From Xenophilus aerolatus (lineage in GTDB: Bacteria; Pseudomonadota; Gammaproteobacteria; Burkholderiales; Burkholderiaceae_C): a DNA stretch of 64,000 bases. Location: the NCBI GenBank assembly GCA_029968055.1, contig JASCNX010000008.1, positions 1 through 64,000 on the forward strand. The letters are read 5' to 3'. The notes beneath the pieces are model-generated. The model saw only the letters and a list, made by a program, of their open reading frames with translations. It had not been told where the DNA came from and did no database searches. Position numbers and translations under genes: made by a program. Shown piece after piece: positions 1-64,000 of the stretch; the stretch's first letter is position 1; each line of letters begins with the position of its first letter.

Positions 1-119
1 ACCGCCTGGCCACCGGCAACGGCATCGACCTCTTCGGCGACGGCTCCTTCATCTACGGCGCGACCTCGCAGTCCGTCAACAAGGCCCGCTTCATCGTCTC
101 GCTGACCAAGACCTTCTGA
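1..119 (+). CDS. C-terminal end of a TorF-family putative outer-membrane porin (partial)
   Basis: Only the last 38 codons are in the window, open to the left edge and ending in TGA at 117-119. The tail has an alternating polar/hydrophobic pattern and ends IVSLTKTF with a terminal phenylalanine, the usual end of an outer-membrane beta-barrel strand. Proteins with this ending (TorF-type family) commonly precede glnK-amtB in Comamonadaceae, which fits the genes downstream. The family call rests on a short tail plus context; a transmembrane beta-barrel is the safer statement. Confidence 0.6.
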   Translation, partial: RLATGNGIDLFGDGSFIYGATSQSVNKARFIVSLTKTF

Positions 120-524
<405 letters not shown>

Positions 525-558
525 CAACCAAGAAGAAGGCACAAGAGAGCACATCGAC

Positions 559-2007
<1,449 letters not shown>

Positions 2008-2107
2008 TCGCCACCGCGCGGGCCGCTTCGGCAGGCCCGCCGGTTGCTTGCAACGTACAGAGAACAGATCACCAAAGAGTTTTAGCGAGAGTCTCCTTTG
2101 GATGTTC

Positions 2108-2142
2108 GGCCCGCCAGCGCTTGCGCCAGCGGGCCTTTTTTT
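2108..2142 (+). terminator. rho-independent terminator after glnK-amtB
   Basis: The inverted repeat GGCCCGC...GCGGGCC (2108-2114 with 2129-2135) has an inner GCGC/GCGC pair and is followed directly by seven T residues (2136-2142). It closes the glnK-amtB unit. It also shows that the in-frame ATG at 2098 is not the start of the next gene. A weaker hairpin without a T-run lies at 2018-2040. Confidence 0.88.
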
Positions 2143-2202
2143 GTCGCAGCGCTGCCGGTGTCGCGCGCGCCCGTGCCTGCGCCTCGGGCCACAATAGGCC
2201 GC

Positions 2203-3114
2203 ATGTGGACCGCCCTCGACAACAGCCGCTGCGAGCTCGGCGAATCGCCGTTCTGGCATCCCGACGAACAGTCCCTCTATTGGGTCGACATCGCCGGCAA
2301 GGCCGTGCTGCGTACCCGCGGCGCCATCGCGCCGGGCGTCGCCGTGGAGCGCTGGGCGATGCCGCAGGAGCCCGGCTGCATCGCGCCCGCGCGCAGCGGC
2401 GGCCTGGTCGTCGCGCTGCGCGACGGCGTCTACCGGGCACGCGAATGGGGCGGGGCCCTCACCTTGATGGCGCCCGCGCTGCACGATCCTGCGGCGCTGC
2501 GCTTCAACGACGGCAAGTGCGACCCGCGCGGTCGCTTCTGGGCCGGCACGCTGCACGAGCCCAAGACCGAGCGCATCGCCACCTTGTACTGCCTCGACCC
2601 GCGCGGGCCGCAGCCCGGCGCCCTGCAGCCGATGGCCAACGACGCGCTCACGGCCAATGGCCTGGCCTTCGACGGCGCCACGCTCTACTGGGCCGACACC
2701 CCCTCGCATGCGATCCGCGTCTATGACTGGGAGGCGGCCGCCAACCGGCTCGGTGCCGCGCGCGTGTGGCGCCGCTTCGAGGACAAGGCCGAGGCCGCGG
2801 CAACCGGCGTGCCCTATGGCGGCCGGCCCGATGGCGCAACGCTCGATGCGCAGGGCGGCTACTGGGCCGCCATGTACGAAGGCGCCCAGCTGCAGCAGCT
2901 CGATGCACAGGGCCGCACCGTCCGCGCCTCGCCGCTGCCGGCGCAATGCCCCACCATGCCCTGCTTCGGCGGTGAGGACCTGCGCACGCTCTTCGTCACC
3001 AGTGCGCGCAAGGGCCGGCCGGCCGACGAGCTGGCGCGCATGCCCGCCTCCGGCCACGTGCTGTTCACCCGCACCGACGCGGCCGGCCGCCCGGTCGATT
3101 TCTTCGACGACTGA
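2203..3114 (+). CDS. SMP-30/gluconolactonase/LRE family protein
   Basis: This 303-residue six-bladed beta-propeller is predicted to be a cytoplasmic metal-dependent sugar lactonase. Visible family marks are the metal-ligand glutamate at residue 14 (CELGESPFW), the RFNDGKCDPRGRFWAGT motif, ANGLAFDGATLYWADT, and GGRPDGATLDAQGGYWAA with the expected Asn and Asp ligands. I chose the ATG at 2203 because the upstream in-frame ATG lies before the amtB terminator and the family starts with a few residues before the first blade. The gene is 27 bases upstream of a same-strand LysR gene, which may regulate it. The true substrate (gluconolactone, arabinolactone or other) cannot be read from the sequence. 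Confidence 0.88.
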   Translation: MWTALDNSRCELGESPFWHPDEQSLYWVDIAGKAVLRTRGAIAPGVAVERWAMPQEPGCIAPARSGGLVVALRDGVYRAREWGGALTLMAPALHDPAALRFNDGKCDPRGRFWAGTLHEPKTERIATLYCLDPRGPQPGALQPMANDALTANGLAFDGATLYWADTPSHAIRVYDWEAAANRLGAARVWRRFEDKAEAAATGVPYGGRPDGATLDAQGGYWAAMYEGAQLQQLDAQGRTVRASPLPAQCPTMPCFGGEDLRTLFVTSARKGRPADELARMPASGHVLFTRTDAAGRPVDFFDD

Positions 3115-3141
3115 GCGGCCCGAACGAATCGCCCGCCGCGC

Positions 3142-4056
3142 ATGTCCTTCCGCTCCATCCCGCCGATCCAGTGCCTGGTCACCTTCGAGGCGCTGGCACG
3201 CCTGCGCAGCGCCAGTCGCACGGCCGACGAGCTGTGCGTCACCGTCAGCGCCGTGAGCCACCGGGTGCGCCAGCTCGAGGCGCACGTGGGCTTCAAGCTC
3301 TTCGCACGCGGCGACTTCACGCTCACCGCCGAGGGCGTCGCTTACCTGGCCAACGTGCGCGCGGGGCTGGCGGCCTTCCAGCGGCTGCCCGCGCGCGATG
3401 CGGCGCAGCCGGTCACGCGGCTGCGGGTGGCCGTGACGCCCACCTTCGCGCGCACCTACGTCATGCCGCGGCTGGAAACCTTCCGCACCGCCTACCCCGA
3501 GGTGGAGCTCACGCTGCAGGTCTCGATCCCGCTGATGGACGTGACGGCCGAGGAGACCGACCTCGAGGTGCGCTACGGCACCGGCAACTACACCGACCGC
3601 GAGTGGCGCATCGTCAACCCCGACGAGGTCACCCCGGCCTGCAGCCCGGGCTATCTCAGCGAGCACGGCCCCTTCGCCAACTTCGACACCGAGGCCGAAC
3701 TGGCCGCGGCGCGCCTCATCCGCAGCCCGCTGGCGCCCTGGAGCACCTGGTTCGCCGCCTGCGGCCTGGCGTTGCCCGAGCCGCAGCGCGGCGCCCAGTT
3801 CAACGACCTGGGGCTGGTCTACGACGCGGCCGCCAGCGGCTTCGGCGTGGCCCTGGTGCGTGCCGAGATGGCGGCCGCCTGGTTCGACAGCGGCCGCCTG
3901 GTGCGCCTGAGCTCGCGCACCGCGCCGTCGCCGCACGCCAACTACATCTGCTGGCGGCCCGGCGCCCTGGAGCGCTGGGAATGCGCCGCTTTCGTCGACT
4001 GGCTGCTGCACCGGGACCTGCCGCCCGGCCGCGAAAAAATCTCAAACCCGCGCTGA
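3142..4056 (+). CDS. LysR-family transcriptional regulator (GcvA-like)
   Basis: The protein has 304 residues, typical for the family. An N-terminal winged helix-turn-helix (about residues 6-65, with the recognition segment VTVSAVSHRVRQLEAHVG) is followed by a periplasmic-binding-protein-like effector domain. The start RSIPPIQCLVTFEALARL and the segment VRYGTGNYTDREWRIV resemble GcvA-type members. It follows the SMP-30 gene closely on the same strand and precedes the permease/glc unit by 161 bases, so it could control either side. The target and inducer are unknown. Confidence 0.88.
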   Translation: MSFRSIPPIQCLVTFEALARLRSASRTADELCVTVSAVSHRVRQLEAHVGFKLFARGDFTLTAEGVAYLANVRAGLAAFQRLPARDAAQPVTRLRVAVTPTFARTYVMPRLETFRTAYPEVELTLQVSIPLMDVTAEETDLEVRYGTGNYTDREWRIVNPDEVTPACSPGYLSEHGPFANFDTEAELAAARLIRSPLAPWSTWFAACGLALPEPQRGAQFNDLGLVYDAAASGFGVALVRAEMAAAWFDSGRLVRLSSRTAPSPHANYICWRPGALERWECAAFVDWLLHRDLPPGREKISNPR

Positions 4057-4217
4057 AGAAACTTCAAATGCCCGACCCGGCCGGCCCTCTACAGTGCCGA
4101 CGGGCCGGGCGGGCTTGCCGTGCACGGCCGTCGGCGCGACAGTGCGGTGTGCGGCACACGCACGCGGACGCACGGGGCGTCCTACAACGATTGACAACAA
4201 CCACCGGAGACAAGGCC

Positions 4218-5879
<1,662 letters not shown>

Positions 5880-5893
5880 GCGTTCACCCGAAG

Positions 5894-5914
5894 CCGGCGC
5901 GTCGCACGCGCCGG
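5894..5914. other. GC hairpin between permease and glcD
   Basis: CCGGCGCG and CGCGCCGG flank five bases. There is no T-run, so it is more likely an mRNA processing or stability hairpin within the permease-glc transcript than a terminator. Confidence 0.4.
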
Positions 5915-5932
5915 CGCCCCAAAGGTTCCACG

Positions 5933-7435
5933 ATGAATGCCCCCCTCACCGCGCCCGAACAGCGCGTGCTACAAAAATCGGAGCGCCAATCGCAAGTGGT
6001 GCGGGCGCTGCAGGCTCATTTGCCCGCGCACGCGCTGCTGTGGCAGTCCGAGGACACCGTGCCCTACGAGTGCGACGGGCTCACCGCCTACCGCCAGCGC
6101 CCGCTGGTGGTGGCCCTGCCCGAGACCGAGGCGCAGGTCGCGGCGGTGCTCAAGACCTGCCACGGCCTGGGCGTGCCGGTGGTGGCGCGCGGTGCCGGCA
6201 CCGGCCTGTCGGGGGGCGCCATGCCCCATGCCGAGGGCGTGACGCTGTCGCTGGCCAAGTTCAACCGCATCCTGGCCATCGACCCGGTGAGCCGCACGGC
6301 GACCGTGCAGTGCGGCGTGCGCAATCTCGCCATCAGCGAGGCGGCGGCGCCCTTCAACCTCTACTACGCGCCCGACCCGTCGAGCCAGATCGCCTGCACC
6401 ATCGGCGGCAACGTGGCCGAGAACTCGGGCGGCGTGCACTGCCTGAAGTACGGCCTGACGCTGCACAACGTGCTGCGCGTGCGCGGCTTCACGGCCGAGG
6501 GCGAGGCCGTCGAGTTCGGCAGCAATGCGTTGGACTGCGCCGGGCTGGACCTGCTGCCGCTGGTGGTCGGCAGCGAGGGCATGCTGGCCGTCACCACCGA
6601 GGTCACCGTCAAGCTGGTGCCCAAGCCGCAGCTCGCGCGCTGCATCATGGCCAGCTTCGACGACGTGCGGAAGGCGGGCGACGCGGTGGCGGCCGTCATC
6701 GCGGCCGGCATCATCCCGGCCGGGCTGGAGATGATGGACAAGCCCATGACCGCCGCCGTCGAGGACTTCGTCCATGCCGGCTACGACCTGGCGGCGGCCG
6801 CCATCCTGCTGTGCGAATCCGACGGCACGCCCGAGGAGGTCGAGGAAGAGATCGGCCGCATGACCGAGGTGCTGCGCGCCGCCGGCGCCACCGCCATCCA
6901 GTGCAGCGAGAGCGAGGAGGAGCGCCTGAAGTTCTGGAGCGGACGCAAGAACGCGTTCCCCGCCTCCGGCCGCATCAGCCCCGACTACATGTGCCTCGAT
7001 TCGACCATCCCGCGCAAGCGGCTGGCCGACATCCTGCTTGCCATCCAGGAGATGGAAAAGAAATACGGCCTGCGCTGCTGCAACGTCTTCCACGCGGGCG
7101 ACGGCAACCTGCACCCGCTGGTGCTCTTCGACGCCAACGACCCCGACGAGCTGCACCGCTGCGAACTCTTCGGTGCCGACATCCTCGAGACCAGCGTCGC
7201 GATGGGCGGCACGGTCTCGGGCGAGCACGGCGTGGGCGTGGAGAAGCTCAACAGCATGTGCGTGCAGTTCACGGCCGAGGAGAACGCGCAGATGCTCGCC
7301 ATCAAGGCCGCCTTCGATCCCGCGGGCACGCTCAACCCGGGCAAGGTGATCCCCACGCTGTCGCGCTGCGCCGAGTACGGCAAGCAGGTGGTGCGCGGCG
7401 GCGTGCTGCCGCATCCCGGGCTGCCGAGGTACTGA
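5933..7435 (+). CDS. glcD: glycolate oxidase subunit GlcD (FAD-linked)
   Basis: This 500-residue FAD-binding PCMH-type oxidase catalyses glycolate to glyoxylate (also acting on D-lactate in the family) together with GlcE and GlcF. The FAD fold shows VVARGAGTGLSGGAMP, DPSSQIACTIGGNVAENSGG and GLDLLPLVVGSEGMLAV. The C-terminal lobe has FHAGDGNLHPLVLFD and GTVSGEHGVGVEK, then ends AAFDPAGTLNPGKVIP. The ATG at 5933 gives the usual family length. The stop overlaps the start of glcE (TGATG), which indicates translational coupling. Confidence 0.95.
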   Translation: MNAPLTAPEQRVLQKSERQSQVVRALQAHLPAHALLWQSEDTVPYECDGLTAYRQRPLVVALPETEAQVAAVLKTCHGLGVPVVARGAGTGLSGGAMPHAEGVTLSLAKFNRILAIDPVSRTATVQCGVRNLAISEAAAPFNLYYAPDPSSQIACTIGGNVAENSGGVHCLKYGLTLHNVLRVRGFTAEGEAVEFGSNALDCAGLDLLPLVVGSEGMLAVTTEVTVKLVPKPQLARCIMASFDDVRKAGDAVAAVIAAGIIPAGLEMMDKPMTAAVEDFVHAGYDLAAAAILLCESDGTPEEVEEEIGRMTEVLRAAGATAIQCSESEEERLKFWSGRKNAFPASGRISPDYMCLDSTIPRKRLADILLAIQEMEKKYGLRCCNVFHAGDGNLHPLVLFDANDPDELHRCELFGADILETSVAMGGTVSGEHGVGVEKLNSMCVQFTAEENAQMLAIKAAFDPAGTLNPGKVIPTLSRCAEYGKQVVRGGVLPHPGLPRY

Positions 7436-8562
7436 TGGACCTGCAGCCCTTCATCGACCGCATCCGCGCCGCCACCGCGGACCGCACGCCGCTGTGCATC
7501 CGCGGCGGCGGCACCAAGGACTTCTACGGCACGCCCGTCGGCGGCGAGCGCCTGGACACGGCGCCGCTGGCCGGCGTGCTGGCCTACGAGCCCAGCGAGC
7601 TCTTCGTCACGGCCGGTGCCGGCACGTCCCTGGCCGAGCTCGAGGCGCTCCTGGCCGGGCAGAACCAGTGCCTGCCCTTCGAGCCGCCGCACTTCACGCA
7701 TGCCGAAGGCGCCGGCGCCGCCACGGTCGGCGGCATGGTGGCTGCCGGGTTGTCCGGCCCGTCCCGCGCCAGCGCCGGCTGCGTGCGCGACTACGTGCTG
7801 GGCGCCGCCCTGGTCAACGGCCGCGGCGAGCACCTGCGCTTCGGCGGCACGGTGATGAAGAACGTCGCGGGCTACGACGTCTCGCGCGTGCTGGCCGGCT
7901 CGATGGGGCAGCTCGGGCTCATCACCGAGGTCAGCCTCAAGGTGCTGCCGGTGCCCCTGGCCGAAGCCACGCTCGAGTTCGCGTGCACGCAGGCCGAGGC
8001 GCTCACGCTGCTGCACGGCTGGGGCGGCCAGCCGTGGCCGCTCAACGCCAGCGCCTGGCAGGCGACCGGCGACGGCCCCGGCGGCACGCTGTGGCTGCGA
8101 CTGCGTGGCGCCGCGGCGGCGGTGGAATCGGCCTGCCGCCATCTGGGCGGCGAGCGTCGCGCGCATGCGCATGCGGCCGAGGACTGGGCGGCGCTGCGCG
8201 ACCAGCGCCTGCCCTTCTTCGCGCAAGCCACGGCGCAGGGCCTCGCGCTGTGGCGCGTGTCGGTGCCGCAGACGGCGCCGGTGCTGGCGCTGCCGGGTCA
8301 GCCGCTGGTCGAATGGCATGGCGGCCAGCGCTGGTATGCGCTGCCGGTCGATGCGGCCGGCACGGTGCGCGCGTCGGCACGTGCCGCAGGCGGCCACGCG
8401 ACGCTTTTCACGGTGCCGCGCGCGGGCGCTGCAGGCCGAGCCGATGCGGACGCGGCCAGCCGCTTCGACAGCCCCGCCCCGGCGCTGGCGCGCATCCAGC
8501 AATCGCTGCGCGAGCGCTTCGACCCGGCCGGCATCTTCAACCCCGGCCGCCTGCTGGCCTGA
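7435..8562 (+). CDS. glcE: glycolate oxidase subunit GlcE
   Basis: This 375-residue partner subunit has an FAD-binding-type fold like GlcD but shorter. It shows CIRGGGTKDFYG, VTAGAGTSLAELEALLA, GAATVGGMVAAGLSGP and GTVMKNVAGYDVSRVLAGSMG, all typical of GlcE, and ends DPAGIFNPGRLLA. The ATG overlaps the glcD stop by one base. It forms the membrane-associated glycolate dehydrogenase complex with GlcD and GlcF. An unrelated membrane gene separates it from glcF. Confidence 0.94.
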   Translation: MDLQPFIDRIRAATADRTPLCIRGGGTKDFYGTPVGGERLDTAPLAGVLAYEPSELFVTAGAGTSLAELEALLAGQNQCLPFEPPHFTHAEGAGAATVGGMVAAGLSGPSRASAGCVRDYVLGAALVNGRGEHLRFGGTVMKNVAGYDVSRVLAGSMGQLGLITEVSLKVLPVPLAEATLEFACTQAEALTLLHGWGGQPWPLNASAWQATGDGPGGTLWLRLRGAAAAVESACRHLGGERRAHAHAAEDWAALRDQRLPFFAQATAQGLALWRVSVPQTAPVLALPGQPLVEWHGGQRWYALPVDAAGTVRASARAAGGHATLFTVPRAGAAGRADADAASRFDSPAPALARIQQSLRERFDPAGIFNPGRLLA

Positions 8563-8578
8563 TCGCGGGCATCCCCTC

Positions 8579-9409
8579 GTGCGACGCCTGCGCCACCTCA
8601 CCGGCCGCCACCGCGCTCCGTCCACCAACCGGATGCTGGGCCTGCTGCTGGCCTTCAATGCGGGCGCGATGAACGCGGGCGGCTTCCTGGTGCTGCACAT
8701 GTACACCTCGCACATGACCGGCTTCGCCTCGCAGATCGCCGACGCGATCGTGCTGGGCCACAGCACGCTGCTGCTCAACGCGCTGGGCGCGATCCTGGCC
8801 TTCGTCTGCGGCGCGGCGGTGGCGGCCATCCAGATCAACTGGGGCCGCCAGCACCGCCTGCGCCATCCCTACGCGCTGCCGCTGCTGCTCGAAGCCGCAC
8901 TGCTGCTGCCCTTCGGCCTCATGGGCGCGCTCACGCTGAACTGGCACACGCCCTTCGCCGTGCCGCTGACCGTGCTGTTGCTGTCCTTCACCATGGGCCT
9001 GCAGAACGCGCTGGCGGCCAAGACCTCGGCCGGCAAGGTCCGCACCACGCACATGACCGGCAACCTCACCGACCTGGGCATCGAGCTGGGCAAGATGCTG
9101 TACTGGAACCGGCGCGACCGCACGGACGGCGAGCGCGTGCATCACGACAGCCCGCGGCTGCGCTTCTTCGGCGCCCTGGTGCTGATGTTCGTGGCCGGCG
9201 GACTGGCGGGCGCCGCAGGCTTCAAGTACCTCGGATTCATCTGCGTGCTGCCGCTCGCGGCACTGCTGCTGTCGCTGTCGCTGCCGCCCTTTCTCGAAGA
9301 CGTGCGGCGCTCGCGCGAACTGCGCCAGGCCCTGCAGGCCGCGTCGGACGTGCTGCGCCTGCGGCGGCGCCACCCGCCGCCGGGCGACGCGCCGCGTCCC
9401 CCCGCGTAG
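8579..9409 (+). CDS. DUF1275 (YoaK-family) membrane protein
   Basis: This is a 276-residue polytopic inner-membrane protein of the DUF1275 family, whose function is unknown. It shows the family pattern AFNAGAMNAGGFLVLHMYTSHMTG and TMGLQNALAAKTS...VRTTHMTGNLTDLGIELG, with about six helices. I chose the GTG at 8579 because the N-terminus RRLRHLTGRHRAPSTNRMLG matches how family members begin; the ATG at 8633 would remove that segment. It sits between glcE (16-base gap) and glcF (33-base gap) on the same strand, so it is probably co-transcribed with them. A link to glycolate use is only positional. Confidence 0.85.
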   Translation: MRRLRHLTGRHRAPSTNRMLGLLLAFNAGAMNAGGFLVLHMYTSHMTGFASQIADAIVLGHSTLLLNALGAILAFVCGAAVAAIQINWGRQHRLRHPYALPLLLEAALLLPFGLMGALTLNWHTPFAVPLTVLLLSFTMGLQNALAAKTSAGKVRTTHMTGNLTDLGIELGKMLYWNRRDRTDGERVHHDSPRLRFFGALVLMFVAGGLAGAAGFKYLGFICVLPLAALLLSLSLPPFLEDVRRSRELRQALQAASDVLRLRRRHPPPGDAPRPPA

Positions 9410-9442
9410 CCCGCGGTTCCCGACGACATCCACGAGACATCC

Positions 9443-10672
9443 ATGCAAACCGAACTCGCCCCCGAATTCCAGGGCACGCCCGAGGGCCAGGAGGCCGAGG
9501 CCATCCTGCGCAAGTGCGTGCACTGCGGCTTCTGCACCGCCACCTGCCCGACCTACCAACTGCTGGGCGACGAGCTCGACGGCCCGCGCGGGCGCATCTA
9601 CCTCATCAAGCAGGTGCTCGAAGGCAAGGCGCCCACCCGCGCCACGCAGCTGCACCTCGACCGCTGCCTGACCTGCCGCAACTGCGAATCCACCTGTCCC
9701 AGCGGCGTGCAGTACGGCCACCTGGTCGACATCGGCCGCCGGATCGTCGACGACAAGGTGCCGCGCCCGCCCGTCGAAAAGGCCGTGCGCTGGACGCTCA
9801 AGGAAGGCCTGCCCTCGCCGCTGTTCGCGCCGGCGATGAAGCTCGGCCAGTCGGTGCGCGGCCTGCTGCCCGCCTCGCTCAAGGCCAAGGTGCCCGCGGC
9901 GCAGGACCCGGGCCTGTGGCCCACGCGGGAGCACGCGCGCAAGGTGCTGCTGCTGGCCGGCTGCGTGCAGCCTGCCATGGCGCCCAACATCAACGCCGCC
10001 ACCGCGCGCGTGCTCGATGCCGCGGGCATCCAGTGCATCGTGCCGCCCGCGGCCGGCTGCTGCGGCGCCGTGAAGTTCCACCTCAACGACCAGGAGGGCG
10101 GCAAGGCGCAGATGCGCGCCAACATCGACGCCTGGTGGCCGCATGTGGAGGCGGGCGAGGTGGAGGCCATCGTGATGAACGCGTCGGGCTGCGGCGTGAC
10201 CGTGCGCGAGTACGGCCACACGCTGGCCCACGACACGGCCTATGCCGAGAAGGCGCGCCGCATCAGCGCACTCACGCGCGACCTGAGCGAACTGCTGCCC
10301 GACCTGGTGCCGCAGCTCAAGGCCCGCGTGCGCGCGCCCGAAGGCGTCGTCGCCTACCACCCGCCCTGCACCCTGCAGCACGGCCAGAAGCTGCGCGGCG
10401 GGGTCGAGACGCACCTGCGCCAGCTCGGCTTCGACGTGCAGGTGGCGCGCAACGAGTCGCACCTGTGCTGCGGCTCGGCCGGCACGTACTCGGTGCTGCA
10501 GCCCGAACTGGCCTACCAGCTGCGCGACCGCAAGCTCGAGCACCTGTCGCAGCTGCAGCCGCGCGCCGTGGCGTCCGCGAACATCGGCTGCATCACGCAC
10601 CTGCAGAGCGGCACCGCGCTGCCGGTGCGGCACTGGGTGGAGTGGCTCGACGCGGCGCTGTTGCCCGCCTGA
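9443..10672 (+). CDS. glcF: glycolate oxidase iron-sulfur subunit GlcF
   Basis: This 409-residue electron-transfer subunit has two ferredoxin-type 4Fe-4S motifs near the N-terminus (CVHCGFCTATCPTY and CLTCRNCESTCPSG). Two CCG domains follow (AGCCGAVKFHL and SHLCCGSAGTY). It passes electrons from GlcD/GlcE to the quinone pool at the inner membrane. The length and the ending HWVEWLDAALL fit the family. The ATG at 9443 has a modest upstream purine stretch. It completes glcDEF and so supports glycolate use through glyoxylate. Confidence 0.95.
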   Translation: MQTELAPEFQGTPEGQEAEAILRKCVHCGFCTATCPTYQLLGDELDGPRGRIYLIKQVLEGKAPTRATQLHLDRCLTCRNCESTCPSGVQYGHLVDIGRRIVDDKVPRPPVEKAVRWTLKEGLPSPLFAPAMKLGQSVRGLLPASLKAKVPAAQDPGLWPTREHARKVLLLAGCVQPAMAPNINAATARVLDAAGIQCIVPPAAGCCGAVKFHLNDQEGGKAQMRANIDAWWPHVEAGEVEAIVMNASGCGVTVREYGHTLAHDTAYAEKARRISALTRDLSELLPDLVPQLKARVRAPEGVVAYHPPCTLQHGQKLRGGVETHLRQLGFDVQVARNESHLCCGSAGTYSVLQPELAYQLRDRKLEHLSQLQPRAVASANIGCITHLQSGTALPVRHWVEWLDAALLPA

Positions 10673-10796
10673 ACGCGGCGCCGGGAGGCGCTGCGGGGCT
10701 GCCGTCGGACACGGCGCGGCGGCCGGGTCCGACCCCGCGGCACGCGTGCCGGCGCCATGCTGCGGCGCACATCCAGAACCCGCAGGAGAACCCGCC

Positions 10797-11303
10797 ATGC
10801 GCCGACCGTCTTCGTTCCGCTTCTCGTCCCTCGCCGCCGCCCTGGCCCTCGGCACCGCCTGCCTCGCGCAGGCGCAGACCATGACGGCGCCCGCGCCGGT
10901 GATGCCGCCCCAGCCCGCTGCGCCCGCCGCACCCGCCATGGCCCCCGGCGCGCCCGCCGCACCCATGGCCGCCAGCGGCATGCCGCGCATGCGCGGCGAG
11001 GGCAATGCACGCTATGTCTGCGGCGGCATCGGCTCCGACGAGTCGACGGCCATGCGCGCCGCCATGAAGGACCATCCGCTGTCGCTGCTCTTCGCGCGGC
11101 CCGATGGCGCCTACCTGGCCAACGTCGATGTCGACATCAAGGGCGAGGGCGGCTCGGCGCTGCGCCTGCGCGCGAACGGCCCGGTGTGCCTGGTCGACCT
11201 GCCGGCCGGCAAGTACACCGTCGATGCCAGCACCGAAGGCCGCAGCAAGAGCCAGTCGGTCACGCTCGGCGGCGGGCCGCGCACGCTCGACTTCCGCTTC
11301 TGA
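10797..11303 (+). CDS. secreted carboxypeptidase-regulatory-like protein, Ala/Pro-rich
   Basis: This 168-residue protein has a signal peptide (about residues 1-27, cleaved after AQAQ) and then a Met/Ala/Pro-rich linker to about residue 60. A small beta-sandwich-like domain follows, beginning ARYVCGGIGSDESTAMRAAM and ending with the pattern CLVDLPAGKYTVDASTEG. That last pattern resembles the carboxypeptidase regulatory-like folds seen in many periplasmic proteins. A GGAG ribosome site lies upstream. It follows glcF by 124 bases and converges with the CHASE2 gene. The function is unknown; periplasmic location is inferred from the signal peptide. Confidence 0.7.
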   Translation: MRRPSSFRFSSLAAALALGTACLAQAQTMTAPAPVMPPQPAAPAAPAMAPGAPAAPMAASGMPRMRGEGNARYVCGGIGSDESTAMRAAMKDHPLSLLFARPDGAYLANVDVDIKGEGGSALRLRANGPVCLVDLPAGKYTVDASTEGRSKSQSVTLGGGPRTLDFRF

Positions 11304-11313
11304 GCGCGCGCCT

Positions 11314-12459
11314 TCACGGCGGGGCGTGACGCAGCGCGTCCACCGCGCGGCGCCAGCTCCACAGCACGCCCGCCGTGGCAATGCCCAGCAGGGGCACCGC
11401 GGGCGGCAGCCAGAGGGCGCCCCAGGCCAGCGCCGCGGTGCAGGCGAGGAACGTGGCCGCCAGCATGCCGATCACCCACGCCGTTGCGGCCTGGGGCCGC
11501 CACACGCACAGCAGCAGGACCAGCCAGACCGGCAGCGCCATCCACGCGGCACGCGCCGCGCCCTCGGGAAAGCCGATGGTGCGGCCCGCGCGCAACGCCT
11601 GGATGGCGTTGGCATGCACCTCCACCCCGGGCATCGGCGCCACGAAGCGCCGCGCCGGGACGTTGAGGTCGTCACCGAGCAGCGAGTCCGTCATCGTGCC
11701 CACGAGCAGGATGCGATCGCGCAACTGCTCCGCCGGCACGCGGCCCCGCAGCACGTCGACGAAGGAGAGCACCGGGTACGAGGCTGCGGTGCCGGCAAAG
11801 CGGAAGCCGAAGCGCCCCTGCATGCGCCATCCGTCGCCGCGCTCGCCGGCATGGCCGCGCGTGGCGGGCAGGTCCACGCCGCTGCGCGCGGCCACCAGCA
11901 TGCCCAGGTAGGGCACCTGCCGGCGGCCATCGCCCTCGAATCGGTTGATCTCGCGCACCGCCCCGTCGCTGTCCACCAGCAGGTTCACATGGCCGACGCC
12001 CGCGGCCGCACGCGCCAGCGTCGGCACCGGTTCGAGGAAGCGCGACTGCGGCCGGGCGGCGGTCGCGGCGTCGAAGCGGACGGGCAGGAACACCGGCACC
12101 CGCGCCATGGACGCGGCCAGGCGCGTGTCGTCGTCGGCACGCAGTGCGGGCGTGGTCATGAAGAGGTCGAACATCACCGCGCGCGGCGCGGCCGGCGCCA
12201 GGCGGTCGAGCAGGTCGGCCTCCAGGCTCCGCGGCCAGGGCCAGGGGCCCAGGGCGTCGATGCTTTTCGCGTCGATGCCGACGATCGCGATGCCCGGGTC
12301 CACCGCCGGGCGCCGCAGGTGCAGCAGCCGGTCGTAGACGAAAAGGTTGGCCTCCTGCAGGCCCGGGCGCTGCGCCAGCCAGCCGAACAGCGCGGGCAGC
12401 AGCAGTGCGATCAGCACGCACTCGACCCACAGGCGGGTGCTGCGGGCCGGCGGCGGCAT
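11314..12459 (-). CDS. CHASE2-domain membrane protein without an output domain
   Basis: The protein has 381 residues. One N-terminal helix (about 10-30) is followed by an extracytoplasmic CHASE2 sensor domain (about 35-290; marks IAIVGIDAKSIDALGPWPWPR, RAVMFDLFMTTPA, RILLVGTMTDSLLGDDLNVP and MPGVEVHANAIQAL). Three C-terminal helices end the protein at WRRAVDALRHAPP. Most CHASE2 proteins continue into a kinase, cyclase or phosphatase; this one stops after the last helix. It lies 18 bases downstream of the glutathione peroxidase gene on the same strand. The ligand and partner are unknown. No frameshift is apparent. Confidence 0.85.
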   Translation of the reverse strand: MPPPARSTRLWVECVLIALLLPALFGWLAQRPGLQEANLFVYDRLLHLRRPAVDPGIAIVGIDAKSIDALGPWPWPRSLEADLLDRLAPAAPRAVMFDLFMTTPALRADDDTRLAASMARVPVFLPVRFDAATAARPQSRFLEPVPTLARAAAGVGHVNLLVDSDGAVREINRFEGDGRRQVPYLGMLVAARSGVDLPATRGHAGERGDGWRMQGRFGFRFAGTAASYPVLSFVDVLRGRVPAEQLRDRILLVGTMTDSLLGDDLNVPARRFVAPMPGVEVHANAIQALRAGRTIGFPEGAARAAWMALPVWLVLLLCVWRPQAATAWVIGMLAATFLACTAALAWGALWLPPAVPLLGIATAGVLWSWRRAVDALRHAPP

Positions 12460-12477
12460 CGGGCGCGGGGCGGGGCG

Positions 12478-12966
12478 TCAGGCGGCCGCGAGCGCGGCCT
12501 CGATGTCGCGGGCGAGCGACTCGGGCTTGTCCAGCGGCGCATAGCGCTGGAGCACTCGGCCGTCGCGGCCGACCAGGAACTTGGTGAAGTTCCACTTGAT
12601 GGCGGTGCTGCCGAGCAGGCCCGGCTTCTCCTTCACCAGCCACTGGTAGAGCGGGGTGGCGCCGCTGCCGTTGACGTCCACCTTCGACATCATCGGGAAG
12701 CTCACGCCGTAGTTCTTGGTGCAGAAGGCGCCGATCTCGTCGTCGCTGCCCGGATCCTGGTTGGCGAACTGGTTGCTCGGGAAGCCCAGCACCGTGAAGC
12801 CGCGGTCCCGGTACTGCGCGTACAGCTTCTCGAGCCCGCCGAACTGCGGCGTGAAGCCGCAATGGCTGGCCGTGTTGACGATCAGCAGCACCTGGCCCTT
12901 GAAACGCGACAGCGGCACCTGCGCGCCGTCGATCTGCCGGACCTCGAAATCGTAGATGTCGGTCAT
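12478..12966 (-). CDS. glutathione peroxidase (thiol peroxidase, BsaA type)
   Basis: This 162-residue thioredoxin-fold peroxidase reduces peroxides using thiols. It carries the catalytic cysteine at residue 36 in NTASHCGFTPQF (cysteine, not selenocysteine), the glutamine in GFPSNQFANQDP and the tryptophan in IKWNFTKFLV, which form the catalytic set. I chose the ATG at 12966 (MTDIYDFEV) as the natural family start; the reading frame is open much further upstream but that part has no homology pattern. Downstream on the same strand is the CHASE2 gene; upstream is lplT. Confidence 0.94.
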   Translation of the reverse strand: MTDIYDFEVRQIDGAQVPLSRFKGQVLLIVNTASHCGFTPQFGGLEKLYAQYRDRGFTVLGFPSNQFANQDPGSDDEIGAFCTKNYGVSFPMMSKVDVNGSGATPLYQWLVKEKPGLLGSTAIKWNFTKFLVGRDGRVLQRYAPLDKPESLARDIEAALAAA

Positions 12967-13013
12967 GCTCGCCTCCTGGAATGCGGTGCCGGATTGTGCG
13001 CCCGGTGCCGGAC

Positions 13014-14318
13014 TCAGTGATGCTTGTCGCTGCGCGCGATGTGCAGCAGGTGCTCGACCTCTTCCGGGTACCTGCGCAGGTTGTTGCGGTGCCAGGCGCG
13101 GATGATCCACATGAAGCCGGCGACCACGATGCCGAAGGCCGTGATGGCACCGAAGGCCGACAGGCCCAGCCCCGTGCAGGCGCTGTAGAAGGCGCCCAGC
13201 AGCAGGATGCAGGCCTGCTCGTTGAAGTTCTGCACCGCGATGGAACGGCCCGCGCCCATGAGGTTGTGGCCGCGGTGCTGCAGCAGCGCATTCATCGGCA
13301 CCACCAGGAAGCCGCCCAGGCCGCCCAGCAGGATCAGGAAGGGAATGGCCACCCACACGTTGTCGATGAAGTTCATCGCGATCACGAGCAGCCCCATGCC
13401 GATGCCCATGGGGATCACCTGCGTCGCCATGTCCAGCCGCATGCGCACCGAGGCGATCACCGCGCCGATGGCGGTGCCGATGGCGACCACGCCGGTCAGC
13501 GCCGATGCCTGCGCCGTGTTGTAGTTCAGCGCCAGCGAGGCCCAGGCCAGCACGATGTACTTGAGGTTGCCGCCCGCGCCCCAGAACAGCGTGGTGGTGG
13601 CCAGCGAGATCTGGCCCAGCTTGTCGCGCCACAGGCGCGAATTGCACGACCAGAAGTCGGGCAGCAGCGCGACCAGGTTGCGCGCGAAGCTGTGGTTCGG
13701 GTTGCTGCGCAGCGGCCGCATCTCGACGCCGGTGTGCGGGATGCGGGTGTTGAACCAGGCCGCCAGCATGTACACGCCGATCAGCACCGAGATGGCGGCC
13801 GCGGGCGGCGTGTCGACGCCGGTGTCGATGAAGGGGAAGTCGAAGGCCAGCAGCCGGCTCGACACCGCGTGGCCCACCAGCTGGCCGCCCAGCACGATGC
13901 CCAGGATGATCGAGGCGATCGTCAGCCCCTCGATCCAGCCGTTGGCCTTGACCAGCTGCGAGGCCGGCAGCAGTTCGGTGAGGATGCCGTACTTGGCCGG
14001 CGAGTACGCGGCGGCGCCCAGGCCCACGATCGCGTAGGCCATCAGCGGGTGGCCGCCGAAGAGCATCATCAGGCAGCCCACGACCTTGATCGCGTTGCTG
14101 ATGAACATCACCTTCCCCTTGGGCAGGGCGTCGGCGAAGGCGCCCACCAGCGGCGCCAGGGCGACGTAGAAGATGGCGAAGATGGGCACCAGCGCCGCGC
14201 GCTGCCATTCCGGGGCCCCTGCGGTGCGCAGCAGTTCCACGGCAGCAACGAAAAGCGCTTGGTCGGCCAGCGACGAGAAGAACTGCGCCGACATGATGGT
14301 GTAGAAACCGCGCTTCAT
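13014..14318 (-). CDS. lplT: lysophospholipid transporter LplT-like MFS protein
   Basis: This 434-residue major-facilitator protein has about 12 helices. It starts MKRGFYTIMSAQFFSSLADQ and includes YVALAPLVGAFADALPKGKVM, an A-like loop, and NRIPHT-type soluble segments. LplT moves lysophospholipids across the inner membrane for re-acylation. In betaproteobacteria a member like this lies divergent to alr, as here. I chose the ATG at 14318 because the first helix starts directly after it; upstream codons run into the alr promoter region. Substrate is by family and neighbourhood, not by residues. Confidence 0.85.
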   Translation of the reverse strand: MKRGFYTIMSAQFFSSLADQALFVAAVELLRTAGAPEWQRAALVPIFAIFYVALAPLVGAFADALPKGKVMFISNAIKVVGCLMMLFGGHPLMAYAIVGLGAAAYSPAKYGILTELLPASQLVKANGWIEGLTIASIILGIVLGGQLVGHAVSSRLLAFDFPFIDTGVDTPPAAAISVLIGVYMLAAWFNTRIPHTGVEMRPLRSNPNHSFARNLVALLPDFWSCNSRLWRDKLGQISLATTTLFWGAGGNLKYIVLAWASLALNYNTAQASALTGVVAIGTAIGAVIASVRMRLDMATQVIPMGIGMGLLVIAMNFIDNVWVAIPFLILLGGLGGFLVVPMNALLQHRGHNLMGAGRSIAVQNFNEQACILLLGAFYSACTGLGLSAFGAITAFGIVVAGFMWIIRAWHRNNLRRYPEEVEHLLHIARSDKHH

Positions 14319-14488
14319 CGATAGGCTGGCTGGCCGGGCAGGCTGGGGGCTGGCGGTGGTAACAGTGGTTGCGCCCGTGAACGGGTCCGTGGTTATAGCA
14401 TGGGGGTACGGTGCCAAAATGACCCGTGGCCCCATCCCGTCGATGGGTGTTTTCCCCCCTTTCGCCGCTGCTGTTCGCGCCCGTCTCC

Positions 14489-15592
14489 GTGCCCCGTCCG
14501 ATCCTCGCCACCATCCATCCGCAGGCCCTGCGCCACAACCTCGAGCGGGTGCGCCGCTCGGCCCTCCAGTCGCGCGTCTGGGCGGTGGTCAAGGCCAACG
14601 CCTACGGCCACGGCATCGAGCGCGTATTCGACGGCCTGCGCGGTGCCGACGGCTTCGCGCTGATCGACCTGGCCGAGGCCGAGCGCGTGCGTGCGCTGGG
14701 CTGGCGCGGCCCGGTGCTGCTGCTCGAAGGCGTCTTCGAGCCGCGCGACCTGGAGCTGTGCTCGCGCCTGAACATCTGGCACGCCGTGCACTGCGACGAG
14801 CAGATCGACTGGCTGGCGGCCCACAAGACCCAGGTGCCGCACCGCGTCTTCCTCAAGATGAACTCGGGCATGAACCGCCTGGGCTTCACCCCCGATCGCC
14901 TGCGCACCGCCTGGACGCGCCTGTCGGCGCTGCCGCAGGTGGACGAGGTGTCGCTGATGATGCACTTCAGCGACGCCGACGGGCCCAAGGGCATCGATGC
15001 CGCGATGCGCGACTTCGAGCGCGTCACCCAGGACCTGCCCGGCGAGCGAAGCCTGGCCAACAGCGCGGCCACCCTGCGCCATGCCGAGGCGACGCGCGCC
15101 GACTGGGTGCGCGCCGGCATCGTGCTGTACGGCGGCGCGCCCGACTTCCCGGAGCACGACAGCGCGCACTGGCAGCTGCAGCCCACCATGACGCTGGCCA
15201 CCCGCCTCATCGGCGTGCAGCAGCTGCAGCCGGGCGACACCGTGGGCTACGGCTCGCGCTTCACGGCCGAGGCGCCGATGCGCATCGGCGTGGCCGCCGT
15301 GGGCTATGCCGACGGTTACCCGCGCCATGCGCCCAACGGCACGCCGGTGCTGGTGGACGGGGTGCGCACCCGCGTGGTCGGCCGCGTCAGCATGGACATG
15401 GTCACGGTCGACCTCACGCCGGTGCCCGCCGCCGGCTTCGGCAGCGAGGTCACGCTGTGGGGCCGGGCCGGCAACGGCGTGGTGCTGCCCATCGACGAGG
15501 TCGCGCAGCCGGCCGGCACCATCGGCTACGAGCTGATGTGCGCCGTGGCGCCGCGCGTGCCGGTGGTGGTCGAGGGCGCGCCCGGGGGCTAG
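14489..15592 (+). CDS. alr: alanine racemase
   Basis: This 367-residue PLP enzyme interconverts L- and D-alanine for peptidoglycan. The PLP lysine is at residue 35 in [10 protein letters not shown]. The catalytic tyrosine lies in [10 protein letters not shown], and [14 protein letters not shown] and [14 protein letters not shown] follow in order. I chose the GTG at 14489 ([17 protein letters not shown]), which matches the family start; the frame is open to an ATG at 14426 but the extra residues look like leader sequence. It is divergent from lplT. In many relatives radA follows directly, but here it is 14.5 kb away. Confidence 0.94.
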
Positions 15593-15593
15593 C

Positions 15594-16502
15594 CTAGCGC
15601 CTGCGCAGTCCCAGCGCCATCACCGCGCCGACCACCAGCAGCGCACCCAGCACCTGCACCGGAGCCACCGCCTGGTCGAGCAGCAGCCAGGCCAGCACCA
15701 GCGCGAAAACGGGCTCCACGTTCATGATCGCGGAGTTGCCCACCACCCCCAGCCGCGGCAGCACGGTGAACATGATGGTGAAGGCCGTGCCGTAGAGCAG
15801 GGTGAGGACGGCCAGCCCCCACCAGCCCGGCGCAGCCGTCGGGAAGTGGAAGCCGCCGCGCGTGGCGACCATGGCGAGGGCCACGACGCCCGCGATGGCC
15901 ATCGTGGTGGCGGTGCGCACGCGGCCGTCCACGTCGCCTGCCTCGTGCTGCGTGACGACCAGCGCCAGGCCGAAGGTGGCAGCCGCGGCCAGCGCGAAAC
16001 CCACGCCGGCGCCGATGCGCGCCCACTGGCCCGAGGCGCCCAGCCCCGAGGCGGCGCCGAACACGTCCAGCGCCAGCGCCAGTCCGACCAGGATCACCGG
16101 CATGGCACGCAGCAGCGCGCGCTCGGGCCGCTGGCGGTACAGCAGCCGGGCCCACAGCGCGGTCCAGATCGGGTAGGTGTTGAAGGCCAGCAGCGCCAGC
16201 GCCACCGGCAGGCGCGCCACGGCCGAATACAGGCACAGGCTCTGCACCCCGATCAGCCCGCCGATCACGGGGAGCATGCGGCGGTGGTGCGCGGTGAAGC
16301 GCGGCCGCACGCCTGAGGCCGCGAGGATCAATGCGACGACGCCCGCCGTCACCAGGCTGCGAATGACCACCGCCGTCGCCACGTCGGCGCCGTGGTTGAA
16401 GGCGAAGCGCGCCGACACGTGGTTGGCGCCCATCATCAGGGCGATGAGCAGCAGCGTCGCGAAGGCGCCGCCGCTGAGGGCCCGCGCGCCGGGTGTGCTC
16501 AC
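15594..16502 (-). CDS. EamA-family (DMT) transporter
   Basis: This 302-residue inner-membrane protein has ten predicted helices in two EamA repeats, of the drug/metabolite exporter family. Helix 1 begins FATLLLIALMMGANHVSARFAF, and the second repeat begins near WARIGAGVGFALAAAATFG. The start is uncertain: GTG at 16502, with an in-frame TTG at 16514 overlapping the stop of the upstream PanE-like gene. It is the last gene of the leftward block and converges with alr one base apart without a visible terminator. The substrate is unknown. Confidence 0.85.
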   Translation of the reverse strand: MSTPGARALSGGAFATLLLIALMMGANHVSARFAFNHGADVATAVVIRSLVTAGVVALILAASGVRPRFTAHHRRMLPVIGGLIGVQSLCLYSAVARLPVALALLAFNTYPIWTALWARLLYRQRPERALLRAMPVILVGLALALDVFGAASGLGASGQWARIGAGVGFALAAAATFGLALVVTQHEAGDVDGRVRTATTMAIAGVVALAMVATRGGFHFPTAAPGWWGLAVLTLLYGTAFTIMFTVLPRLGVVGNSAIMNVEPVFALVLAWLLLDQAVAPVQVLGALLVVGAVMALGLRRR

Positions 16503-16510
16503 GCGCGTCG

Positions 16511-17509
16511 TCAATACAGGCCGCGTTCGCGCGCCTGCAGCCGCGCCAGGCCCAGCAGCGCATCGGTGAAGGGCGTCGGCAGGCCCACACCCTGGCCCAG
16601 TTCGCGCACCGCGCCCACCAGCGCGTCGAGCTCCACCGGCCGGCCGGCCTCCACGTCCTGCAGCATCGAGGTCTTGAAGGCGCCGAGCTTGCGCGTCACG
16701 TTGTGGCGGTCTTCGGGGCTGTCGGCGATCGGCACGCCGAGGCGGGCGCCGATCTCCTTGGCTTCGAGCATGACGGTGGAGATGAAGCCGCGCACCAGGT
16801 CGTCGCCCAGGATGCGGTCGGTGGTGGCGCCCGTCAGTGCGCTGATGGGGTTCACGGTCATGTTGCCCCAGAGCTTGTACCAGACGTCCTTCTGGATCTG
16901 CGGCGACACGGTGGCCTGGATGCCGCCCTGGACCAGCATGGCGGCCAGCTTCTGCACGCGCGGCGTCGCTTCGCCCGAGGGCTCGCCCAGGATCAGGCCG
17001 TTGCCGAAGTGGTGGCGCACCACGCCCGGGCCGTCGAGCGAGCAGCTCGCATGCACGACGCCGCCGATGACGTGCTGCGCGGGGATGGCCGCGGCGATGC
17101 GCCCGTCGGGGTCGACGGACGTCAGGCGCCGCCCGGCCAGCGGGCCGCCGAAGCCGCCGTCGAGGAACCACCACGGCACGCCGTTCATGGCCGTGAGGAC
17201 GACGGTGTCGGGCCCGATCAGCGGCCCGATGCGTTCGGCCACCGCGGCCAGCGCAGGCGCCTTGACCGCGATGACCACCAAGTCCTGCGGGCCGAGCGCG
17301 GCGGGGTCGTCCACCGCATGCACCGGCACGTGCGTGCGCGTCTCGCCGCTTTCGCCGGGCGGCGCCTTGCGCACGATGGCCAGCCCGTCGCGTTGCAGTG
17401 CGGCCAGCGTTGCGCCGCGCGCCACCGCGTTGACGCGCGCGCCGGCCTGGGCCAGCGCCGCGGCGATCCAGCCGCCGATGGCGCCGGCGCCGTAGATACA
17501 GATCTTCAT
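16511..17509 (-). CDS. 2-dehydropantoate 2-reductase family oxidoreductase (PanE-like)
   Basis: This 332-residue protein has an N-terminal Rossmann fold starting MKICIYGAGAIGGWIAAALA (GxGxxG) and the C-terminal helical ApbA/PanE domain. The substrate-binding lysine/asparagine context is WYKLWGNMTVNPISALTGA. True PanE makes pantoate from ketopantoate with NADPH. This longer form, next to an aldolase, a Bug receptor and an IlvD/Edd dehydratase, may instead act on another 2-oxo acid in a catabolic route. Its stop nearly overlaps the start of the EamA gene, so the two are likely one transcript. Confidence 0.85.
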   Translation of the reverse strand: MKICIYGAGAIGGWIAAALAQAGARVNAVARGATLAALQRDGLAIVRKAPPGESGETRTHVPVHAVDDPAALGPQDLVVIAVKAPALAAVAERIGPLIGPDTVVLTAMNGVPWWFLDGGFGGPLAGRRLTSVDPDGRIAAAIPAQHVIGGVVHASCSLDGPGVVRHHFGNGLILGEPSGEATPRVQKLAAMLVQGGIQATVSPQIQKDVWYKLWGNMTVNPISALTGATTDRILGDDLVRGFISTVMLEAKEIGARLGVPIADSPEDRHNVTRKLGAFKTSMLQDVEAGRPVELDALVGAVRELGQGVGLPTPFTDALLGLARLQARERGLY

Positions 17510-17583
17510 AGGAACAGGTGAATGCAGTGCCCGCGCAGCAGATGCGGGCCGCTAGGGTACACGCCGCAGGGCGAAAAAGGGGT

Positions 17584-18378
17584 TCAGGCGAGGTAGCCGG
17601 TGTCGATCCGGTCCACCTGCCGCATCAGCGCGTCGAACACGTCCTGGCCGGCGCCGCGTGCCGGCGCGAACTGCAGCGCGTCGCGCGCGCATCCCTCGGC
17701 GATGGCCTCGCTCACCGGAATCGGGCGGCCCATCGACAGCGTGGCCAGCTGGATCTCGCAGGCGCGCTGCAGCGTCCAGAGGGTGACGAAGGTCTGCGGC
17801 AGCGTGTGGCCCCACGCCAGCAGGCCGTGGTTGCGCAGGATCACCGCGGGGCGGTTGCCGATGCTTTCGAGCAGGCGCGGCCCCTCGTCGGCGTGGATCG
17901 TGATGCCCTCGAAGTCGTGGTACGCCACCCGGCCGTGCAGCTGGGCGGTGTAGAAATTCGTCTGTTGCAGGCCGCCTTCCAGGCAGGCCACGGCCACCCC
18001 GGCCGTGGTGTGCGTGTGCATCACGCAGTGCGCGCCGTCCAGCCCGTCGTGGATGGCGGCGTGCACCGTGAAGCCGGCCGGGTTGACCGGGTGGGTCGAG
18101 CCGTCGAGCACCCGGCCGGCCAGGTCGATCTTGACCAGGTTGCTGGCCGTGACCTCGCTGTAGTGCAGGCCGAAGGGGTTGATGAGGAACTGCTTCTCGC
18201 CACCGGTCACGCTGTCGGGCAGCCGCACCGTGATGTGGTTGTAGATCATCTCCGTCCAGCCCAGCATCGCGAAGATGCGGTAGCAGGCCGCCAGCTGCAC
18301 GCGGGCGGCGCGCTCGTCGGGGTGGATGGACGGGTGGACCAGTGCCGCGGACGATGCGGGGGTGGCGAGAGGGGTCAT
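17584..18378 (-). CDS. class II aldolase/adducin family protein
   Basis: This 264-residue zinc-dependent aldolase-fold protein has the metal histidines in VMHTHTTAGVAVACL and the late NHGLLAWG motif. It also shows YNHITVRLPD and LINPFGLHYSEVTASNLV near the N-terminus. The family includes fuculose-phosphate aldolase, ribulose-5-phosphate epimerase and decarboxylases, so the exact reaction is open. It lies between the PanE-like gene and a Bug receptor on the same strand, which suggests catabolism of an imported sugar acid or carboxylate. Confidence 0.87.
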   Translation of the reverse strand: MTPLATPASSAALVHPSIHPDERAARVQLAACYRIFAMLGWTEMIYNHITVRLPDSVTGGEKQFLINPFGLHYSEVTASNLVKIDLAGRVLDGSTHPVNPAGFTVHAAIHDGLDGAHCVMHTHTTAGVAVACLEGGLQQTNFYTAQLHGRVAYHDFEGITIHADEGPRLLESIGNRPAVILRNHGLLAWGHTLPQTFVTLWTLQRACEIQLATLSMGRPIPVSEAIAEGCARDALQFAPARGAGQDVFDALMRQVDRIDTGYLA

Positions 18379-18399
18379 GGCAGTTCCTTCATACGGTGG

Positions 18400-19386
18400 T
18401 TATCCCTCCGCGGTGAAGCCGACCTGTTTCACGATCGGCGCCCACTTGGCGGTGTCTTTCTTGATCAGCTCGGCCAGCTCGCCCGGCGTGGACGACATGG
18501 CTTCCAGGCCGAAGGTGCCCAGGCCGTCGATCACGTCCTTCTGGGCCAGCGCGTTCTTCATCGAGGTGTTGACGCGCATGACCAGGTCGGAGCTGGCCTT
18601 GGCGGGCAGGAAGAAGGCGAACCACTCGCTGTGCGCCATGTCGATGCCCTGTTCCTTGAAGGTCGGCACGTCGGGCGCGAAGCGGTTGCGCTTCTCGCTG
18701 GAGACACCCAGGATGCGCACCTTGCCGGTGGGCAGGTGCTGGGTGATGTCGCCGATGGGGCCCGAGACGGCCGAGATGTTGCCGCCCAGCAGGTCCAGCA
18801 TGGCCGGCTGCGTGCCGCGGTAGGCGGCGTGCTTGAGCTCGACGCCGGCCTGCTTGCCCAGCAGCGCGCCGATGAAGTGCGGCGTGGAGCCGGCGGCGGG
18901 CGAGCCGAAGTTGGCGCCGGCCGGGTTGGCCTTGGCCCAGGCCAGGAACTCGGGCACCGACTTCACGCTGGCCGGCACGGCCGGGCCGACCGCGAAGCCG
19001 AAGTCGAAGATGCAGCCGATGGTCACCGGCGTCAGGTCGACCATCGGGTCGTACGGCAGCTTCTTGTAGATGTGGGGGTAGATCGTGAGGATCGAGGTCG
19101 GCGTCTGCAGGATGGCCGTGCCGTCGGGCGCGCGGCCCTTGACGTAGCCCACGGCGATCTGGCCGCCGGCGCCGGTGCGGTTTTCGACCACCACCGCCTT
19201 GGCGTAGTCGGGCTGCATCTTCTGCGCCACCCGGCGGCAGATGGTGTCGGAGGTGCCGCCGGCCGCGAAGCCGGTGACGATGGTGGCGGTCTCGATGCCG
19301 GCCTGGGCGAAGGCCTGCTGGCCGAGGCCGGCGAGCAGGGCGGACGCGCCCGTGGTCTGCAGCAGTTGGCGGCGGTTGAAGTTCAT
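18400..19386 (-). CDS. tripartite tricarboxylate transporter (Bug-family) substrate-binding protein
   Basis: The 328-residue periplasmic receptor has a signal peptide (MNFNRRQLLQTTGASALLAG; twin-arginine-like NRRQ context) and the Bug pattern. That pattern includes IVTGFAAGGTSDTICRR, VVVENRTGAGGQIAVGYVKG, PDGTAIL and a lobe with NFGSPAAGSTPHFIGALLG. Bug proteins bind carboxylates and amides and may work with a TctAB membrane pair encoded elsewhere; none is in the window. It is placed between an IlvD/Edd dehydratase and a class II aldolase, so its ligand is probably the substrate of that module. Confidence 0.92.
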   Translation of the reverse strand: MNFNRRQLLQTTGASALLAGLGQQAFAQAGIETATIVTGFAAGGTSDTICRRVAQKMQPDYAKAVVVENRTGAGGQIAVGYVKGRAPDGTAILQTPTSILTIYPHIYKKLPYDPMVDLTPVTIGCIFDFGFAVGPAVPASVKSVPEFLAWAKANPAGANFGSPAAGSTPHFIGALLGKQAGVELKHAAYRGTQPAMLDLLGGNISAVSGPIGDITQHLPTGKVRILGVSSEKRNRFAPDVPTFKEQGIDMAHSEWFAFFLPAKASSDLVMRVNTSMKNALAQKDVIDGLGTFGLEAMSSTPGELAELIKKDTAKWAPIVKQVGFTAEG

Positions 19387-19414
19387 GGCATGTCTCCTGC
19401 GGGGAGGGGAGGGG

Positions 19415-21169
19415 TCAGGATTCGTCCCGCAGCCAGGTCACGGCGCCCGAGTGGGTCACCGCGCCCTGGTGCGCCGGACGGACGGAGAGCGCGTATTTTT
19501 CCAGCAGCCCACCGTGCGGCACCCCCGCGTTTACACCGCCCCGTTCGTTCAATCGCATCACTATTTCATCGGCCGTCAGGTCGACCGAGATGCTGCGGGC
19601 GCCGGCGGTGGCGTCGATCGACACCATGTCGCCGTCGCGCAGTGCCGCGATCGGCCCGCCGGCCGCCGCCTCCGGCCCGGCGTAGCCGATGCACAGGCCG
19701 CGCGTGGCGCCCGAGAAGCGCCCGTCGGTCAGCAGCGCCACCTTGTCGCCCATGCCCTGGCCGTAGAGCAGGGCGGTGATGCCCAGCATCTCGCGCATGC
19801 CGGGGCTGCCCCTGGGGCCCTCGTTGCGGATCACGATCACATCGCCGGCCGCATAGCGCATCTGCTGCACGGCCGCCTGCGCCTCTTCCTCGGATTCGAA
19901 GACGCGCGCCGGCCCGCGATGCACCAGCGTCTTCAGGCCCGCCGTCTTGAGCAGCGCGCCCTCGGGGCACAGGTTGCCCTTGAGCACCGCCAGCCCGCCG
20001 TCGCGCGTGATCGGCTCGCCGGCGCGGCGCACCACGCGGCCGTCCGGCTCGTTGGCGCCGGCCACTTCCTCGGCCAGCGTGCGGCCGGTGAAGGTGAGCG
20101 CGTCGCCGTGCAGGAAGCCCTGTTCCAGCAGCGTGCGCAGGATCACGCCAGCGCCGCCGATGTAGTACACGTCGCGCGCCAGGTACTGGCCGCCCGGGCG
20201 CAGGTCGGCGATGAGCGGCGTGCGCGCGAAGACCTCGGCCACGTCGTCGAGGTGGAACTTCACGCCCGCCTCGTGCGCGATGGCCGGCAGGTGCAGCGCG
20301 GCGTTGGTCGAGCCGCCCGTGGCCGACACCACGGCGCAGGCGTTCTCCAGCGCCTTGCGGGTCACGATGTCGCGCGGCAGCGGGCCGCGGCCCTCGGCGC
20401 TGGCCCACACCGCCTGCATGAGCTGCTTCGCGGCACGGCGCATCAGCGGCGCGCGTTCGCTGAACACGGCCGGCACCATGCTCGAGCCGATCGGCGCCAG
20501 GCCCAGCGCCTCGCTCACCATGCCCATGGTGTTGGCCGTGAACTGGCCGGCGCAGGCGCCCGCGGTGGGCAGGCAGGCCTGGCTCATCGCCTCCAGGTCG
20601 CGCTCGGTCGCCGTGCCGGCCAGCACCTGGCCGATGGTCTCGTAGGTGTCGACCACGTTCAGGTCACGCCCGTCGGGGCCCGGCATCTGCCCCGGCAGCG
20701 CCGAGCCGCCGTGCACGAACACCGAGGGCACGTTGCAGCGCACCATGCCCATCATCAGGCCCGGCAGGTTCTTGTCGCAGGCACCGATGGCGAAGATGCC
20801 GTCCCACTGATGGCCGCGCACCGAGGCCTCGACGCTGTCGGCGATGAGTTCGCGCGAGATCAGCGAGAAGCGCATGCCCGAATGGGCCATCGTGAGGCCG
20901 TCGCTCACCGACACCACCGGGCATTCGTGCGGCGTGCCGCCGCCGGCGTAGATGCCGGTCTTGGCGTGCTGGGCCTGGTCGCGCAGGTTCAGGTTGCACG
21001 GGCTCATCTCGCCGCCGGTGTGGAACACGCCGATGTGCGGGCGCGCGATGTCCTCGTCGTCCTGGCCCAGCGCATGCAGGAAGCTGCGCGTGGTCGCGCG
21101 GATGGTGCCGCGGCGGATGATCTCGGAGCGAAAGCCCGGGGCGGCGGGGTCGGTGGGGCGCGTGGTCAT
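19415..21169 (-). CDS. IlvD/Edd-family dehydratase
   Basis: This 584-residue iron-sulfur dehydratase has the three cluster cysteines in GGEMSPCNLNL, AIGACDKNLPGLMMG and LPTAGACAGQFTANTMG. Late motifs are ALLTDGRFSGATRGLCIGY and SIDATAGARSISVDL. The family contains dihydroxy-acid dehydratase and several sugar-acid dehydratases; the neighbours (Bug receptor, class II aldolase) favour a sugar-acid or hydroxy-acid substrate over valine synthesis. I chose the ATG at 21169, because the longer frame runs into an REP-type repeat at 21251-21334. Confidence 0.9.
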   Translation of the reverse strand: MTTRPTDPAAPGFRSEIIRRGTIRATTRSFLHALGQDDEDIARPHIGVFHTGGEMSPCNLNLRDQAQHAKTGIYAGGGTPHECPVVSVSDGLTMAHSGMRFSLISRELIADSVEASVRGHQWDGIFAIGACDKNLPGLMMGMVRCNVPSVFVHGGSALPGQMPGPDGRDLNVVDTYETIGQVLAGTATERDLEAMSQACLPTAGACAGQFTANTMGMVSEALGLAPIGSSMVPAVFSERAPLMRRAAKQLMQAVWASAEGRGPLPRDIVTRKALENACAVVSATGGSTNAALHLPAIAHEAGVKFHLDDVAEVFARTPLIADLRPGGQYLARDVYYIGGAGVILRTLLEQGFLHGDALTFTGRTLAEEVAGANEPDGRVVRRAGEPITRDGGLAVLKGNLCPEGALLKTAGLKTLVHRGPARVFESEEEAQAAVQQMRYAAGDVIVIRNEGPRGSPGMREMLGITALLYGQGMGDKVALLTDGRFSGATRGLCIGYAGPEAAAGGPIAALRDGDMVSIDATAGARSISVDLTADEIVMRLNERGGVNAGVPHGGLLEKYALSVRPAHQGAVTHSGAVTWLRDES

Positions 21170-21250
21170 CGGGCTGGCGTCGAGGTTGGCGAGGAAGGAT
21201 GGCGAGAAAGGGCGAAGCGCGCGGCTATGCCAGGGTGCAATGAAAACGAA

Positions 21251-21334
21251 CCGTTCGGACTGAGCTTGGCCTGTCCTGAGCTTGTCGAAGGGTCGAAGTC
21301 CTGCGCAGCGCTTCGACAAGCTCAGCGTGAACGG
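21251..21334. repeat. 84-bp REP-type palindromic repeat, copy 1
   Basis: The element contains a perfect 15-bp inverted repeat (21276-21290 with 21311-21325) and outer arms that can also pair, so it can fold in two ways. A second copy in reverse orientation at 48668-48751 matches at 79 of 84 positions. It lies between the IlvD/Edd gene and the lipoprotein gene, outside any CDS. Confidence 0.85.
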
Positions 21335-21361
21335 ATCGATGTTTTTGAGCGCGGTCCGCCA

Positions 21362-21832
21362 TCAGAACATCGTGTTGGTGTTCGCGGCCTTCTCCGGGAT
21401 CGGCTGCACCACGTCCCAGTGCTCGACGATCTTGCCGTTCTCGAGCCGGAAGATGTCGACGATGGCGTTGCCCCGCGTGCCGGGCTCGCGCACCGAGTGC
21501 ACGTGCAGGATCACGTGGTCGCCATCGACGAAGCTGCGCTTGATCTCGCTGTGCGACTTCGGAAATTTCTCGCGCAGGAAATTGACGAACTGGCGAAAGC
21601 CCTCGGGCCCGTCCGGCGCCGTGGGGTTGTGCTGCACGTAGCGCGGGCCGAGGTACTGCAGGGCGGCGTCGGCATCCTTCTGGTTCAGGCCCTTCTCGTA
21701 GAAGGCCAGCACCGCCTGGCGGTTGGCTTCCTGCTGGGCGCTGCCGGCGGGCCGGCCGGCTCCCATCGGCGCGCAGGCCGCGAGGGCCAGGGCGGTGGCA
21801 GCGAGGAGGGCGACGAGGCGTGGACGTGTCAT
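21362..21832 (-). CDS. SnoaL/NTF2-like lipoprotein
   Basis: This 156-residue protein starts with a lipoprotein signal (MTRPRLVALLAATALALAAC; lipobox LAAC with the cysteine at residue 20). A SnoaL-like alpha/beta cone follows (QYLGPRYVQHNPTAPDGPEG, HVHSVREPGT, IVDIFRLENGKIVEHWDVVQ). I chose the ATG at 21832 because GGAGA lies 8 bases upstream; an ATG at 21850 overlaps the hpaI stop but would put residues before the signal. Similar proteins are polyketide-cyclase-like or predicted aldol-condensation enzymes; the function here is unknown. It is downstream of hpaI on the same transcript. Confidence 0.8.
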   Translation of the reverse strand: MTRPRLVALLAATALALAACAPMGAGRPAGSAQQEANRQAVLAFYEKGLNQKDADAALQYLGPRYVQHNPTAPDGPEGFRQFVNFLREKFPKSHSEIKRSFVDGDHVILHVHSVREPGTRGNAIVDIFRLENGKIVEHWDVVQPIPEKAANTNTMF

Positions 21833-21849
21833 GGAACGATCTCCGGGCA

Positions 21850-22671
21850 TCAATAGCTGTTCGGGCCTGCGGCGGGCGCCGCCTTGTACTTGGCCAGCAG
21901 TTGTCGGGCGGCCGACGTCAGGAGGATGGTGTCCACCCCCACGGCCACGAACAGCGCACCGGCGGCCAGCCACTTGCGCGCCTGCTCCTCGGTGGTGGAG
22001 AGGATGCCTGGCGCCTTGCCGGCCTTCAGGATGCGCGCGATGCCGTCGGCGATGGCCGCCTGCACCTCGGGGTGGCCGGGGTTGCCCACGTGGCCCATCG
22101 AGGCCGACAGGTCGGCCGGGCCGATGAACACGCCGTCCACGCCGGGCGTGGCGGCGATGGCGTCGAGGTTCTTCATCGCCTCGACGGTCTCGGCCTGCAC
22201 CAGCAGGCAGGTCTGCGCGTTGGCCTCGTGCAGGTACTGCGGGTAGGCCTGCCAGCGCGAGGCACGCGCCAGGGCGCTGCCCATCCCGCGGATGCCGTCG
22301 GGCGGGTAGCGCATCGCCCGCACCAGCTGCGCCGCATGCTCGGCGGTATCGACCATCGGCACCAGGATGGTCTGGGCGCCGATGTCGAGCATCTGCTTGA
22401 TCAGCGCGGTGTCGCCGACCGGCACGCGCACGATGGGATGCGAGCGGCTGGCCCCGGGCGGCAGCGCGGACGCGGCGCTGGCGATGCCCTGCAACTGCAC
22501 GAGCACCGAGCGCACGTCGTTGGGCGCGTGCTCGCCATCGACCAGCAGCCAGTCGTAGCCCGTGCCGGCGAGCATCTCGGCGGCGTAGCCGTCGGCCAGG
22601 CCGACCCACAGGCCGATCTGCGGTTGCTTGTCGGCGAGGGCCTGCTTGAAGGTGTTGGTGGGGGTCTTCAT
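21850..22671 (-). CDS. hpaI: 4-hydroxy-2-oxoheptane-1,7-dioate aldolase
   Basis: This 273-residue class II aldolase cleaves 4-hydroxy-2-oxoheptanedioate to pyruvate and succinate semialdehyde, the last step of the homoprotocatechuate pathway. It shows [50 protein letters not shown] and [13 protein letters not shown] with the metal-binding glutamate and aspartate. The start [12 protein letters not shown] is typical of HpaI. It lies 11 bases after hpaH. The closely related glucarate-type aldolases cannot be excluded from sequence alone, but the context decides. Confidence 0.93.
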
Positions 22672-22682
22672 GCGGATCCCTT

Positions 22683-23483
22683 TCAGACGAACTTGAACTC
22701 GAAGCGCCCGAGCCGCCCGTAGTCGGCATCGAACACGTCGCCGCGCTTCGCAGCCACCGGCCGCGTGAAGGAGCCGGCCAGCACCACCTGGCCGGGCAGC
22801 AGGGCCTCGCCCCAGGGCGCGAGCTTGCGCGCCAGCCAGGCCACGCCGACGGCCGGGTGGCCCTGCACGCCGGCGGCCAGGCCCGTCTCCTCGACGGCGC
22901 CGTTCTGCCGCAGGACGGCGCCGCACCAGGGCAGGTCGACATCGCCGGGCCGCACGCGTTCGCCGCCCAGCACGATGCCGGCGTTGGCGGCGTTGTCGGA
23001 AATGGTGTCGAACACCTTGCGCATGACCCGGGTGTGGCGGTCGAACTGCTCGATGCGCGCGTCGATGATCTCGATGGCCGGCTGCACGTACTCCGTCGCC
23101 GCGAGCACATCGTCCACGCCGACGGCTTCGCCCTCGAGCCGCGACTTGAGGACGAAGGCCAGCTCCACCTCCACGCGCGGCGCGATGAAGCGCTCGGTGG
23201 GGATGTCGCCGGGCGCGAAGAACATGTCGTCCAGCAGCGTGCCGTAGTCGGGCTCGTCGATCTGGCTGGCGATCTGCATGGCGCGCGAGGTGAGGCCGAT
23301 CTTGTGGCCCTTGACGGTGCGGCCCTCGGCGAGCTTGGTCGTCACCCAGGCGCGCGAGATGGCGTAGCCGTCCTGGACGGTCATGCCGGGAAAGCGCTTG
23401 GAGAAGTGCTCGACCTGCACGCGCGAGCGCTCGCTGGCATGGAGCTCTGCCGCGAGCTGGTCGATGACGTCGGATGGGAGCAT
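22683..23483 (-). CDS. hpaH: 2-oxo-hept-4-ene-1,7-dioate hydratase
   Basis: This 266-residue FAH-fold hydratase adds water to the ring-fission-derived oxo-heptenedioate, giving the HpaI substrate. Marks are [34 protein letters not shown] (metal ligands) and [12 protein letters not shown]. The end of the protein is [16 protein letters not shown]. The gene order hpaF-hpaH-hpaI on one strand with 5-12 base gaps supports one operon. The ATG at 23483 gives the family length. Confidence 0.93.
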
Positions 23484-23488
23484 CGGTA

Positions 23489-23896
23489 TCAGGCCTTGTT
23501 GAAGAGGGGATGCAGGTTGCCGTGCTTGCCGTCGTACACCTGCCCGGGACTCTCGTCGATCTGCAGGGTGCAGCCCAGCAGCTGCCGGCCGAAGATCGGG
23601 TCGAAGTGCGCCTTCACGGCCGCCAGCAGTGCGTCTCCGGCTTTCGCCTTGACCGCGTCCGAGCGGCCCGCGCCCATGCGCAGGTTGAGGTACACGAAGG
23701 CGTAGTCGTCCTTGCCGTCGGCCACGGCGTAGTGTGCCGCGGGGAAGGCCAGCACGCGCGTGCCGCCGGTCGGGAAGACCTGGCGGCCGTCCTCGTCGCG
23801 CTGCTCGAGCATCGTGTCGGCCAGCCGGCGGCACAGCGCCGTCATGTCGGTGCGGCCGTCGAGGTTGGGGGTGTAGAGGATGACGAGGTGGGGCAT
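23489..23896 (-). CDS. hpaF: 5-carboxymethyl-2-hydroxymuconate delta-isomerase
   Basis: This 135-residue tautomerase-superfamily enzyme isomerises 5-carboxymethyl-2-hydroxymuconate. The N-terminal proline at residue 2 ([12 protein letters not shown]) is the catalytic base after Met removal. The repeat [16 protein letters not shown] and [14 protein letters not shown] fit the family. It lies 5 bases upstream of hpaH. A 605-base repeat-rich gap separates it from hpaD, so this distal half of the operon may be expressed at a different level. Confidence 0.92.
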
Positions 23897-24501
23897 GGGC
23901 TTTTTTATCGTCCGTGGGTGCGCGCCGTGGATGGGGGCCTGGGGCGCGGGCTCATACCGGGGCGGTCTGCTTCGCAGACTTCACTGCGGTGCTCGGCCGA
24001 GGGGCGGTGCCGCAGAACTCGCTGCGTTCACTTCGTTCACTATGCTCAAACAGCTGCGGCAAGTCAGATGTTGAAGCGTGCCATGCTGCGCTGGCACGCC
24101 CGCCCCACGGCCTGCGCGCCTCGCCGCCCCGGAAATCGCCCGCGCCCCAGGCCCCCATCCACGGCGCGTGGAAAGGGCGGGGGTGCATCTTTCCCCGGCG
24201 GTGCGCGACAGCGCTCGTTCAACCCGAGCGCAGGACCGGGCCCCGGCAAGGGGGCGGTGGCGCGCCTGTGGAGCGCCGAGAAGCGCAGGGCGGCCGGGCT
24301 GCATGCCTGCCGAAGGACAGGCATGCTTCGTCATCTGACTCGGCGCAGCTGTCCGAGCGAAGTGAACGCAGTGAACGCAGCGAGTTCTGCGCCGGCCCGG
24401 CCACCCGAGCATCGCAGGGCAGTCGGCGCAGCCGACCGCTCCACCGGCGCGCCACCGCCCCCTTGGCGGGGCCCGGTCCGGACCACAGAAAACCAAGCCG
24501 T
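23897..24501. repeat. 605-bp non-coding nest of inverted repeats between hpaD and hpaF
   Basis: Three nested pairs are visible: a perfect 31-bp pair (23921-23951 with 24138-24168), a roughly 60-bp imperfect pair (24009-24067 with 24334-24395, including CAGAACTCGCTGCGTTCACT), and a 39-bp pair with two mismatches (24233-24271 with 24441-24479). A perfect 9-bp hairpin with an 8-base loop lies at 24301-24326. Open frames across it are low-complexity and have no ribosome sites. This looks like a composite of REP/BIME-type elements, not a gene. Confidence 0.8.
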
Positions 24502-25425
24502 TCACAACCGCGACACCGCCTGAAACCCTTCAGCACTCGACGCCTGCGCCTTCGGCACCGCCCGCCCATCCTGCGGCGTCACCGGCAGCACCACATTGAT
24601 CTGCCCCGTCCCCGACGAGCCGAAGTACGGCGTCACCACCTCGCCTCGCCCGTCGTAGGCCGACCAGCCCAGCGCACCCAGCAGCATGGCCGTGTCGTGC
24701 ATGAAGCCCTCGCCGTGCCCCTTGGCCGCGTACTCGGGCAGCATGGCGCAGAAGTCGGCCCACTCGCCGTCTTCCCACATCTTCACCACGTCGTGGTCCA
24801 TGCGTTCGAGCAGCGGGCTCCAGATGCGGTCGGCGAATTGCGGCGCCAGGCCGTTCTGCGCGAAGCGGTGCGACATCGATCCGCTGGCGAAGAAGGCCAC
24901 CGTGCCGTCGTAGTGGTCTTCCACAGCGCGGCGCATCGCCCAGCCCAGGCGCGCGCTGTCGGCGAGGTAGTGGCTGGTGCACAGGGCCGACACGCAGATC
25001 GCCTTGAAGTGCAGGTCCTCGTTCATGTAGCGCATCGGCACCAGCGTGCCGTACTCCGGGCCCAGCGTGGTCGCGTCGTGTGCCAGCGTTTCCACACCCC
25101 AGTCGTTGCACGCCTGCGCCAGCAGCTTGCCCAGCACCGGGTTGCCGGGGATCTCGTAGGGCATGTTGCTGATGAAGTGCGGCAGCTCGTTGCTCGAGTA
25201 CACGCCCTTGAAATGCGGCGCGCAGTTCAGGTGGTAGCTGGCATTGACGAGCCAGTGCGTGTCGAACACCACGATGGTGTCCACGCCCAGCGCGCGGCAG
25301 CGGCGGCCGATCTCCTTCAGGCCGTCGATGGCGGCCTGGCGGCTGCCCTTGCGCGGGCCGTCCAGCTCGCTCAGGTAGAGCGACGGCACGTGCGTGATCT
25401 TGGCGGCGAGTGCGAGCCTACCCAT
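24502..25425 (-). CDS. hpaD: 3,4-dihydroxyphenylacetate 2,3-dioxygenase
   Basis: This 307-residue extradiol dioxygenase of the LigB type opens the ring of homoprotocatechuate using Fe(II). It begins MGRLALAAKITHVPSLYLSE and includes VFDTHWLVNASYHLN, YGTLVPMRYMNED, ASGSMSHRF and EGFMHDTAMLLGALGW, all close to the enteric HpaD. A strong AGGAGG ribosome site 8 bases before the ATG at 25425 decides the start; an in-frame ATG three codons upstream lies inside that site. The C-terminus FFGSSGTGQINVVLPV (as YFGSSGTGQINVVLP here) is followed by a short extra tail. Confidence 0.95.
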   Translation of the reverse strand: MGRLALAAKITHVPSLYLSELDGPRKGSRQAAIDGLKEIGRRCRALGVDTIVVFDTHWLVNASYHLNCAPHFKGVYSSNELPHFISNMPYEIPGNPVLGKLLAQACNDWGVETLAHDATTLGPEYGTLVPMRYMNEDLHFKAICVSALCTSHYLADSARLGWAMRRAVEDHYDGTVAFFASGSMSHRFAQNGLAPQFADRIWSPLLERMDHDVVKMWEDGEWADFCAMLPEYAAKGHGEGFMHDTAMLLGALGWSAYDGRGEVVTPYFGSSGTGQINVVLPVTPQDGRAVPKAQASSAEGFQAVSRL

Positions 25426-25462
25426 GGCGAGCACCTCCTTGGTTGGCGAGTTTGCCCATCGG

Positions 25463-26443
25463 TCAGCCCTCCAGCGTGATGTTGCCTCTGCGGATCACCT
25501 CGGCGTACTTGGCGATCTCGCTGCGGATGAAGGCCGCGAACTGCTCGGGCGTGCCCGAGAGCGAGGCGATGCCGCCCTTCTCGAAGGCCGCCGTCACCGC
25601 GGGGGCGGCCAGCGCGCGGTTCACCGCGGCGTTCATGGCCTGCACCACGGCGTCGGGCGTCGCCGCGGGCGCGAGCAGGCCGTTCCAGGAGTTCGATTCC
25701 ACCGCCACGCCCTGTTCGGCCAGCGTGGGAATGTCGGGCGCATAGACCGAGCGCTGCCGGGTCGCCATGCCCAGCGCCACCAGCTTGCCCGACTGCACAT
25801 GGCCGCGGAACTCGGGCCAGTTGCCGAACATCACGGTCACCTGCCCGCCCAGCAGGTCGGTCAGGGCCGGGCCCTGGCCCTTGTAGGGCACGTGGATGAG
25901 TTCGATGCCCATCTGCTGCGCCAGCAGCGCGCCCGAGAGGTGGGCCGAGGTGCCGCTGCCGAAGGAGGCATAGCTGATCGAGCCCGGCCGGGCCTTCGCC
26001 GCCGCGCGCAGGTCGGCGATCGTCTTCAGCCCGCTGCCGGGGTGCGTGGCGAGCACGTGCTCCGACATGCCCATCAGCGCCACCGGGCGCAGGTCCTTCA
26101 GCGTGTCGTAGGGCAGCTTCTTCACCAGCGTGGCATTGGCACAGAAGCTGTTGGCCACCGTCACGAAGTTGGCGCCGTCGGGCGCCGACTTGGCCACGTA
26201 GTCGACGCCGATCACCGTGCCCGCGCCGGGCTTGTTGTCCACGATCACCGGCTGGCCCAGCGCCTTGCCCAGCTCGGTGCCGACCAGGCGCGTCACGTAG
26301 TCGGTGGTGCCCCCGGGCGGGAAGGGCACGACCAGGTGCACCGGCTTGCCGGGCCACGCGCCCTGGGCATGCGCGAGCAGCGGCCAGGCGCCCAGCGCGG
26401 CGGCGGCCTGCAGCAGCGTGCGGCGGGAAAGGGATGGCGGCAT
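25463..26443 (-). CDS. tripartite tricarboxylate transporter (Bug-family) substrate-binding protein inside the hpa operon
   Basis: This 326-residue periplasmic receptor has a signal peptide (MPPSLSRRTLLQAAAALGA; twin-arginine-like SRRTLL) and Bug marks: VVPFPPGGTTDYVTRLVG, VIVDNKPGAGTVIGVDYVAK, PDGANFVTVAN and VPYKGQGPALTDLLGGQV. It lies between hpaE and hpaD on the same strand, so it probably binds an aromatic acid of this pathway, such as (homo)protocatechuate or 4-hydroxyphenylacetate. No TctA or TctB partner is present nearby. A GGAG-type ribosome site precedes the ATG. Confidence 0.92.
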   Translation of the reverse strand: MPPSLSRRTLLQAAAALGAWPLLAHAQGAWPGKPVHLVVPFPPGGTTDYVTRLVGTELGKALGQPVIVDNKPGAGTVIGVDYVAKSAPDGANFVTVANSFCANATLVKKLPYDTLKDLRPVALMGMSEHVLATHPGSGLKTIADLRAAAKARPGSISYASFGSGTSAHLSGALLAQQMGIELIHVPYKGQGPALTDLLGGQVTVMFGNWPEFRGHVQSGKLVALGMATRQRSVYAPDIPTLAEQGVAVESNSWNGLLAPAATPDAVVQAMNAAVNRALAAPAVTAAFEKGGIASLSGTPEQFAAFIRSEIAKYAEVIRRGNITLEG

Positions 26444-26488
26444 CGGGTCGTCTCCGTCGTTCTTCTTTGCTCGGGTCGGGCCGCGTCG

Positions 26489-27949
26489 TCAGACACCCCA
26501 GTGCGGAATGTGGTGCGAGCCGAGCGACACCGCCACGTTCTTCGGCTCGCAGAACACCTCGTAGCTCCAGGTGCCGCCCTCGCGCCCCGTGCCGCTGGCC
26601 TTGGTGCCGCCGAAGGGCTGGCGCAGGTCCCGCACGTTCTGGCTGTTGACGAAGCACATGCCCGCCTCGATGGCCGCCGCGACGCGGTGCGCACGGCCGA
26701 TGTTCTCGGTCCACACGTAGCTCGACAGGCCGTACTGGATGTCGTTGGCCAGCTCGATCGCGTGCGCCTCGTCCTTGAAGGGGATCAGGCAGGCCACGGG
26801 CCCGAAGATCTCGTCCTGCGCGATCTTCATGCGGTTGTCGACGTCGGCGAACACGGTCGGCGCCACGTAGTTGCCCTTCTTCACCCGCTCGGGCAGGCCG
26901 GCCGGCGTGTCGAGGCCGCCGCACAGCAGCGTCGCGCCTTCCTTGGGGCCCAGTTCGATGTAGCTGCGCACCTTGGCCAGGTGGCCCTGGCTGATCATCG
27001 GGCCGACGATGGTCTTCTCGTCGAGCGGGTCGCCCACGGTGATCTTCTTCGCGCGCTCCACGAACTTCGCCACGAAGTCGGCGTAGATCGACTGCTGCAC
27101 CAGGATGCGGCTGCCCGCCGTGCAGCGCTCGCCGTTGTTGCTGAAGATCATGAACACCGCGGCATCGAGCGCACGCGCCAGGTCGGCGTCGTCGAAGACC
27201 ACGAAGGGCGACTTGCCGCCCAGCTCCATGCTGAACTTCTTCAGTCCGGCGCTCTTCACGATGCGGTTGCCCGTGGCCGTGGAGCCGGTGAAGCTGATCG
27301 CCCGCACGTCCGGGTGCGCCACCAGCGGCTCGCCGGCCTCCTTGCCATAGCCGTGCACCAGGTTCAGCACGCCGGCGGGAATGCCGGCTTCCAGCGCCAG
27401 CTCGCCCAGGCGCGCGGCCGTCATCGGCGACAGCTCGCTCATCTTCAGCACCGCCGTGTTGCCGAAGGCCAGGCAGGGCGCGACCTTCCAGGTGGCGGTC
27501 ATGAAGGGCACGTTCCACGGGCTGATGAGCGCGCACACGCCCACCGGGTGGAACAGCGTGTAGTTCAGGTGCGTCGGCGTGGGGTAGGTGTGGCCGTCCA
27601 CCCGCGTGCACATCTCGGCGAAGTAATGGAAGTTGTCGGCCGCGCGCGGCACCAGCTGCTTGCCGGTCTGCGCGATGACCTGGCCGCAGTCGTTGGTCTC
27701 GGTCTGCGCGATCTCGGGCACGTGTTTCGCGATCAGGTCGCCCAGCTTGCGGATCAGCCTGGCGCGCTCGGGCGCGGGCGTGTTGGCCCACTTGGGGAAG
27801 GCCTCCTTGGCGGCGGCCACGGCCGCGTTCACTTGCGACAAGCCGCCCTGGGCCACTTCGGCCAGGACCTCCTGCGTGGCGGGGTTGACGGTCTGGAAGT
27901 AGTCGCTGCCGGCGACGGCCTTGCCGGCGATGAGGTGGTCGATACGCAT
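26489..27949 (-). CDS. hpaE: 5-carboxymethyl-2-hydroxymuconate semialdehyde dehydrogenase
   Basis: This 486-residue NAD-dependent aldehyde dehydrogenase oxidises the ring-cleavage semialdehyde. The family catalytic parts are present: LISPWNVPFMTATWKVAP, ISFTGSTATGNRIVKSAG, FSMELGGKSPFVVFDDAD with the general-base glutamate, and FSNNGERCTAGSRILVQ with the nucleophilic cysteine. The N-terminus MRIDHLIAGKAV is typical of HpaE. I chose the ATG at 27949; a GTG at 28003 would add 18 residues. The assignment to HpaE within the ALDH family rests on the operon. Confidence 0.93.
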   Translation of the reverse strand: MRIDHLIAGKAVAGSDYFQTVNPATQEVLAEVAQGGLSQVNAAVAAAKEAFPKWANTPAPERARLIRKLGDLIAKHVPEIAQTETNDCGQVIAQTGKQLVPRAADNFHYFAEMCTRVDGHTYPTPTHLNYTLFHPVGVCALISPWNVPFMTATWKVAPCLAFGNTAVLKMSELSPMTAARLGELALEAGIPAGVLNLVHGYGKEAGEPLVAHPDVRAISFTGSTATGNRIVKSAGLKKFSMELGGKSPFVVFDDADLARALDAAVFMIFSNNGERCTAGSRILVQQSIYADFVAKFVERAKKITVGDPLDEKTIVGPMISQGHLAKVRSYIELGPKEGATLLCGGLDTPAGLPERVKKGNYVAPTVFADVDNRMKIAQDEIFGPVACLIPFKDEAHAIELANDIQYGLSSYVWTENIGRAHRVAAAIEAGMCFVNSQNVRDLRQPFGGTKASGTGREGGTWSYEVFCEPKNVAVSLGSHHIPHWGV

Positions 27950-28031
27950 GTCAATGGCTCCTGTCGCCGGCCATCGCCGGCTGCGCATGAAAGGAAAGTG
28001 CACCGAAGGCCGCGGAGCAGGCCACGCCAGG

Positions 28032-28093
28032 GCACCCGAGGAACCGGCTTTGCCGGGCCTCTGGGTGCGCCCCCTTCGCGCAGCAGAAGGGGG
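28032..28093. repeat. two adjacent GC hairpins between hpaG2 and hpaE
   Basis: The first hairpin pairs 28032-28041 with 28058-28068 around an inner CCGGC-TTT-GCCGG. The second pairs CCCCCTTC (28070-28077) with GAAGGGGG (28086-28093). The 15-base string GGGTGCGCCCCCTTC at 28063-28077 recurs at 40270-40284, so this is a dispersed repeat family. Confidence 0.65.
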
Positions 28094-28129
28094 TTGGCGA
28101 AGCGCGCAGCGCGAAGCCTGGGGGTTGCT

Positions 28130-28882
28130 TCATGTTTCCTCGATGGTGTTCGTGAGCGCGCCGATGCGCTCGATCTCGGTGACGACGACGTCGCCGTGCC
28201 TGCAGTCCACCACGCCGTCGGGCGTGCCGGTCAGGATCAGGTCGCCCGGCTGCAGCGTCATGAAGGCGCTGAAGTACTCGATGAGAAAGGGCGCGTCGAA
28301 GATCATGTCCTTCGTGCTGCCGCGCTGCGTGACCGTGCCGTTGACGGTGGTCGTCAGCGCCAGGTTCATCGGGTCGGGCACGTCGGCGGCGTCGACGAGC
28401 CAGGGCCCGATGGGCGTGCAGGTGTCGCGGTTCTTCACGCGCAGGTTGGGGCGGTACCAGTTCTCGAGGTAGTCGCGGATCGCGTAGTCGTTGGCCACGG
28501 TGTAGCCGCCGATGAAGTCGTAGGCATCCTGGCGGCGCACCTTGCGCGCGGTGCGGCCGACGACGATCGCGAGCTCGCACTCGTAGTGCATGAACTGCAC
28601 GCCTGCGGGGCGGCGCGTGATTTGGCGGTGGCCGATCAGCGTGCCTTCGCCCTTGACGAAGACCAGGGGCTCCTCGGGTGCCTTGAACTCGAGTTCCTTC
28701 GCGTGTTCGGCGTAGTTCAGGCCCAGCGCGAGGACGGTGCGCGGACGCGGCGTCGGCGCCAGCGGAGGCAGCCAGGTCACGGCGTCGAAGGCAGCCGCGC
28801 GGCCGTCGGCGAGCAGCAGCCGGCCGTCGCGCTCAGTGGCGTCGAAGGTGCGCCCCTCGAAGATGACACGCGCGTTCCTCAT
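28130..28882 (-). CDS. hpaG2: HpaG C-terminal-type subunit (HpaG2), 2-oxohept-3-ene dioate isomerase/decarboxylase
   Basis: This 250-residue FAH-fold protein corresponds to one half of the fused enteric HpaG. It shows LGLNYAEHAKELEFKAPEEP, FMHYECELAIVVGRTARKV with metal ligands, YTVANDYAIRDYLENWYRPN and LTGTPDGVVDCRHGD. Together with HpaG1 it should convert 5-oxo-pent-3-ene-1,2,5-tricarboxylate by decarboxylation and isomerisation. Its ATG overlaps the hpaG1 stop (ATGA), so translation is coupled. A 180-base gap with repeat hairpins separates it from hpaE. Confidence 0.9.
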   Translation of the reverse strand: MRNARVIFEGRTFDATERDGRLLLADGRAAAFDAVTWLPPLAPTPRPRTVLALGLNYAEHAKELEFKAPEEPLVFVKGEGTLIGHRQITRRPAGVQFMHYECELAIVVGRTARKVRRQDAYDFIGGYTVANDYAIRDYLENWYRPNLRVKNRDTCTPIGPWLVDAADVPDPMNLALTTTVNGTVTQRGSTKDMIFDAPFLIEYFSAFMTLQPGDLILTGTPDGVVDCRHGDVVVTEIERIGALTNTIEET

Positions 28883-29493
28883 GCGGCCTCCTTCGCCAGC
28901 GTGTTGAACAGGGGCTCGAAGCCCGCCGCGCTGACCTCGATACGCTGGCCCACCTTGGCCAGTGGCCGCCCTGCGTTGCAGCCGAGCAGGAGCACGTCGC
29001 CGGCACGCAGCGTCATGAACTCGCCCACGTCGGCCAGCAGCCGCGCGGCGGGCCGCACCAGGTGCGAGAAGTCGGCCGTGTGGCGCAGCTCGCCGTCGAT
29101 GCGCACCTCGACCACGAAGCCGGCCGGGTCGCCGCCCGTGCGCAGCGCGCCGCCGATGCCCAGGAAGCCGTCGAGGCACTTGAACTTGACCGGCGGGCGG
29201 AAGAAGCTCGCGTGCGGCACCGAGAAGTCGTTCATCAGCACATGGCCGGCCACCGTGCCGCGCTCGCCCATCACCATGCCGACGGTGGCGCCGACTTCAA
29301 CCTCGGGCACGTGCGCCGGCACGGGCACGGCGGCGCCGCTGGGCGTCCAGGTGTTGGCCGTCTTCACGTACAGCACGGGCGCCTTCGGCGGGGCCTTGTA
29401 GGGCGGCTGGTCCATCTGCGGCGCGAGCGCCTCGACCTCCGCGCGAAAGTTCAGCAGCACGCCGTACACCGTGCCGGTGGGCCAGTAGCTCAT
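28879..29493 (-). CDS. hpaG1: HpaG N-terminal-type subunit (HpaG1)
   Basis: This 204-residue FAH-fold protein is the other half of HpaG. It begins MSYWPTGTVYGVLLNFRAEV and shows APVLYVKTANTWTPSGAAV, EVEVGATVGMVMGERG and LDGFLGIGGALRTGGDPAGF. In E. coli the two halves are fused as one 429-residue enzyme; here they are separate genes joined by a 4-base ATGA overlap. Its own ATG overlaps the stop of hpaR, again by ATGA, so the three genes are translated as a coupled set. Confidence 0.88.
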   Translation of the reverse strand: MSYWPTGTVYGVLLNFRAEVEALAPQMDQPPYKAPPKAPVLYVKTANTWTPSGAAVPVPAHVPEVEVGATVGMVMGERGTVAGHVLMNDFSVPHASFFRPPVKFKCLDGFLGIGGALRTGGDPAGFVVEVRIDGELRHTADFSHLVRPAARLLADVGEFMTLRAGDVLLLGCNAGRPLAKVGQRIEVSAAGFEPLFNTLAKEAA

Positions 29494-29972
29494 TCGTCGG
29501 CTTCCTGCGCGAGTGCGGCCGCGGCTTGCGCCGTTGCCGATGCGGGTTGTTCCAGCGCGATCAGGTCGTCCAGCAGGGCATACAGCTGGGTCAGCTTGGC
29601 CTTGCCCAGCGAGCGTTCCAGCCACTGGTAGTGGGCCTCGATGCTGGTCGACAGGCGCTTGACCAGGCGCTTGCCCTTGGGCGTGGCCTCGATCACGGTG
29701 CGGCGCTGGTCTTCGGGGTCGCGGTAGCGCGTGATGAGCTCGTCGCGCTCCATGCGCGCCAGCACGCCGGTCAGGCTGGGGCCGAGGATGAAGGCCTCGC
29801 GCGCCACGCGGCCGGTTTCCACCGCGCCGTGTTCGCCCAGCACGCGCAGCACGCGCCACTGCTGGTCGGACAGCGCATGCTCGCGCAGGCTGGGCCGCGT
29901 GTGCGCCATCACGGCTTCGCGCGCCTGCAGAAGCAGGCGCGGCAGGTTGCGGTGCGAGAAGGTGGTGGCCAC
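29490..29972 (-). CDS. hpaR: HpaR, MarR-family repressor of the homoprotocatechuate operon
   Basis: This 160-residue protein has the winged helix-turn-helix of MarR (LSDQQWRVLRVLGEHGAVETG, then REAFILGPSLTGVLARMERD and the wing YRDPEDQRRTVIEATPKG). The start is a GTG at 29972. In known systems HpaR represses the meta-cleavage operon and releases DNA when the aromatic acid binds. It is the first gene of the operon, and a perfect palindrome 25 bases upstream fits autoregulation of the whole unit. Confidence 0.93.
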   Translation of the reverse strand: MATTFSHRNLPRLLLQAREAVMAHTRPSLREHALSDQQWRVLRVLGEHGAVETGRVAREAFILGPSLTGVLARMERDELITRYRDPEDQRRTVIEATPKGKRLVKRLSTSIEAHYQWLERSLGKAKLTQLYALLDDLIALEQPASATAQAAAALAQEADE

Positions 29973-29996
29973 GGTGCGGTCTGTCTCGTTCTATTT

Positions 29997-30012
29997 ATTT
30001 AACATGTTAAAT
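29997..30012. promoter_or_regulatory. probable HpaR operator
   Basis: ATTTAACATGTTAAAT is a perfect 16-bp palindrome in a short AT-rich patch between hpaR and radA. Its size and symmetry fit a MarR-family dimer, and its place just upstream of hpaR fits autoregulation. It could also influence radA, which starts 55 bases to the right. Exact -35/-10 boxes were not clear. Confidence 0.75.
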
Positions 30013-30066
30013 GAATGAGGCGGCGGGCGCGTCCTCGGGTTTACCCGTGCTCCCTACACTCGCCCG

Positions 30067-31455
30067 ATGGCCAAGGAAAAGTCCGTCTACGTCTGCACCG
30101 AATGCGGGGGCACCAGCCCCAAGTGGCTGGGCAAGTGCCCGAGCTGCGGCGCCTGGAACACGCTGATCGAGCAGGCGTCGTCGCCGGCGCCGACCGGCGG
30201 CGGGCAGAACCGCTTCGGCACGCAGTTCGCCGCGCTGGCCGGCGCGTCGGAGCTGGCGGTGCTGTCGGAGATCGAGGCCAGCGACGTCGCACGCACGCCC
30301 ACCGGGCTGGACGAACTCGACCGCGTGCTGGGCGGCGGCATCGTGGCCGGCGGCGTGACGCTGATCGGCGGCGACCCCGGCATCGGCAAGTCGACCCTGC
30401 TGCTGCAGGCGGCCGACGCGCTGCAGAACGCCGGCCAGCTCGCTCTCTACGTGACGGGCGAAGAAAGCGGCGCGCAGGTCGCAATGCGCGCGCGCCGGCT
30501 CGGGCTGGAGCGCTCGCAGGTGCAGGTCATGGCCGAGATCCAGCTCGAGAAGATCATCGCCACGCTGGATGCGAACCGGCCCGCCATCGCCGTCATCGAC
30601 TCGATCCAGACCGTGTACTCGGACCAGCTCACCTCGGCGCCCGGGTCGGTGGCGCAGGTGCGCGAGTGCGCAGCGCACCTCACGCGCTTCGCCAAGGCCA
30701 GCGGCACGGCCGTGGTGCTGGTGGGCCACGTGACCAAGGAGGGCGCGCTGGCCGGTCCGCGCGTGCTGGAGCACATGGTCGACACGGTGCTGTACTTCGA
30801 GGGCGACACGCACTCGAGCTTCCGTCTCGTGCGCGCCATCAAGAACCGCTTCGGCGCCGTCAACGAGATCGGCGTCTTCGCCATGACCGAGCGCGGCCTG
30901 CGCGGCGTGGCCAACCCGAGCGCGATCTTCCTGTCCCAGCACAGCGAGCCGGTGCCCGGCAGCGTGGTGCTGGTCACGCTCGAGGGCACGCGGCCGATGC
31001 TGGTGGAGATCCAGGCGCTGGTCGACGACGGTGGGCCCAGCCCGCGGCGCCTGTCGGTCGGCCTGGAGCGCGACCGCCTGGCCATGCTGCTGGCCGTGCT
31101 GCACCGCCACGCCGGCGTGGCCTGCATGGACCAGGACGTGTTCGTCAACGCCGTGGGCGGCGTGCGCATCACCGAGCCGGCGGCCGACCTGGCCGTCATG
31201 CTCGCGATCGCATCGAGCCTGCGCGGCAAGCCGCTGCCCAAGGGCTTCATCGCCTTCGGCGAAGTCGGCCTGGCGGGCGAGGTGCGCCCGGCGCCGCGCG
31301 GCCAGGAGCGCCTCAAGGAAGCGGCCAAGCTCGGCTTCTCGGTCGCCATCGTGCCCAAGGCCAATGCGCCGAAGAAGGGCGCGATCGAGGGCCTGACGAT
31401 CCACGCCGTGGAGCGCATCGAGCAGGCGCTCGACGCGGTGCGGGGGCTGGAGTGA
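30067..31455 (+). CDS. radA: DNA repair protein RadA
   Basis: This 462-residue RecA-like ATPase promotes branch migration during recombination. In order it has the C4 zinc finger (cysteines 10, 13, 24, 27), the Walker A GGDPGIGKSTLL (about 98-109), the RadA-specific KNRFG motif (IKNRFGAVNEIGVF, about 260) and a Lon-protease-like C-terminal domain (DLAVMLAIASSLRGKPLP, FGEVGLAGEVRP). The length is normal. It is divergent from the hpa operon. In many relatives it follows alr. Confidence 0.97.
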   Translation: MAKEKSVYVCTECGGTSPKWLGKCPSCGAWNTLIEQASSPAPTGGGQNRFGTQFAALAGASELAVLSEIEASDVARTPTGLDELDRVLGGGIVAGGVTLIGGDPGIGKSTLLLQAADALQNAGQLALYVTGEESGAQVAMRARRLGLERSQVQVMAEIQLEKIIATLDANRPAIAVIDSIQTVYSDQLTSAPGSVAQVRECAAHLTRFAKASGTAVVLVGHVTKEGALAGPRVLEHMVDTVLYFEGDTHSSFRLVRAIKNRFGAVNEIGVFAMTERGLRGVANPSAIFLSQHSEPVPGSVVLVTLEGTRPMLVEIQALVDDGGPSPRRLSVGLERDRLAMLLAVLHRHAGVACMDQDVFVNAVGGVRITEPAADLAVMLAIASSLRGKPLPKGFIAFGEVGLAGEVRPAPRGQERLKEAAKLGFSVAIVPKANAPKKGAIEGLTIHAVERIEQALDAVRGLE

Positions 31456-31470
31456 AGGGCTGCTGAAATC

Positions 31471-31733
31471 GGGCAGCCGAACGCAGAGGGCGCAGAGGGT
31501 TCGCAGAGGGCGCAGAAGGAAGGCAGAAAAATTTTCTGATCGGACATGTCGCCCGCTGGATACCGTGGACCCTCGCGGACCCGCGACGCAGGCCGATCGA
31601 TCTCAGGACTCCGAATCGCCGCCCACCACAGTCGTCCGCTTCGCCCGGACCACGAATGAAGCGCAAGCCCCCCTTTTCGGCTGTTCTTCTGCGCCCTCTG
31701 CGAATCCTCCGCGCCCTCTGCGTTCGGCTGCCC
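31471..31733. repeat. fold-back repeat between radA and the next gene
   Basis: Two 48-bp arms (31471-31518 and 31686-31733) are inverted copies with two mismatches, built from the GCAGAGGGCGCAGAGG-type motif. They flank 167 bases with no plausible gene. This nearly fills the 337-base gap after radA. The element may act as an RNA fold-back or be a small non-autonomous mobile repeat. Confidence 0.75.
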
Positions 31734-31792
31734 GCTCCCGCATCGTCTGCCCGCTCCCGTACCCGATTGCGGCACAGCGACAATCACCCCCC

Positions 31793-32233
31793 ATGACCCT
31801 TCAGAAGATCCTCGCGCCGCTGGTCGGCATCGGGCTGCTCATCGCGGCCTGGCGCTCCTACGGCTGGCTGGGCGTGGCGTTCGTGGCCACCGGCATCGTC
31901 ATGTTCCTGCTGCTGCACTTCAACCGCACGATGACAGTGCTCAAGCGCGCGGCCGACCGGCCGATGGGCTACGTGGGCAGCGCGGTGATGCTCAACGCCA
32001 AGCTCAAGCCCAAGATGACGCTGCTGCACGTGGTGGCCATGACGCGCTCGCTCGGCCTGCAGCGCACGCCCAAGGACGAGCAGCCCGAGGTCTACCGCTG
32101 GACCGACGGCGGCGGCTCGTACGTCGACGCCACCTTTGCCAGCGGCAAGCTGGTGCAGTGGCAGCTCACGCGGCCGCCGGGGGATGCATCCGACGCACCC
32201 GCGACCGCGATGGGCGAGCTGCCACCGGCCTGA
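31793..32233 (+). CDS. conserved membrane protein of unknown function
   Basis: This 146-residue protein has two hydrophobic helices at the N-terminus (about residues 5-45: ILAPLVGIGLLIAAWRSYGW and LGVAFVATGIVMFLLLHF). A soluble domain follows, with RADRPMGYVGSAVMLNAKLKPKM at its start (here AADRPMGYVGSAVMLNAKL) and YRWTDGGGSYVDATFASGKLVQWQL at its end. I do not recognise a functional family. It starts 60 bases after a fold-back repeat and converges with rdgC after an 11-base gap. It is likely a small inner-membrane protein with a cytoplasmic tail. Confidence 0.7.
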   Translation: MTLQKILAPLVGIGLLIAAWRSYGWLGVAFVATGIVMFLLLHFNRTMTVLKRAADRPMGYVGSAVMLNAKLKPKMTLLHVVAMTRSLGLQRTPKDEQPEVYRWTDGGGSYVDATFASGKLVQWQLTRPPGDASDAPATAMGELPPA

Positions 32234-32243
32234 GCGCCTGCGC

Positions 32244-33227
32244 TCAGAAGGGCGCGTCTTCGGTCGCCGCTTCGGTGGCGGCCGGGGCCTCGTCGCGCGG
32301 CGCGGCCGGCGCGGCACCGAAGGCCATCTCGCCGCCCAGCGCCTCGACCAGGGCCGGCAGCAGCTGGCCCAGCTCGCCGGTGACGATGGCGGCGTCGGTG
32401 TCGAAGTTCTCGTCGGCGCCCTTGCCGCCCTTCGACTCGCCGCCCTCGAACACGCCTTCGAGAAAAGCCACCTTGCGCAACTGGCCGCCTTCGGTCAGCT
32501 CGAAGGACACGCGGTCCTCCCAGGTCATGGCCAGGCGCGTGGGCCGCTTGCCGGCGGCGATGTGCTCGCGCACCTCGTCGATGTCCAGCGGGTGCTTGGC
32601 GTAGCGCACCACGGCCTTGGAGTCGTCGCTGGCCTTGAGCTCGCAGTCGCGGTCGATGCTGAAGCCGGCCGGCGGCTCCTGCGTGGCCAGCCAGCCGGCC
32701 ATGGCACTGGCCGGCTCCACCTGCGTGTTCACGGCGCCGACGGCAAAGCCGGGGATCGCCTGCACCAGCGCCGTGACTACCGAGTCGGCTCGGGCCATGT
32801 TCGAGGTGTCGAGCGTGAGGCGGCGCTTGTCGGGGTCGATCCACACGGCGGTGCGCGCATGGCGCGTGAAGGCCAGCGGCAGCAGCTCGTGGGTGATGTC
32901 CTCCTTGAGCTGCTTCTTCTCCTTCTTGCCGGGCGCCCGGCCGGTGGTGGCCTCGATCTGCGCGGCGCGCTCGTCCACCTTGCGGCGGATCACCGAGGCC
33001 GGCAGGGCCTTGCTCTCCACCATGTACTCGAGCAGCCACTGGCCGCCGACGGATTCGAGCAGCAGGCCATGTTCCTGGCCGCGGGGAGGCACCCAGCCCG
33101 AGGCGCTCTCCTGCGAGGGGCCGCAGGGCACGAAGGCGGCGGCGGCGAGCTGTTCCTGTGCGGCGTCGAAGGCGGGCGTCCAGCTCGGTTCGATGCGGAA
33201 ACTGATGACGTTCTTGAAACGGGGCAC
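32244..33227 (-). CDS. rdgC: recombination-associated protein RdgC
   Basis: This 327-residue DNA-binding protein forms a ring-shaped dimer around DNA and limits RecA access. The N-terminus FKNVISFRIEPSW and the segments GLLLESVGGQWLLEYMVESK, ALPASVIRRKVDERAAQIE and TRHARTAVWIDPDKRRLTLD are typical. I chose the GTG at 33227 since RdgC proteins begin with this segment; no ATG lies close upstream. The acidic, Ala-rich C-terminus is somewhat extended. It is divergent from ilvE. Confidence 0.93.
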   Translation of the reverse strand: MPRFKNVISFRIEPSWTPAFDAAQEQLAAAAFVPCGPSQESASGWVPPRGQEHGLLLESVGGQWLLEYMVESKALPASVIRRKVDERAAQIEATTGRAPGKKEKKQLKEDITHELLPLAFTRHARTAVWIDPDKRRLTLDTSNMARADSVVTALVQAIPGFAVGAVNTQVEPASAMAGWLATQEPPAGFSIDRDCELKASDDSKAVVRYAKHPLDIDEVREHIAAGKRPTRLAMTWEDRVSFELTEGGQLRKVAFLEGVFEGGESKGGKGADENFDTDAAIVTGELGQLLPALVEALGGEMAFGAAPAAPRDEAPAATEAATEDAPF

Positions 33228-33381
33228 GTGAAGGGGGTCTCGGTGTCGGTGAAAAGCCGCCGATTGTGCGTCGGCGTGGCGCGGCGCCGCGGCCGGGCGG
33301 CATGTAATTCCGAGTAAAGGTGCCGGGAGTCGGGCGCCGTAAAATCGCCGGCTCCCCCCCGCATTCCCCCAAGGACAAGAC

Positions 33382-34317
33382 ATGAGCGCGCTCCCCTCGC
33401 TGGCCGACCGTGACGGCAAGATCTGGATGGACGGTGAACTCGTGGACTGGCGCGACGCCAAGATCCACGTGCTGACCCACACGCTGCACTACGGCTGCGG
33501 CGCCTTCGAAGGCGTGCGCGCGTACAAGACCGTGGACGGCACGGCCATCTTCCGCCTGGAAGAGCACACCGAGCGCCTCTTCAACAGCGCCAAGATCCTG
33601 CGCATGAAGATCCCCTTCAGCAAGGAGCAGCTCAACGAGGCGCAGAAGCAGGTCGTGCGCGAGAACAATCTCGAGAGCTGCTACCTGCGCCCGCTGGTGT
33701 GGATCGGCTCCGAGAAGCTGGGCGTCTCGCCCCGGGGCAACACCATCCACGCCATGGTCGCGGCCTGGGCCTGGGGCGCCTACCTGGGCGACGAAGGCCT
33801 CAAGCGCGGCATCCGCGTCAAGACCAGCAGCTACACCCGCCACCACGTCAACATCACCATGACGCAGGCCAAGGCGGTGAGCAACTACAGCAACTCCATC
33901 CTCGCCAACATGGAAGCGCTGGACGACGGCTACGACGAGGCCCTGCTGCTCGACTCGGCCGGCTTCGTGTCCGAAGGCGCGGGCGAGAACATCTTCGTGG
34001 TGAAGAACGGCGTGATCTACACGCCCGACCTGTCGGCCGGCGCGCTCAACGGCATCACGCGCAACACCATCCTGCACATCGCCAAGGACCTCGGCATCGA
34101 GGTGGTGCAGAAGCGCATCACGCGCGACGAGGTCTACATCGCCGACGAGGCCTTCTTCACCGGCACCGCCGCCGAGGTCACGCCCATCCGCGAGCTCGAC
34201 CGCATCGAGATCGGCATCGGTTCGCGCGGCCCGGTCACCGAGAAGGTCCAGTCGGCCTTCTTCGACATCGTGAACGGCAAGAACCCCAAGTACGCCCACT
34301 GGCTCACGAAGGTCTGA
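33382..34317 (+). CDS. ilvE: branched-chain-amino-acid aminotransferase
   Basis: This 311-residue PLP class IV aminotransferase carries out the last step of Leu, Ile and Val synthesis. It shows VLTHTLHYGCGAFEGVRAYK, SCYLRPLVWIGSEKLGVSP, the PLP lysine in MTQAKAVSNYSNSILANMEA and EGAGENIFVVKNGVIYTP. The late GTAAEVTPIRELD motif is intact. AAGGACA just upstream is the likely ribosome site. A zinc-finger gene follows after 5 bases, a pairing common in betaproteobacteria. Confidence 0.96.
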   Translation: MSALPSLADRDGKIWMDGELVDWRDAKIHVLTHTLHYGCGAFEGVRAYKTVDGTAIFRLEEHTERLFNSAKILRMKIPFSKEQLNEAQKQVVRENNLESCYLRPLVWIGSEKLGVSPRGNTIHAMVAAWAWGAYLGDEGLKRGIRVKTSSYTRHHVNITMTQAKAVSNYSNSILANMEALDDGYDEALLLDSAGFVSEGAGENIFVVKNGVIYTPDLSAGALNGITRNTILHIAKDLGIEVVQKRITRDEVYIADEAFFTGTAAEVTPIRELDRIEIGIGSRGPVTEKVQSAFFDIVNGKNPKYAHWLTKV

Positions 34318-34322
34318 CCCCC

Positions 34323-34574
34323 ATGTCCACCCACAACAGCACGCTCGTCGACCAGGTCCAGTCCGCCGACCGCCGCTCGCTGGTCGAGCTGGCCGCCAAG
34401 GACCTGAACCACCAGGGCGGCATCTTCTGCCCCAGCCCCAAGGCCGACATGAAGCTCTGGAACAGCCACCCCAAGGTCTACCTGGACGTGGGCCGCACCG
34501 GCGAGGCCAAGTGCCCGTACTGCGGCACGGTGTACCGCCTCAAGGCGGGCGAGCACTTCGGCGCGGGGCACTGA
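34323..34574 (+). CDS. small zinc-finger protein (zf-CHCC type)
   Basis: This 83-residue protein ends with a zinc-binding block: the cysteine in GGIFCPSPKAD, a histidine (NSHPKVYLD), and the pair in AKCPYCGTVYRLKAG. The pattern is like the zf-CHCC domain of the mitochondrial complex I subunit NDUFS6. It lies 5 bases after ilvE, so it is surely co-transcribed with it. The role in bacteria is not established; the link to ilvE is positional. Confidence 0.88.
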   Translation: MSTHNSTLVDQVQSADRRSLVELAAKDLNHQGGIFCPSPKADMKLWNSHPKVYLDVGRTGEAKCPYCGTVYRLKAGEHFGAGH

Positions 34575-34645
34575 GCGGCCTGTCGCATGCGCGTCCGCGG
34601 GGAGTGGGGTTAACGCGGTGCAGCGTCCCGCGGGGCGGGGCAAGA

Positions 34646-35632
34646 ATGGCGGCCGTGGAACACCTTGCCGTCGACACCCGCCGCATCCCGGAGCGCGACC
34701 GCATCGACGCCTGGCAGCAGATCCTCTCGGACATCGGAGGACCGATCAGCGTCGACCCGATCCCCGGCGAGCCGTTCATGGGCGAGCTGAAGCTGGTGCG
34801 CCGCGGCGCCATCGCCTTCTACGACATGTGCTACAGCGGCATGCGCCTGTGGCGGCGGCCCGTGGACGTGGCGAGGATGGACAAGGAAATGTTCGCCCTG
34901 TCGTTGACGCAGCCGTCCTGCAGCCTGCGGGTCGAACGCGGCGGCCAGGCGCTCGAGCTGCAGGGCGGCCGCTCTTACCTGTTCGATCACGCCGCCCCCT
35001 ACCGCACCGAACCGCCGAGCGCCTACAAGACGCGCAGCATCGCCTTTCCGAGCGGCCTGCTGCGGCGGCGCGTGCATGACCTGCGGCCCTTCTATGCCTT
35101 GGCCGACTGCACCCGGAGCACCGCGGGCCTGGAGCTGGTCAACGTGTTCGCGCAGCATTTCGCGCAGGGCGCGGCCACGTGGTCTGACGACGAGGTCGAC
35201 ACCCTCTCCGGCCAGCTGCTGGACCTGCTGGCGCTCTTCCTCACCACCGGCGATTGCGCGGCCGCCGGGTCCGAGTCCTCGCTGCGCGCGAGCCACCGCC
35301 AGCGTGCGCTCGACCACATCCGCACGCACGCGCGCGATCCCGAGCTGACCCCCGCCCGGGTGGCCCAGGCCTGCGGCATCTCGCTGGGGTACCTCAACGA
35401 GGTGTTCCGAGGCCGCGATGCCGGCGTGGAAGACACCATCTTCGAGGAGCGGCTGGACGCCGCGCGCCGCCTGCTGGGCGACGCGCGCCGCCGGCGGGTG
35501 CCGATCCAGACGCTGGCCTACGAGGCCGGCTTCAGCGACCCCTCGCATTTCTCGCGTCGCTTCAAGCGCCGCTTCGGCGTGACGCCGGGCGAGCTGCGCG
35601 CCGAAGCCGCGAAGGCGACGGCCTCGCACTGA
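34646..35632 (+). CDS. AraC-family transcriptional regulator
   Basis: This 328-residue regulator has an N-terminal cupin-like ligand domain resembling AraC_binding_2 (SLTQPSCSLRVERGGQALELQGGRSYL in shorter pieces: SLTQPSCSLRVERGG, YLFDHAAPYRTEPP) and a C-terminal double helix-turn-helix (about 225-320). The last motif is LAYEAGFSDPSHFSRRFKRRFG, typical of the family. It converges with the acyl-CoA ligase gene and is a candidate regulator of the ligase/binding-protein pair. The ATG at 34646 is the best start. Confidence 0.9.
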   Translation: MAAVEHLAVDTRRIPERDRIDAWQQILSDIGGPISVDPIPGEPFMGELKLVRRGAIAFYDMCYSGMRLWRRPVDVARMDKEMFALSLTQPSCSLRVERGGQALELQGGRSYLFDHAAPYRTEPPSAYKTRSIAFPSGLLRRRVHDLRPFYALADCTRSTAGLELVNVFAQHFAQGAATWSDDEVDTLSGQLLDLLALFLTTGDCAAAGSESSLRASHRQRALDHIRTHARDPELTPARVAQACGISLGYLNEVFRGRDAGVEDTIFEERLDAARRLLGDARRRRVPIQTLAYEAGFSDPSHFSRRFKRRFGVTPGELRAEAAKATASH

Positions 35633-35654
35633 GCGCCGCCCGGCCGCGCACGCC

Positions 35655-37373
35655 TCAGCCGGCGGCGGCCGCAGCTGTGGCGGCCGCGGCCACTTCGGCG
35701 TGCAGCTCCTTCTTCGACAGCTTGCCCACCGGCGTCTTGGGCAGCGCCTCGCGCAGTTCCAGGGCCGTCGGCATCTCGTGCCTGCCGAGCCGCTCGCGCA
35801 GGAAGGCACGCAGCTCGTCCAGCGACAGCGGCGCGGCGCCGGCCTTGAGCTTGACGAAGGCCTTGGGCGTCTGGCCGCGGTAGGCATCGGGCAGGCCGAT
35901 CACGATCACCTCTTCCACCGCGGGATGCTGGTAGATCGCTTCCTCGATGTGGCGCGGGTACACGTTGAAGCCGCCGCAGATCATCATGTCCTTGGTGCGG
36001 TCCACCAGGTAGACCAGGCCCTGCGCCGTCATGTAGCCGACATCGCCGGTGCGCAGGTAGCCGTCGCCGTGGAAGCTCTGCGCCGTCTCGTCGGGCCGCT
36101 GCCAGTAGCCCGCCATCACGTTGGGGCCGCGGATGCACAGCTCGCCCTTCTCGCCCGGCGGGACCTCCCGGCCGGTCTGCGTGTCGAGGAACACCACGTC
36201 GGCATGGGCCACCGGCACGCCGGCCGAGCCGATGGCATGCTCGCCGAAGCCCGTCGACAGCGTGCCCAGCCCGCAGGTCTCGGTCATGCCCCAGCCTTCG
36301 AGCAGGCGGCAGCGCGCCTTGTCGACGAAGCGGCGATAGCTTTCCTGCGACAGCGGGGCGCCGCCCGAGTTGCACAGCTTCAGCGAGCGCAAGTGCCGGT
36401 GGGTCACGGCCTCGTGCGTGGCCAGCGCCACGAAGAGCGTCGGCACGCCGAAGAACACCGTGATGCGCTCGTGCTCGATCGCGTTCGCGGCGCTCGGCGT
36501 GTCGAAGCGCTGGTGCAGGGTCAGCTCGGCGCCCACGCTCAGCCCGAACAGCATGTTGGCCACGAGCGAGTAGATGTGGAACAGCGGCAGCACCACCAGG
36601 AAGCGCTCTTCGCCCTCGGCGACGAGCCCGCCGTCGAGCCACATGGCACGCAGCTGGCCCAGCGCGCTGCTCAGGTTGGCGTGCGTGAGCATCGCGCCCT
36701 TGGGGTGGCCGGTGGTGCCGCCGGTGTACTGCAGCACGGCCAGCGCCTGCAGGTCGGCCGGCGGGCGCGCCGTGGCGGGCCGCGGCATGCCGTCCTGCGC
36801 CTGGGCAGCGGCTTCGGCGGCGAGCACGTCGGCAAAGCGGACGCAGCGCGCGTCGCCATCGGCGGCGGGCGGGTGCCGGGCCGGTGCGGTCGGCGCGGCC
36901 GGCCGGAAGTCCTCCACCCCGCCCAGCACCAGCGTGGCCAGCCGCGTGCTGTCCAGGAAGCCGCGCATCCGGTCGGCCAGCTCCGGCACGTCCAGCGTCA
37001 GGATCAGGTCGGTGCGGCTGTCCTCGATCTTGTGGGCGAGCACGGGGCCGGCATCCAGCGGCGAGTAGTTGACCACCGTGCCACCCGCCCGCAACACCGC
37101 GAAGAAGCCGATCACGTAGTGCGGCGTGTTGGGGAGGTACAGCCCGACGTGCGAGCCCGGCCGCACGCCCAGCCGCGTCAGCGCCCGCGCGAAACGGTCG
37201 CAGGCCTGGTCGAGCTGGGCATAGCTCAGTGCGGCGCCCTCGAAGCGCAGCGCCGTGCGCGTCGGCCACCGCGCCGCGGCCCGCGCCAGCACCTCGGGCA
37301 GGGCGCGGGGGTGCAGGGGCGCGTCCCAGCGGGTGCCGGGCGGGTAGGCGTCGATCCAGGGGTGAGCGCTCAT
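35655..37373 (-). CDS. AMP-dependent acyl-CoA ligase (long-chain fatty acid type)
   Basis: This 572-residue adenylating enzyme is a member of the ANL superfamily. It has the P-loop-like motif LQYTGGTTGHPKGAMLTHAN, the hinge YLRTGDVGYMTAQGLVYLVDR and the C-terminal lysine context LPKTPVGKLSKKELH. It activates a carboxylic acid to its CoA thioester. Its start is 10 bases after an ABC-type binding protein, so the acid is probably imported by that system. The resemblance is strongest to long-chain fatty-acyl-CoA ligases, but an aromatic or branched acid is possible. Confidence 0.9.
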   Translation of the reverse strand: MSAHPWIDAYPPGTRWDAPLHPRALPEVLARAAARWPTRTALRFEGAALSYAQLDQACDRFARALTRLGVRPGSHVGLYLPNTPHYVIGFFAVLRAGGTVVNYSPLDAGPVLAHKIEDSRTDLILTLDVPELADRMRGFLDSTRLATLVLGGVEDFRPAAPTAPARHPPAADGDARCVRFADVLAAEAAAQAQDGMPRPATARPPADLQALAVLQYTGGTTGHPKGAMLTHANLSSALGQLRAMWLDGGLVAEGEERFLVVLPLFHIYSLVANMLFGLSVGAELTLHQRFDTPSAANAIEHERITVFFGVPTLFVALATHEAVTHRHLRSLKLCNSGGAPLSQESYRRFVDKARCRLLEGWGMTETCGLGTLSTGFGEHAIGSAGVPVAHADVVFLDTQTGREVPPGEKGELCIRGPNVMAGYWQRPDETAQSFHGDGYLRTGDVGYMTAQGLVYLVDRTKDMMICGGFNVYPRHIEEAIYQHPAVEEVIVIGLPDAYRGQTPKAFVKLKAGAAPLSLDELRAFLRERLGRHEMPTALELREALPKTPVGKLSKKELHAEVAAAATAAAAAG

Positions 37374-37383
37374 GCGTGCGTCC

Positions 37384-38637
37384 TCAGGCCGGCGGGCGCT
37401 CCATCTGGCAGGTGGTGGGCTGCATGCTCTCGGCCGGGCTCCAGACCTTTTCCGAGCGGAAGCCGTAGCCGGTGCGCTCGGCCTCGTACTTCACGCCGGG
37501 GCTGCCCTTCTTCGCCCAGATGCCCAGGTACAGCGGCGCCTGCAGCTGGTGGTCGTCCTTGCGCATCTCGATCTCGCCCATGGGGCTCTTGTATTTCATG
37601 CCTTCCAGCGCGAAGGCGACCTTCTTCGGGTCCGTCGACTTCGCCTGGCGCATCGCCTCGCGCAGCATGTGCATGCTGTTCCAGTGCGCGGCGTAGATGA
37701 AGTCCTCGCCGTACTTGTCCTTGTACGCCACGGCGATCTTCTCCAGCTCGGGCGTCGGCGCGTTCGAGCCCCAGTTCCAGATCACGCCCACCTTGTCCGC
37801 GCCCCACGACCCCATCTGCGTCGGGATGCCCGGGTTGTTGGCGTTCATGGTGTAGAAGTTGATGTTCAGCCCGTAGTCGCGCGCGGCCTTGAGCAGCAGG
37901 CCCAGGTCGCTGCCCCAGTTGGAGGTGATGACCGTGTCGGCACCCGACGACGCGATGCTGGTGACGTAGGGCGCGAAGTCGCGCACGGTGGCAATGGGCA
38001 CGTACTGCTCGCCCACGATCTCGATGTCGGGCCGCTTCTTCGCCAGATAGGCGCGCGCGGCCTTCGCCGTCTGCTGGCCGTGGGTGTAGTTCTGGTTCAG
38101 CAGGAAGACCTTCTTCACCTCGGGCTTGCCCTGCAGGTACGAGCTCAGCGCCTCGATCTTCATCTCGCTCGACGGGTAGAAGCGGAAGTGCCAGAAGTTG
38201 CACTTGTCGTTGGTCAGGCCCGGGTCCATCGCCGAATAGTTCAGGTAGACCATGGCGCTGTTGGGATCGCGTCGGGTCTGCTTGTTGATCGCGTCGACCA
38301 GTGCGAAGGCCACGCCCGAGCCCCCGCCCTGCGTCACGTAGTGGATGTTCTGGTCGTAGGCCGAGCGCAGCACGTTGGTGCTTTCCTGCGGCGTGCCCTT
38401 GCCGTCGAAGGGCACGACCTCGAACTTCGGGTCCTGCGGGCCCGACGAGGCGTTGAGCTGGCTCACCACGTCGCGCAGCTGGTTGAGCGAGCCCATCCCG
38501 GTCTGCGCGAAGGGGCCCGACAGCACCTCGATGAAGGCGATCTTGACGGTTTCGGCGGCGCCGGCCAGCGAGCCGGCGGCCAGGGCCGCGATGCACAGGG
38601 CCGCGCGGGCCGTGCGGGTGATGACGAAGCGGGGCAT
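37384..38637 (-). CDS. ABC transporter substrate-binding protein (branched-chain amino acid / Leu type)
   Basis: This 417-residue periplasmic protein has a signal peptide (about 1-27) and a Peripla_BP_6 fold: VKIAFIEVLSGPFAQTGMGSL, HYVTQGGGSGVAFALVDAIN, VKKVFLLNQNYTHGQQTAKA and GADTVITSNWGSDLGLLLKAA. It precedes the acyl-CoA ligase. No permease or ATPase of this system lies in the window. Members of this subgroup often bind aromatic or aliphatic acids rather than amino acids, which would fit the ligase partner. Confidence 0.9.
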   Translation of the reverse strand: MPRFVITRTARAALCIAALAAGSLAGAAETVKIAFIEVLSGPFAQTGMGSLNQLRDVVSQLNASSGPQDPKFEVVPFDGKGTPQESTNVLRSAYDQNIHYVTQGGGSGVAFALVDAINKQTRRDPNSAMVYLNYSAMDPGLTNDKCNFWHFRFYPSSEMKIEALSSYLQGKPEVKKVFLLNQNYTHGQQTAKAARAYLAKKRPDIEIVGEQYVPIATVRDFAPYVTSIASSGADTVITSNWGSDLGLLLKAARDYGLNINFYTMNANNPGIPTQMGSWGADKVGVIWNWGSNAPTPELEKIAVAYKDKYGEDFIYAAHWNSMHMLREAMRQAKSTDPKKVAFALEGMKYKSPMGEIEMRKDDHQLQAPLYLGIWAKKGSPGVKYEAERTGYGFRSEKVWSPAESMQPTTCQMERPPA

Positions 38638-38887
38638 GTCTGTCTCCAGGCGCCGGCTCGGGCCGGTGCACGTTGGTCGATGAAGGAAGCGGCACCCGGG
38701 GTGGCACGGCGGGGCGATCGATGGCCGCCGTCGCCGGCCCCTCGGGCGGCCTTCATCGTAGGGACAGTCCCGCCGTTGCCGTTGACCCAGCGGCTGCCAT
38801 TTCTTGACCCAGCCGCAGGCAGCGACGGCGCGCGCGGCACCGCAGGGTTCGTGGCGGGTGCTTGGTCTCAGGCCCGGGCGGTGGACC

Positions 38888-40147
38888 TCAGGCGGCGCGC
38901 TGCCAGCGCACGGGCGGCACCTCGCGCCACGGCTCGCCCGAGTCGACCGGTTCGCGCGCCAGCCGCAGGCACACCATCGCGATCCACAGCAGCGACAGGC
39001 CGATCTGCGCGTCGCGCAGCGCCGAGTTCACGCTCGTGGCCATGAGCAGGACCAGCATGGCGGCGAAGGCGATGCGCCCGGTCAGGTCGGGCCGCTTCCA
39101 GCCCTGCCACACGCCCGTGAGCACGATCGCCAGCAGCGCCAGCAGGCCCGGGAAGCCGGTCTGCGAGCCCATCCACAGGTAGTCGTTGTGCGGCATGTTG
39201 TAGTCGGCCAGCAGGGCCGGGCCGCGCTGGCGCCACTCGCTGTTCCAGGCGCCGATGCCCCAGCCGGTCAGCGGCTTCTCCAGGATCATGCGGGCCGTCT
39301 CGGTGTACATGTAGTAGCGCACCACCCAACTGCCTTCGGACACCGTGCCGGACTTGGCTGCCTCGATCTCCTGCACGCCGGTGGCCAGCTTCTGCTCGAT
39401 GAAGGGCGGCGCGTTCCACACCGCCACCGCGAGCACCGCGGCGCCCGCGAGCAGCACCGCCAGCAACACGCGCCAGCGCCGGCGCCAGTGGTGGATGCAG
39501 ATGGCAGGCAGCACCAGCAGCAGCGCCAGCAGCGAGGTGCGCGAAGGCAGGTTGGAGTTCACGATGACCAGCGCCGCGACCGTCACCCCGAAGGACGCGA
39601 AGGCCAGGTACGGCCGCTGCTGCGTGAGCACGTGGAAGCCGTAGGCGGCGGCCGCCGCACCCAGCAGCGTGAACAGCAGCGCGTTGTTGATCGACTTGTT
39701 GCCCACCAGCATGATCATCGGCTTGAGCAGCGCCGGCATCGGCGGCATGACGCCCAGCTTCAGCAGGATGGCGTAGAAGACCGCCAAGTACACGATGTTG
39801 AAGAAGGCGATGGCCAGGAAGCCGCGCGCCGCCCACACCGCTTCGTCGCGCGTGAGGGCCAGCGCCATCAGCATCGTGGCCGTGAGCCGCAGGCCGTGCC
39901 ACAGGTTCACCGGCGTCTCGGGGTAGTGGCGGCCGAAGGCCAGCACCGCCAGTTGCCACACCAGGAAGGCCATCACCGGCCACCACAGCGGGTGCTGGCG
40001 CACGCGCGCCGCACGTTCGCGCCAGTCGCCGGCCACCAGCATGGCCAGCAGCAGCAGGAAGAAGCCGAGGTAGTTCACGCCGACCGGCATGAAGACCACC
40101 GCGCCCCACAGGCACGCTGCGGCGCGGGGGAGGAGAAGTCTGCGCAT
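38888..40147 (-). CDS. O-antigen ligase-family (Wzy/WaaL-like) membrane protein
   Basis: This 419-residue polytopic inner-membrane protein has about 11-12 helices and one large periplasmic loop late in the chain (about 260-340). The loop carries the family pattern ILEKPLTGWGIGAWNSEW and YNMPHNDYLWMGSQTGFPG, where the histidine is functionally important in WaaL/Wzy-type proteins. It may ligate or polymerise surface glycan. There are no other surface-polysaccharide genes nearby, so its substrate is open. It is downstream of, and possibly read through from, the two-component system across a 184-base gap. Confidence 0.85.
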   Translation of the reverse strand: MRRLLLPRAAACLWGAVVFMPVGVNYLGFFLLLLAMLVAGDWRERAARVRQHPLWWPVMAFLVWQLAVLAFGRHYPETPVNLWHGLRLTATMLMALALTRDEAVWAARGFLAIAFFNIVYLAVFYAILLKLGVMPPMPALLKPMIMLVGNKSINNALLFTLLGAAAAAYGFHVLTQQRPYLAFASFGVTVAALVIVNSNLPSRTSLLALLLVLPAICIHHWRRRWRVLLAVLLAGAAVLAVAVWNAPPFIEQKLATGVQEIEAAKSGTVSEGSWVVRYYMYTETARMILEKPLTGWGIGAWNSEWRQRGPALLADYNMPHNDYLWMGSQTGFPGLLALLAIVLTGVWQGWKRPDLTGRIAFAAMLVLLMATSVNSALRDAQIGLSLLWIAMVCLRLAREPVDSGEPWREVPPVRWQRAA

Positions 40148-40269
40148 GTTGGCCGCGATTCTAGGCGGTGGCCTTCTTCGGCGCGCTATCGAAACCGTAG
40201 CTGACCGCGCAGTCAGCGCGGGCGCTGGCGGCCGATTCGATGCCCGCTGCTAGTCGGAGAGGCATCGAT

Positions 40270-40304
40270 GGGTGCGCCCCCTTCCCGCGTGCGGGAGAAG
40301 GGGG
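40270..40304. repeat. GC hairpin, second member of the GGGTGCGCCCCCTTC family
   Basis: CCCCCTT-CCCGC-GT-GCGGG-(AG)-AAGGGGG forms a strong hairpin at 40277-40304. The preceding string and the sequence after it (GCGAAGC..TGGGGG.TGCTT) resemble the element at 28063-28125. It lies between the kinase gene and the O-antigen ligase gene. Confidence 0.6.
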
Positions 40305-40331
40305 AGCCGCGAAGCGGCATGGGGGATGCTT

Positions 40332-41519
40332 TTATCCCTTCGGCAGCTCGATCACGAAGCTCGCGCCGCCGCCGGGCCGGTCCTCGCAGCGCACCTGGCC
40401 GCCGTGGCGTTCGACGATCGACTTGACCAGTGCCAGCCCCAGGCCCACGCCGCCTTCGCGCTCGCTGGCGCCGGGCAGGCGGTAGAAGGGCTCGAAGATG
40501 CGTTCGCGCAGGGCGGCCGGCACGCCGGGGCCGCGGTCGCTCACGCGCACCACGGCGCGCGTGCCGTCGGCGCTGGCGGCGAGCTGCGCCTCGATCGGCG
40601 TGCCGTCGCCGTAGCGGCGCGCGTTCTCCAGCAGGTTGCGCACCGCGCGGCGCAGCAGCCGCGGCACGCCGCGCACCGTCAGCGCGGCGATGTCGGTGCC
40701 CTCGGCGATGTCCAGGTCGGCCTCGACGCGCGCGCATTCCTCGGCGGCCAGGCCCATCAGGTCCACCGCCTCGACGGTGCCCATGTCGGCCTCGCGCGCA
40801 TCGAGCCGGCTGGACAGCAGGATCTCGTCGATCAGCTGGTCCAGCTCGGCGATGTTGCGCGAGATCTCGGCCTTGGCCGTGGGGCTGGCCTTGTCGCCCA
40901 TGAGTTCGAGGCCCATGCGGATGCGGGTGAGCGGCGAGCGCAGCTCGTGCGACGCATTGGCCAGCAGCGACTTGTGCGAACGGATCAGCTGCTCGATGCG
41001 CGTCGCCGCGTCGTTGAAGCGCCGCGCCAGGTCGGCCACCTCGTCCTCGCCGTCGTCGCGCGCGCGGGCGCTCAGATCGCCCTCGCCGAAACGCTGCACG
41101 CTGCGCTGAACGCTCTCCAGCCGCTGCGTCAGCCGGCGCACGATCGGGAACAGCCCCAGCGCCGTCGCCAGGCCCACCATGCCCAGCAGCCAGAAGATGC
41201 CGGTGCGCGGGTTCAGCCAGGGCGGCGGCGAGGGGCGCCGCTCGCCACGCGGCCCCAGCTCCATCACGAACTGCTGGCCGTTGTTCAGCGTGATCGTGAA
41301 CTCCAGCGGTTCGCCGGGCCGGCTGGTGCGCAGCGACTTGCCGGTGCCGATGAGCTGGTCCTGCGTGTCGTGCAGCGTCACGTCGCGCGGCAGCGGCTGC
41401 GTGCGCTGCTCGTCCGCCTCGCGCCAGGCCCACCCGGCCGCGAACACGACCACCGCCACCCCGGCCAGCACGGCCAGCCAGATGCGCACGTAGAGGTGGC
41501 GGGTGAAGAGCTTGATCAT
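40332..41519 (-). CDS. sensor histidine kinase of a two-component system
   Basis: This 395-residue kinase has an N-terminal helix (about 10-30), a short periplasmic domain (about 31-105), a second helix (about 108-126), HAMP (about 127-180), the phospho-acceptor H191 in LLANASHELRSPLTRIRMGL and a HATPase domain. The latter shows NLLENARRYGDG, VSDRGPGVP and GGVGLGLALVKSIVERHGG. The periplasmic part is small and Pro/Arg-rich. The regulator gene is 25 bases upstream on the same strand. The signal is unknown; the layout is EnvZ/CpxA-like. Confidence 0.93.
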   Translation of the reverse strand: MIKLFTRHLYVRIWLAVLAGVAVVVFAAGWAWREADEQRTQPLPRDVTLHDTQDQLIGTGKSLRTSRPGEPLEFTITLNNGQQFVMELGPRGERRPSPPPWLNPRTGIFWLLGMVGLATALGLFPIVRRLTQRLESVQRSVQRFGEGDLSARARDDGEDEVADLARRFNDAATRIEQLIRSHKSLLANASHELRSPLTRIRMGLELMGDKASPTAKAEISRNIAELDQLIDEILLSSRLDAREADMGTVEAVDLMGLAAEECARVEADLDIAEGTDIAALTVRGVPRLLRRAVRNLLENARRYGDGTPIEAQLAASADGTRAVVRVSDRGPGVPAALRERIFEPFYRLPGASEREGGVGLGLALVKSIVERHGGQVRCEDRPGGGASFVIELPKG

Positions 41520-41544
41520 CAGGGCGGGGTGCGCTGGGTCTGAA

Positions 41545-42264
41545 TCAGTCCTGCTGTTTGGCGAACACGTACCCCACCCCGCGCACCGTCAGGATGCGCT
41601 TGGGGTTCTTGGGGTCGGCCTCGATGGCGGCGCGGATGCGGCCCATGTGCACGTCGATGCTGCGGTCGAAGGCTTCGAGCTCGCGGCCGCGCACGGCCTC
41701 CATGATCTGGTCGCGCGTGAGCACGCGGCCGGCACGCTCGGCCATGGTCACGAGCAGGTCGAACTGGTACGAAGTGAGCTCGGCCTGCTGGCCGGCCACC
41801 GTCACGGTGCGGGCATCGCGGTCGATCTCGAGCGAGCCGAAGCGGATCAGCGTCGCCGGCGCCGCGGCGGCCGCCTGCGCGCCTTCGCCACGGCGGCGCA
41901 GCACGGCGCGGATGCGCGCCAGCAGCTCGCGCGGCTCGAAGGGCTTGGGCAGGTAGTCGTCGGCGCCCAGCTCCAGGCCGATGATGCGGTCCATCGGGTC
42001 GCCCTTGGCCGTGAGCATCAGCACCGGCACCTTCGCCTGCGCGCCGGGCAGCGCGCGGATGCGGCGGCACACGTCCAGCCCGTCGGTGTCGGGCAGCATG
42101 AGGTCGAGGATCACCAGGTCCGGCGTGCGCGCCTGCAGCTGCTCCAGGCCCTTGGCGCCGTCGCCGGCGTGCACCACCTCGAAACCCGACTGGGTGAGGT
42201 ACTCGCTCACCATCTGCGCCAGGCGCACGTCGTCTTCGATCATCAGGAGTTGAGGCGTCGTCAT
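41545..42264 (-). CDS. OmpR/PhoB-family response regulator
   Basis: This 239-residue protein has a receiver domain (acidic pair DD at 11-12, phospho-acceptor D54 in VILDLMLPDTDG, lysine in LMLTAKGDPMDR) and a C-terminal winged helix (about 140-235: LTSYQFDLLVTMAERAGRVL, DVHMGRIRAAIEADPKNPKR). It pairs with the kinase directly downstream. The regulon is not visible; a Cpx- or RstA-like envelope role is only a guess from the layout. Confidence 0.95.
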   Translation of the reverse strand: MTTPQLLMIEDDVRLAQMVSEYLTQSGFEVVHAGDGAKGLEQLQARTPDLVILDLMLPDTDGLDVCRRIRALPGAQAKVPVLMLTAKGDPMDRIIGLELGADDYLPKPFEPRELLARIRAVLRRRGEGAQAAAAAPATLIRFGSLEIDRDARTVTVAGQQAELTSYQFDLLVTMAERAGRVLTRDQIMEAVRGRELEAFDRSIDVHMGRIRAAIEADPKNPKRILTVRGVGYVFAKQQD

Positions 42265-42384
42265 GCGGTCTCTTCTTTCTTCGCGGCCCGCAATGCCGGG
42301 CCAATGCGTTCATGCTGCCCGCGCGCGGGCAAGGGGTCTTGAATGCCCTGTAAAGCTGCCGTAAAGCGCGGCTGCGCCTCACCC

Positions 42385-44019
42385 TCAGCCCGCGGCGAAA
42401 AGCATGGCGCCCTGCGCCCGGTCCACCGGGGTGGCGGGCATGTCCTGCGCCAGGAGCGCATCGAGCGCCGCGGCCTGCAGCTGCGGATGCGCGCCCTGCG
42501 CCTCGTCGCGGATCTGCGCCGCCAGCGTGCGCAACTGCGCCACGCAGCCGCGCACCCGGGCCTGGAACTCGCGGCTGTCGGCGCAGGGCCGGCGCAGGCT
42601 GGCGTTGAGCTCGGCGAACCAGGGCAGCGAGGCCTGGTCCAGCATAGCCGGCGGGTTGGCGCGCTCGCTCACGGCCGACCAGTCGCGCAGGAAGGCCTGC
42701 ATCGCGATGTTCAGCTGCTGGCAGTGCTGCAGCTCCTCGCGCAGGTTGCCCAGCGACGCGAGGTCGGTCAGCCGCTCCTGGAAGAACAGCTGCGACAGCA
42801 CGCCCCAGTAGTAGGTGTAGTCCCAGATCACCTTGACCGGCAGCACCTCGGGGTCGCCGAAGAGCGGGTACTGGTCCTGGTAGAGCGCCAGCGTGCTCTC
42901 GTAGAACGAGTGGTAGATCTGGTCGTACAGCTGCGCCCGTGCATCGACCGAGCGGCCCGAGCGGTCGTGCGCGATCAGGTCGCAGATGAAGGTGTTGCTC
43001 ATCGCGATGAAGTCGCTGCCCGGCGAGTAGAACGGGTCGAGGAAGAGGCCCGCCTCGCCCGTCAGCGCCCAGCGGTCGCCGCTGAAGACCTGCTTGCAGC
43101 CGTACGAGAACTTGCGGAAGAACGCGAAGTCCTGCAGCAGGTGGCGCTTGTCGTCGAGCGCGTCGAAAAGGCGCGGCTGGTAGGTGCGCAGCCATTCCAT
43201 CGCCTTGTCGAAGCTGTCCATCGTGTCCAGCGGGTGCAGCTTGGGGTCGGCCACGATGCCCACCGAGTGCGAGCCCGAAGCCAGCGGGATGAGCCACACC
43301 CAGTAGCCCGCGCCGCACAGGTGGTTGGTCGACAGCCAGCGCCGGCCCTCGGGCTCGCAGCGCGCGCGCCAGGCGGGGTCGTCGCTCCAGTCGTCGATGG
43401 CGATGCGCTCGCCGATGCGGAACCACACCGCGTTCGCGTCGTGCGCGTTGGGCTCGGCCAGCCCCAGCTTGCGCTTGAGCAGCCCGGCGCGCCCGCAGGC
43501 GTCGATCAGCCAGCGGCATTCGGCCTCGTGAGATTCGCCGTTCTCGGTCCAGCCGATGCGGTGGCTGCCCGCGGCGGCGTCGAGCGAGATGCTGCGCACC
43601 AGCGCGCTGTCGACGAAGCGCACGCCGCGCGCGGCGGCCTCCTCGCCGAGGTAGTTCTCGAAGATGCCGCGGTCGATCTGGTAGCTGGGCGTGGCCAACA
43701 CGCGGCTGGCGCCGATCTCGGTCACGCGGTCGATGTCGCGCCGGCCCTCGCTGAAGAAGAAGCGGAAGCCGAACTTGCGCAGCTGCGCCTGGTCGAGGTG
43801 GTCCTTCAGGCCCAGCACCGTGTCGAAGTAGTGGGCGCCGATCTCCACCGACGACTCGCCCACCTTGTGCGCCGCATGCGGCACCGGGTGCGCACGGCGT
43901 TCCAGCACCAGCACGTCGATGCCCTCGAAGCGCTGCTTGAGTTGCAGCGCGAGCGTCAGGCCCGCCAGCCCGCCGCCCATGATGATCACGTCGTGGTGGT
44001 CGAGGGCGGCAGCGGTCAT
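42385..44019 (-). CDS. flavin-dependent halogenase-like FAD oxidoreductase
   Basis: This 544-residue protein has an N-terminal FAD fold (VIIMGGGLAGLTLALQL; GxGxxG at residues 15-20) and the second motif HKVGESSVEIGAHYF. The diagnostic halogenase motif WxWxIP is present at residues 240-245 (WVWLIP). A later DxxxFxxPFYSPG-type motif is GLFLDPFYSPGSDFIA. It is placed last after a ketosynthase and chain-length factor on one strand, so it probably modifies a polyketide or aryl polyene, by halogenation or oxidation. Catalytic type cannot be proven from sequence; related proteins are annotated as tryptophan 7-halogenase-like. Confidence 0.8.
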   Translation of the reverse strand: MTAAALDHHDVIIMGGGLAGLTLALQLKQRFEGIDVLVLERRAHPVPHAAHKVGESSVEIGAHYFDTVLGLKDHLDQAQLRKFGFRFFFSEGRRDIDRVTEIGASRVLATPSYQIDRGIFENYLGEEAAARGVRFVDSALVRSISLDAAAGSHRIGWTENGESHEAECRWLIDACGRAGLLKRKLGLAEPNAHDANAVWFRIGERIAIDDWSDDPAWRARCEPEGRRWLSTNHLCGAGYWVWLIPLASGSHSVGIVADPKLHPLDTMDSFDKAMEWLRTYQPRLFDALDDKRHLLQDFAFFRKFSYGCKQVFSGDRWALTGEAGLFLDPFYSPGSDFIAMSNTFICDLIAHDRSGRSVDARAQLYDQIYHSFYESTLALYQDQYPLFGDPEVLPVKVIWDYTYYWGVLSQLFFQERLTDLASLGNLREELQHCQQLNIAMQAFLRDWSAVSERANPPAMLDQASLPWFAELNASLRRPCADSREFQARVRGCVAQLRTLAAQIRDEAQGAHPQLQAAALDALLAQDMPATPVDRAQGAMLFAAG

Positions 44020-44029
44020 GGGGCGTGTC

Positions 44030-44836
44030 CTAAACGGGTCGGAGGGTCAGTTCGAGCGCGAGCTGCGGCGACAGCGGCATCCGCAGCTGGGTGCCGTCGG
44101 GCGGCAGGGCGGCCAGCGCCTCGAAGAGCGGCAGCAGGTCGGAGATCGCGTTGGGCGGCAGCGCCTGCGCGGCGCCGGACTGCAGCGGCGCACGTTCGCT
44201 CGGCCCGTGCACCAGCGTCCAGTCCACCGCAGCCACGGTGCGCTCGGTGCGCTCCGGTGCCAGCACGAAGCCGCCGGCCAGCAGGCCCTCGCTCACGTGC
44301 ACCTGCTTGAGCGGCCCCACCGCCTCGGCGTCGAAGCCCACCAGCAGCAGCGGCTGCGCGTCGGCCGCGCACTGGGCGGCGGCCTCCAGCAGCGCGGCGG
44401 CGAAGGTGTTCTCGAAGGCGCTGAGCGAGTTGCTGGCCTGCTGGCAGCCGGTGCCGATGGTCCAGTAGCCCACGGCGGCGTTGTGCACCGAGTTGTGGAA
44501 CTTGATCGGCGACAGCTGCGTGGGCGCCGTGGCGAGAGTGGCGCACATGTAGTCGTTGATCGCCAGGTCGCCATGCGCCGATGCGAACACGCAGGGCAGG
44601 TCGGCGGCGGCGCGGCCCGAGGCGGCGACGCTCGCGCCCGCCACTTCGAGCGCCAGCGCCACCGTGTCGGGCGCGCGGCGGCGCTCGGCCGGTGCCAGCA
44701 CCTGGGGCGACGGCCGCTTGGCCGGCGGGTCGGCCGGCGCGCCTTCGCCGCGGAAGGCGGCGCGGGCGATGTCCCAGCCGGGCAGCGTCGGTGCCCAAAA
44801 GGCAACGCCTTCGATGTACAGCGTGGGAGTGCTCAT
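44030..44836 (-). CDS. beta-ketoacyl synthase chain-length-factor-like protein
   Basis: This 268-residue protein is of the short ketoacyl-synthase-like type (PF13723-like). It is only about two-thirds of a normal ketosynthase. It shows PCVFASAHGDLAINDYMCATL, SPIKFHNSVHNAAVGYWTIG and LLLVGFDAEAVGPL, but lacks the paired catalytic histidine motifs of the upstream enzyme. It should act as partner or length factor. Its ATG overlaps the ketosynthase stop by four bases (ATGA), which strongly suggests a heterodimer. Comparable pairs exist in aryl-polyene clusters. Confidence 0.82.
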   Translation of the reverse strand: MSTPTLYIEGVAFWAPTLPGWDIARAAFRGEGAPADPPAKRPSPQVLAPAERRRAPDTVALALEVAGASVAASGRAAADLPCVFASAHGDLAINDYMCATLATAPTQLSPIKFHNSVHNAAVGYWTIGTGCQQASNSLSAFENTFAAALLEAAAQCAADAQPLLLVGFDAEAVGPLKQVHVSEGLLAGGFVLAPERTERTVAAVDWTLVHGPSERAPLQSGAAQALPPNAISDLLPLFEALAALPPDGTQLRMPLSPQLALELTLRPV

Positions 44837-46035
44837 GCCGCCGCTCCCTTGCCGAAGATCAGCGCGCAGTTGTTGCCGCCGAAGCCGAAGGAATTCGACA
44901 GCGCATAGCGCACCTCGCCCCGGGCCGGCTCAAGGCGGATCTGCGGCCCGCACACCGGGTCGGGCGTCACGCTGTTCACGGTGCCGGGCATCAGGCCCGT
45001 CTCCAGCGCCAGCAGGCTCACCACCGCCTCGACGATGCCGGCCGCGCCCAGCGTGTGGCCGGTGAAGCCCTTGGTCGAGCTGGCATGCGTGCGCGCCGGG
45101 AAGCGGCGCGCCACCAGCGCGGCCTCGACCTCGTCGTTCTTGGCGCTCGCGGTGCCGTGCATGTTGATGTAGTCGATCGCGTCGGGCGCGAGGCCGGCAC
45201 GCGCCAGCGCATCGTTGAGCGCGCGCTCGGCGCCGGCGCCCTCGGGGTGCGGCGTCGACATGTGGTGCGCGTCGCTCGCCTCGCCGTAGCCCAGCAGCTC
45301 CAGCGGGCCGGTGCCACGCTCCAGCAGCGCGAAGCCCGCTGCTTCGCCCAGCGAGATGCCGCCGCGGTCCACGTCGAAGGGCTGGCAGGGCTTGTTCGAC
45401 ACCAGCTCCAGCGAGTTGAAGCCGAAGAGCACGCTGCCGCACAGCGTGTCGACGCCGCCGACCACGGCCGCGTCGATCAGGCCCAGGCGCATCAGCCGCT
45501 CGGCCGAGGCGAACACCTTGGCGCTGGACGAGCAGGCCGTCGACAGCGTCTCGTTCGGCCCTTCCAGGCCCAGCGCGGCGGCCACGAACAGGCCCAGCGA
45601 GTGCGTGGTGTGCAGTTCGCTGTGGCGCATGCGTTCGGGAAAGCGCCCTTCGGCGTCCATCTGCGTGTAGGCCAGCTCGGTGTCGCCGATGCTGGAGGTG
45701 GAGGTGCCCACGATCACCGCCACGCGGTGGGCGCCGTAGCGCTCGCGGGCGGCAAGGGCCGCCTCGATGAAGCCGTCGGCGTTCAGCCCCTTCCAGGCCA
45801 GGCGGTTGTTGCGGCAGTCCCAGGTGGACAGTTCGGGCGGCAGGCGCACGTCCTCGACCCCGTCGACGCGGCCGATGAAGGTGGCCAGGCGCTGCTCGGC
45901 CGGTTCGCCGAAATCGTTGGCGCGCAGGCCGCTTCTGGAGTGTTCGAGCCCCTCGAGCAGCGCGGCCTTGCCGGTGCCCAGGGCGGTGGTGGCCGTGAAG
46001 GCGCTGATCTTCAGGGGGGGGATTCGCTGGGGCAC
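44833..46035 (-). CDS. beta-ketoacyl-ACP synthase (KAS II/FabF-like, secondary-metabolite type)
   Basis: This 400-residue condensing enzyme has the full catalytic triad: cysteine 168 in LSTACSSSAKVF, histidine 293 in INMHGTASAKND, and histidine 327 in KGFTGHTLGAAG. The end SNSFGFGGNNCALIFG is standard. I chose the GTG at 46035 (PQRIPPLKISAFTATTALG) because the upstream frame has no ribosome site and the family starts here. It is the first gene of the ketosynthase / length-factor / halogenase-like set. No ACP, ketoreductase or dehydratase gene is near, so the rest of the pathway must be elsewhere. Confidence 0.9.
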   Translation of the reverse strand: MPQRIPPLKISAFTATTALGTGKAALLEGLEHSRSGLRANDFGEPAEQRLATFIGRVDGVEDVRLPPELSTWDCRNNRLAWKGLNADGFIEAALAARERYGAHRVAVIVGTSTSSIGDTELAYTQMDAEGRFPERMRHSELHTTHSLGLFVAAALGLEGPNETLSTACSSSAKVFASAERLMRLGLIDAAVVGGVDTLCGSVLFGFNSLELVSNKPCQPFDVDRGGISLGEAAGFALLERGTGPLELLGYGEASDAHHMSTPHPEGAGAERALNDALARAGLAPDAIDYINMHGTASAKNDEVEAALVARRFPARTHASSTKGFTGHTLGAAGIVEAVVSLLALETGLMPGTVNSVTPDPVCGPQIRLEPARGEVRYALSNSFGFGGNNCALIFGKGAAA

Positions 46036-46137
46036 GGTCGGTGTGTCAGGAATGTGGCCGGGAGGGGGAGCGCAGAGCGTACCAGCCCGCCTGCCGGCGG
46101 CTGTCGGCGCACAGCGCAAACCAGGGCGAGGCGTAGC

Positions 46138-46178
46138 GCTATCGGATCGATAGCTGCCCGTGCCCGACTGACGGGCAC
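46138..46178. other. two tandem hairpins between ampG and the ketosynthase gene
   Basis: GCTATCG-GAT-CGATAGC (46138-46154) and GTGCCCG-ACTGA-CGGGCAC (46160-46178) lie immediately after the ampG stop on the minus strand. Neither has a T-run on that strand, so termination is uncertain. They may mark the end of ampG transcription or a protein site before the ketosynthase unit. Confidence 0.4.
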
Positions 46179-47561
46179 TCAGGCCTTTTTGGCCCGCGAC
46201 GCCAGGGCCACCAGCACCAGCACCGGCACCCCCAGCAGGGCGGTGCCGACGAAGAACATCTGGTAACCAAAAGCATCGACGAACACGCCCGAATAGCCCG
46301 CGATGAACTTCGGCAGCAACAGCATCATGGAACTGAACAGCGCGTACTGCGTGGCCGAGTAGCTCACGTTCGTCAGGCTCGACAGGTAGGCGATGAAGGC
46401 CGCCGAGGCGATGCCCCCGGCCAGGTTGTCGGCCGACACCACCGCCACCAGCGCCGTCACGTCGTGCCCGCGCGTGCCCAGCCACGCAAAGAGCAGGTTG
46501 CTTGCCGCGCTGAGCACCGCGCCCAGCATCAGCACCCGCATCACGCCCAGCCGCATCGACAGCACGCCGCCCACGAAGGCGCCCAACAGCGTCATCACCA
46601 CGCCGTAGATCTTGCTCACCGTGGCCACCTCGTCCTTGGTGAAGCCCATGTCCACGTAGAAGGGGTTGGCCATGATGCCCATCACCACGTCGCTGATGCG
46701 GTAGATGGCGATCAGCGCCAGGATCAGCGCCGCCTGCCAGCGGTAGCGGCGGATGAAGTCGGCAAAGGGCTCCACCAGCGCGCTGCGCAGCCAGTCGGCC
46801 GCGTTCTTGGCGGGTGGCAGCGCGCGCCGCGCCGGCTCGGGCGACAGCAGCACCGTCAGCACGCCCACCACCATCGACGCGGCCATCACCAGGTAGGCCG
46901 TGCGCCAGGCGCCGTCCTGGTAGCCGGCGGCGGTGGCCGGAGCGGCCGAGGTCTCGGCCCAGGCCGCCACCCACAGCACGCCCGCGCCGGCCCAGATCAT
47001 CGCGAGCCGGTAGCCCGTCTGGTAGGCCGCGGCCAGCGCCGCCTGCTTGCGCGACTCGGCCGATTCGATGCGAAAGGCGTCCAGCGCGATGTCCTGCGTG
47101 GCCGAGCCGAAGGCCACCAGCAGCGCGCACCACACCAGCGGCTCCAGCCCCGCGCGCGGGTCGTTCATCGCCATGCCCACCAGCCCCACGACCACCATCG
47201 CCTGCGCGAACAGCAGCCAGCCGCGCCGGCGCCCCAGCAGCGTGGTCAGCGGCGGCAGCGGCAGCCGGTCGACCAGCGGCGCCCACACCCACTTGAAGCC
47301 GTAGGCCAGGCCCACCCAGCTCAGGTAGCCGATGGTGGCGCGGTCGATGCCCGCCTCGCGCAGCCGGAAGCTCAGCGTGCCCAGCACCAACAGCAGCGGC
47401 AGCCCCGCCGCGAAACCCAGCGCGAACATCCGCAGCGTCGCGGGCTCGACGTACACCTTCAGCGTTTCGTGCCAGGGGAGCTTGGCCGGCGCCTCGGTGG
47501 ATGCGGCCGGCTCGGCGCGTGAGGCCACCGTGTCGGCAGCGCTGCGTGGGGGAACGGACAT
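46179..47561 (-). CDS. ampG: AmpG-family muropeptide transporter
   Basis: This 460-residue MFS permease has 12-14 helices and imports anhydro-muropeptides for cell-wall recycling. Family marks are LGFAAGLPLLLVLGTLSFRL, YLSWVGLAYGFKWVWAPLVDR, FGSATQDIALDAFRIES and a late IASAAFIAYLSSLTNVSYSA. An N-terminal extension of about 35 residues precedes the first helix. The ATG at 47561 is the best start. It is divergent from the M48 peptidase gene across a repeat-bearing gap. Confidence 0.92.
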   Translation of the reverse strand: MSVPPRSAADTVASRAEPAASTEAPAKLPWHETLKVYVEPATLRMFALGFAAGLPLLLVLGTLSFRLREAGIDRATIGYLSWVGLAYGFKWVWAPLVDRLPLPPLTTLLGRRRGWLLFAQAMVVVGLVGMAMNDPRAGLEPLVWCALLVAFGSATQDIALDAFRIESAESRKQAALAAAYQTGYRLAMIWAGAGVLWVAAWAETSAAPATAAGYQDGAWRTAYLVMAASMVVGVLTVLLSPEPARRALPPAKNAADWLRSALVEPFADFIRRYRWQAALILALIAIYRISDVVMGIMANPFYVDMGFTKDEVATVSKIYGVVMTLLGAFVGGVLSMRLGVMRVLMLGAVLSAASNLLFAWLGTRGHDVTALVAVVSADNLAGGIASAAFIAYLSSLTNVSYSATQYALFSSMMLLLPKFIAGYSGVFVDAFGYQMFFVGTALLGVPVLVLVALASRAKKA

Positions 47562-47618
47562 GGGCCGCCATTCTCCCCGAGCCGTGCGGCCTTCGGCCTG
47601 ACCGCGCACCCGCATTCC

Positions 47619-47652
47619 TCCCTCTCCCCCCGGGGAGAGGGCCGGGGTGAGG
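47619..47652. repeat. dispersed CCCTCTCCCCCCGGGGAGAG-type palindrome
   Basis: CTCTCCCC (47622-47629) pairs with GGGGAGAG (47632-47639), followed by GGCCGGGGTGAGGG. Frames across it read like LTPALSPGGEG, a well-known false peptide from this kind of palindromic repeat in many proteobacteria. It is non-coding, between ampG and the M48 gene. Confidence 0.7.
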
Positions 47653-47749
47653 GCCCACACCCTCCACACCGGCCCCCGCCCGACCAATGCCCTTGCCCCC
47701 ACCCACCCATCCCTTGGGTTTTCCCCGCCGCGCCTCTATCTTCCCGCCC

Positions 47750-48631
47750 ATGTGCCAACGCTGCGCCTCCGCCTTCTCTTCTCCTTCTTATTCATCGCCA
47801 TCGGCCGCCCACCCCGCCTGGCAGCCGCGCCGCGCCTTCCTGCTCGCGGCCGCAGCCGTGGCGGCCACGCCCGCGCTCGCCCAGGTCGAGGTCGGCAAAC
47901 CCTCGATGACGCGCACCCTCGTCCCCGCCGACGCGCTGGAGAACGCCGCCGTGCAGCAGTACGGCCAGCTCCTTCAGCAGGCCCAGGCCAAGAAGGCCCT
48001 GGCCGGCGAGAGCAACCCACAACTGCGAAAGCTGCGCGCCATCGCGAAGAAGATGATCCCCTTCGCGCCCAAGTGGAACGAGCGCGCCGCGGGCTGGAAG
48101 TGGGAGGTCAACCTCATCGGCAGTCAGCAGGTCAATGCCTTCTGCATGCCCGGCGGCAAGATCGCCTTCTTCACCGGCATCCTCGACCAGCTCAAGCTCA
48201 GCGACGACGAGATCGCCATGGTCATGGGCCACGAAATGGCGCACGCCCTGCGCGAGCACGCCCGCGAGCGCCTGGCCAAGACCACCGGCACCAGCGCCGC
48301 CCTGCGCCTGGGCGCGTCCGTGCTGGGCCTGGGCGACTGGGGCGACCTGGCCGCACGCGGCGGCTCGCAGCTGCTGGCGCTCAAGTTCAGCCGCGACGAC
48401 GAGACCGAGGCCGACCTCGTCGGCCTGGAACTGGCCGCCCGCGCCGGCTACGACCCCAAGGCCTCCGTCAGCCTGTGGAACAAGATGGCCCAGGTCGGCA
48501 ACGGCAAGGGCACGCCTGGCGCATTGAGCTTTCTGTCGACCCACCCCACCGGCCCCGACCGCATCAAGCGCCTCGAAGCCAACGTGCCCAAGGTCGAGGG
48601 CCTGTACCGCGCCGCCACCGGCAAGGGCTGA
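47750..48631 (+). CDS. M48-family zinc metallopeptidase (periplasmic, LoiP/BepA-like)
   Basis: This 293-residue protein has an N-terminal hydrophobic signal region (about 25-47: PRRAFLLAAAAVAATPALAQ) and an M48 domain. The zinc motif HExxH is in VMGHEMAHALREHARE, and the third ligand lies in DETEADLVGLELAARAGYDP. The C-terminal STHPTGPDRIKRLEANVP is typical. It probably degrades misfolded envelope proteins. I chose the ATG at 47750; an upstream ATG at 47687 lies in low-complexity leader. A repeat follows after the stop. Confidence 0.9.
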   Translation: MCQRCASAFSSPSYSSPSAAHPAWQPRRAFLLAAAAVAATPALAQVEVGKPSMTRTLVPADALENAAVQQYGQLLQQAQAKKALAGESNPQLRKLRAIAKKMIPFAPKWNERAAGWKWEVNLIGSQQVNAFCMPGGKIAFFTGILDQLKLSDDEIAMVMGHEMAHALREHARERLAKTTGTSAALRLGASVLGLGDWGDLAARGGSQLLALKFSRDDETEADLVGLELAARAGYDPKASVSLWNKMAQVGNGKGTPGALSFLSTHPTGPDRIKRLEANVPKVEGLYRAATGKG

Positions 48632-48667
48632 GCAAGCGCCATCCGTTCGTGCCGAGTCCACCCCCAT

Positions 48668-48751
48668 CCGTTCACGCTGAGCTTGTCGAAGCGCCGCGCA
48701 AGGCTTCGACCCTTCGACAGGCTCAGGACAGGCCAAGCTCAGCCCGAACGG
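48668..48751. repeat. 84-bp REP-type palindromic repeat, copy 2 (inverted)
   Basis: This is the reverse-complement copy of the element at 21251-21334, differing at 5 of 84 positions. It sits between the M48 and hemolysin III-type genes, outside coding sequence. Core strings are GCTGAGCTTGTCGAAG and CTTCGACAGGCTCAG. Confidence 0.85.
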
Positions 48752-48880
48752 GTGTGTGTGGGCTGACGCCCGCCTGTCATCCCACCCCGCTAGCATCGAT
48801 GGCCTGCCGCACCCACCCCGACATGGCCCGCGTGTTGCTTGCCAGCTTGCAAAACGCACACGCCCGCCCGTCTTCCCCCC

Positions 48881-49531
48881 ATGGCCGCCACCCTCATCCG
48901 TGACCAGACCCCCGGCGAAGAGATCGCCAACGCCATCAGCCACGGCCTGGGCTGCCTGCTCGCCATCGCGTCGCTCCCCATCCTCGTGCAGCACGCCGCC
49001 CAGCGCGGCGACCCGGCCCAGGTCGTCGCCGCCAGCGTCTTCGCCGGCACCGCCATCCTGCTGTACCTCGTCTCCACCCTGTACCACGCGCTGCCGCCCG
49101 GCCGCACCAAGCTCTGGTTCAACCGGCTCGACCACGCGTCGATCTACCTCTTCATCGCCGGCAGCTACATGCCCTTCGTCCTGGGCGTGCTCAAGGGCGC
49201 CTGGGGCTGGTCGCTCTTCGCCATCGTGTGGGCCGCCGCCGCCATCGGCGTCGGCGCCAAGCTGCTCGACCGGCTGAAGCACCCGCTGTGGTCCACGGGC
49301 CTCTACGTGGCCATGGGCTGGGTCGCCGTGGTGGCCGCCGTCCCGCTCATCGAGCGCATGTCGGCCGCGGGGCTGTGGTGGCTGCTGGCCGGGGGCGTGT
49401 CGTACACGCTGGGGGCGGTGGTCTTCCTGCTCGATTCACGGGTGCGGTATGCGCACTTCGTGTGGCACCTGTTCGTGCTGGGGGGGAGCATGTGTCACTT
49501 CTTTGCGGCGTTGTGGCATTCGGCGGCGTGA
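48881..49531 (+). CDS. hemolysin III / adiponectin-receptor-family membrane protein
   Basis: This 216-residue protein with seven helices is of the YqfA/HlyIII (PAQR) family. It has the metal-binding histidine patterns: GEEIANAISHGLGCLLAIAS at the N-terminus, LVSTLYHALPPG, the FNRLDHASIYLFIAGSYMPF block and the C-terminal HFVWHLFVLGGSMCHFFA. These are predicted to be zinc-dependent hydrolase-like membrane proteins, with no proven hemolytic role. The ATG at 48881 starts right before the first helix region. It is the last intact chromosomal gene before the accessory segment. Confidence 0.9.
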   Translation: MAATLIRDQTPGEEIANAISHGLGCLLAIASLPILVQHAAQRGDPAQVVAASVFAGTAILLYLVSTLYHALPPGRTKLWFNRLDHASIYLFIAGSYMPFVLGVLKGAWGWSLFAIVWAAAAIGVGAKLLDRLKHPLWSTGLYVAMGWVAVVAAVPLIERMSAAGLWWLLAGGVSYTLGAVVFLLDSRVRYAHFVWHLFVLGGSMCHFFAALWHSAA

Positions 49532-49539
49532 GGCCGGCG

Positions 49540-49819
49540 GTCACGAAGACATCCTGCGCGAGTTCTGCGGCCACAGCATCGGCCGCATCTACCACGACGA
49601 ACCCAACGTGCTGCACTACGGACGCCGCGGCGAAGGCCTCGTGCTCGAGCCCGGCACGGCCTTCACAATCGAGCCCACGCTCAACGCCGGCGCTTACGAC
49701 ATCCGCCGCCTGCCCGACGGCTGGGCCGTGTCAGCAAGGACAGGTCGCTGTCGGCGCTGTGGGAGCTCATTGTGGCGGTGATCGAGGAGAGGGGTGAGTT
49801 GTTGATGGAGTTGGCGTGA
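49540..49819 (+). pseudogene. 3' remnant of methionine aminopeptidase (map-like), frameshifted
   Basis: The segment codes for the C-terminal third of a type I methionine aminopeptidase. It contains REFCGHSIGRIYHDEPNVLHYG, GLVLEPGTAFTIEPTLNAGA with a metal-ligand glutamate, and RRLPDGWAVS. Then a one-base shift near 49729 is needed to continue as KDRSLSALWELIVAVIEERG up to TGA at 49817-49819. The first two-thirds of the gene are missing. It directly follows the hemolysin III-type gene and marks the left border of the accessory island. Confidence 0.88.
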
Positions 49820-49870
49820 AAGGATGCTGAGCATTGCCGTACGCCTCCGCTATTCGAAGAGCTCCAAGTC

Positions 49871-50575
49871 TCATGCATTGACTAGACACTTGGACAACGG
49901 CTTGCCCTTGATCCAACTCGCCGGATGATGCATGCGAAAGCGCGTGACCGTTTTGCCCAAAGAACCAACGAGCTCCGTTTCCACCAGGTCGCGGAGCTTT
50001 GGCTTGCAGTTAAAACCTGCAGTACAGCAATTGACCACGACGTCGCCAGGCGAAACCCAATGGTTCAACCGCGCGCGGAACAGAAACTTCGTCGCATCTT
50101 GTTCCCACGCATGAGCAAAGATTCTGTCCCTGCGCATCTTCCATTCTTTCGCAGGGCGGGAATCGCCCTGGGAGCACTGGTAGGGAATGGCGTTGAAAAG
50201 AATCAAGCCGATGTCCAAGGGCACGCTGAGGAGGTCCGCCAGTTCCAAGGCTCGGCTCTGGATGTTCTCGCCCGTCGCTCCGTTTGCTGGCCACGGGGTG
50301 TAGCAGTGCGTCGGATCGTATTCATCGACGTGCGGGGACTCTAGCACCATGACCAAGCACTTGGTCGCTGGCCTGGCGATGCGCGCGGTCGCAGTGTCCG
50401 CTATGAGCCAACGACCCAGATCACTGGCCGGCAGCATGAGCGGCAAGCTCTGGAGGCAGCCGACAAAAACATCTGGCACCCCGGTCTCGTGTGCCTCGGC
50501 GTCCGGGGCTCTACCCAGGGCTTTGCGCACCATTTCCCCGAACTTCAGATTGGCGGAAGCGAAGCTAGAGCTCAT
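49871..50575 (-). CDS. uncharacterised protein with LESPHxDEY motif
   Basis: The protein has 234 residues from the ATG at 50575; an in-frame ATG at 50599 is an alternative. I do not recognise a named family. Conserved-looking blocks are CLVMVLESPHVDEYDP (motif at 79-86), GATGENI (99-105), DIGLILFNAIPYQCSQGD (about 121-138) and DVVVNCCTAGFNCKPKLRDLV. These acidic/His/Asn-rich turns after hydrophobic strands resemble a nucleotide- or DNA-acting alpha/beta enzyme. It lies at the left side of the lower-GC island, divergent from the GIY-YIG-type gene. A defence role is only suggested by location. Confidence 0.65.
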   Translation of the reverse strand: MSSSFASANLKFGEMVRKALGRAPDAEAHETGVPDVFVGCLQSLPLMLPASDLGRWLIADTATARIARPATKCLVMVLESPHVDEYDPTHCYTPWPANGATGENIQSRALELADLLSVPLDIGLILFNAIPYQCSQGDSRPAKEWKMRRDRIFAHAWEQDATKFLFRARLNHWVSPGDVVVNCCTAGFNCKPKLRDLVETELVGSLGKTVTRFRMHHPASWIKGKPLSKCLVNA

Positions 50576-50767
50576 GCCTGATATTCTCGCCTGCGGCATG
50601 TCCCGGGGGGCAGGATGCTGATCCCCTTTGGATTCCCGAATTCGTGCGCAGCTACACGGCGACACCTTCGCCTAGTCGGTTGATTCCTAAAGTTGGGCCT
50701 CAGCGTACAGCGCACTATTGATCAGCTTTCGAGATTGTGGGTCCGTATACAACCCAAGGAGGTCTCA

Positions 50768-50803
50768 ATGCACCAGCAGTGGAACAGGTCCTCTTCACCA
50801 TGA
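50768..50803 (+). CDS. 11-codon upstream ORF with strong ribosome site
   Basis: AAGGAGGT lies five bases before the ATG at 50768, the best ribosome site in this region. The ORF reads MHQQWNRSSSP and stops at TGA 50801-50803, which overlaps the ATG of the next gene (ATGA). The main gene has no good ribosome site of its own, so this tiny ORF probably feeds ribosomes to it. Confidence 0.5.
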   Translation: MHQQWNRSSSP

Positions 50804-51618
50804 AATCTGAGAGCCAAGATTGCGCTGACGTCGTTGGTATGCTTAAGGCTCTTTTCAAAGAGCACGTTCAGGCGTTTGCCTGCGCGAACAGCGAGCTCCG
50901 ATTCAATAAAAAGCACCACATCGGGAAAGCAATGTGGGCATGGCTCATAGACGGGGGCCATGTATCTGCAGATGTTCGCGAGCAAGCCGAGGTTCGCCGA
51001 ATTGACCGTAAGACCGGTCCAGAAGGTCACCCGCTGTGGCGGGTAGCCTTTAGACATACGGTGCGCAGCGCTGAAGTGTTGGACAAGCTCTTTGACGGCA
51101 AGAGGGTGGGACCAACGCCTTTGTATGCGCGCCTTGTTGAGCAAGGTTTGGTGCCGCGGGACCCCGCTGAATTTATGAAGCCTCGTGCCGAGCGTCGAGA
51201 CGCGGCGGGCAACACAAGCTCTAGTGGATCGGCGCGATCTAAAGCACTAAAGTACATAGCAAGTCAGGAACTTGACTTGAGCCCTGAAGGCACCGAGTGG
51301 GTGTATATCTACACCACAGCGCGAGAACTCAGCAACCATGCGGAGCACGGCATCAGGCCGCTTTTAAAGGTTGGCAGCACAAAGCACCACTACACGGACC
51401 GCATCGCTGCTCAAGCTGGCAGCACTGCCGCCCACTCAACGTTGGTTTGCCTTTACGCTTACCGCGTGGTGAGCTCTCGAACCTTAGAGAGCATCGTCCA
51501 CCGGGCTTTGAAGCAGCAAGACCGCCACATTAAAGACGCGCCTGGAGTCGAATGGTTTGGAGCGACACCCGAGGAAGTGCACGGGCTTGTGCTGAAGCTC
51601 TCCAGCGGCGCGCCATGA
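50800..51618 (+). CDS. GIY-YIG / T5orf172-type nuclease-like protein
   Basis: This 272-residue protein has an N-terminal helical region (1-165) with no recognised family. Its C-terminal domain (about 172-270) has the T5orf172/MUG113 branch of the GIY-YIG pattern: WVYIYTTARELS, LLKVGSTKHHYTDRIAAQ (conserved K, G, R), LESIVHRALKQQDRH and GVEWFGATPEEVHGLV. The catalytic-type Tyr, Arg and Glu positions are plausibly present. I chose the ATG at 50800 because of the ATGA overlap with the upstream small ORF; the GTG at 50737 has no ribosome site. It converges with res. Confidence 0.72.
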   Translation: MKSESQDCADVVGMLKALFKEHVQAFACANSELRFNKKHHIGKAMWAWLIDGGHVSADVREQAEVRRIDRKTGPEGHPLWRVAFRHTVRSAEVLDKLFDGKRVGPTPLYARLVEQGLVPRDPAEFMKPRAERRDAAGNTSSSGSARSKALKYIASQELDLSPEGTEWVYIYTTARELSNHAEHGIRPLLKVGSTKHHYTDRIAAQAGSTAAHSTLVCLYAYRVVSSRTLESIVHRALKQQDRHIKDAPGVEWFGATPEEVHGLVLKLSSGAP

Positions 51619-51761
51619 AGGAGCAAAAGCTTTTAATTGTCAGCGTGGGGGGCCACTAGGATGTTCGCGGCTCCGGTCTTGTCCTGAGCGACCTGAATTG
51701 CCGAGAAGCGCAGAGTCAGCTCAACGACGTGGTGCAGCTATTGCCGAGCATATGGAGTGCG

Positions 51762-54134
51762 CTACTTCAAGCATTCCTTGATCGCGTCCTCCATTGTCCC
51801 GACGTGAATTGGCGCTGGATTGCCGCTCTTCATCTTCCAGACGGTAAATCCTTCCTTTGCCGGTTTTTCCATCAGTTTCTTTTGCTTGCCTTCGGTGATG
51901 AAGCGAACATGTAGCTTCACTTGGTCGTCTTCGAAGATGTCGAAAAGCTTCCGGGCTACGGCGTCGGACAGTAAGTGCCCGCCTTTGGTGTCGATGCAGA
52001 AGACCTTCTTGCCCTTCCAGACCAGGAAGTCCGGATAGAACGCTCCGGTGTCGCCTTCGGTAAGCAGCGGGATGCTGAAGCCTCCTGACACTGCGTTGCG
52101 ATGCCAGGGGAGGCCTGTCTGGTCGAGGGCCGCCGCGCAGGGCAGCTCTAGCTTGTTAAGCCCCGAGTAGCGCTCATAGAGCGAGTTCTCGTAGGCCGGC
52201 GAACCCTTCTTGGCCCGGATTGGTCCGAAGTGGAACGGTTGGAATGACGCGTATGAGAGCTCGGCAAGCTGGAAGTAGGCCTCGGCGATCCGGCTGGCGT
52301 AGGACTCCGCGAGCTTGTTGGCGGTGCTCTGGATCTGCACCCGCACGTCGAATTTGGGATCGTCTAGGTGCGTGGCAGCGAGCGCGCCACCTGATCGCGC
52401 CTTTAACGCCAGGGCGGCAAGCCAACGCAGCCGCACGGGGTTTGTGTTGCCCTTAACAATCCAATTCGGCGAGTCTTCGGCAACCTTAAGCATTTTTAGG
52501 TCGATCACGTTCGAGGCAGCTCGCGCTTGCGCCGTGGTGTTCTCGTCCCCTGCCTTGAACGTAGGGAACTCCGCGACGATCTCAGCGATCTTTTCACTCG
52601 CGGCCGTCGAATCCACGTTCACATGTCCCAAAGGCGCGTCGACGCCGTCCCTAGGCCAGAGATCCTCGGCCGCCGACCCCTTCGAGCCGTAGTTTTCCAC
52701 GACCTCGATCGGAGCGCCCTCAGCTTGCAGTCTCTCGCGCACCTTGCGGATGGTGTCGGTGAAGACGCTCTCCCTGTCGACCCGGAGGAAGAAGTGCGCG
52801 GTGTCCAGCAGCGGCGACCCATGGTGCTTGGCGCCAGGCTGGCGCAGAGCGCGCCCGATGATCTGCTCAACCTGCACCGCAGAGCCCATGCTCTTGTCGA
52901 TGTAGGCGCAGTAGCACTCGGGATCGTCCCAGCCCTCCTGCAGCGCCTGGTTAAAGATGATGTGCTTAAAGTCGCCGGCAGAGAACTTGTCGAAATCGTC
53001 GTCGCCCTTTGAAAACAAGTTGACCTGCTTCGGCTTATTGCCGTCGAAGGCGAGATTCGCGTATATCGCGATGTCCTTCGGGTCGACGTTCTTCTTCTCC
53101 ACCAAGTATCGCCAGATGCGGATCGGCGGCGCCTTGCGGTGCTCGAACGCATCGCTCGGGTTGTCCTTCTCATCTTTGCCGACCATGTTGGTGTTCGAGA
53201 CGTAGAACGCCTTGGGGCGTATGCGAAGGCCCAGCGTCTTGATCTCAGCTTCAAGCGACTCCAAACGGGCGACGAGCTCGTCCAGGCAGAACTCCATCTG
53301 TGCGGTGGTGCCGTCGAAATGGATTGACTTCTTCACGAGCTGCGCGTCGACCACCTTGCCACTTGGCACCGTCGTCGTGATGAAGAGCTCCACCGCCGGC
53401 TTGCCGCCTTCGTCCGTGGCCCCGAGCGTTTGAAAGTCAGCCAGGTCGTCGCCGCTGTCAGCTTGATCAATCCAACCTTCGAAGGGGCGCACGACGTTCT
53501 TGTTGAAGTTCTCAGGTAGGCGCAATGTGGCCGAGGCGAGCAGGTAGGCGTCGGGCTCGAGCTCCGCGAGAATGTCCGCCTGTTGCTCTGAGAGGTTGTG
53601 GCCCTCGTCGTAGACGATCAAGAGGGGTCGCCGCTTGCTTTCGAATTGCCGCTCGCGCAGTCGGTCCCACGCGGACTTCTCACCGAACTGGTCCTCGTCC
53701 TTCTGGTAGATGTTGAGAGAGCCTTCGGCTTGGTCCTTATTGTTGAACAAGCCCGTGGTGGCCATCACGATCAGCGGCGTGGTGCCGTCCTCGATCAGCT
53801 TCGGCGCAAGCTGCGGCACGGTGATGACGCGGAAGCCCTCGATGATCTCGCTGTATTTGCCGCCGGCTGAGAAGTTGTTGTAGGTCTGGCCCACAACCGA
53901 CTTCGCCTTTGACATCCAGAACACGATCGGCTGCGACGCGAAGTGCGCTCGCATCAGCGCCACCGCTTGCGCGAGGATGGGGGTCTTGCCAGCGCCCGTG
54001 AGCGCCGACAAGCCCTGGAAGAACGGACGATGACGGCCCTTGTATGTGGGTCGGTACTCGTGGTTCGCGAAAAAGGCGTAGCGGTCGACGATGAGTTTGG
54101 CGGATTCCGCTTGGAAGGCTTTTAGTTCAAGCAT
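51762..54134 (-). CDS. res: Type III-like restriction enzyme subunit Res (helicase-nuclease)
   Basis: The 790-residue protein is somewhat shorter than many Type III Res subunits. It has a DEAD-type helicase with Walker A LTGAGKTP (45-52) and Walker B DEGH (176-179, VYDEGHNLSEQQADIL). A long motor region carries the helicase-2 motifs (FNQALQEGWDDPECYCAY, VEQIIGRALRQPGAKHHG). A C-terminal PD-(D/E)xK-like site is YPDFLVWKGKKVFCIDTKG near residue 730, with Asp in the usual Glu place. It cuts DNA only with Mod. Its start overlaps the mod stop by 8 bases. Confidence 0.92.
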   Translation of the reverse strand: MLELKAFQAESAKLIVDRYAFFANHEYRPTYKGRHRPFFQGLSALTGAGKTPILAQAVALMRAHFASQPIVFWMSKAKSVVGQTYNNFSAGGKYSEIIEGFRVITVPQLAPKLIEDGTTPLIVMATTGLFNNKDQAEGSLNIYQKDEDQFGEKSAWDRLRERQFESKRRPLLIVYDEGHNLSEQQADILAELEPDAYLLASATLRLPENFNKNVVRPFEGWIDQADSGDDLADFQTLGATDEGGKPAVELFITTTVPSGKVVDAQLVKKSIHFDGTTAQMEFCLDELVARLESLEAEIKTLGLRIRPKAFYVSNTNMVGKDEKDNPSDAFEHRKAPPIRIWRYLVEKKNVDPKDIAIYANLAFDGNKPKQVNLFSKGDDDFDKFSAGDFKHIIFNQALQEGWDDPECYCAYIDKSMGSAVQVEQIIGRALRQPGAKHHGSPLLDTAHFFLRVDRESVFTDTIRKVRERLQAEGAPIEVVENYGSKGSAAEDLWPRDGVDAPLGHVNVDSTAASEKIAEIVAEFPTFKAGDENTTAQARAASNVIDLKMLKVAEDSPNWIVKGNTNPVRLRWLAALALKARSGGALAATHLDDPKFDVRVQIQSTANKLAESYASRIAEAYFQLAELSYASFQPFHFGPIRAKKGSPAYENSLYERYSGLNKLELPCAAALDQTGLPWHRNAVSGGFSIPLLTEGDTGAFYPDFLVWKGKKVFCIDTKGGHLLSDAVARKLFDIFEDDQVKLHVRFITEGKQKKLMEKPAKEGFTVWKMKSGNPAPIHVGTMEDAIKECLK

Positions 54135-56088
54135 GCGCCTGCTCGTGGACCGCTTCGTTGTTGTAGGCGTCGGTGCGGCTGTTGAAGCCGATGTGCTCGA
54201 GCACCGAGTCGGGGATCTTGTAGAACTCGATACCGGCGCCGGTGTAGGTCGCGAGCGACGCGTAGATGTGATACCTCGTCGCGAGCTTGCTCGCGCGCGC
54301 CTCTTCGACGACACGCCGGAACGCCTCGGAGTCCAGCAGCGACGGTTTGTCTGGCGCGTCCCAGACCAGGAAGAAGCCCTCCTCGCGGGCGTTAACGGCG
54401 AACAAGTGTCGGTGCGACCCTGCCGGCAGGCGCTTCAAGTAGCTTCGCGACTTCTCCGTCTTGTCCCAATAGCTAGTAAGTAGAAGATCGATCATTTCCT
54501 CGCGCGCGAGCGCGTTGACGGCGCTCGCGTCGATGACGTCGCGCCGCAGCTCCAAGAAACGGAAGCCTCCGGCGAGCGGCTTCGCCTTCGTTTTGCCAGG
54601 GGCAGCCCACTCGCCAGTAATGGCGCGGCGGATGCGCTCGGCTGTCAGGCTCTTGGCGTAGTGGTCGCCCTTGTCGGTGTTGCCCTGCTCGATGAGGATG
54701 AAGCGGCGATTGGCCTCTGTCTCCGAGTTGAGCTCCAAAACGGCGTGCCCGGTCGTCCCCGACCCCGCGAAAGGATCGAGCACTATGCCGTTTGGCCGGC
54801 ACCAGATAGAGATGATCTTTTTGATCAACTTCAACGGCTTCACGGTCTCAAACTTGTGGCCCTTACCAACGATCGCGTCAAGCTCCTCGACCCCGTCGCG
54901 CGAGCGCCCACTCATGTTGCGCAGCCAGGACACCGCGTCGAGTTCCGCGGGGCCCTCCTTGTCGTCTACCCAGAACGACTGCGGGACCGCGCCTTGCTTG
55001 ACAAGATTCTTGTAGACCTTCTTGACGGGCTTCTGCTCCCCGTCTTGGCCCCAATACAGCACGGGCCACGTGCCTTTCTGATGGCGGGCCTGAGCTCTCT
55101 TACGAGCCGCGGCGATGACGGCCTTCTTCTGCGCCGTGCTCTTGGCCGCTTTCCAGCCAACGAGAGCCAGTGCCTTACCGCGTCCATCGCCGAGGTCTAT
55201 ATCCTCGTATTTGACGTCCCACTCCTCGGCCCATGTCTTAATGGTCAGGCGCTTGGCTGCCCAGTGGCGCTCGCCGGGGTCGTGGAAGTCTCCGGTAAAC
55301 GGCGACTGGATCGCATAGTTAGCCGCGGCGCTTGGACCCTTGCCGGTCAAGTCGCCCTGTTTCCATTCGTGGGGATCCTCGTCGACGCTCTTCTTGAATC
55401 TCGCGTCTGCGAGCGCGGAGCGCTCAACCGTCCCGGTCTTGGCCCGCTCGACGGACTTCGCGTAGACCAGGACGTATTCGGTCGTGACCGTGATGTGGGC
55501 AGCTTGGTTCTTCGGCGTCGTCTTCTGCCAGTTAATCACCGCGAGGCGGTTCTCTTCCAGGAAAATCTCGTCCATTAGCATGCCGAGGCGATAGAGCTCC
55601 CGATGGTCAATGCAAATCGCGATCACGCCGCCTGGTTTAAGCATCTCGCGCATCATCCAGAGGCGCGGCGTCATGAATTTCAGCCACTTGCTATGGCGCG
55701 ATCCGTCGTCGGCCGGCACGATGTCGCCCAGGTCCGGGTCGTTGGGATCCTTATCCCACTTGTCGTTGTAGCGGAAGTCTGAGCCGGTGTTGTAGGGCGG
55801 GTCGGCGACGATCAGGTCGACTTGGCCGCGATACTTGTAGAGCGTCACCATCGTCGACAGGTTCTCCCCGTCCCAGATCTCGTTCTCGCACTGACGATGC
55901 TCTTCGCCGTGCGAATACTTCTTGACGATCTTGCTCATCTTCGGCTTGACTTGCCGAATGATCTGCCAAGGCGCCGTGCGCCCTGTGTAGTTCATGACGA
56001 TCCCGTTTTTGCCTGCTTCGCGGTTCGCCGCCTCTTGCTCTTGCAACAGGCGGATCAGAGCCGCCTTGGGCATCTGCTCGTAATCCAT
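54127..56088 (-). CDS. mod: Type III-like DNA adenine methyltransferase subunit Mod
   Basis: This 653-residue beta-class N6-adenine methyltransferase has the catalytic motif DPPYNTG at 96-102 placed before the SAM-binding FAGSGTT at 440-446. Between them lies a long variable target-recognition region (about 180-420). It methylates the recognition site and guides Res. A GAGGAG ribosome site six bases before the ATG at 56088 decides the start; the frame is open to an ATG at 56202 but that stretch contains a hairpin and lacks a ribosome site. It is co-transcribed with res. Confidence 0.94.
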   Translation of the reverse strand: MDYEQMPKAALIRLLQEQEAANREAGKNGIVMNYTGRTAPWQIIRQVKPKMSKIVKKYSHGEEHRQCENEIWDGENLSTMVTLYKYRGQVDLIVADPPYNTGSDFRYNDKWDKDPNDPDLGDIVPADDGSRHSKWLKFMTPRLWMMREMLKPGGVIAICIDHRELYRLGMLMDEIFLEENRLAVINWQKTTPKNQAAHITVTTEYVLVYAKSVERAKTGTVERSALADARFKKSVDEDPHEWKQGDLTGKGPSAAANYAIQSPFTGDFHDPGERHWAAKRLTIKTWAEEWDVKYEDIDLGDGRGKALALVGWKAAKSTAQKKAVIAAARKRAQARHQKGTWPVLYWGQDGEQKPVKKVYKNLVKQGAVPQSFWVDDKEGPAELDAVSWLRNMSGRSRDGVEELDAIVGKGHKFETVKPLKLIKKIISIWCRPNGIVLDPFAGSGTTGHAVLELNSETEANRRFILIEQGNTDKGDHYAKSLTAERIRRAITGEWAAPGKTKAKPLAGGFRFLELRRDVIDASAVNALAREEMIDLLLTSYWDKTEKSRSYLKRLPAGSHRHLFAVNAREEGFFLVWDAPDKPSLLDSEAFRRVVEEARASKLATRYHIYASLATYTGAGIEFYKIPDSVLEHIGFNSRTDAYNNEAVHEQAHA

Positions 56089-56128
56089 GTTTCTCCTCGC
56101 GAGCGCGCCTGTCGGCGGCGCCAATAAC

Positions 56129-56151
56129 AAAACCGCCGGAGGCGGTTTTTT
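56129..56151. terminator. hairpin with T-run just upstream of mod
   Basis: AAAACCGCC-GGA-GGCGGTTTTTT forms a 9-bp stem with T-runs on both strands, six T on the plus strand and four plus two on the minus strand. On the minus strand it lies 41 bases before the mod ATG, so it would stop or attenuate transcription coming from the LexA-like box side. Confidence 0.6.
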
Positions 56152-56212
56152 CAGCTCATCATAGCTATCGAAGAGCGAAAGCTGACTTTCGAGCGCATGC
56201 ATGTTTCTGCAC

Positions 56213-56428
56213 TCATTGCGCGCGCGTTAGTCGTCCCCAACCAGCTTTAACCAGAGCCAGACGCCAGACGGCTTCGTCAGGCGGAGGTTCGCATAGCTTC
56301 TCGTCACGCCAGACTTCGATCCCCGCTGCTGCCGGCTCGGGTAGGGGAATGATGCGCCAGCGCTCCCCCGCTGCGCCGCGCGGCTCGCAATCATTGGCTA
56401 GGAATGAGTTGGTCCATTTGCGAATCAT
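56213..56428 (-). CDS. possible small protein upstream of mod
   Basis: The frame encodes 71 residues (MIRKWTNSFLANDCEPRGAA start, Pro/Glu-rich middle, VKAGWGRLTRAQ end) with no recognised family. Its ATG directly abuts a LexA-like palindrome, which leaves almost no room for a leader, and a TATGAT hexamer overlaps its start. It may be a leaderless small gene or a chance frame. It is read toward mod on the same strand. Confidence 0.3.
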   Translation of the reverse strand: MIRKWTNSFLANDCEPRGAAGERWRIIPLPEPAAAGIEVWRDEKLCEPPPDEAVWRLALVKAGWGRLTRAQ

Positions 56429-56448
56429 ACTGGTTATTTATCCAGTAT
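56429..56448. promoter_or_regulatory. LexA-like (SOS) box
   Basis: TACTGGTTATTTATCCAGTA has the CTG-N10-CAG core with TA/TA flanks of an SOS box, though the fourth base is G rather than T. On the minus strand a TTGCCA and a TATGAT hexamer flank it, so LexA binding would cover a promoter directed at the small ORF and mod. It lies in an AT-rich patch of the island. Confidence 0.5.
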
Positions 56449-56646
56449 TGGCAAGCCATGAGCTCACTCGACTAGATCCGCGCCTGCGACCAGGCGAAGC
56501 TTGCTGTCGATGCAGAGTCCGCTGCTAGTCAAAGTTGGCGTTCGCGACCTGGCCATGACAGGCGGCTCTTAGCCTGGAGCCGACACCACAGCAGTTGCAG
56601 AGGTTAATTAATGGTCGTCGGATTGAGCTTTGTAGGCCAAATCTAT

Positions 56647-57010
56647 CGCTGCTGCTTCCACCGCCTAACCGTCACCCTCTCCACCGCCGCGAAGGCCAAA
56701 CTCTCCACCTCCAACCCAATCAGCACCACCAGCGCCAACTCGGCGAACACGCGGTCGGTGTGGAGCTCGTTGCGGTTCTGGAAGATGTATTAGCCCAAGC
56801 CGCCCTTGCCCGAGCTGGCGCAGAAGACGAATTCGGCGGCGATGAGGGTGCGTCAGGCCAAGACCCAACCGATCTTCATCAGGCCCGACAGGGTGGCGGG
56901 GTCCGTCGTCTGCAGCACTTCGCGCAGCCCAGTCAGGTCGTCCTTGCGGCCGGCCATGCTCAGGGTTTCGGGCAGGCCTTGAAAGCCCCCATACTTGTTT
57001 AGCGCCAGCG
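56647..57010 (-). pseudogene. decayed 3' copy of the ABC permease gene at 62329-63216
   Basis: The minus strand reads like the last 120 codons of the downstream permease: LALNKYGGFQGLPETLSMAGR, then GASSGKGGLG-type residues and NRNELHTDRVFAELALVVLI. Two tryptophan codons of the intact gene are stop codons here (TGA at 56853-56855, TAA at 56790-56792). Small insertions and deletions also occur. The 5' two-thirds are absent. The copy has the same orientation as the intact gene 5.7 kb away. It marks the right side of the restriction island. Confidence 0.9.
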
Positions 57011-57020
57011 TGCCCATCAT

Positions 57021-57968
57021 CTATTCCCTCGCCCACCGCTTCAATTCCCGCACCACCGCCCCCACGCCCTCCCCTCGCTCATCCCCCCGCCACAGCACCC
57101 CAATCGCCTCCGGCGCCCCCGGCACCGCCACTGGCAACCGCCGTAACTGCCCACCCTCCACAGACCGCCCCATGTGGCTCTCCAGCCCCACGTACAGCAG
57201 CTGCAGCCGCTGCATCAGCGCCACGCTCAGCGCGACGGTGCGGGTGTCGACGCGTGCCACGGGCGGCGTGGTGCCCCATTGCGCGCACAGCTGCACGAAG
57301 GCGCGGTGCGGCGGCGAATCGACGGGCGGCAGCAGCCAGGTGGCGGCGGTGCAGCTGCGGGCGCTCACGCTGCGGCGTGACGCGAGCGGGTGGTCGACGG
57401 GGGCATACACGGCCAGGCGGTCGTGCACCAGGGGCGTGAAGACAAAACCTGCGGGCACTTCCACGCCGGCGCGGCACAGCACGATGTCGACGCTGTCGTC
57501 CTGGCACAGCGCAGGGATGTCGGCGGCCTCGATCTCGCGGTAGTCGATCCACAGCTCGGGGTGGGCGGCGCACAGCGCGGGCAGGGCGGGCGCGGCGATG
57601 GCGGTGCTGGCGGCCGCGATGCCGGCGATGCGCACCACGCCGGCGGCGCCCTGGCCGACCTGCGCGGCGTCGTGGGCCAGCCGCTCGAAGCCGGCAATGG
57701 CGTGCTTGAGCGCGGGCAGCAGCAGGGCGCCTTCCCGGGTCGGGCGCACGCCGCGCGCGTGGCGGTCGAACAGGGTCACGCCCAGCAGGGCCTCGACGCG
57801 GTTGAGCGCCTCGGTGGCCGAGGGCTGGGCCATGCCGAGCGAGGCGGCCGCCTTCTGGATCGCGCCCAGCTCGGCCATGCGCACGACCAGCTGCAGCTGC
57901 CGCGGCCGCGCGTAGTGCAGCAGGCGGCGGGCAAGGCTGGCAGACGCGTCGGGCAGGGCAGGGGGCAT
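57021..57968 (-). CDS. LysR-family transcriptional regulator
   Basis: This 315-residue protein has an N-terminal helix-turn-helix (about 25-85: RQLQLVVRMAELGAIQKAAASLGMAQPSATEALNRVE shown in part as GAIQKAAASLGMAQPSA) and an effector domain. A PcaQ/GbpR-like character is suggested by the start of the binding region. I chose the ATG at 57968; the frame extends to a TTG at 57998. It is divergent from a Bug receptor gene with a 134-base gap, the usual layout of a LysR regulator with its target. The inducer is unknown. Confidence 0.88.
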   Translation of the reverse strand: MPPALPDASASLARRLLHYARPRQLQLVVRMAELGAIQKAAASLGMAQPSATEALNRVEALLGVTLFDRHARGVRPTREGALLLPALKHAIAGFERLAHDAAQVGQGAAGVVRIAGIAAASTAIAAPALPALCAAHPELWIDYREIEAADIPALCQDDSVDIVLCRAGVEVPAGFVFTPLVHDRLAVYAPVDHPLASRRSVSARSCTAATWLLPPVDSPPHRAFVQLCAQWGTTPPVARVDTRTVALSVALMQRLQLLYVGLESHMGRSVEGGQLRRLPVAVPGAPEAIGVLWRGDERGEGVGAVVRELKRWARE

Positions 57969-58102
57969 GGGCGGGCGCTCCGGCAAGGTATAGGCCAATT
58001 CGATGGCTGGGCTGCATTCTGCCGTTGCGGCCTGCAGCCGGGGCCGAGAAGATCGCGTCGCGCTTCCCTGAACAACGACGAGACCGACGGAGACAGACAG
58101 AC

Positions 58103-59152
58103 ATGCCGATGCACCGCATCACCACCACCCGCACGCCCGCGACCCCCGATTCCTTCCTGCCCGCCCGCCTCGCGCGGCGCCGCGCCTGCCTGCTCGCAGC
58201 CTTGGCCGTGCTCGGCGTCGGCGCCGCAACGCTGCACTTACCGGCCGAGGCGCAGGCATACCCGTCCAAGTCGATCACCCTCGTGGTGCCCTATCCGGCC
58301 GGCGGCGCTACCGACGCGGCGGCGCGTCTGGTCGCCACGCAGCTGGGCCAGGTGCTGGGGCAGACGGTGGTGGTCGACAACGTGGCGGGCGCCTCGGGCG
58401 CGATCGCGGCGCAGAAGGTGGTGCGGGCCGCGCCCGACGGCTACACGCTGCTGGCCGGCACCATCAACGAGGTGGTGTTGGCGCCCATCGTCAGCACCGG
58501 CACGCCCTACAAGTACCAGGACCTGGCGCCGGTGGGCGAGGTGGGCTCGACGCCCTTCGTGCTGGTGGCCAACCCCAAGGTGGCGGCCAGCCAGATTGAC
58601 GAGCTGCTGGCGCTTGTGCGCAAGAACCCCGGCAAGGTCAACGTCGGCATTCCGGGCATCGGCACGCTGCAGCACATCGCGGTCGCGGCCCTGGCCGGCC
58701 AGGCCAAGCTCGACTGGACGACGGTGCCCTACAAGGGCGCGGCGCCGCTCAATGCCGACCTGCTCGGCGGGCAGGTCGACCTGGCGGTGGTCACGCTGCC
58801 CTCGGCCATCGGCTACATCGCCGACGGCAAGCTCAAGTCGCTGGGCCTGATGAGCCTGCAGCGCGACGAGCGCGCCAGCGACCTGCCGACCATCAACGAA
58901 GGCCGCGAGATCAAGAACTTCAGCACCGACGCCTGGCTGGGCCTGCTGGCGCCGGCCAGGACGCCCGCACCCGTCGTGGCCAGGCTCAACGCCGCGCTGG
59001 CCGAGGTGTTGAAGAAGCCCGAGCTGCGCGAGGGCCTGGTCAAGATCGGCTTCAAGGTCAACCCCGGCAGCGCGGCCGACTTCGCCCAGCGCATGGCGCG
59101 CGACGACAAGCGCTACCGCGAGGTGGCCGCGACGGTGAAGCTCGACCGATGA
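58103..59152 (+). CDS. tripartite tricarboxylate transporter (Bug-family) substrate-binding protein
   Basis: This 349-residue periplasmic receptor has a long N-region before the signal helix (about 30-55: ACLLAALAVLGVGAATLHLP) and Bug marks: ITLVVPYPAGGATDAAARLV, VVVDNVAGASGAIAAQKVV, APDGYTLLAGTINEVVLAPI and VPYKGAAPLNADLLGGQVD. A GGAG motif lies before the ATG at 58103. It is followed by a fumarase/cycloisomerase-family gene and regulated probably by the divergent LysR. No TctAB membrane partner is present. Confidence 0.92.
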   Translation: MPMHRITTTRTPATPDSFLPARLARRRACLLAALAVLGVGAATLHLPAEAQAYPSKSITLVVPYPAGGATDAAARLVATQLGQVLGQTVVVDNVAGASGAIAAQKVVRAAPDGYTLLAGTINEVVLAPIVSTGTPYKYQDLAPVGEVGSTPFVLVANPKVAASQIDELLALVRKNPGKVNVGIPGIGTLQHIAVAALAGQAKLDWTTVPYKGAAPLNADLLGGQVDLAVVTLPSAIGYIADGKLKSLGLMSLQRDERASDLPTINEGREIKNFSTDAWLGLLAPARTPAPVVARLNAALAEVLKKPELREGLVKIGFKVNPGSAADFAQRMARDDKRYREVAATVKLDR

Positions 59153-59180
59153 ACGACGACAACGCCGAAGCGGCCTGCCG

Positions 59181-60503
59181 ATGATCTGCCTGTCCGACGA
59201 GCCGGCGTCCACGCCGGCGGGCCACGCGATGCGCGCCCTCTTTTCCGCGCAGGCCAGCGTGGCGCACATCCTGCAGGTCGAGGCGGCGCTGGCGCGCGTG
59301 CAGGCACGCCACGGCATCGTGCCGCAGGCGGCGGCCGACGACATCACGGCCTGCGCGACGCTGGCCGACTTTCCCGTCGACGAATGGGAGCGCCAGCGCG
59401 CGCGCGTGGGGCACCCGCTGGTCGCCATCCTCGAAGCCTGGTCGAGCCGCCTTGCGCCCGACAGCCGCGAATGGCTGCACTACGGCGCGACCACGGCCGA
59501 CCTGTTCAACACCGTGCTGGTGATGCAGCTGCAGGCGGCCGGGCATGCGCTCGTGGCGCAGATGCAGGGCGTCGCGCAGCGCCTCGCGGCCCTGGCCGTG
59601 GAGCATCGCGCCACGCCGATGGTCGCGCGCACGCTGGGCCGCCATGCGCTGCCCTTCACCTTCGGCATGAAGGTGGGCACCTGGCTGGCCGAGCACGGGC
59701 GCAGCACGGCGCGGCTGCAGCACTGGCTGGCGCAGTACCGCACCGGCATCCTGAGCGGCGCCGTGGGCACCTATGCGTCCTTCGGCGCCGCGGGCCCGGC
59801 CATCGAGCGCGAGGTCATGGCCGAGCTGGGCCTGGCCGAACCCGAGGCCGTCGACTGGAAGGGCAGCCGCGACCGCTTTGCCGAGTTCGGCTGCGTCGTC
59901 GCGCTGGCGGCGCGCACCTGCGGGCACATGGCGCACGAGGTCTTCCTGCTGGCCGGCGACGACATCGACGAGCTGCGCGAGGCGAACGGCGCCGTGGGCT
60001 CGTCGACCATGCCGCACAAGTCGAACCCGTCGCTGTGCATCGAGGTCGTCTCGCGTGCGCGCGAAGTCAGTGCACGGCTGCAGCCGCTGCTCGACTGGAT
60101 CGGCATGGTCTACGACCGCGATTCGGCCCAGCACGGCGACGTGCTGCGCGACCAGTGCGTGGGCATGGCCGACCTGCTGGCGCAGCTCGATCGCCTGTTC
60201 GATGTGCTGGTGGTCATGCCCGAGCACATGGCGGCCAACCTGCAGCGCACGCAGGGCATGGTGCTGTCGGAGGCGCTGACCTTCGCGCTGGCCGCCCGCA
60301 TGGGCAAGCACAGCGCGCACCACGCGGTGCAGCGCCTGGTGCGCACCGCGCGCGAATGCGGCTGCTCGCTGCAGGACGCCGCGCGCGACGACCCGGCCAT
60401 CGCGCCCTGGCTGGCCGAGCAGCCCGACCTGCTCGACGTGCGGGCCTACACCGGCCGCGCGCCGCAGATCGCCGACGCCGCGGCGGCCGCCTGGCGCGGT
60501 TGA
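59181..60503 (+). CDS. adenylosuccinate lyase/3-carboxymuconate cycloisomerase (PcaB-like) family protein
   Basis: This 440-residue helical lyase is of the fumarase/aspartase superfamily. It shows the superfamily signature GSSTMPHKSNPSLCIE, the N-terminal LHYGATTADLFNTVLVMQ and the middle RHALPFTFGMKVGTWLAEH block. PcaB converts 3-carboxy-cis,cis-muconate to a lactone, but no other pca gene lies here. The pair with a Bug receptor suggests it acts on an imported di- or tricarboxylate. The specific reaction is open. Confidence 0.85.
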   Translation: MICLSDEPASTPAGHAMRALFSAQASVAHILQVEAALARVQARHGIVPQAAADDITACATLADFPVDEWERQRARVGHPLVAILEAWSSRLAPDSREWLHYGATTADLFNTVLVMQLQAAGHALVAQMQGVAQRLAALAVEHRATPMVARTLGRHALPFTFGMKVGTWLAEHGRSTARLQHWLAQYRTGILSGAVGTYASFGAAGPAIEREVMAELGLAEPEAVDWKGSRDRFAEFGCVVALAARTCGHMAHEVFLLAGDDIDELREANGAVGSSTMPHKSNPSLCIEVVSRAREVSARLQPLLDWIGMVYDRDSAQHGDVLRDQCVGMADLLAQLDRLFDVLVVMPEHMAANLQRTQGMVLSEALTFALAARMGKHSAHHAVQRLVRTARECGCSLQDAARDDPAIAPWLAEQPDLLDVRAYTGRAPQIADAAAAAWRG

Positions 60504-60640
60504 GCGCGCGGGGGCGGCGAGGCTGCGCTGCTCAGCGGCACGCCGGCCGCATAGCCCTCGGGCAGCAAGATGGCGAGACCGCAGCCTTGGCAACGAACTC
60601 GCCGCTGGCGATTCGGGAGTGAGACTGCAGTCCCGCAACC

Positions 60641-61126
60641 TCAACGCCGCGGCTGGTAGAGCGGGTCGCCCATTTGGCAGGGGCACTCATGTGGACATGC
60701 CGGCAAGAAGTCGAGTTGCACACCCACTACGCGTGTGCTCTCGCTTGCCCCCGCTGCCGAAGAATTCGGCACCACGACGTAGCCTCTTCGTGGGAGATCG
60801 ATTCGGGCCTTGGACTGCAGGTTTTCCTTCAGGACGCGAGCGACATTGCGCCCACGCTCCAAGCCAAGCCCCTCAGGCCTGTGGTCACGCTCCCACGGCT
60901 CAACCGAAGCCTCTACATCGATCGATTCATGGTTTGGGTATCGTTCTTCCAGCCCGGCCATCCAATCCGCCAACTTCAGCACCTGATCGGCAGGCACCAC
61001 GGACGAGTTGGGATAGAAGGTCACCGCGATGGACTTGACCGGGCTGCAGGCAAGCACCCCCCCCGGCCCCAGAGCCGCCATCACCGGTAGTAGCAAATTG
61101 ACAAGGGGACGGCCGAATTTCCACAT
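60641..61126 (-). CDS. lipoprotein with OmpA-like features, partner of the PAAR protein
   Basis: This 161-residue protein has a lipoprotein signal (lipobox VLAC with the cysteine at residue 27) and then a domain whose VTFYPNSSVVPADQVLKLADW and LGLERGRNVARVLKENLQSK blocks resemble the OmpA/MotB peptidoglycan-binding pattern. I chose the ATG at 61126. It starts five bases after the stop of the PAAR-metallopeptidase gene, so both are one transcript. A periplasmic immunity or accessory role is a reasonable inference, not shown by residues. Confidence 0.7.
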   Translation of the reverse strand: MWKFGRPLVNLLLPVMAALGPGGVLACSPVKSIAVTFYPNSSVVPADQVLKLADWMAGLEERYPNHESIDVEASVEPWERDHRPEGLGLERGRNVARVLKENLQSKARIDLPRRGYVVVPNSSAAGASESTRVVGVQLDFLPACPHECPCQMGDPLYQPRR

Positions 61127-61131
61127 GGCGC

Positions 61132-62142
61132 TCAGTCCCCCACCACGCCCAGGATGTAAGACGCAAGACTGTCGGCGTTCATCTGCGATTTCGATTCTTT
61201 CGCATGAGCTCGTGAATTCCGCGTGCCGTACCAATGATCGAACGAGCCGAACGTGTCATCGAAGTGGGTGACCTCATGGACCAAGGTCAAGAGGCGGGAG
61301 TCACCATCGAGTGCCTCGCCCGTGTCGAAGTTGACCCTGTTGTCGTATCGAAAGCTGCAAAACTCCAACGCGATGGCAATGGTGTGTGTGGCCGTGTCGG
61401 GCTTGCACGCTGCTGCCGCAGTGCCACGGTCAGCTTCTAGAACGCAAGTTGCCAGCTTACCGCCACCGATGTACCGCACGAAATTTTTGGGCTCCAGTCC
61501 TTGGAGCACGCGAGCGCATGAGGTCAAACCTTTTTGCAGATGGTCGCGGGTGCCCTGATCGGCCACGCCGAACCACAGTTTCACTCGGGCCTGCGCCGGC
61601 TTGTCCCAGCGATCCAACTCGGGAAGCCTCTTCTTGGTGATGTGGTCGAGCGCCATGTCGCGCAGCTTCATCGCCAGTGTGGCGAACTCCTTGTTCGTCA
61701 TGTTCGGGCAGATGTTCTCCGTCGGCTCCGCTTCTGGCGGATGGTCGACAAAGTCGTCAACGATCTTCTTGCTTGCGGCTTGTTCCTGATGGTTCAGGGC
61801 GTACCAATCGCTGGCAGCAATGTTCACGTCGAACTCCCGACTGTCGCCGCCCAGGTCATCCACGTATGACGTGGTCTGCAAGGTCGACAGGATCAGTGGC
61901 GGAACCGGGCAATGACAGACGACCACATCGCCTTCCAGAGCCACTTCGGCCCCATAGAAACCATTGCGGCGCGGGCCGCCAGCTTTCGCGATGATGCCGA
62001 TGCTGTTGCATCCCTCGCAGTAGGCGCGCCCGCCAATGAGGGCTACTCGATGTCCATGGATGGTGAACTCGGGTCCGCTGTATGGGAGGACGTGACCGCC
62101 GGGTACTGGCGGGTCTCCCACCACGAGGATTCTTCTGTGCAT
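61132..62142 (-). CDS. PAAR-domain protein with C-terminal aspzincin (M35-type) metallopeptidase, putative Type VI secretion effector
   Basis: The protein has 336 residues. Residues 1-90 look like a PAAR spike tip (GDPPVPGGHVLPYSGPEFTI, HRVALIGGRAYCEGC, AKAGGPRR, ALEGDVVVCHCPVPP). Residues about 150-336 form a peptidase domain with HEVTH at 289-293 and GSFDHWYG at 299-306, fitting the aspzincin rule HExxH plus G(T/S)xDxxYG. A PAAR tip would carry it on a Type VI spike to cleave target proteins. AGGGAG lies before the ATG. The lipoprotein gene follows. No vgrG or tss gene is in the window. Confidence 0.82.
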   Translation of the reverse strand: MHRRILVVGDPPVPGGHVLPYSGPEFTIHGHRVALIGGRAYCEGCNSIGIIAKAGGPRRNGFYGAEVALEGDVVVCHCPVPPLILSTLQTTSYVDDLGGDSREFDVNIAASDWYALNHQEQAASKKIVDDFVDHPPEAEPTENICPNMTNKEFATLAMKLRDMALDHITKKRLPELDRWDKPAQARVKLWFGVADQGTRDHLQKGLTSCARVLQGLEPKNFVRYIGGGKLATCVLEADRGTAAAACKPDTATHTIAIALEFCSFRYDNRVNFDTGEALDGDSRLLTLVHEVTHFDDTFGSFDHWYGTRNSRAHAKESKSQMNADSLASYILGVVGD

Positions 62143-62185
62143 CGCTCTCCCTTCGAAATTACGAGGCCGGTGACAGTCGGCCTAT

Positions 62186-62206
62186 CAAAAAGCCCCCTAG
62201 GGGGCC
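62186..62206 (-). terminator. rho-independent terminator after the ABC permease gene
   Basis: On the minus strand the perfect palindrome AGCCCCCTAGGGGGCT is followed by a run of T. It lies 120 bases after the permease stop and before the PAAR gene, which separates the importer transcript from the effector cassette. Confidence 0.65.
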
Positions 62207-62328
62207 GGAGGGCTGGGGCAGTTGAGCGAGGAGGCACCCTCTTCGCATCTTGCATATCCCCAGCGGGCGGAATTCTAAGTACCCGCTAGCGCACTTGTTC
62301 CGGGAACGCCGGCGGGATCACGTGCCCG

Positions 62329-63212
62329 TCAGCGCTGCTGCCCCCACCGCCGCACGGTGACGCGTTCCAGCGTCGCGAAGGCCAGGCTCTCCACCGCCAG
62401 CCCGATCAGCACCACCAGCGCCAACCCCGCGAACACGCGGTCCGTGTAGAGCTCGTTGCGGTTCTGGAAGATGTACCACCCCAGCCCGCCCTTGCCCGAG
62501 CTGGCGCCGAAGACGAGTTCGGCGGCGATGAGGGTGCGCCAGGCGAAGGCCCAGCCGATCTTCAGGCCCGAGAGGATGGCGGGCAGGGCGGCGGGGACCA
62601 GGATCTGCAGCACGTAGCGCAGGCCGGTGAGGCCGTAGTTGCGGCCGGCCATGCGCAGCGTTTCGGGCACGCCCTGAAAGCCCGCGTACGTGTTCAGCGC
62701 CAGCGGCCACAGCACCGAGTGGATGAGCACGAAGACGAGGCTGCCCTGGCCCAGGCCGAACCACAGCAGCGCCAGCGGCAGCAGCGCGATGGCGGGCAGG
62801 GGGTTGAACATCGACGTGAGGGTGCTCAGCAGGTCGCGGCCGATCTGGGTCGACACGGCGAGGGTGGTGAGCGCGAAGGCGAGCAGCACGCCGGCCACGT
62901 AGCCCTTGAGCAGCACCGACAGCGAGATCGCGGTCTTGGCGACGAGCTCGCCGCTGGCGATGCCCTGCACCAGCGCCTTGGCGGTGGCGGTGAAGGTGGG
63001 CAGCAGCAGGTCGTTGTCCTGCCAGCGCGCGAGCAGCTCCCACAGCACGGCGAGCACCACGAGGATCAAGCCCTTGCGCAGCCAGACTTGCGACCACAGG
63101 CGCGTGGTCCATGGCAGTTCGCGTTCTACGGCGTCGCCGGTCCAGGGCTCCAGGGGGCGTTCGTATTCGGGCCGCACGGGCGGCACCGACGGCGTGGGCG
63201 GCAGCACGGCGC

Positions 63213-63216
<4 letters not shown>
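62329..63216 (-). CDS. ABC transporter permease (nitrate/sulfonate/taurine type)
   Basis: This 295-residue inner-membrane permease has six helices. The EAA-loop region shows ETLRMAGRNYGLTGLRYVLQI and PAALPAILSGLKIGWAFAW, typical of the SsuC/TauC group. The ending is VERVTVRRWGQQR-like (LERVTVRRWGQQR). Its ATG overlaps the stop of the upstream ATPase (ATGA). A truncated, stop-containing copy of its 3' third lies at 56647-57010. Confidence 0.94.

Positions 63217-64000
<784 letters not shown>

Follow-up and report, generated by a model that had tools for sequence, protein, structure and literature searches.

A PAAR–aspzincin protein and its OmpA-fold neighbour as a probable type VI effector–immunity pair in Xenophilus aerolatus

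The stretch of Xenophilus aerolatus DNA analysed here (64,000 nt, hereafter the window) carries a reading frame for a two-domain protein, called the effector below, and on the same strand a small partner gene that starts 5 nt downstream of the effector stop codon (Table 1). We counted the partner coordinates from this ATG, where the ORF listing gave an upstream TTG start. An initial annotation of the locus had read the N-terminus of the effector as a PAAR spike tip and its C-terminus as an aspzincin-type metallopeptidase, citing the motifs HEVTH and GSFDHWYG. Both domains were recovered by Pfam above the curated cut-offs, with 37.9 bits for PAAR (cut-off 27) and 36.9 bits for Aspzincin_M35 (cut-off 30), and the motifs place the HEVTH residues at H289–H293 and the Asp of GSFDHWYG at D302. 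A copy of the effector at 93% identity is intact in two congener assemblies, and a paralogue at 55% identity lies on contig C5 of the same genome (the window copy is on C8), so the frame is not a chance one. Residues 1–94, which include the PAAR domain, had no meaningful match among PDB sequences, no NCBIfam family was matched among the 45 effectors described below, and no match was found among phage records. The predicted model of the effector (mean pLDDT 41.7, from a 5-row alignment) was too low in confidence for fold searches or for zinc-ligand geometry.

Table 1. Coordinates of the features discussed, in window positions.
Feature	Position	Strand	Description
PAAR–aspzincin effector	61132–62142	minus	336 aa, ATG start; Pfam PF05488 and PF14521 over cut-offs
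PAAR domain, residues 8–80	61903–62121	minus	PF05488, E 2.1e-9
Aspzincin_M35 domain, residues 182–329	61156–61599	minus	PF14521, E 5.9e-9; aligned to both 1g12 and 2x3a
Zinc site, H289-E290-x-x-H293 to D302	61237–61278	minus	Invariant in 45/45; aligned with 1g12 positions 117, 118, 121, 130
Partner gene, probable immunity protein	60641–61126	minus	161 aa, signal sequence and OmpA-fold domain; ATG 61126; family profile and model; linkage
Variable stretch holding the cassette	49535–62328		12.8 kb; not present in congener G002 between the permease gene and a haemolysin-III-like gene (BLAST of L075)
ABC transporter permease gene bordering the variable stretch	62329–63216	minus	PF00528; present as one gene in congeners that lack the cassette

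Relatives of the toxin domain were taken from one scan of named genomes, which gave 49 loci, nearly all in genera that we take to belong to the Burkholderiales (by title, L014 and L015 come from the same strain, assembled twice). We aligned 45 effectors, namely the window copy, its paralogue and those of 43 loci; L015 was left out, as were L031, whose PAAR part is broken, and L046, L055, L059 and L062, whose frames are broken. All 45 gave an aspzincin family match (E up to 0.01). Besides the four residues of the zinc site, N322 and D324 are invariant throughout this alignment, and Y305 is conserved in 43 of the 45. When a profile of five effector sequences was compared with known structures, the four residues of the site fell on the chain positions of 1g12 listed in Table 1 (E 1.6e-6), which we take to be the zinc ligands and the catalytic Glu of the fungal peptidyl-Lys metalloendopeptidase; the same profile also matched the Aeromonas endopeptidase 2x3a (E 4.5e-6). 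The effector thus resembles the aspzincins 1g12 (a Grifola-type peptidyl-Lys metalloendopeptidase) and 2x3a (a toxic endopeptidase of Aeromonas) in its HExxH, in an Asp nine residues past the second His and in an NAD motif, and with HExxH and a downstream Asp as putative third zinc ligand its sequence is that of an aspzincin. Aspzincins of the 1g12 and 2x3a type are secreted enzymes, and we know of none with a PAAR domain or an OmpA-fold partner. Finally, the toxin domain has four conserved cysteines (C145 and C233 in 45/45, C246 in 44/45 and C262 in 41/45), a feature that would fit folding outside the cytoplasm.

The N-terminal part is more variable in kind. A PAAR domain was matched in 25 of the 45 aligned effectors, and the other 20, all intact, are without one, showing that PAAR is not the sole delivery route. 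Judged by eye, these 20 have almost no leader in 2 cases, a FKIPGPxG-like leader in 5 (Comamonas and Delftia; L041, L043, L044, L045 and L047) and some other short leader in 13. The FKIPGPxG-like sequence may be another delivery leader of the type VI secretion system (T6SS).

The initial annotation had linked the effector to a T6SS and had called it an orphan. A search of the whole genome (11 contigs) found T6SS genes on contig C2, encoding TssF, TssG, a ClpV-type ATPase, VgrG, DUF2169, Hcp, VipA, VipB and ImpA_N proteins; there is one VipB match and there are three VgrG matches (one partial), all on contigs other than that of the window. Eight T6SS queries from the genome had no match in the window. 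The effector is therefore an orphan as far as the window goes, but not at the level of the genome. Among 399 evenly sampled family genomes, the toxin domain occurred in nine (E up to 1e-8, one match partial) and VipB in 139, and every one of the nine toxin carriers had VipB (Fisher p 6.4e-5; 1.9e-4 if the partial match is left out); four of the nine T6SS-positive carriers belong to the genus of the window, so they do not amount to nine independent events. Of 38 named carrier genomes, 33 also have VipB; this tally started from 39 of the 49 loci, the other ten being, by title, from genomes or strains already included. The remaining five genomes show no VipB (those of L023, L025 and L026, all three of the PAAR type, and of L041 and L043), and we rejected the notion that every carrier has a T6SS. 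We likewise rejected the notion that the cassette travels with vgrG as a rule: within flanks of at most 6 kb (less at some loci), VgrG was found at 3 of the 49 loci (L038, L046 and, as a fragment, L036). T6SS queries other than VgrG had no match in the flanks of the 49 loci, and 36 neighbour proteins from 18 loci matched 55 Pfam families, with no T6SS family among the 25 of the 55 listed.

A PAAR domain related to that of the effector (53.6% identity over residues 1–97) is encoded on a plasmid of Robbsia andropogonis (L094), with a Tae4 gene (PF14113, E 5.2e-28) 3 nt downstream. The two proteins have related PAAR domains, but the cargo in Robbsia is a separate gene for a Tae4 amidase effector and there is no aspzincin inside the PAAR protein. 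Burkholderia arboris has another related PAAR domain, followed by an ORF that looks similar by eye. The proposed T6SS link is supported by the T6SS genes of the genome, by the enrichment of carriers for the sheath gene VipB and by the related PAAR domain ahead of an amidase effector gene. An enzymatic domain joined to a spike component, in a genome with T6SS genes, gives the protein the architecture of a specialised T6SS effector of the fusion type, predicted to be both secreted and toxic.

The DNA around the pair differs from the rest of the window. A lower-GC patch and a transferable cassette had been claimed before. The patch is confirmed, with a GC content of 59.5% at 61001–62000 versus roughly 70% across the bulk of the window and a second dip (56–62%) at 50–57 kb, and the mobility of the cassette is supported by a congener that lacks the variable stretch. 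In that congener (G002, L075) the end of the permease gene (62,329) is followed after 15 nt by sequence matching the window from 49,534 downwards, and congener G001 (L076) has a similar empty arrangement with a longer gap. These are two of eight congeners with a full-length permease; in the other six no match to the far side was found within the short flanks examined. The variable stretch also carries LysR, TctC and lyase genes. Pieces of the permease gene are repeated at 56647–57014 and 60534–60612, beside restriction-like genes and beside the cassette, and permease pieces likewise flank the 93% identical cassette in G005 (L068:6157–6382 and 8200–8638). Recombination at the permease gene is a likely cause of the variable stretch. 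No integrase was found among the ORFs of 49300–57100 (by eye) or among the Pfam-scanned island proteins. The restriction-like genes are a ResIII and N6_N4_Mtase pair at 51762–56202, in the low-GC part of the stretch, and a short reading frame at its far border (49530–49690, by eye) resembles what is presumably a fragment of a methionine aminopeptidase.

The gene adjoining the effector had been noted as a lipoprotein gene. The adjoining gene is there, but what it encodes is probably not a bystander lipoprotein; we found instead a conserved partner, apparently exported, with an OmpA fold. Its N-terminus is a hydrophobic leader ending VLA/C, a borderline lipobox by eye. In most relatives the site is AxA-like, many of them reading AxA/C or AE/C (also by eye), and the Cys at this place is one of two invariant ones. 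Sites of this type fit signal peptidase I. With its signal-like N-terminus, the partner is probably an exported protein.

PF00691 matched 20 of 47 partner members at E ≤1 (lowest 1.5e-6); the copy in the window did not appear among the matches listed. A profile of the partner family matched 6u83 (E 3.3e-6) and MotB (E 7.5e-6), and the predicted model of the partner (mean pLDDT 59.1, with weak ends, from a 5-row alignment) matched OprF and OmpA by Foldseek. For the 47 partners NCBIfam gave only weak MotB, YiaD and stray matches. Sequence profile and predicted fold agree in assigning the partner an OmpA-like domain, which shares with the domains of OmpA, Pal, MotB, YiaD and TagL its fold, the ordering of its elements and a conserved Arg in the second helix. 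The Arg of the presumed peptidoglycan-binding site is present in all 47 partners. The partner is unlike OmpA-like peptidoglycan-binding domains in that it has two invariant cysteines (C27 and C144, 47/47), has no anchor domain and, in 46 of the 47 members, has no Asp at the site: at the alignment position of the MotB Asp, 1 member has Asp and 7 have Glu. We take this Asp and the Arg to be the diaminopimelate-site residues of OmpA-like domains, and with the Asp gone the partner does not have the sequence expected of a functional peptidoglycan binder of this class.

The partner ORF lies beside the effector at 47 of the 49 loci, with a start between 32 nt before and 38 nt after the effector stop codon, although some of the script-assigned start codons are probably internal. 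At the two loci without a called partner ORF (L047 and L059) a disrupted partner can be read in separate frames, and at L020 the partner is frame-shifted, so that it is disrupted at 3 of the 49 loci. The linkage was also seen by eye in Cupriavidus and Caballeronia relatives (L096 and L097). Two loci have unusual arrangements. In Variovorax boronicumulans PgBe293 (L036:5596–7017) effector and partner form a single open frame with the signal-like stretch of the partner inside, and L046:6602–10760 contains a tandem pair of partner-like genes as well as a VgrG gene followed by an ORF with a FKIPGPxG-like leader and a different continuation.

Divergence rises along the pair: in the 24 pairs with a PAAR-type effector, median pairwise identity falls from 75% (PAAR domain) to 52% (toxin domain) and 24% (partner). 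Distances between toxins correlated with those between partners (r 0.78 over the 24 PAAR pairs and 0.83 over 43 pairs; in neither set did any of 5000 permutations reach the observed value), a correlation that is inflated by shared ancestry; for PAAR domain and partner the value was 0.36. The genome of the window has two matches for the effector (C8 and C5) and four strong ones for the partner family (C8, C6, C7 and C5; E ≤3.2e-32), and a fifth, weak match on contig C1 (E 9.2e-5) lies inside a long frame. The partner beside the C5 paralogue has 18% identity to that of the window. The copies on C6 (L090:3616–4170) and C7 (L091:3678–4124) are toxin-free. The DNA 5' of the C7 copy resembles the beginning of PAAR effector genes, from the region before the start codon to the first few codons (69.7% to L034 over 99 nt, E 2.4e-9, and likewise to L062), and this PAAR-like start runs directly into the partner, as if the body of the toxin had been lost. 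The C6 copy is preceded by a short tail reading NADSL, which is like the C-terminus of an effector and is the weaker evidence of the two. Linkage, rising divergence and toxin-free copies led us to read the partner as an immunity gene, most likely one whose product protects against a T6SS protease acting in the periplasm. A small gene constantly linked to a toxin gene, and also kept without it, is what an effector–immunity pair looks like in sequence, and the partner would accordingly be predicted to neutralise the toxin.

Altogether, the results suggest, with a probability that we put at about 0.78, that the two genes are a T6SS effector–immunity pair made up of a PAAR-borne aspzincin toxin, which would act in the periplasm of prey, and an exported OmpA-fold immunity protein. 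From these data we infer secretion, toxicity and protease activity, the site of action and the substrate, and inhibition by binding, in the following way. The PAAR domain would cap the VgrG spike of the cell's own T6SS, predicted to be the one encoded elsewhere in the genome, and the spike would carry the C-terminal aspzincin-type zinc endopeptidase into a neighbouring bacterium. There the toxin would cut envelope proteins in the oxidising periplasm, a place of action that the four conserved cysteines of the toxin fit. The exported OmpA-fold partner would stand in the periplasm of the producer, where it would bind and block toxin arriving from sister cells.

A comparable pair is known from the H2-T6SS of Pseudomonas aeruginosa, where the immunity protein PA0261 is exported, depends on its disulfides and binds the gluzincin toxin VgrG2b (PMC6899460). 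Both systems have an HExxH zinc peptidase C-terminal on a T6SS spike protein and an adjacent exported partner. In VgrG2b, which acts in the periplasm, the third ligand is Glu and the carrier is VgrG (PMC6899460), whereas the effector of the window has Asp, a PAAR carrier and an OmpA-fold partner. With Asp at the aligned place and a PAAR carrier, the effector falls outside the gluzincin family of VgrG2b as judged by its sequence. The Tox-MPTase polymorphic toxins are also alike, with an HExxH peptidase as the C-terminal toxin and an exchangeable N-terminal delivery part (PMC3482391); the accessible text of that paper has no mention of 'M35', 'deuterolysin' or 'lysine-specific', and no immunity family for Tox-MPTases is given among the table rows listed. 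An OmpA-fold T6SS immunity protein is not described in the accessible parts of PMC10763514 or PMC3482391. Our literature search, which covered mostly papers outside subscription and could miss a differently worded effector, found no link between aspzincins and the T6SS; under the aspzincin domain name it returned works that are fungal by title, and under PF14521 a mushroom genome paper.

A more specific version of the mechanism, which we regard as a tentative and rather doubtful extension, is immunity by substrate mimicry. The immunity protein would be a decoy of the toxin's target, and the aspzincin would cut OmpA-fold peptidoglycan tethers of the OmpA, Pal and MotB type in the prey periplasm. 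An OmpA-fold domain would then have given rise to the immunity protein, which would have kept the fold and the groove Arg, dropped peptidoglycan binding, diverged with each toxin and come to occupy the protease.

We think it improbable that the T6SS exports the protease against eukaryotes or into the medium, for use on predators or fungi or for nutrient release, with the OmpA-fold gene encoding an envelope protein or an anchor of the protease. The best-characterised aspzincins are, as we understand it, extracellular enzymes of fungi and Aeromonas, and the carrier genera are presumably for the most part soil and plant-associated, which would suit such a use; constant linkage, co-divergence of toxin and partner, and partners without toxin are however traits of immunity genes, and an anchor would need none of them. 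Slimmer still are the chances that the OmpA-fold protein, in place of giving immunity, acts as a second effector, as a chaperone or as a loading adaptor. OmpA-like domains have been proposed as toxins (PMC3482391) and the partner always adjoins the effector, but it is kept without the toxin at two sites of the genome, and with an export signal-like N-terminus (by eye) it would miss a spike assembled in the cytoplasm. Least of all do we expect the window copy to be a non-functional leftover, since its open frame, its full set of catalytic residues, the intact partner, the intact 93% copy in two congener assemblies and the VgrG genes of the genome stand against the lack of a T6SS gene nearby, the decay of the surrounding permease copies and the broken frames of several relatives.

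To our knowledge, T6SS proteases with known targets are few. If the reading as an effector–immunity pair is right, it adds a class of T6SS protease, an immunity fold, and a family at 49 loci whose leader is PAAR, a short PGP-type sequence or almost nothing. The partner, which had been overlooked, is the more novel half of the pair, and the OmpA fold of the presumed immunity protein would offer a direct lead to the target of the toxin. Should the immunity protein indeed be a decoy, it would point directly at what the toxin cuts in the prey.
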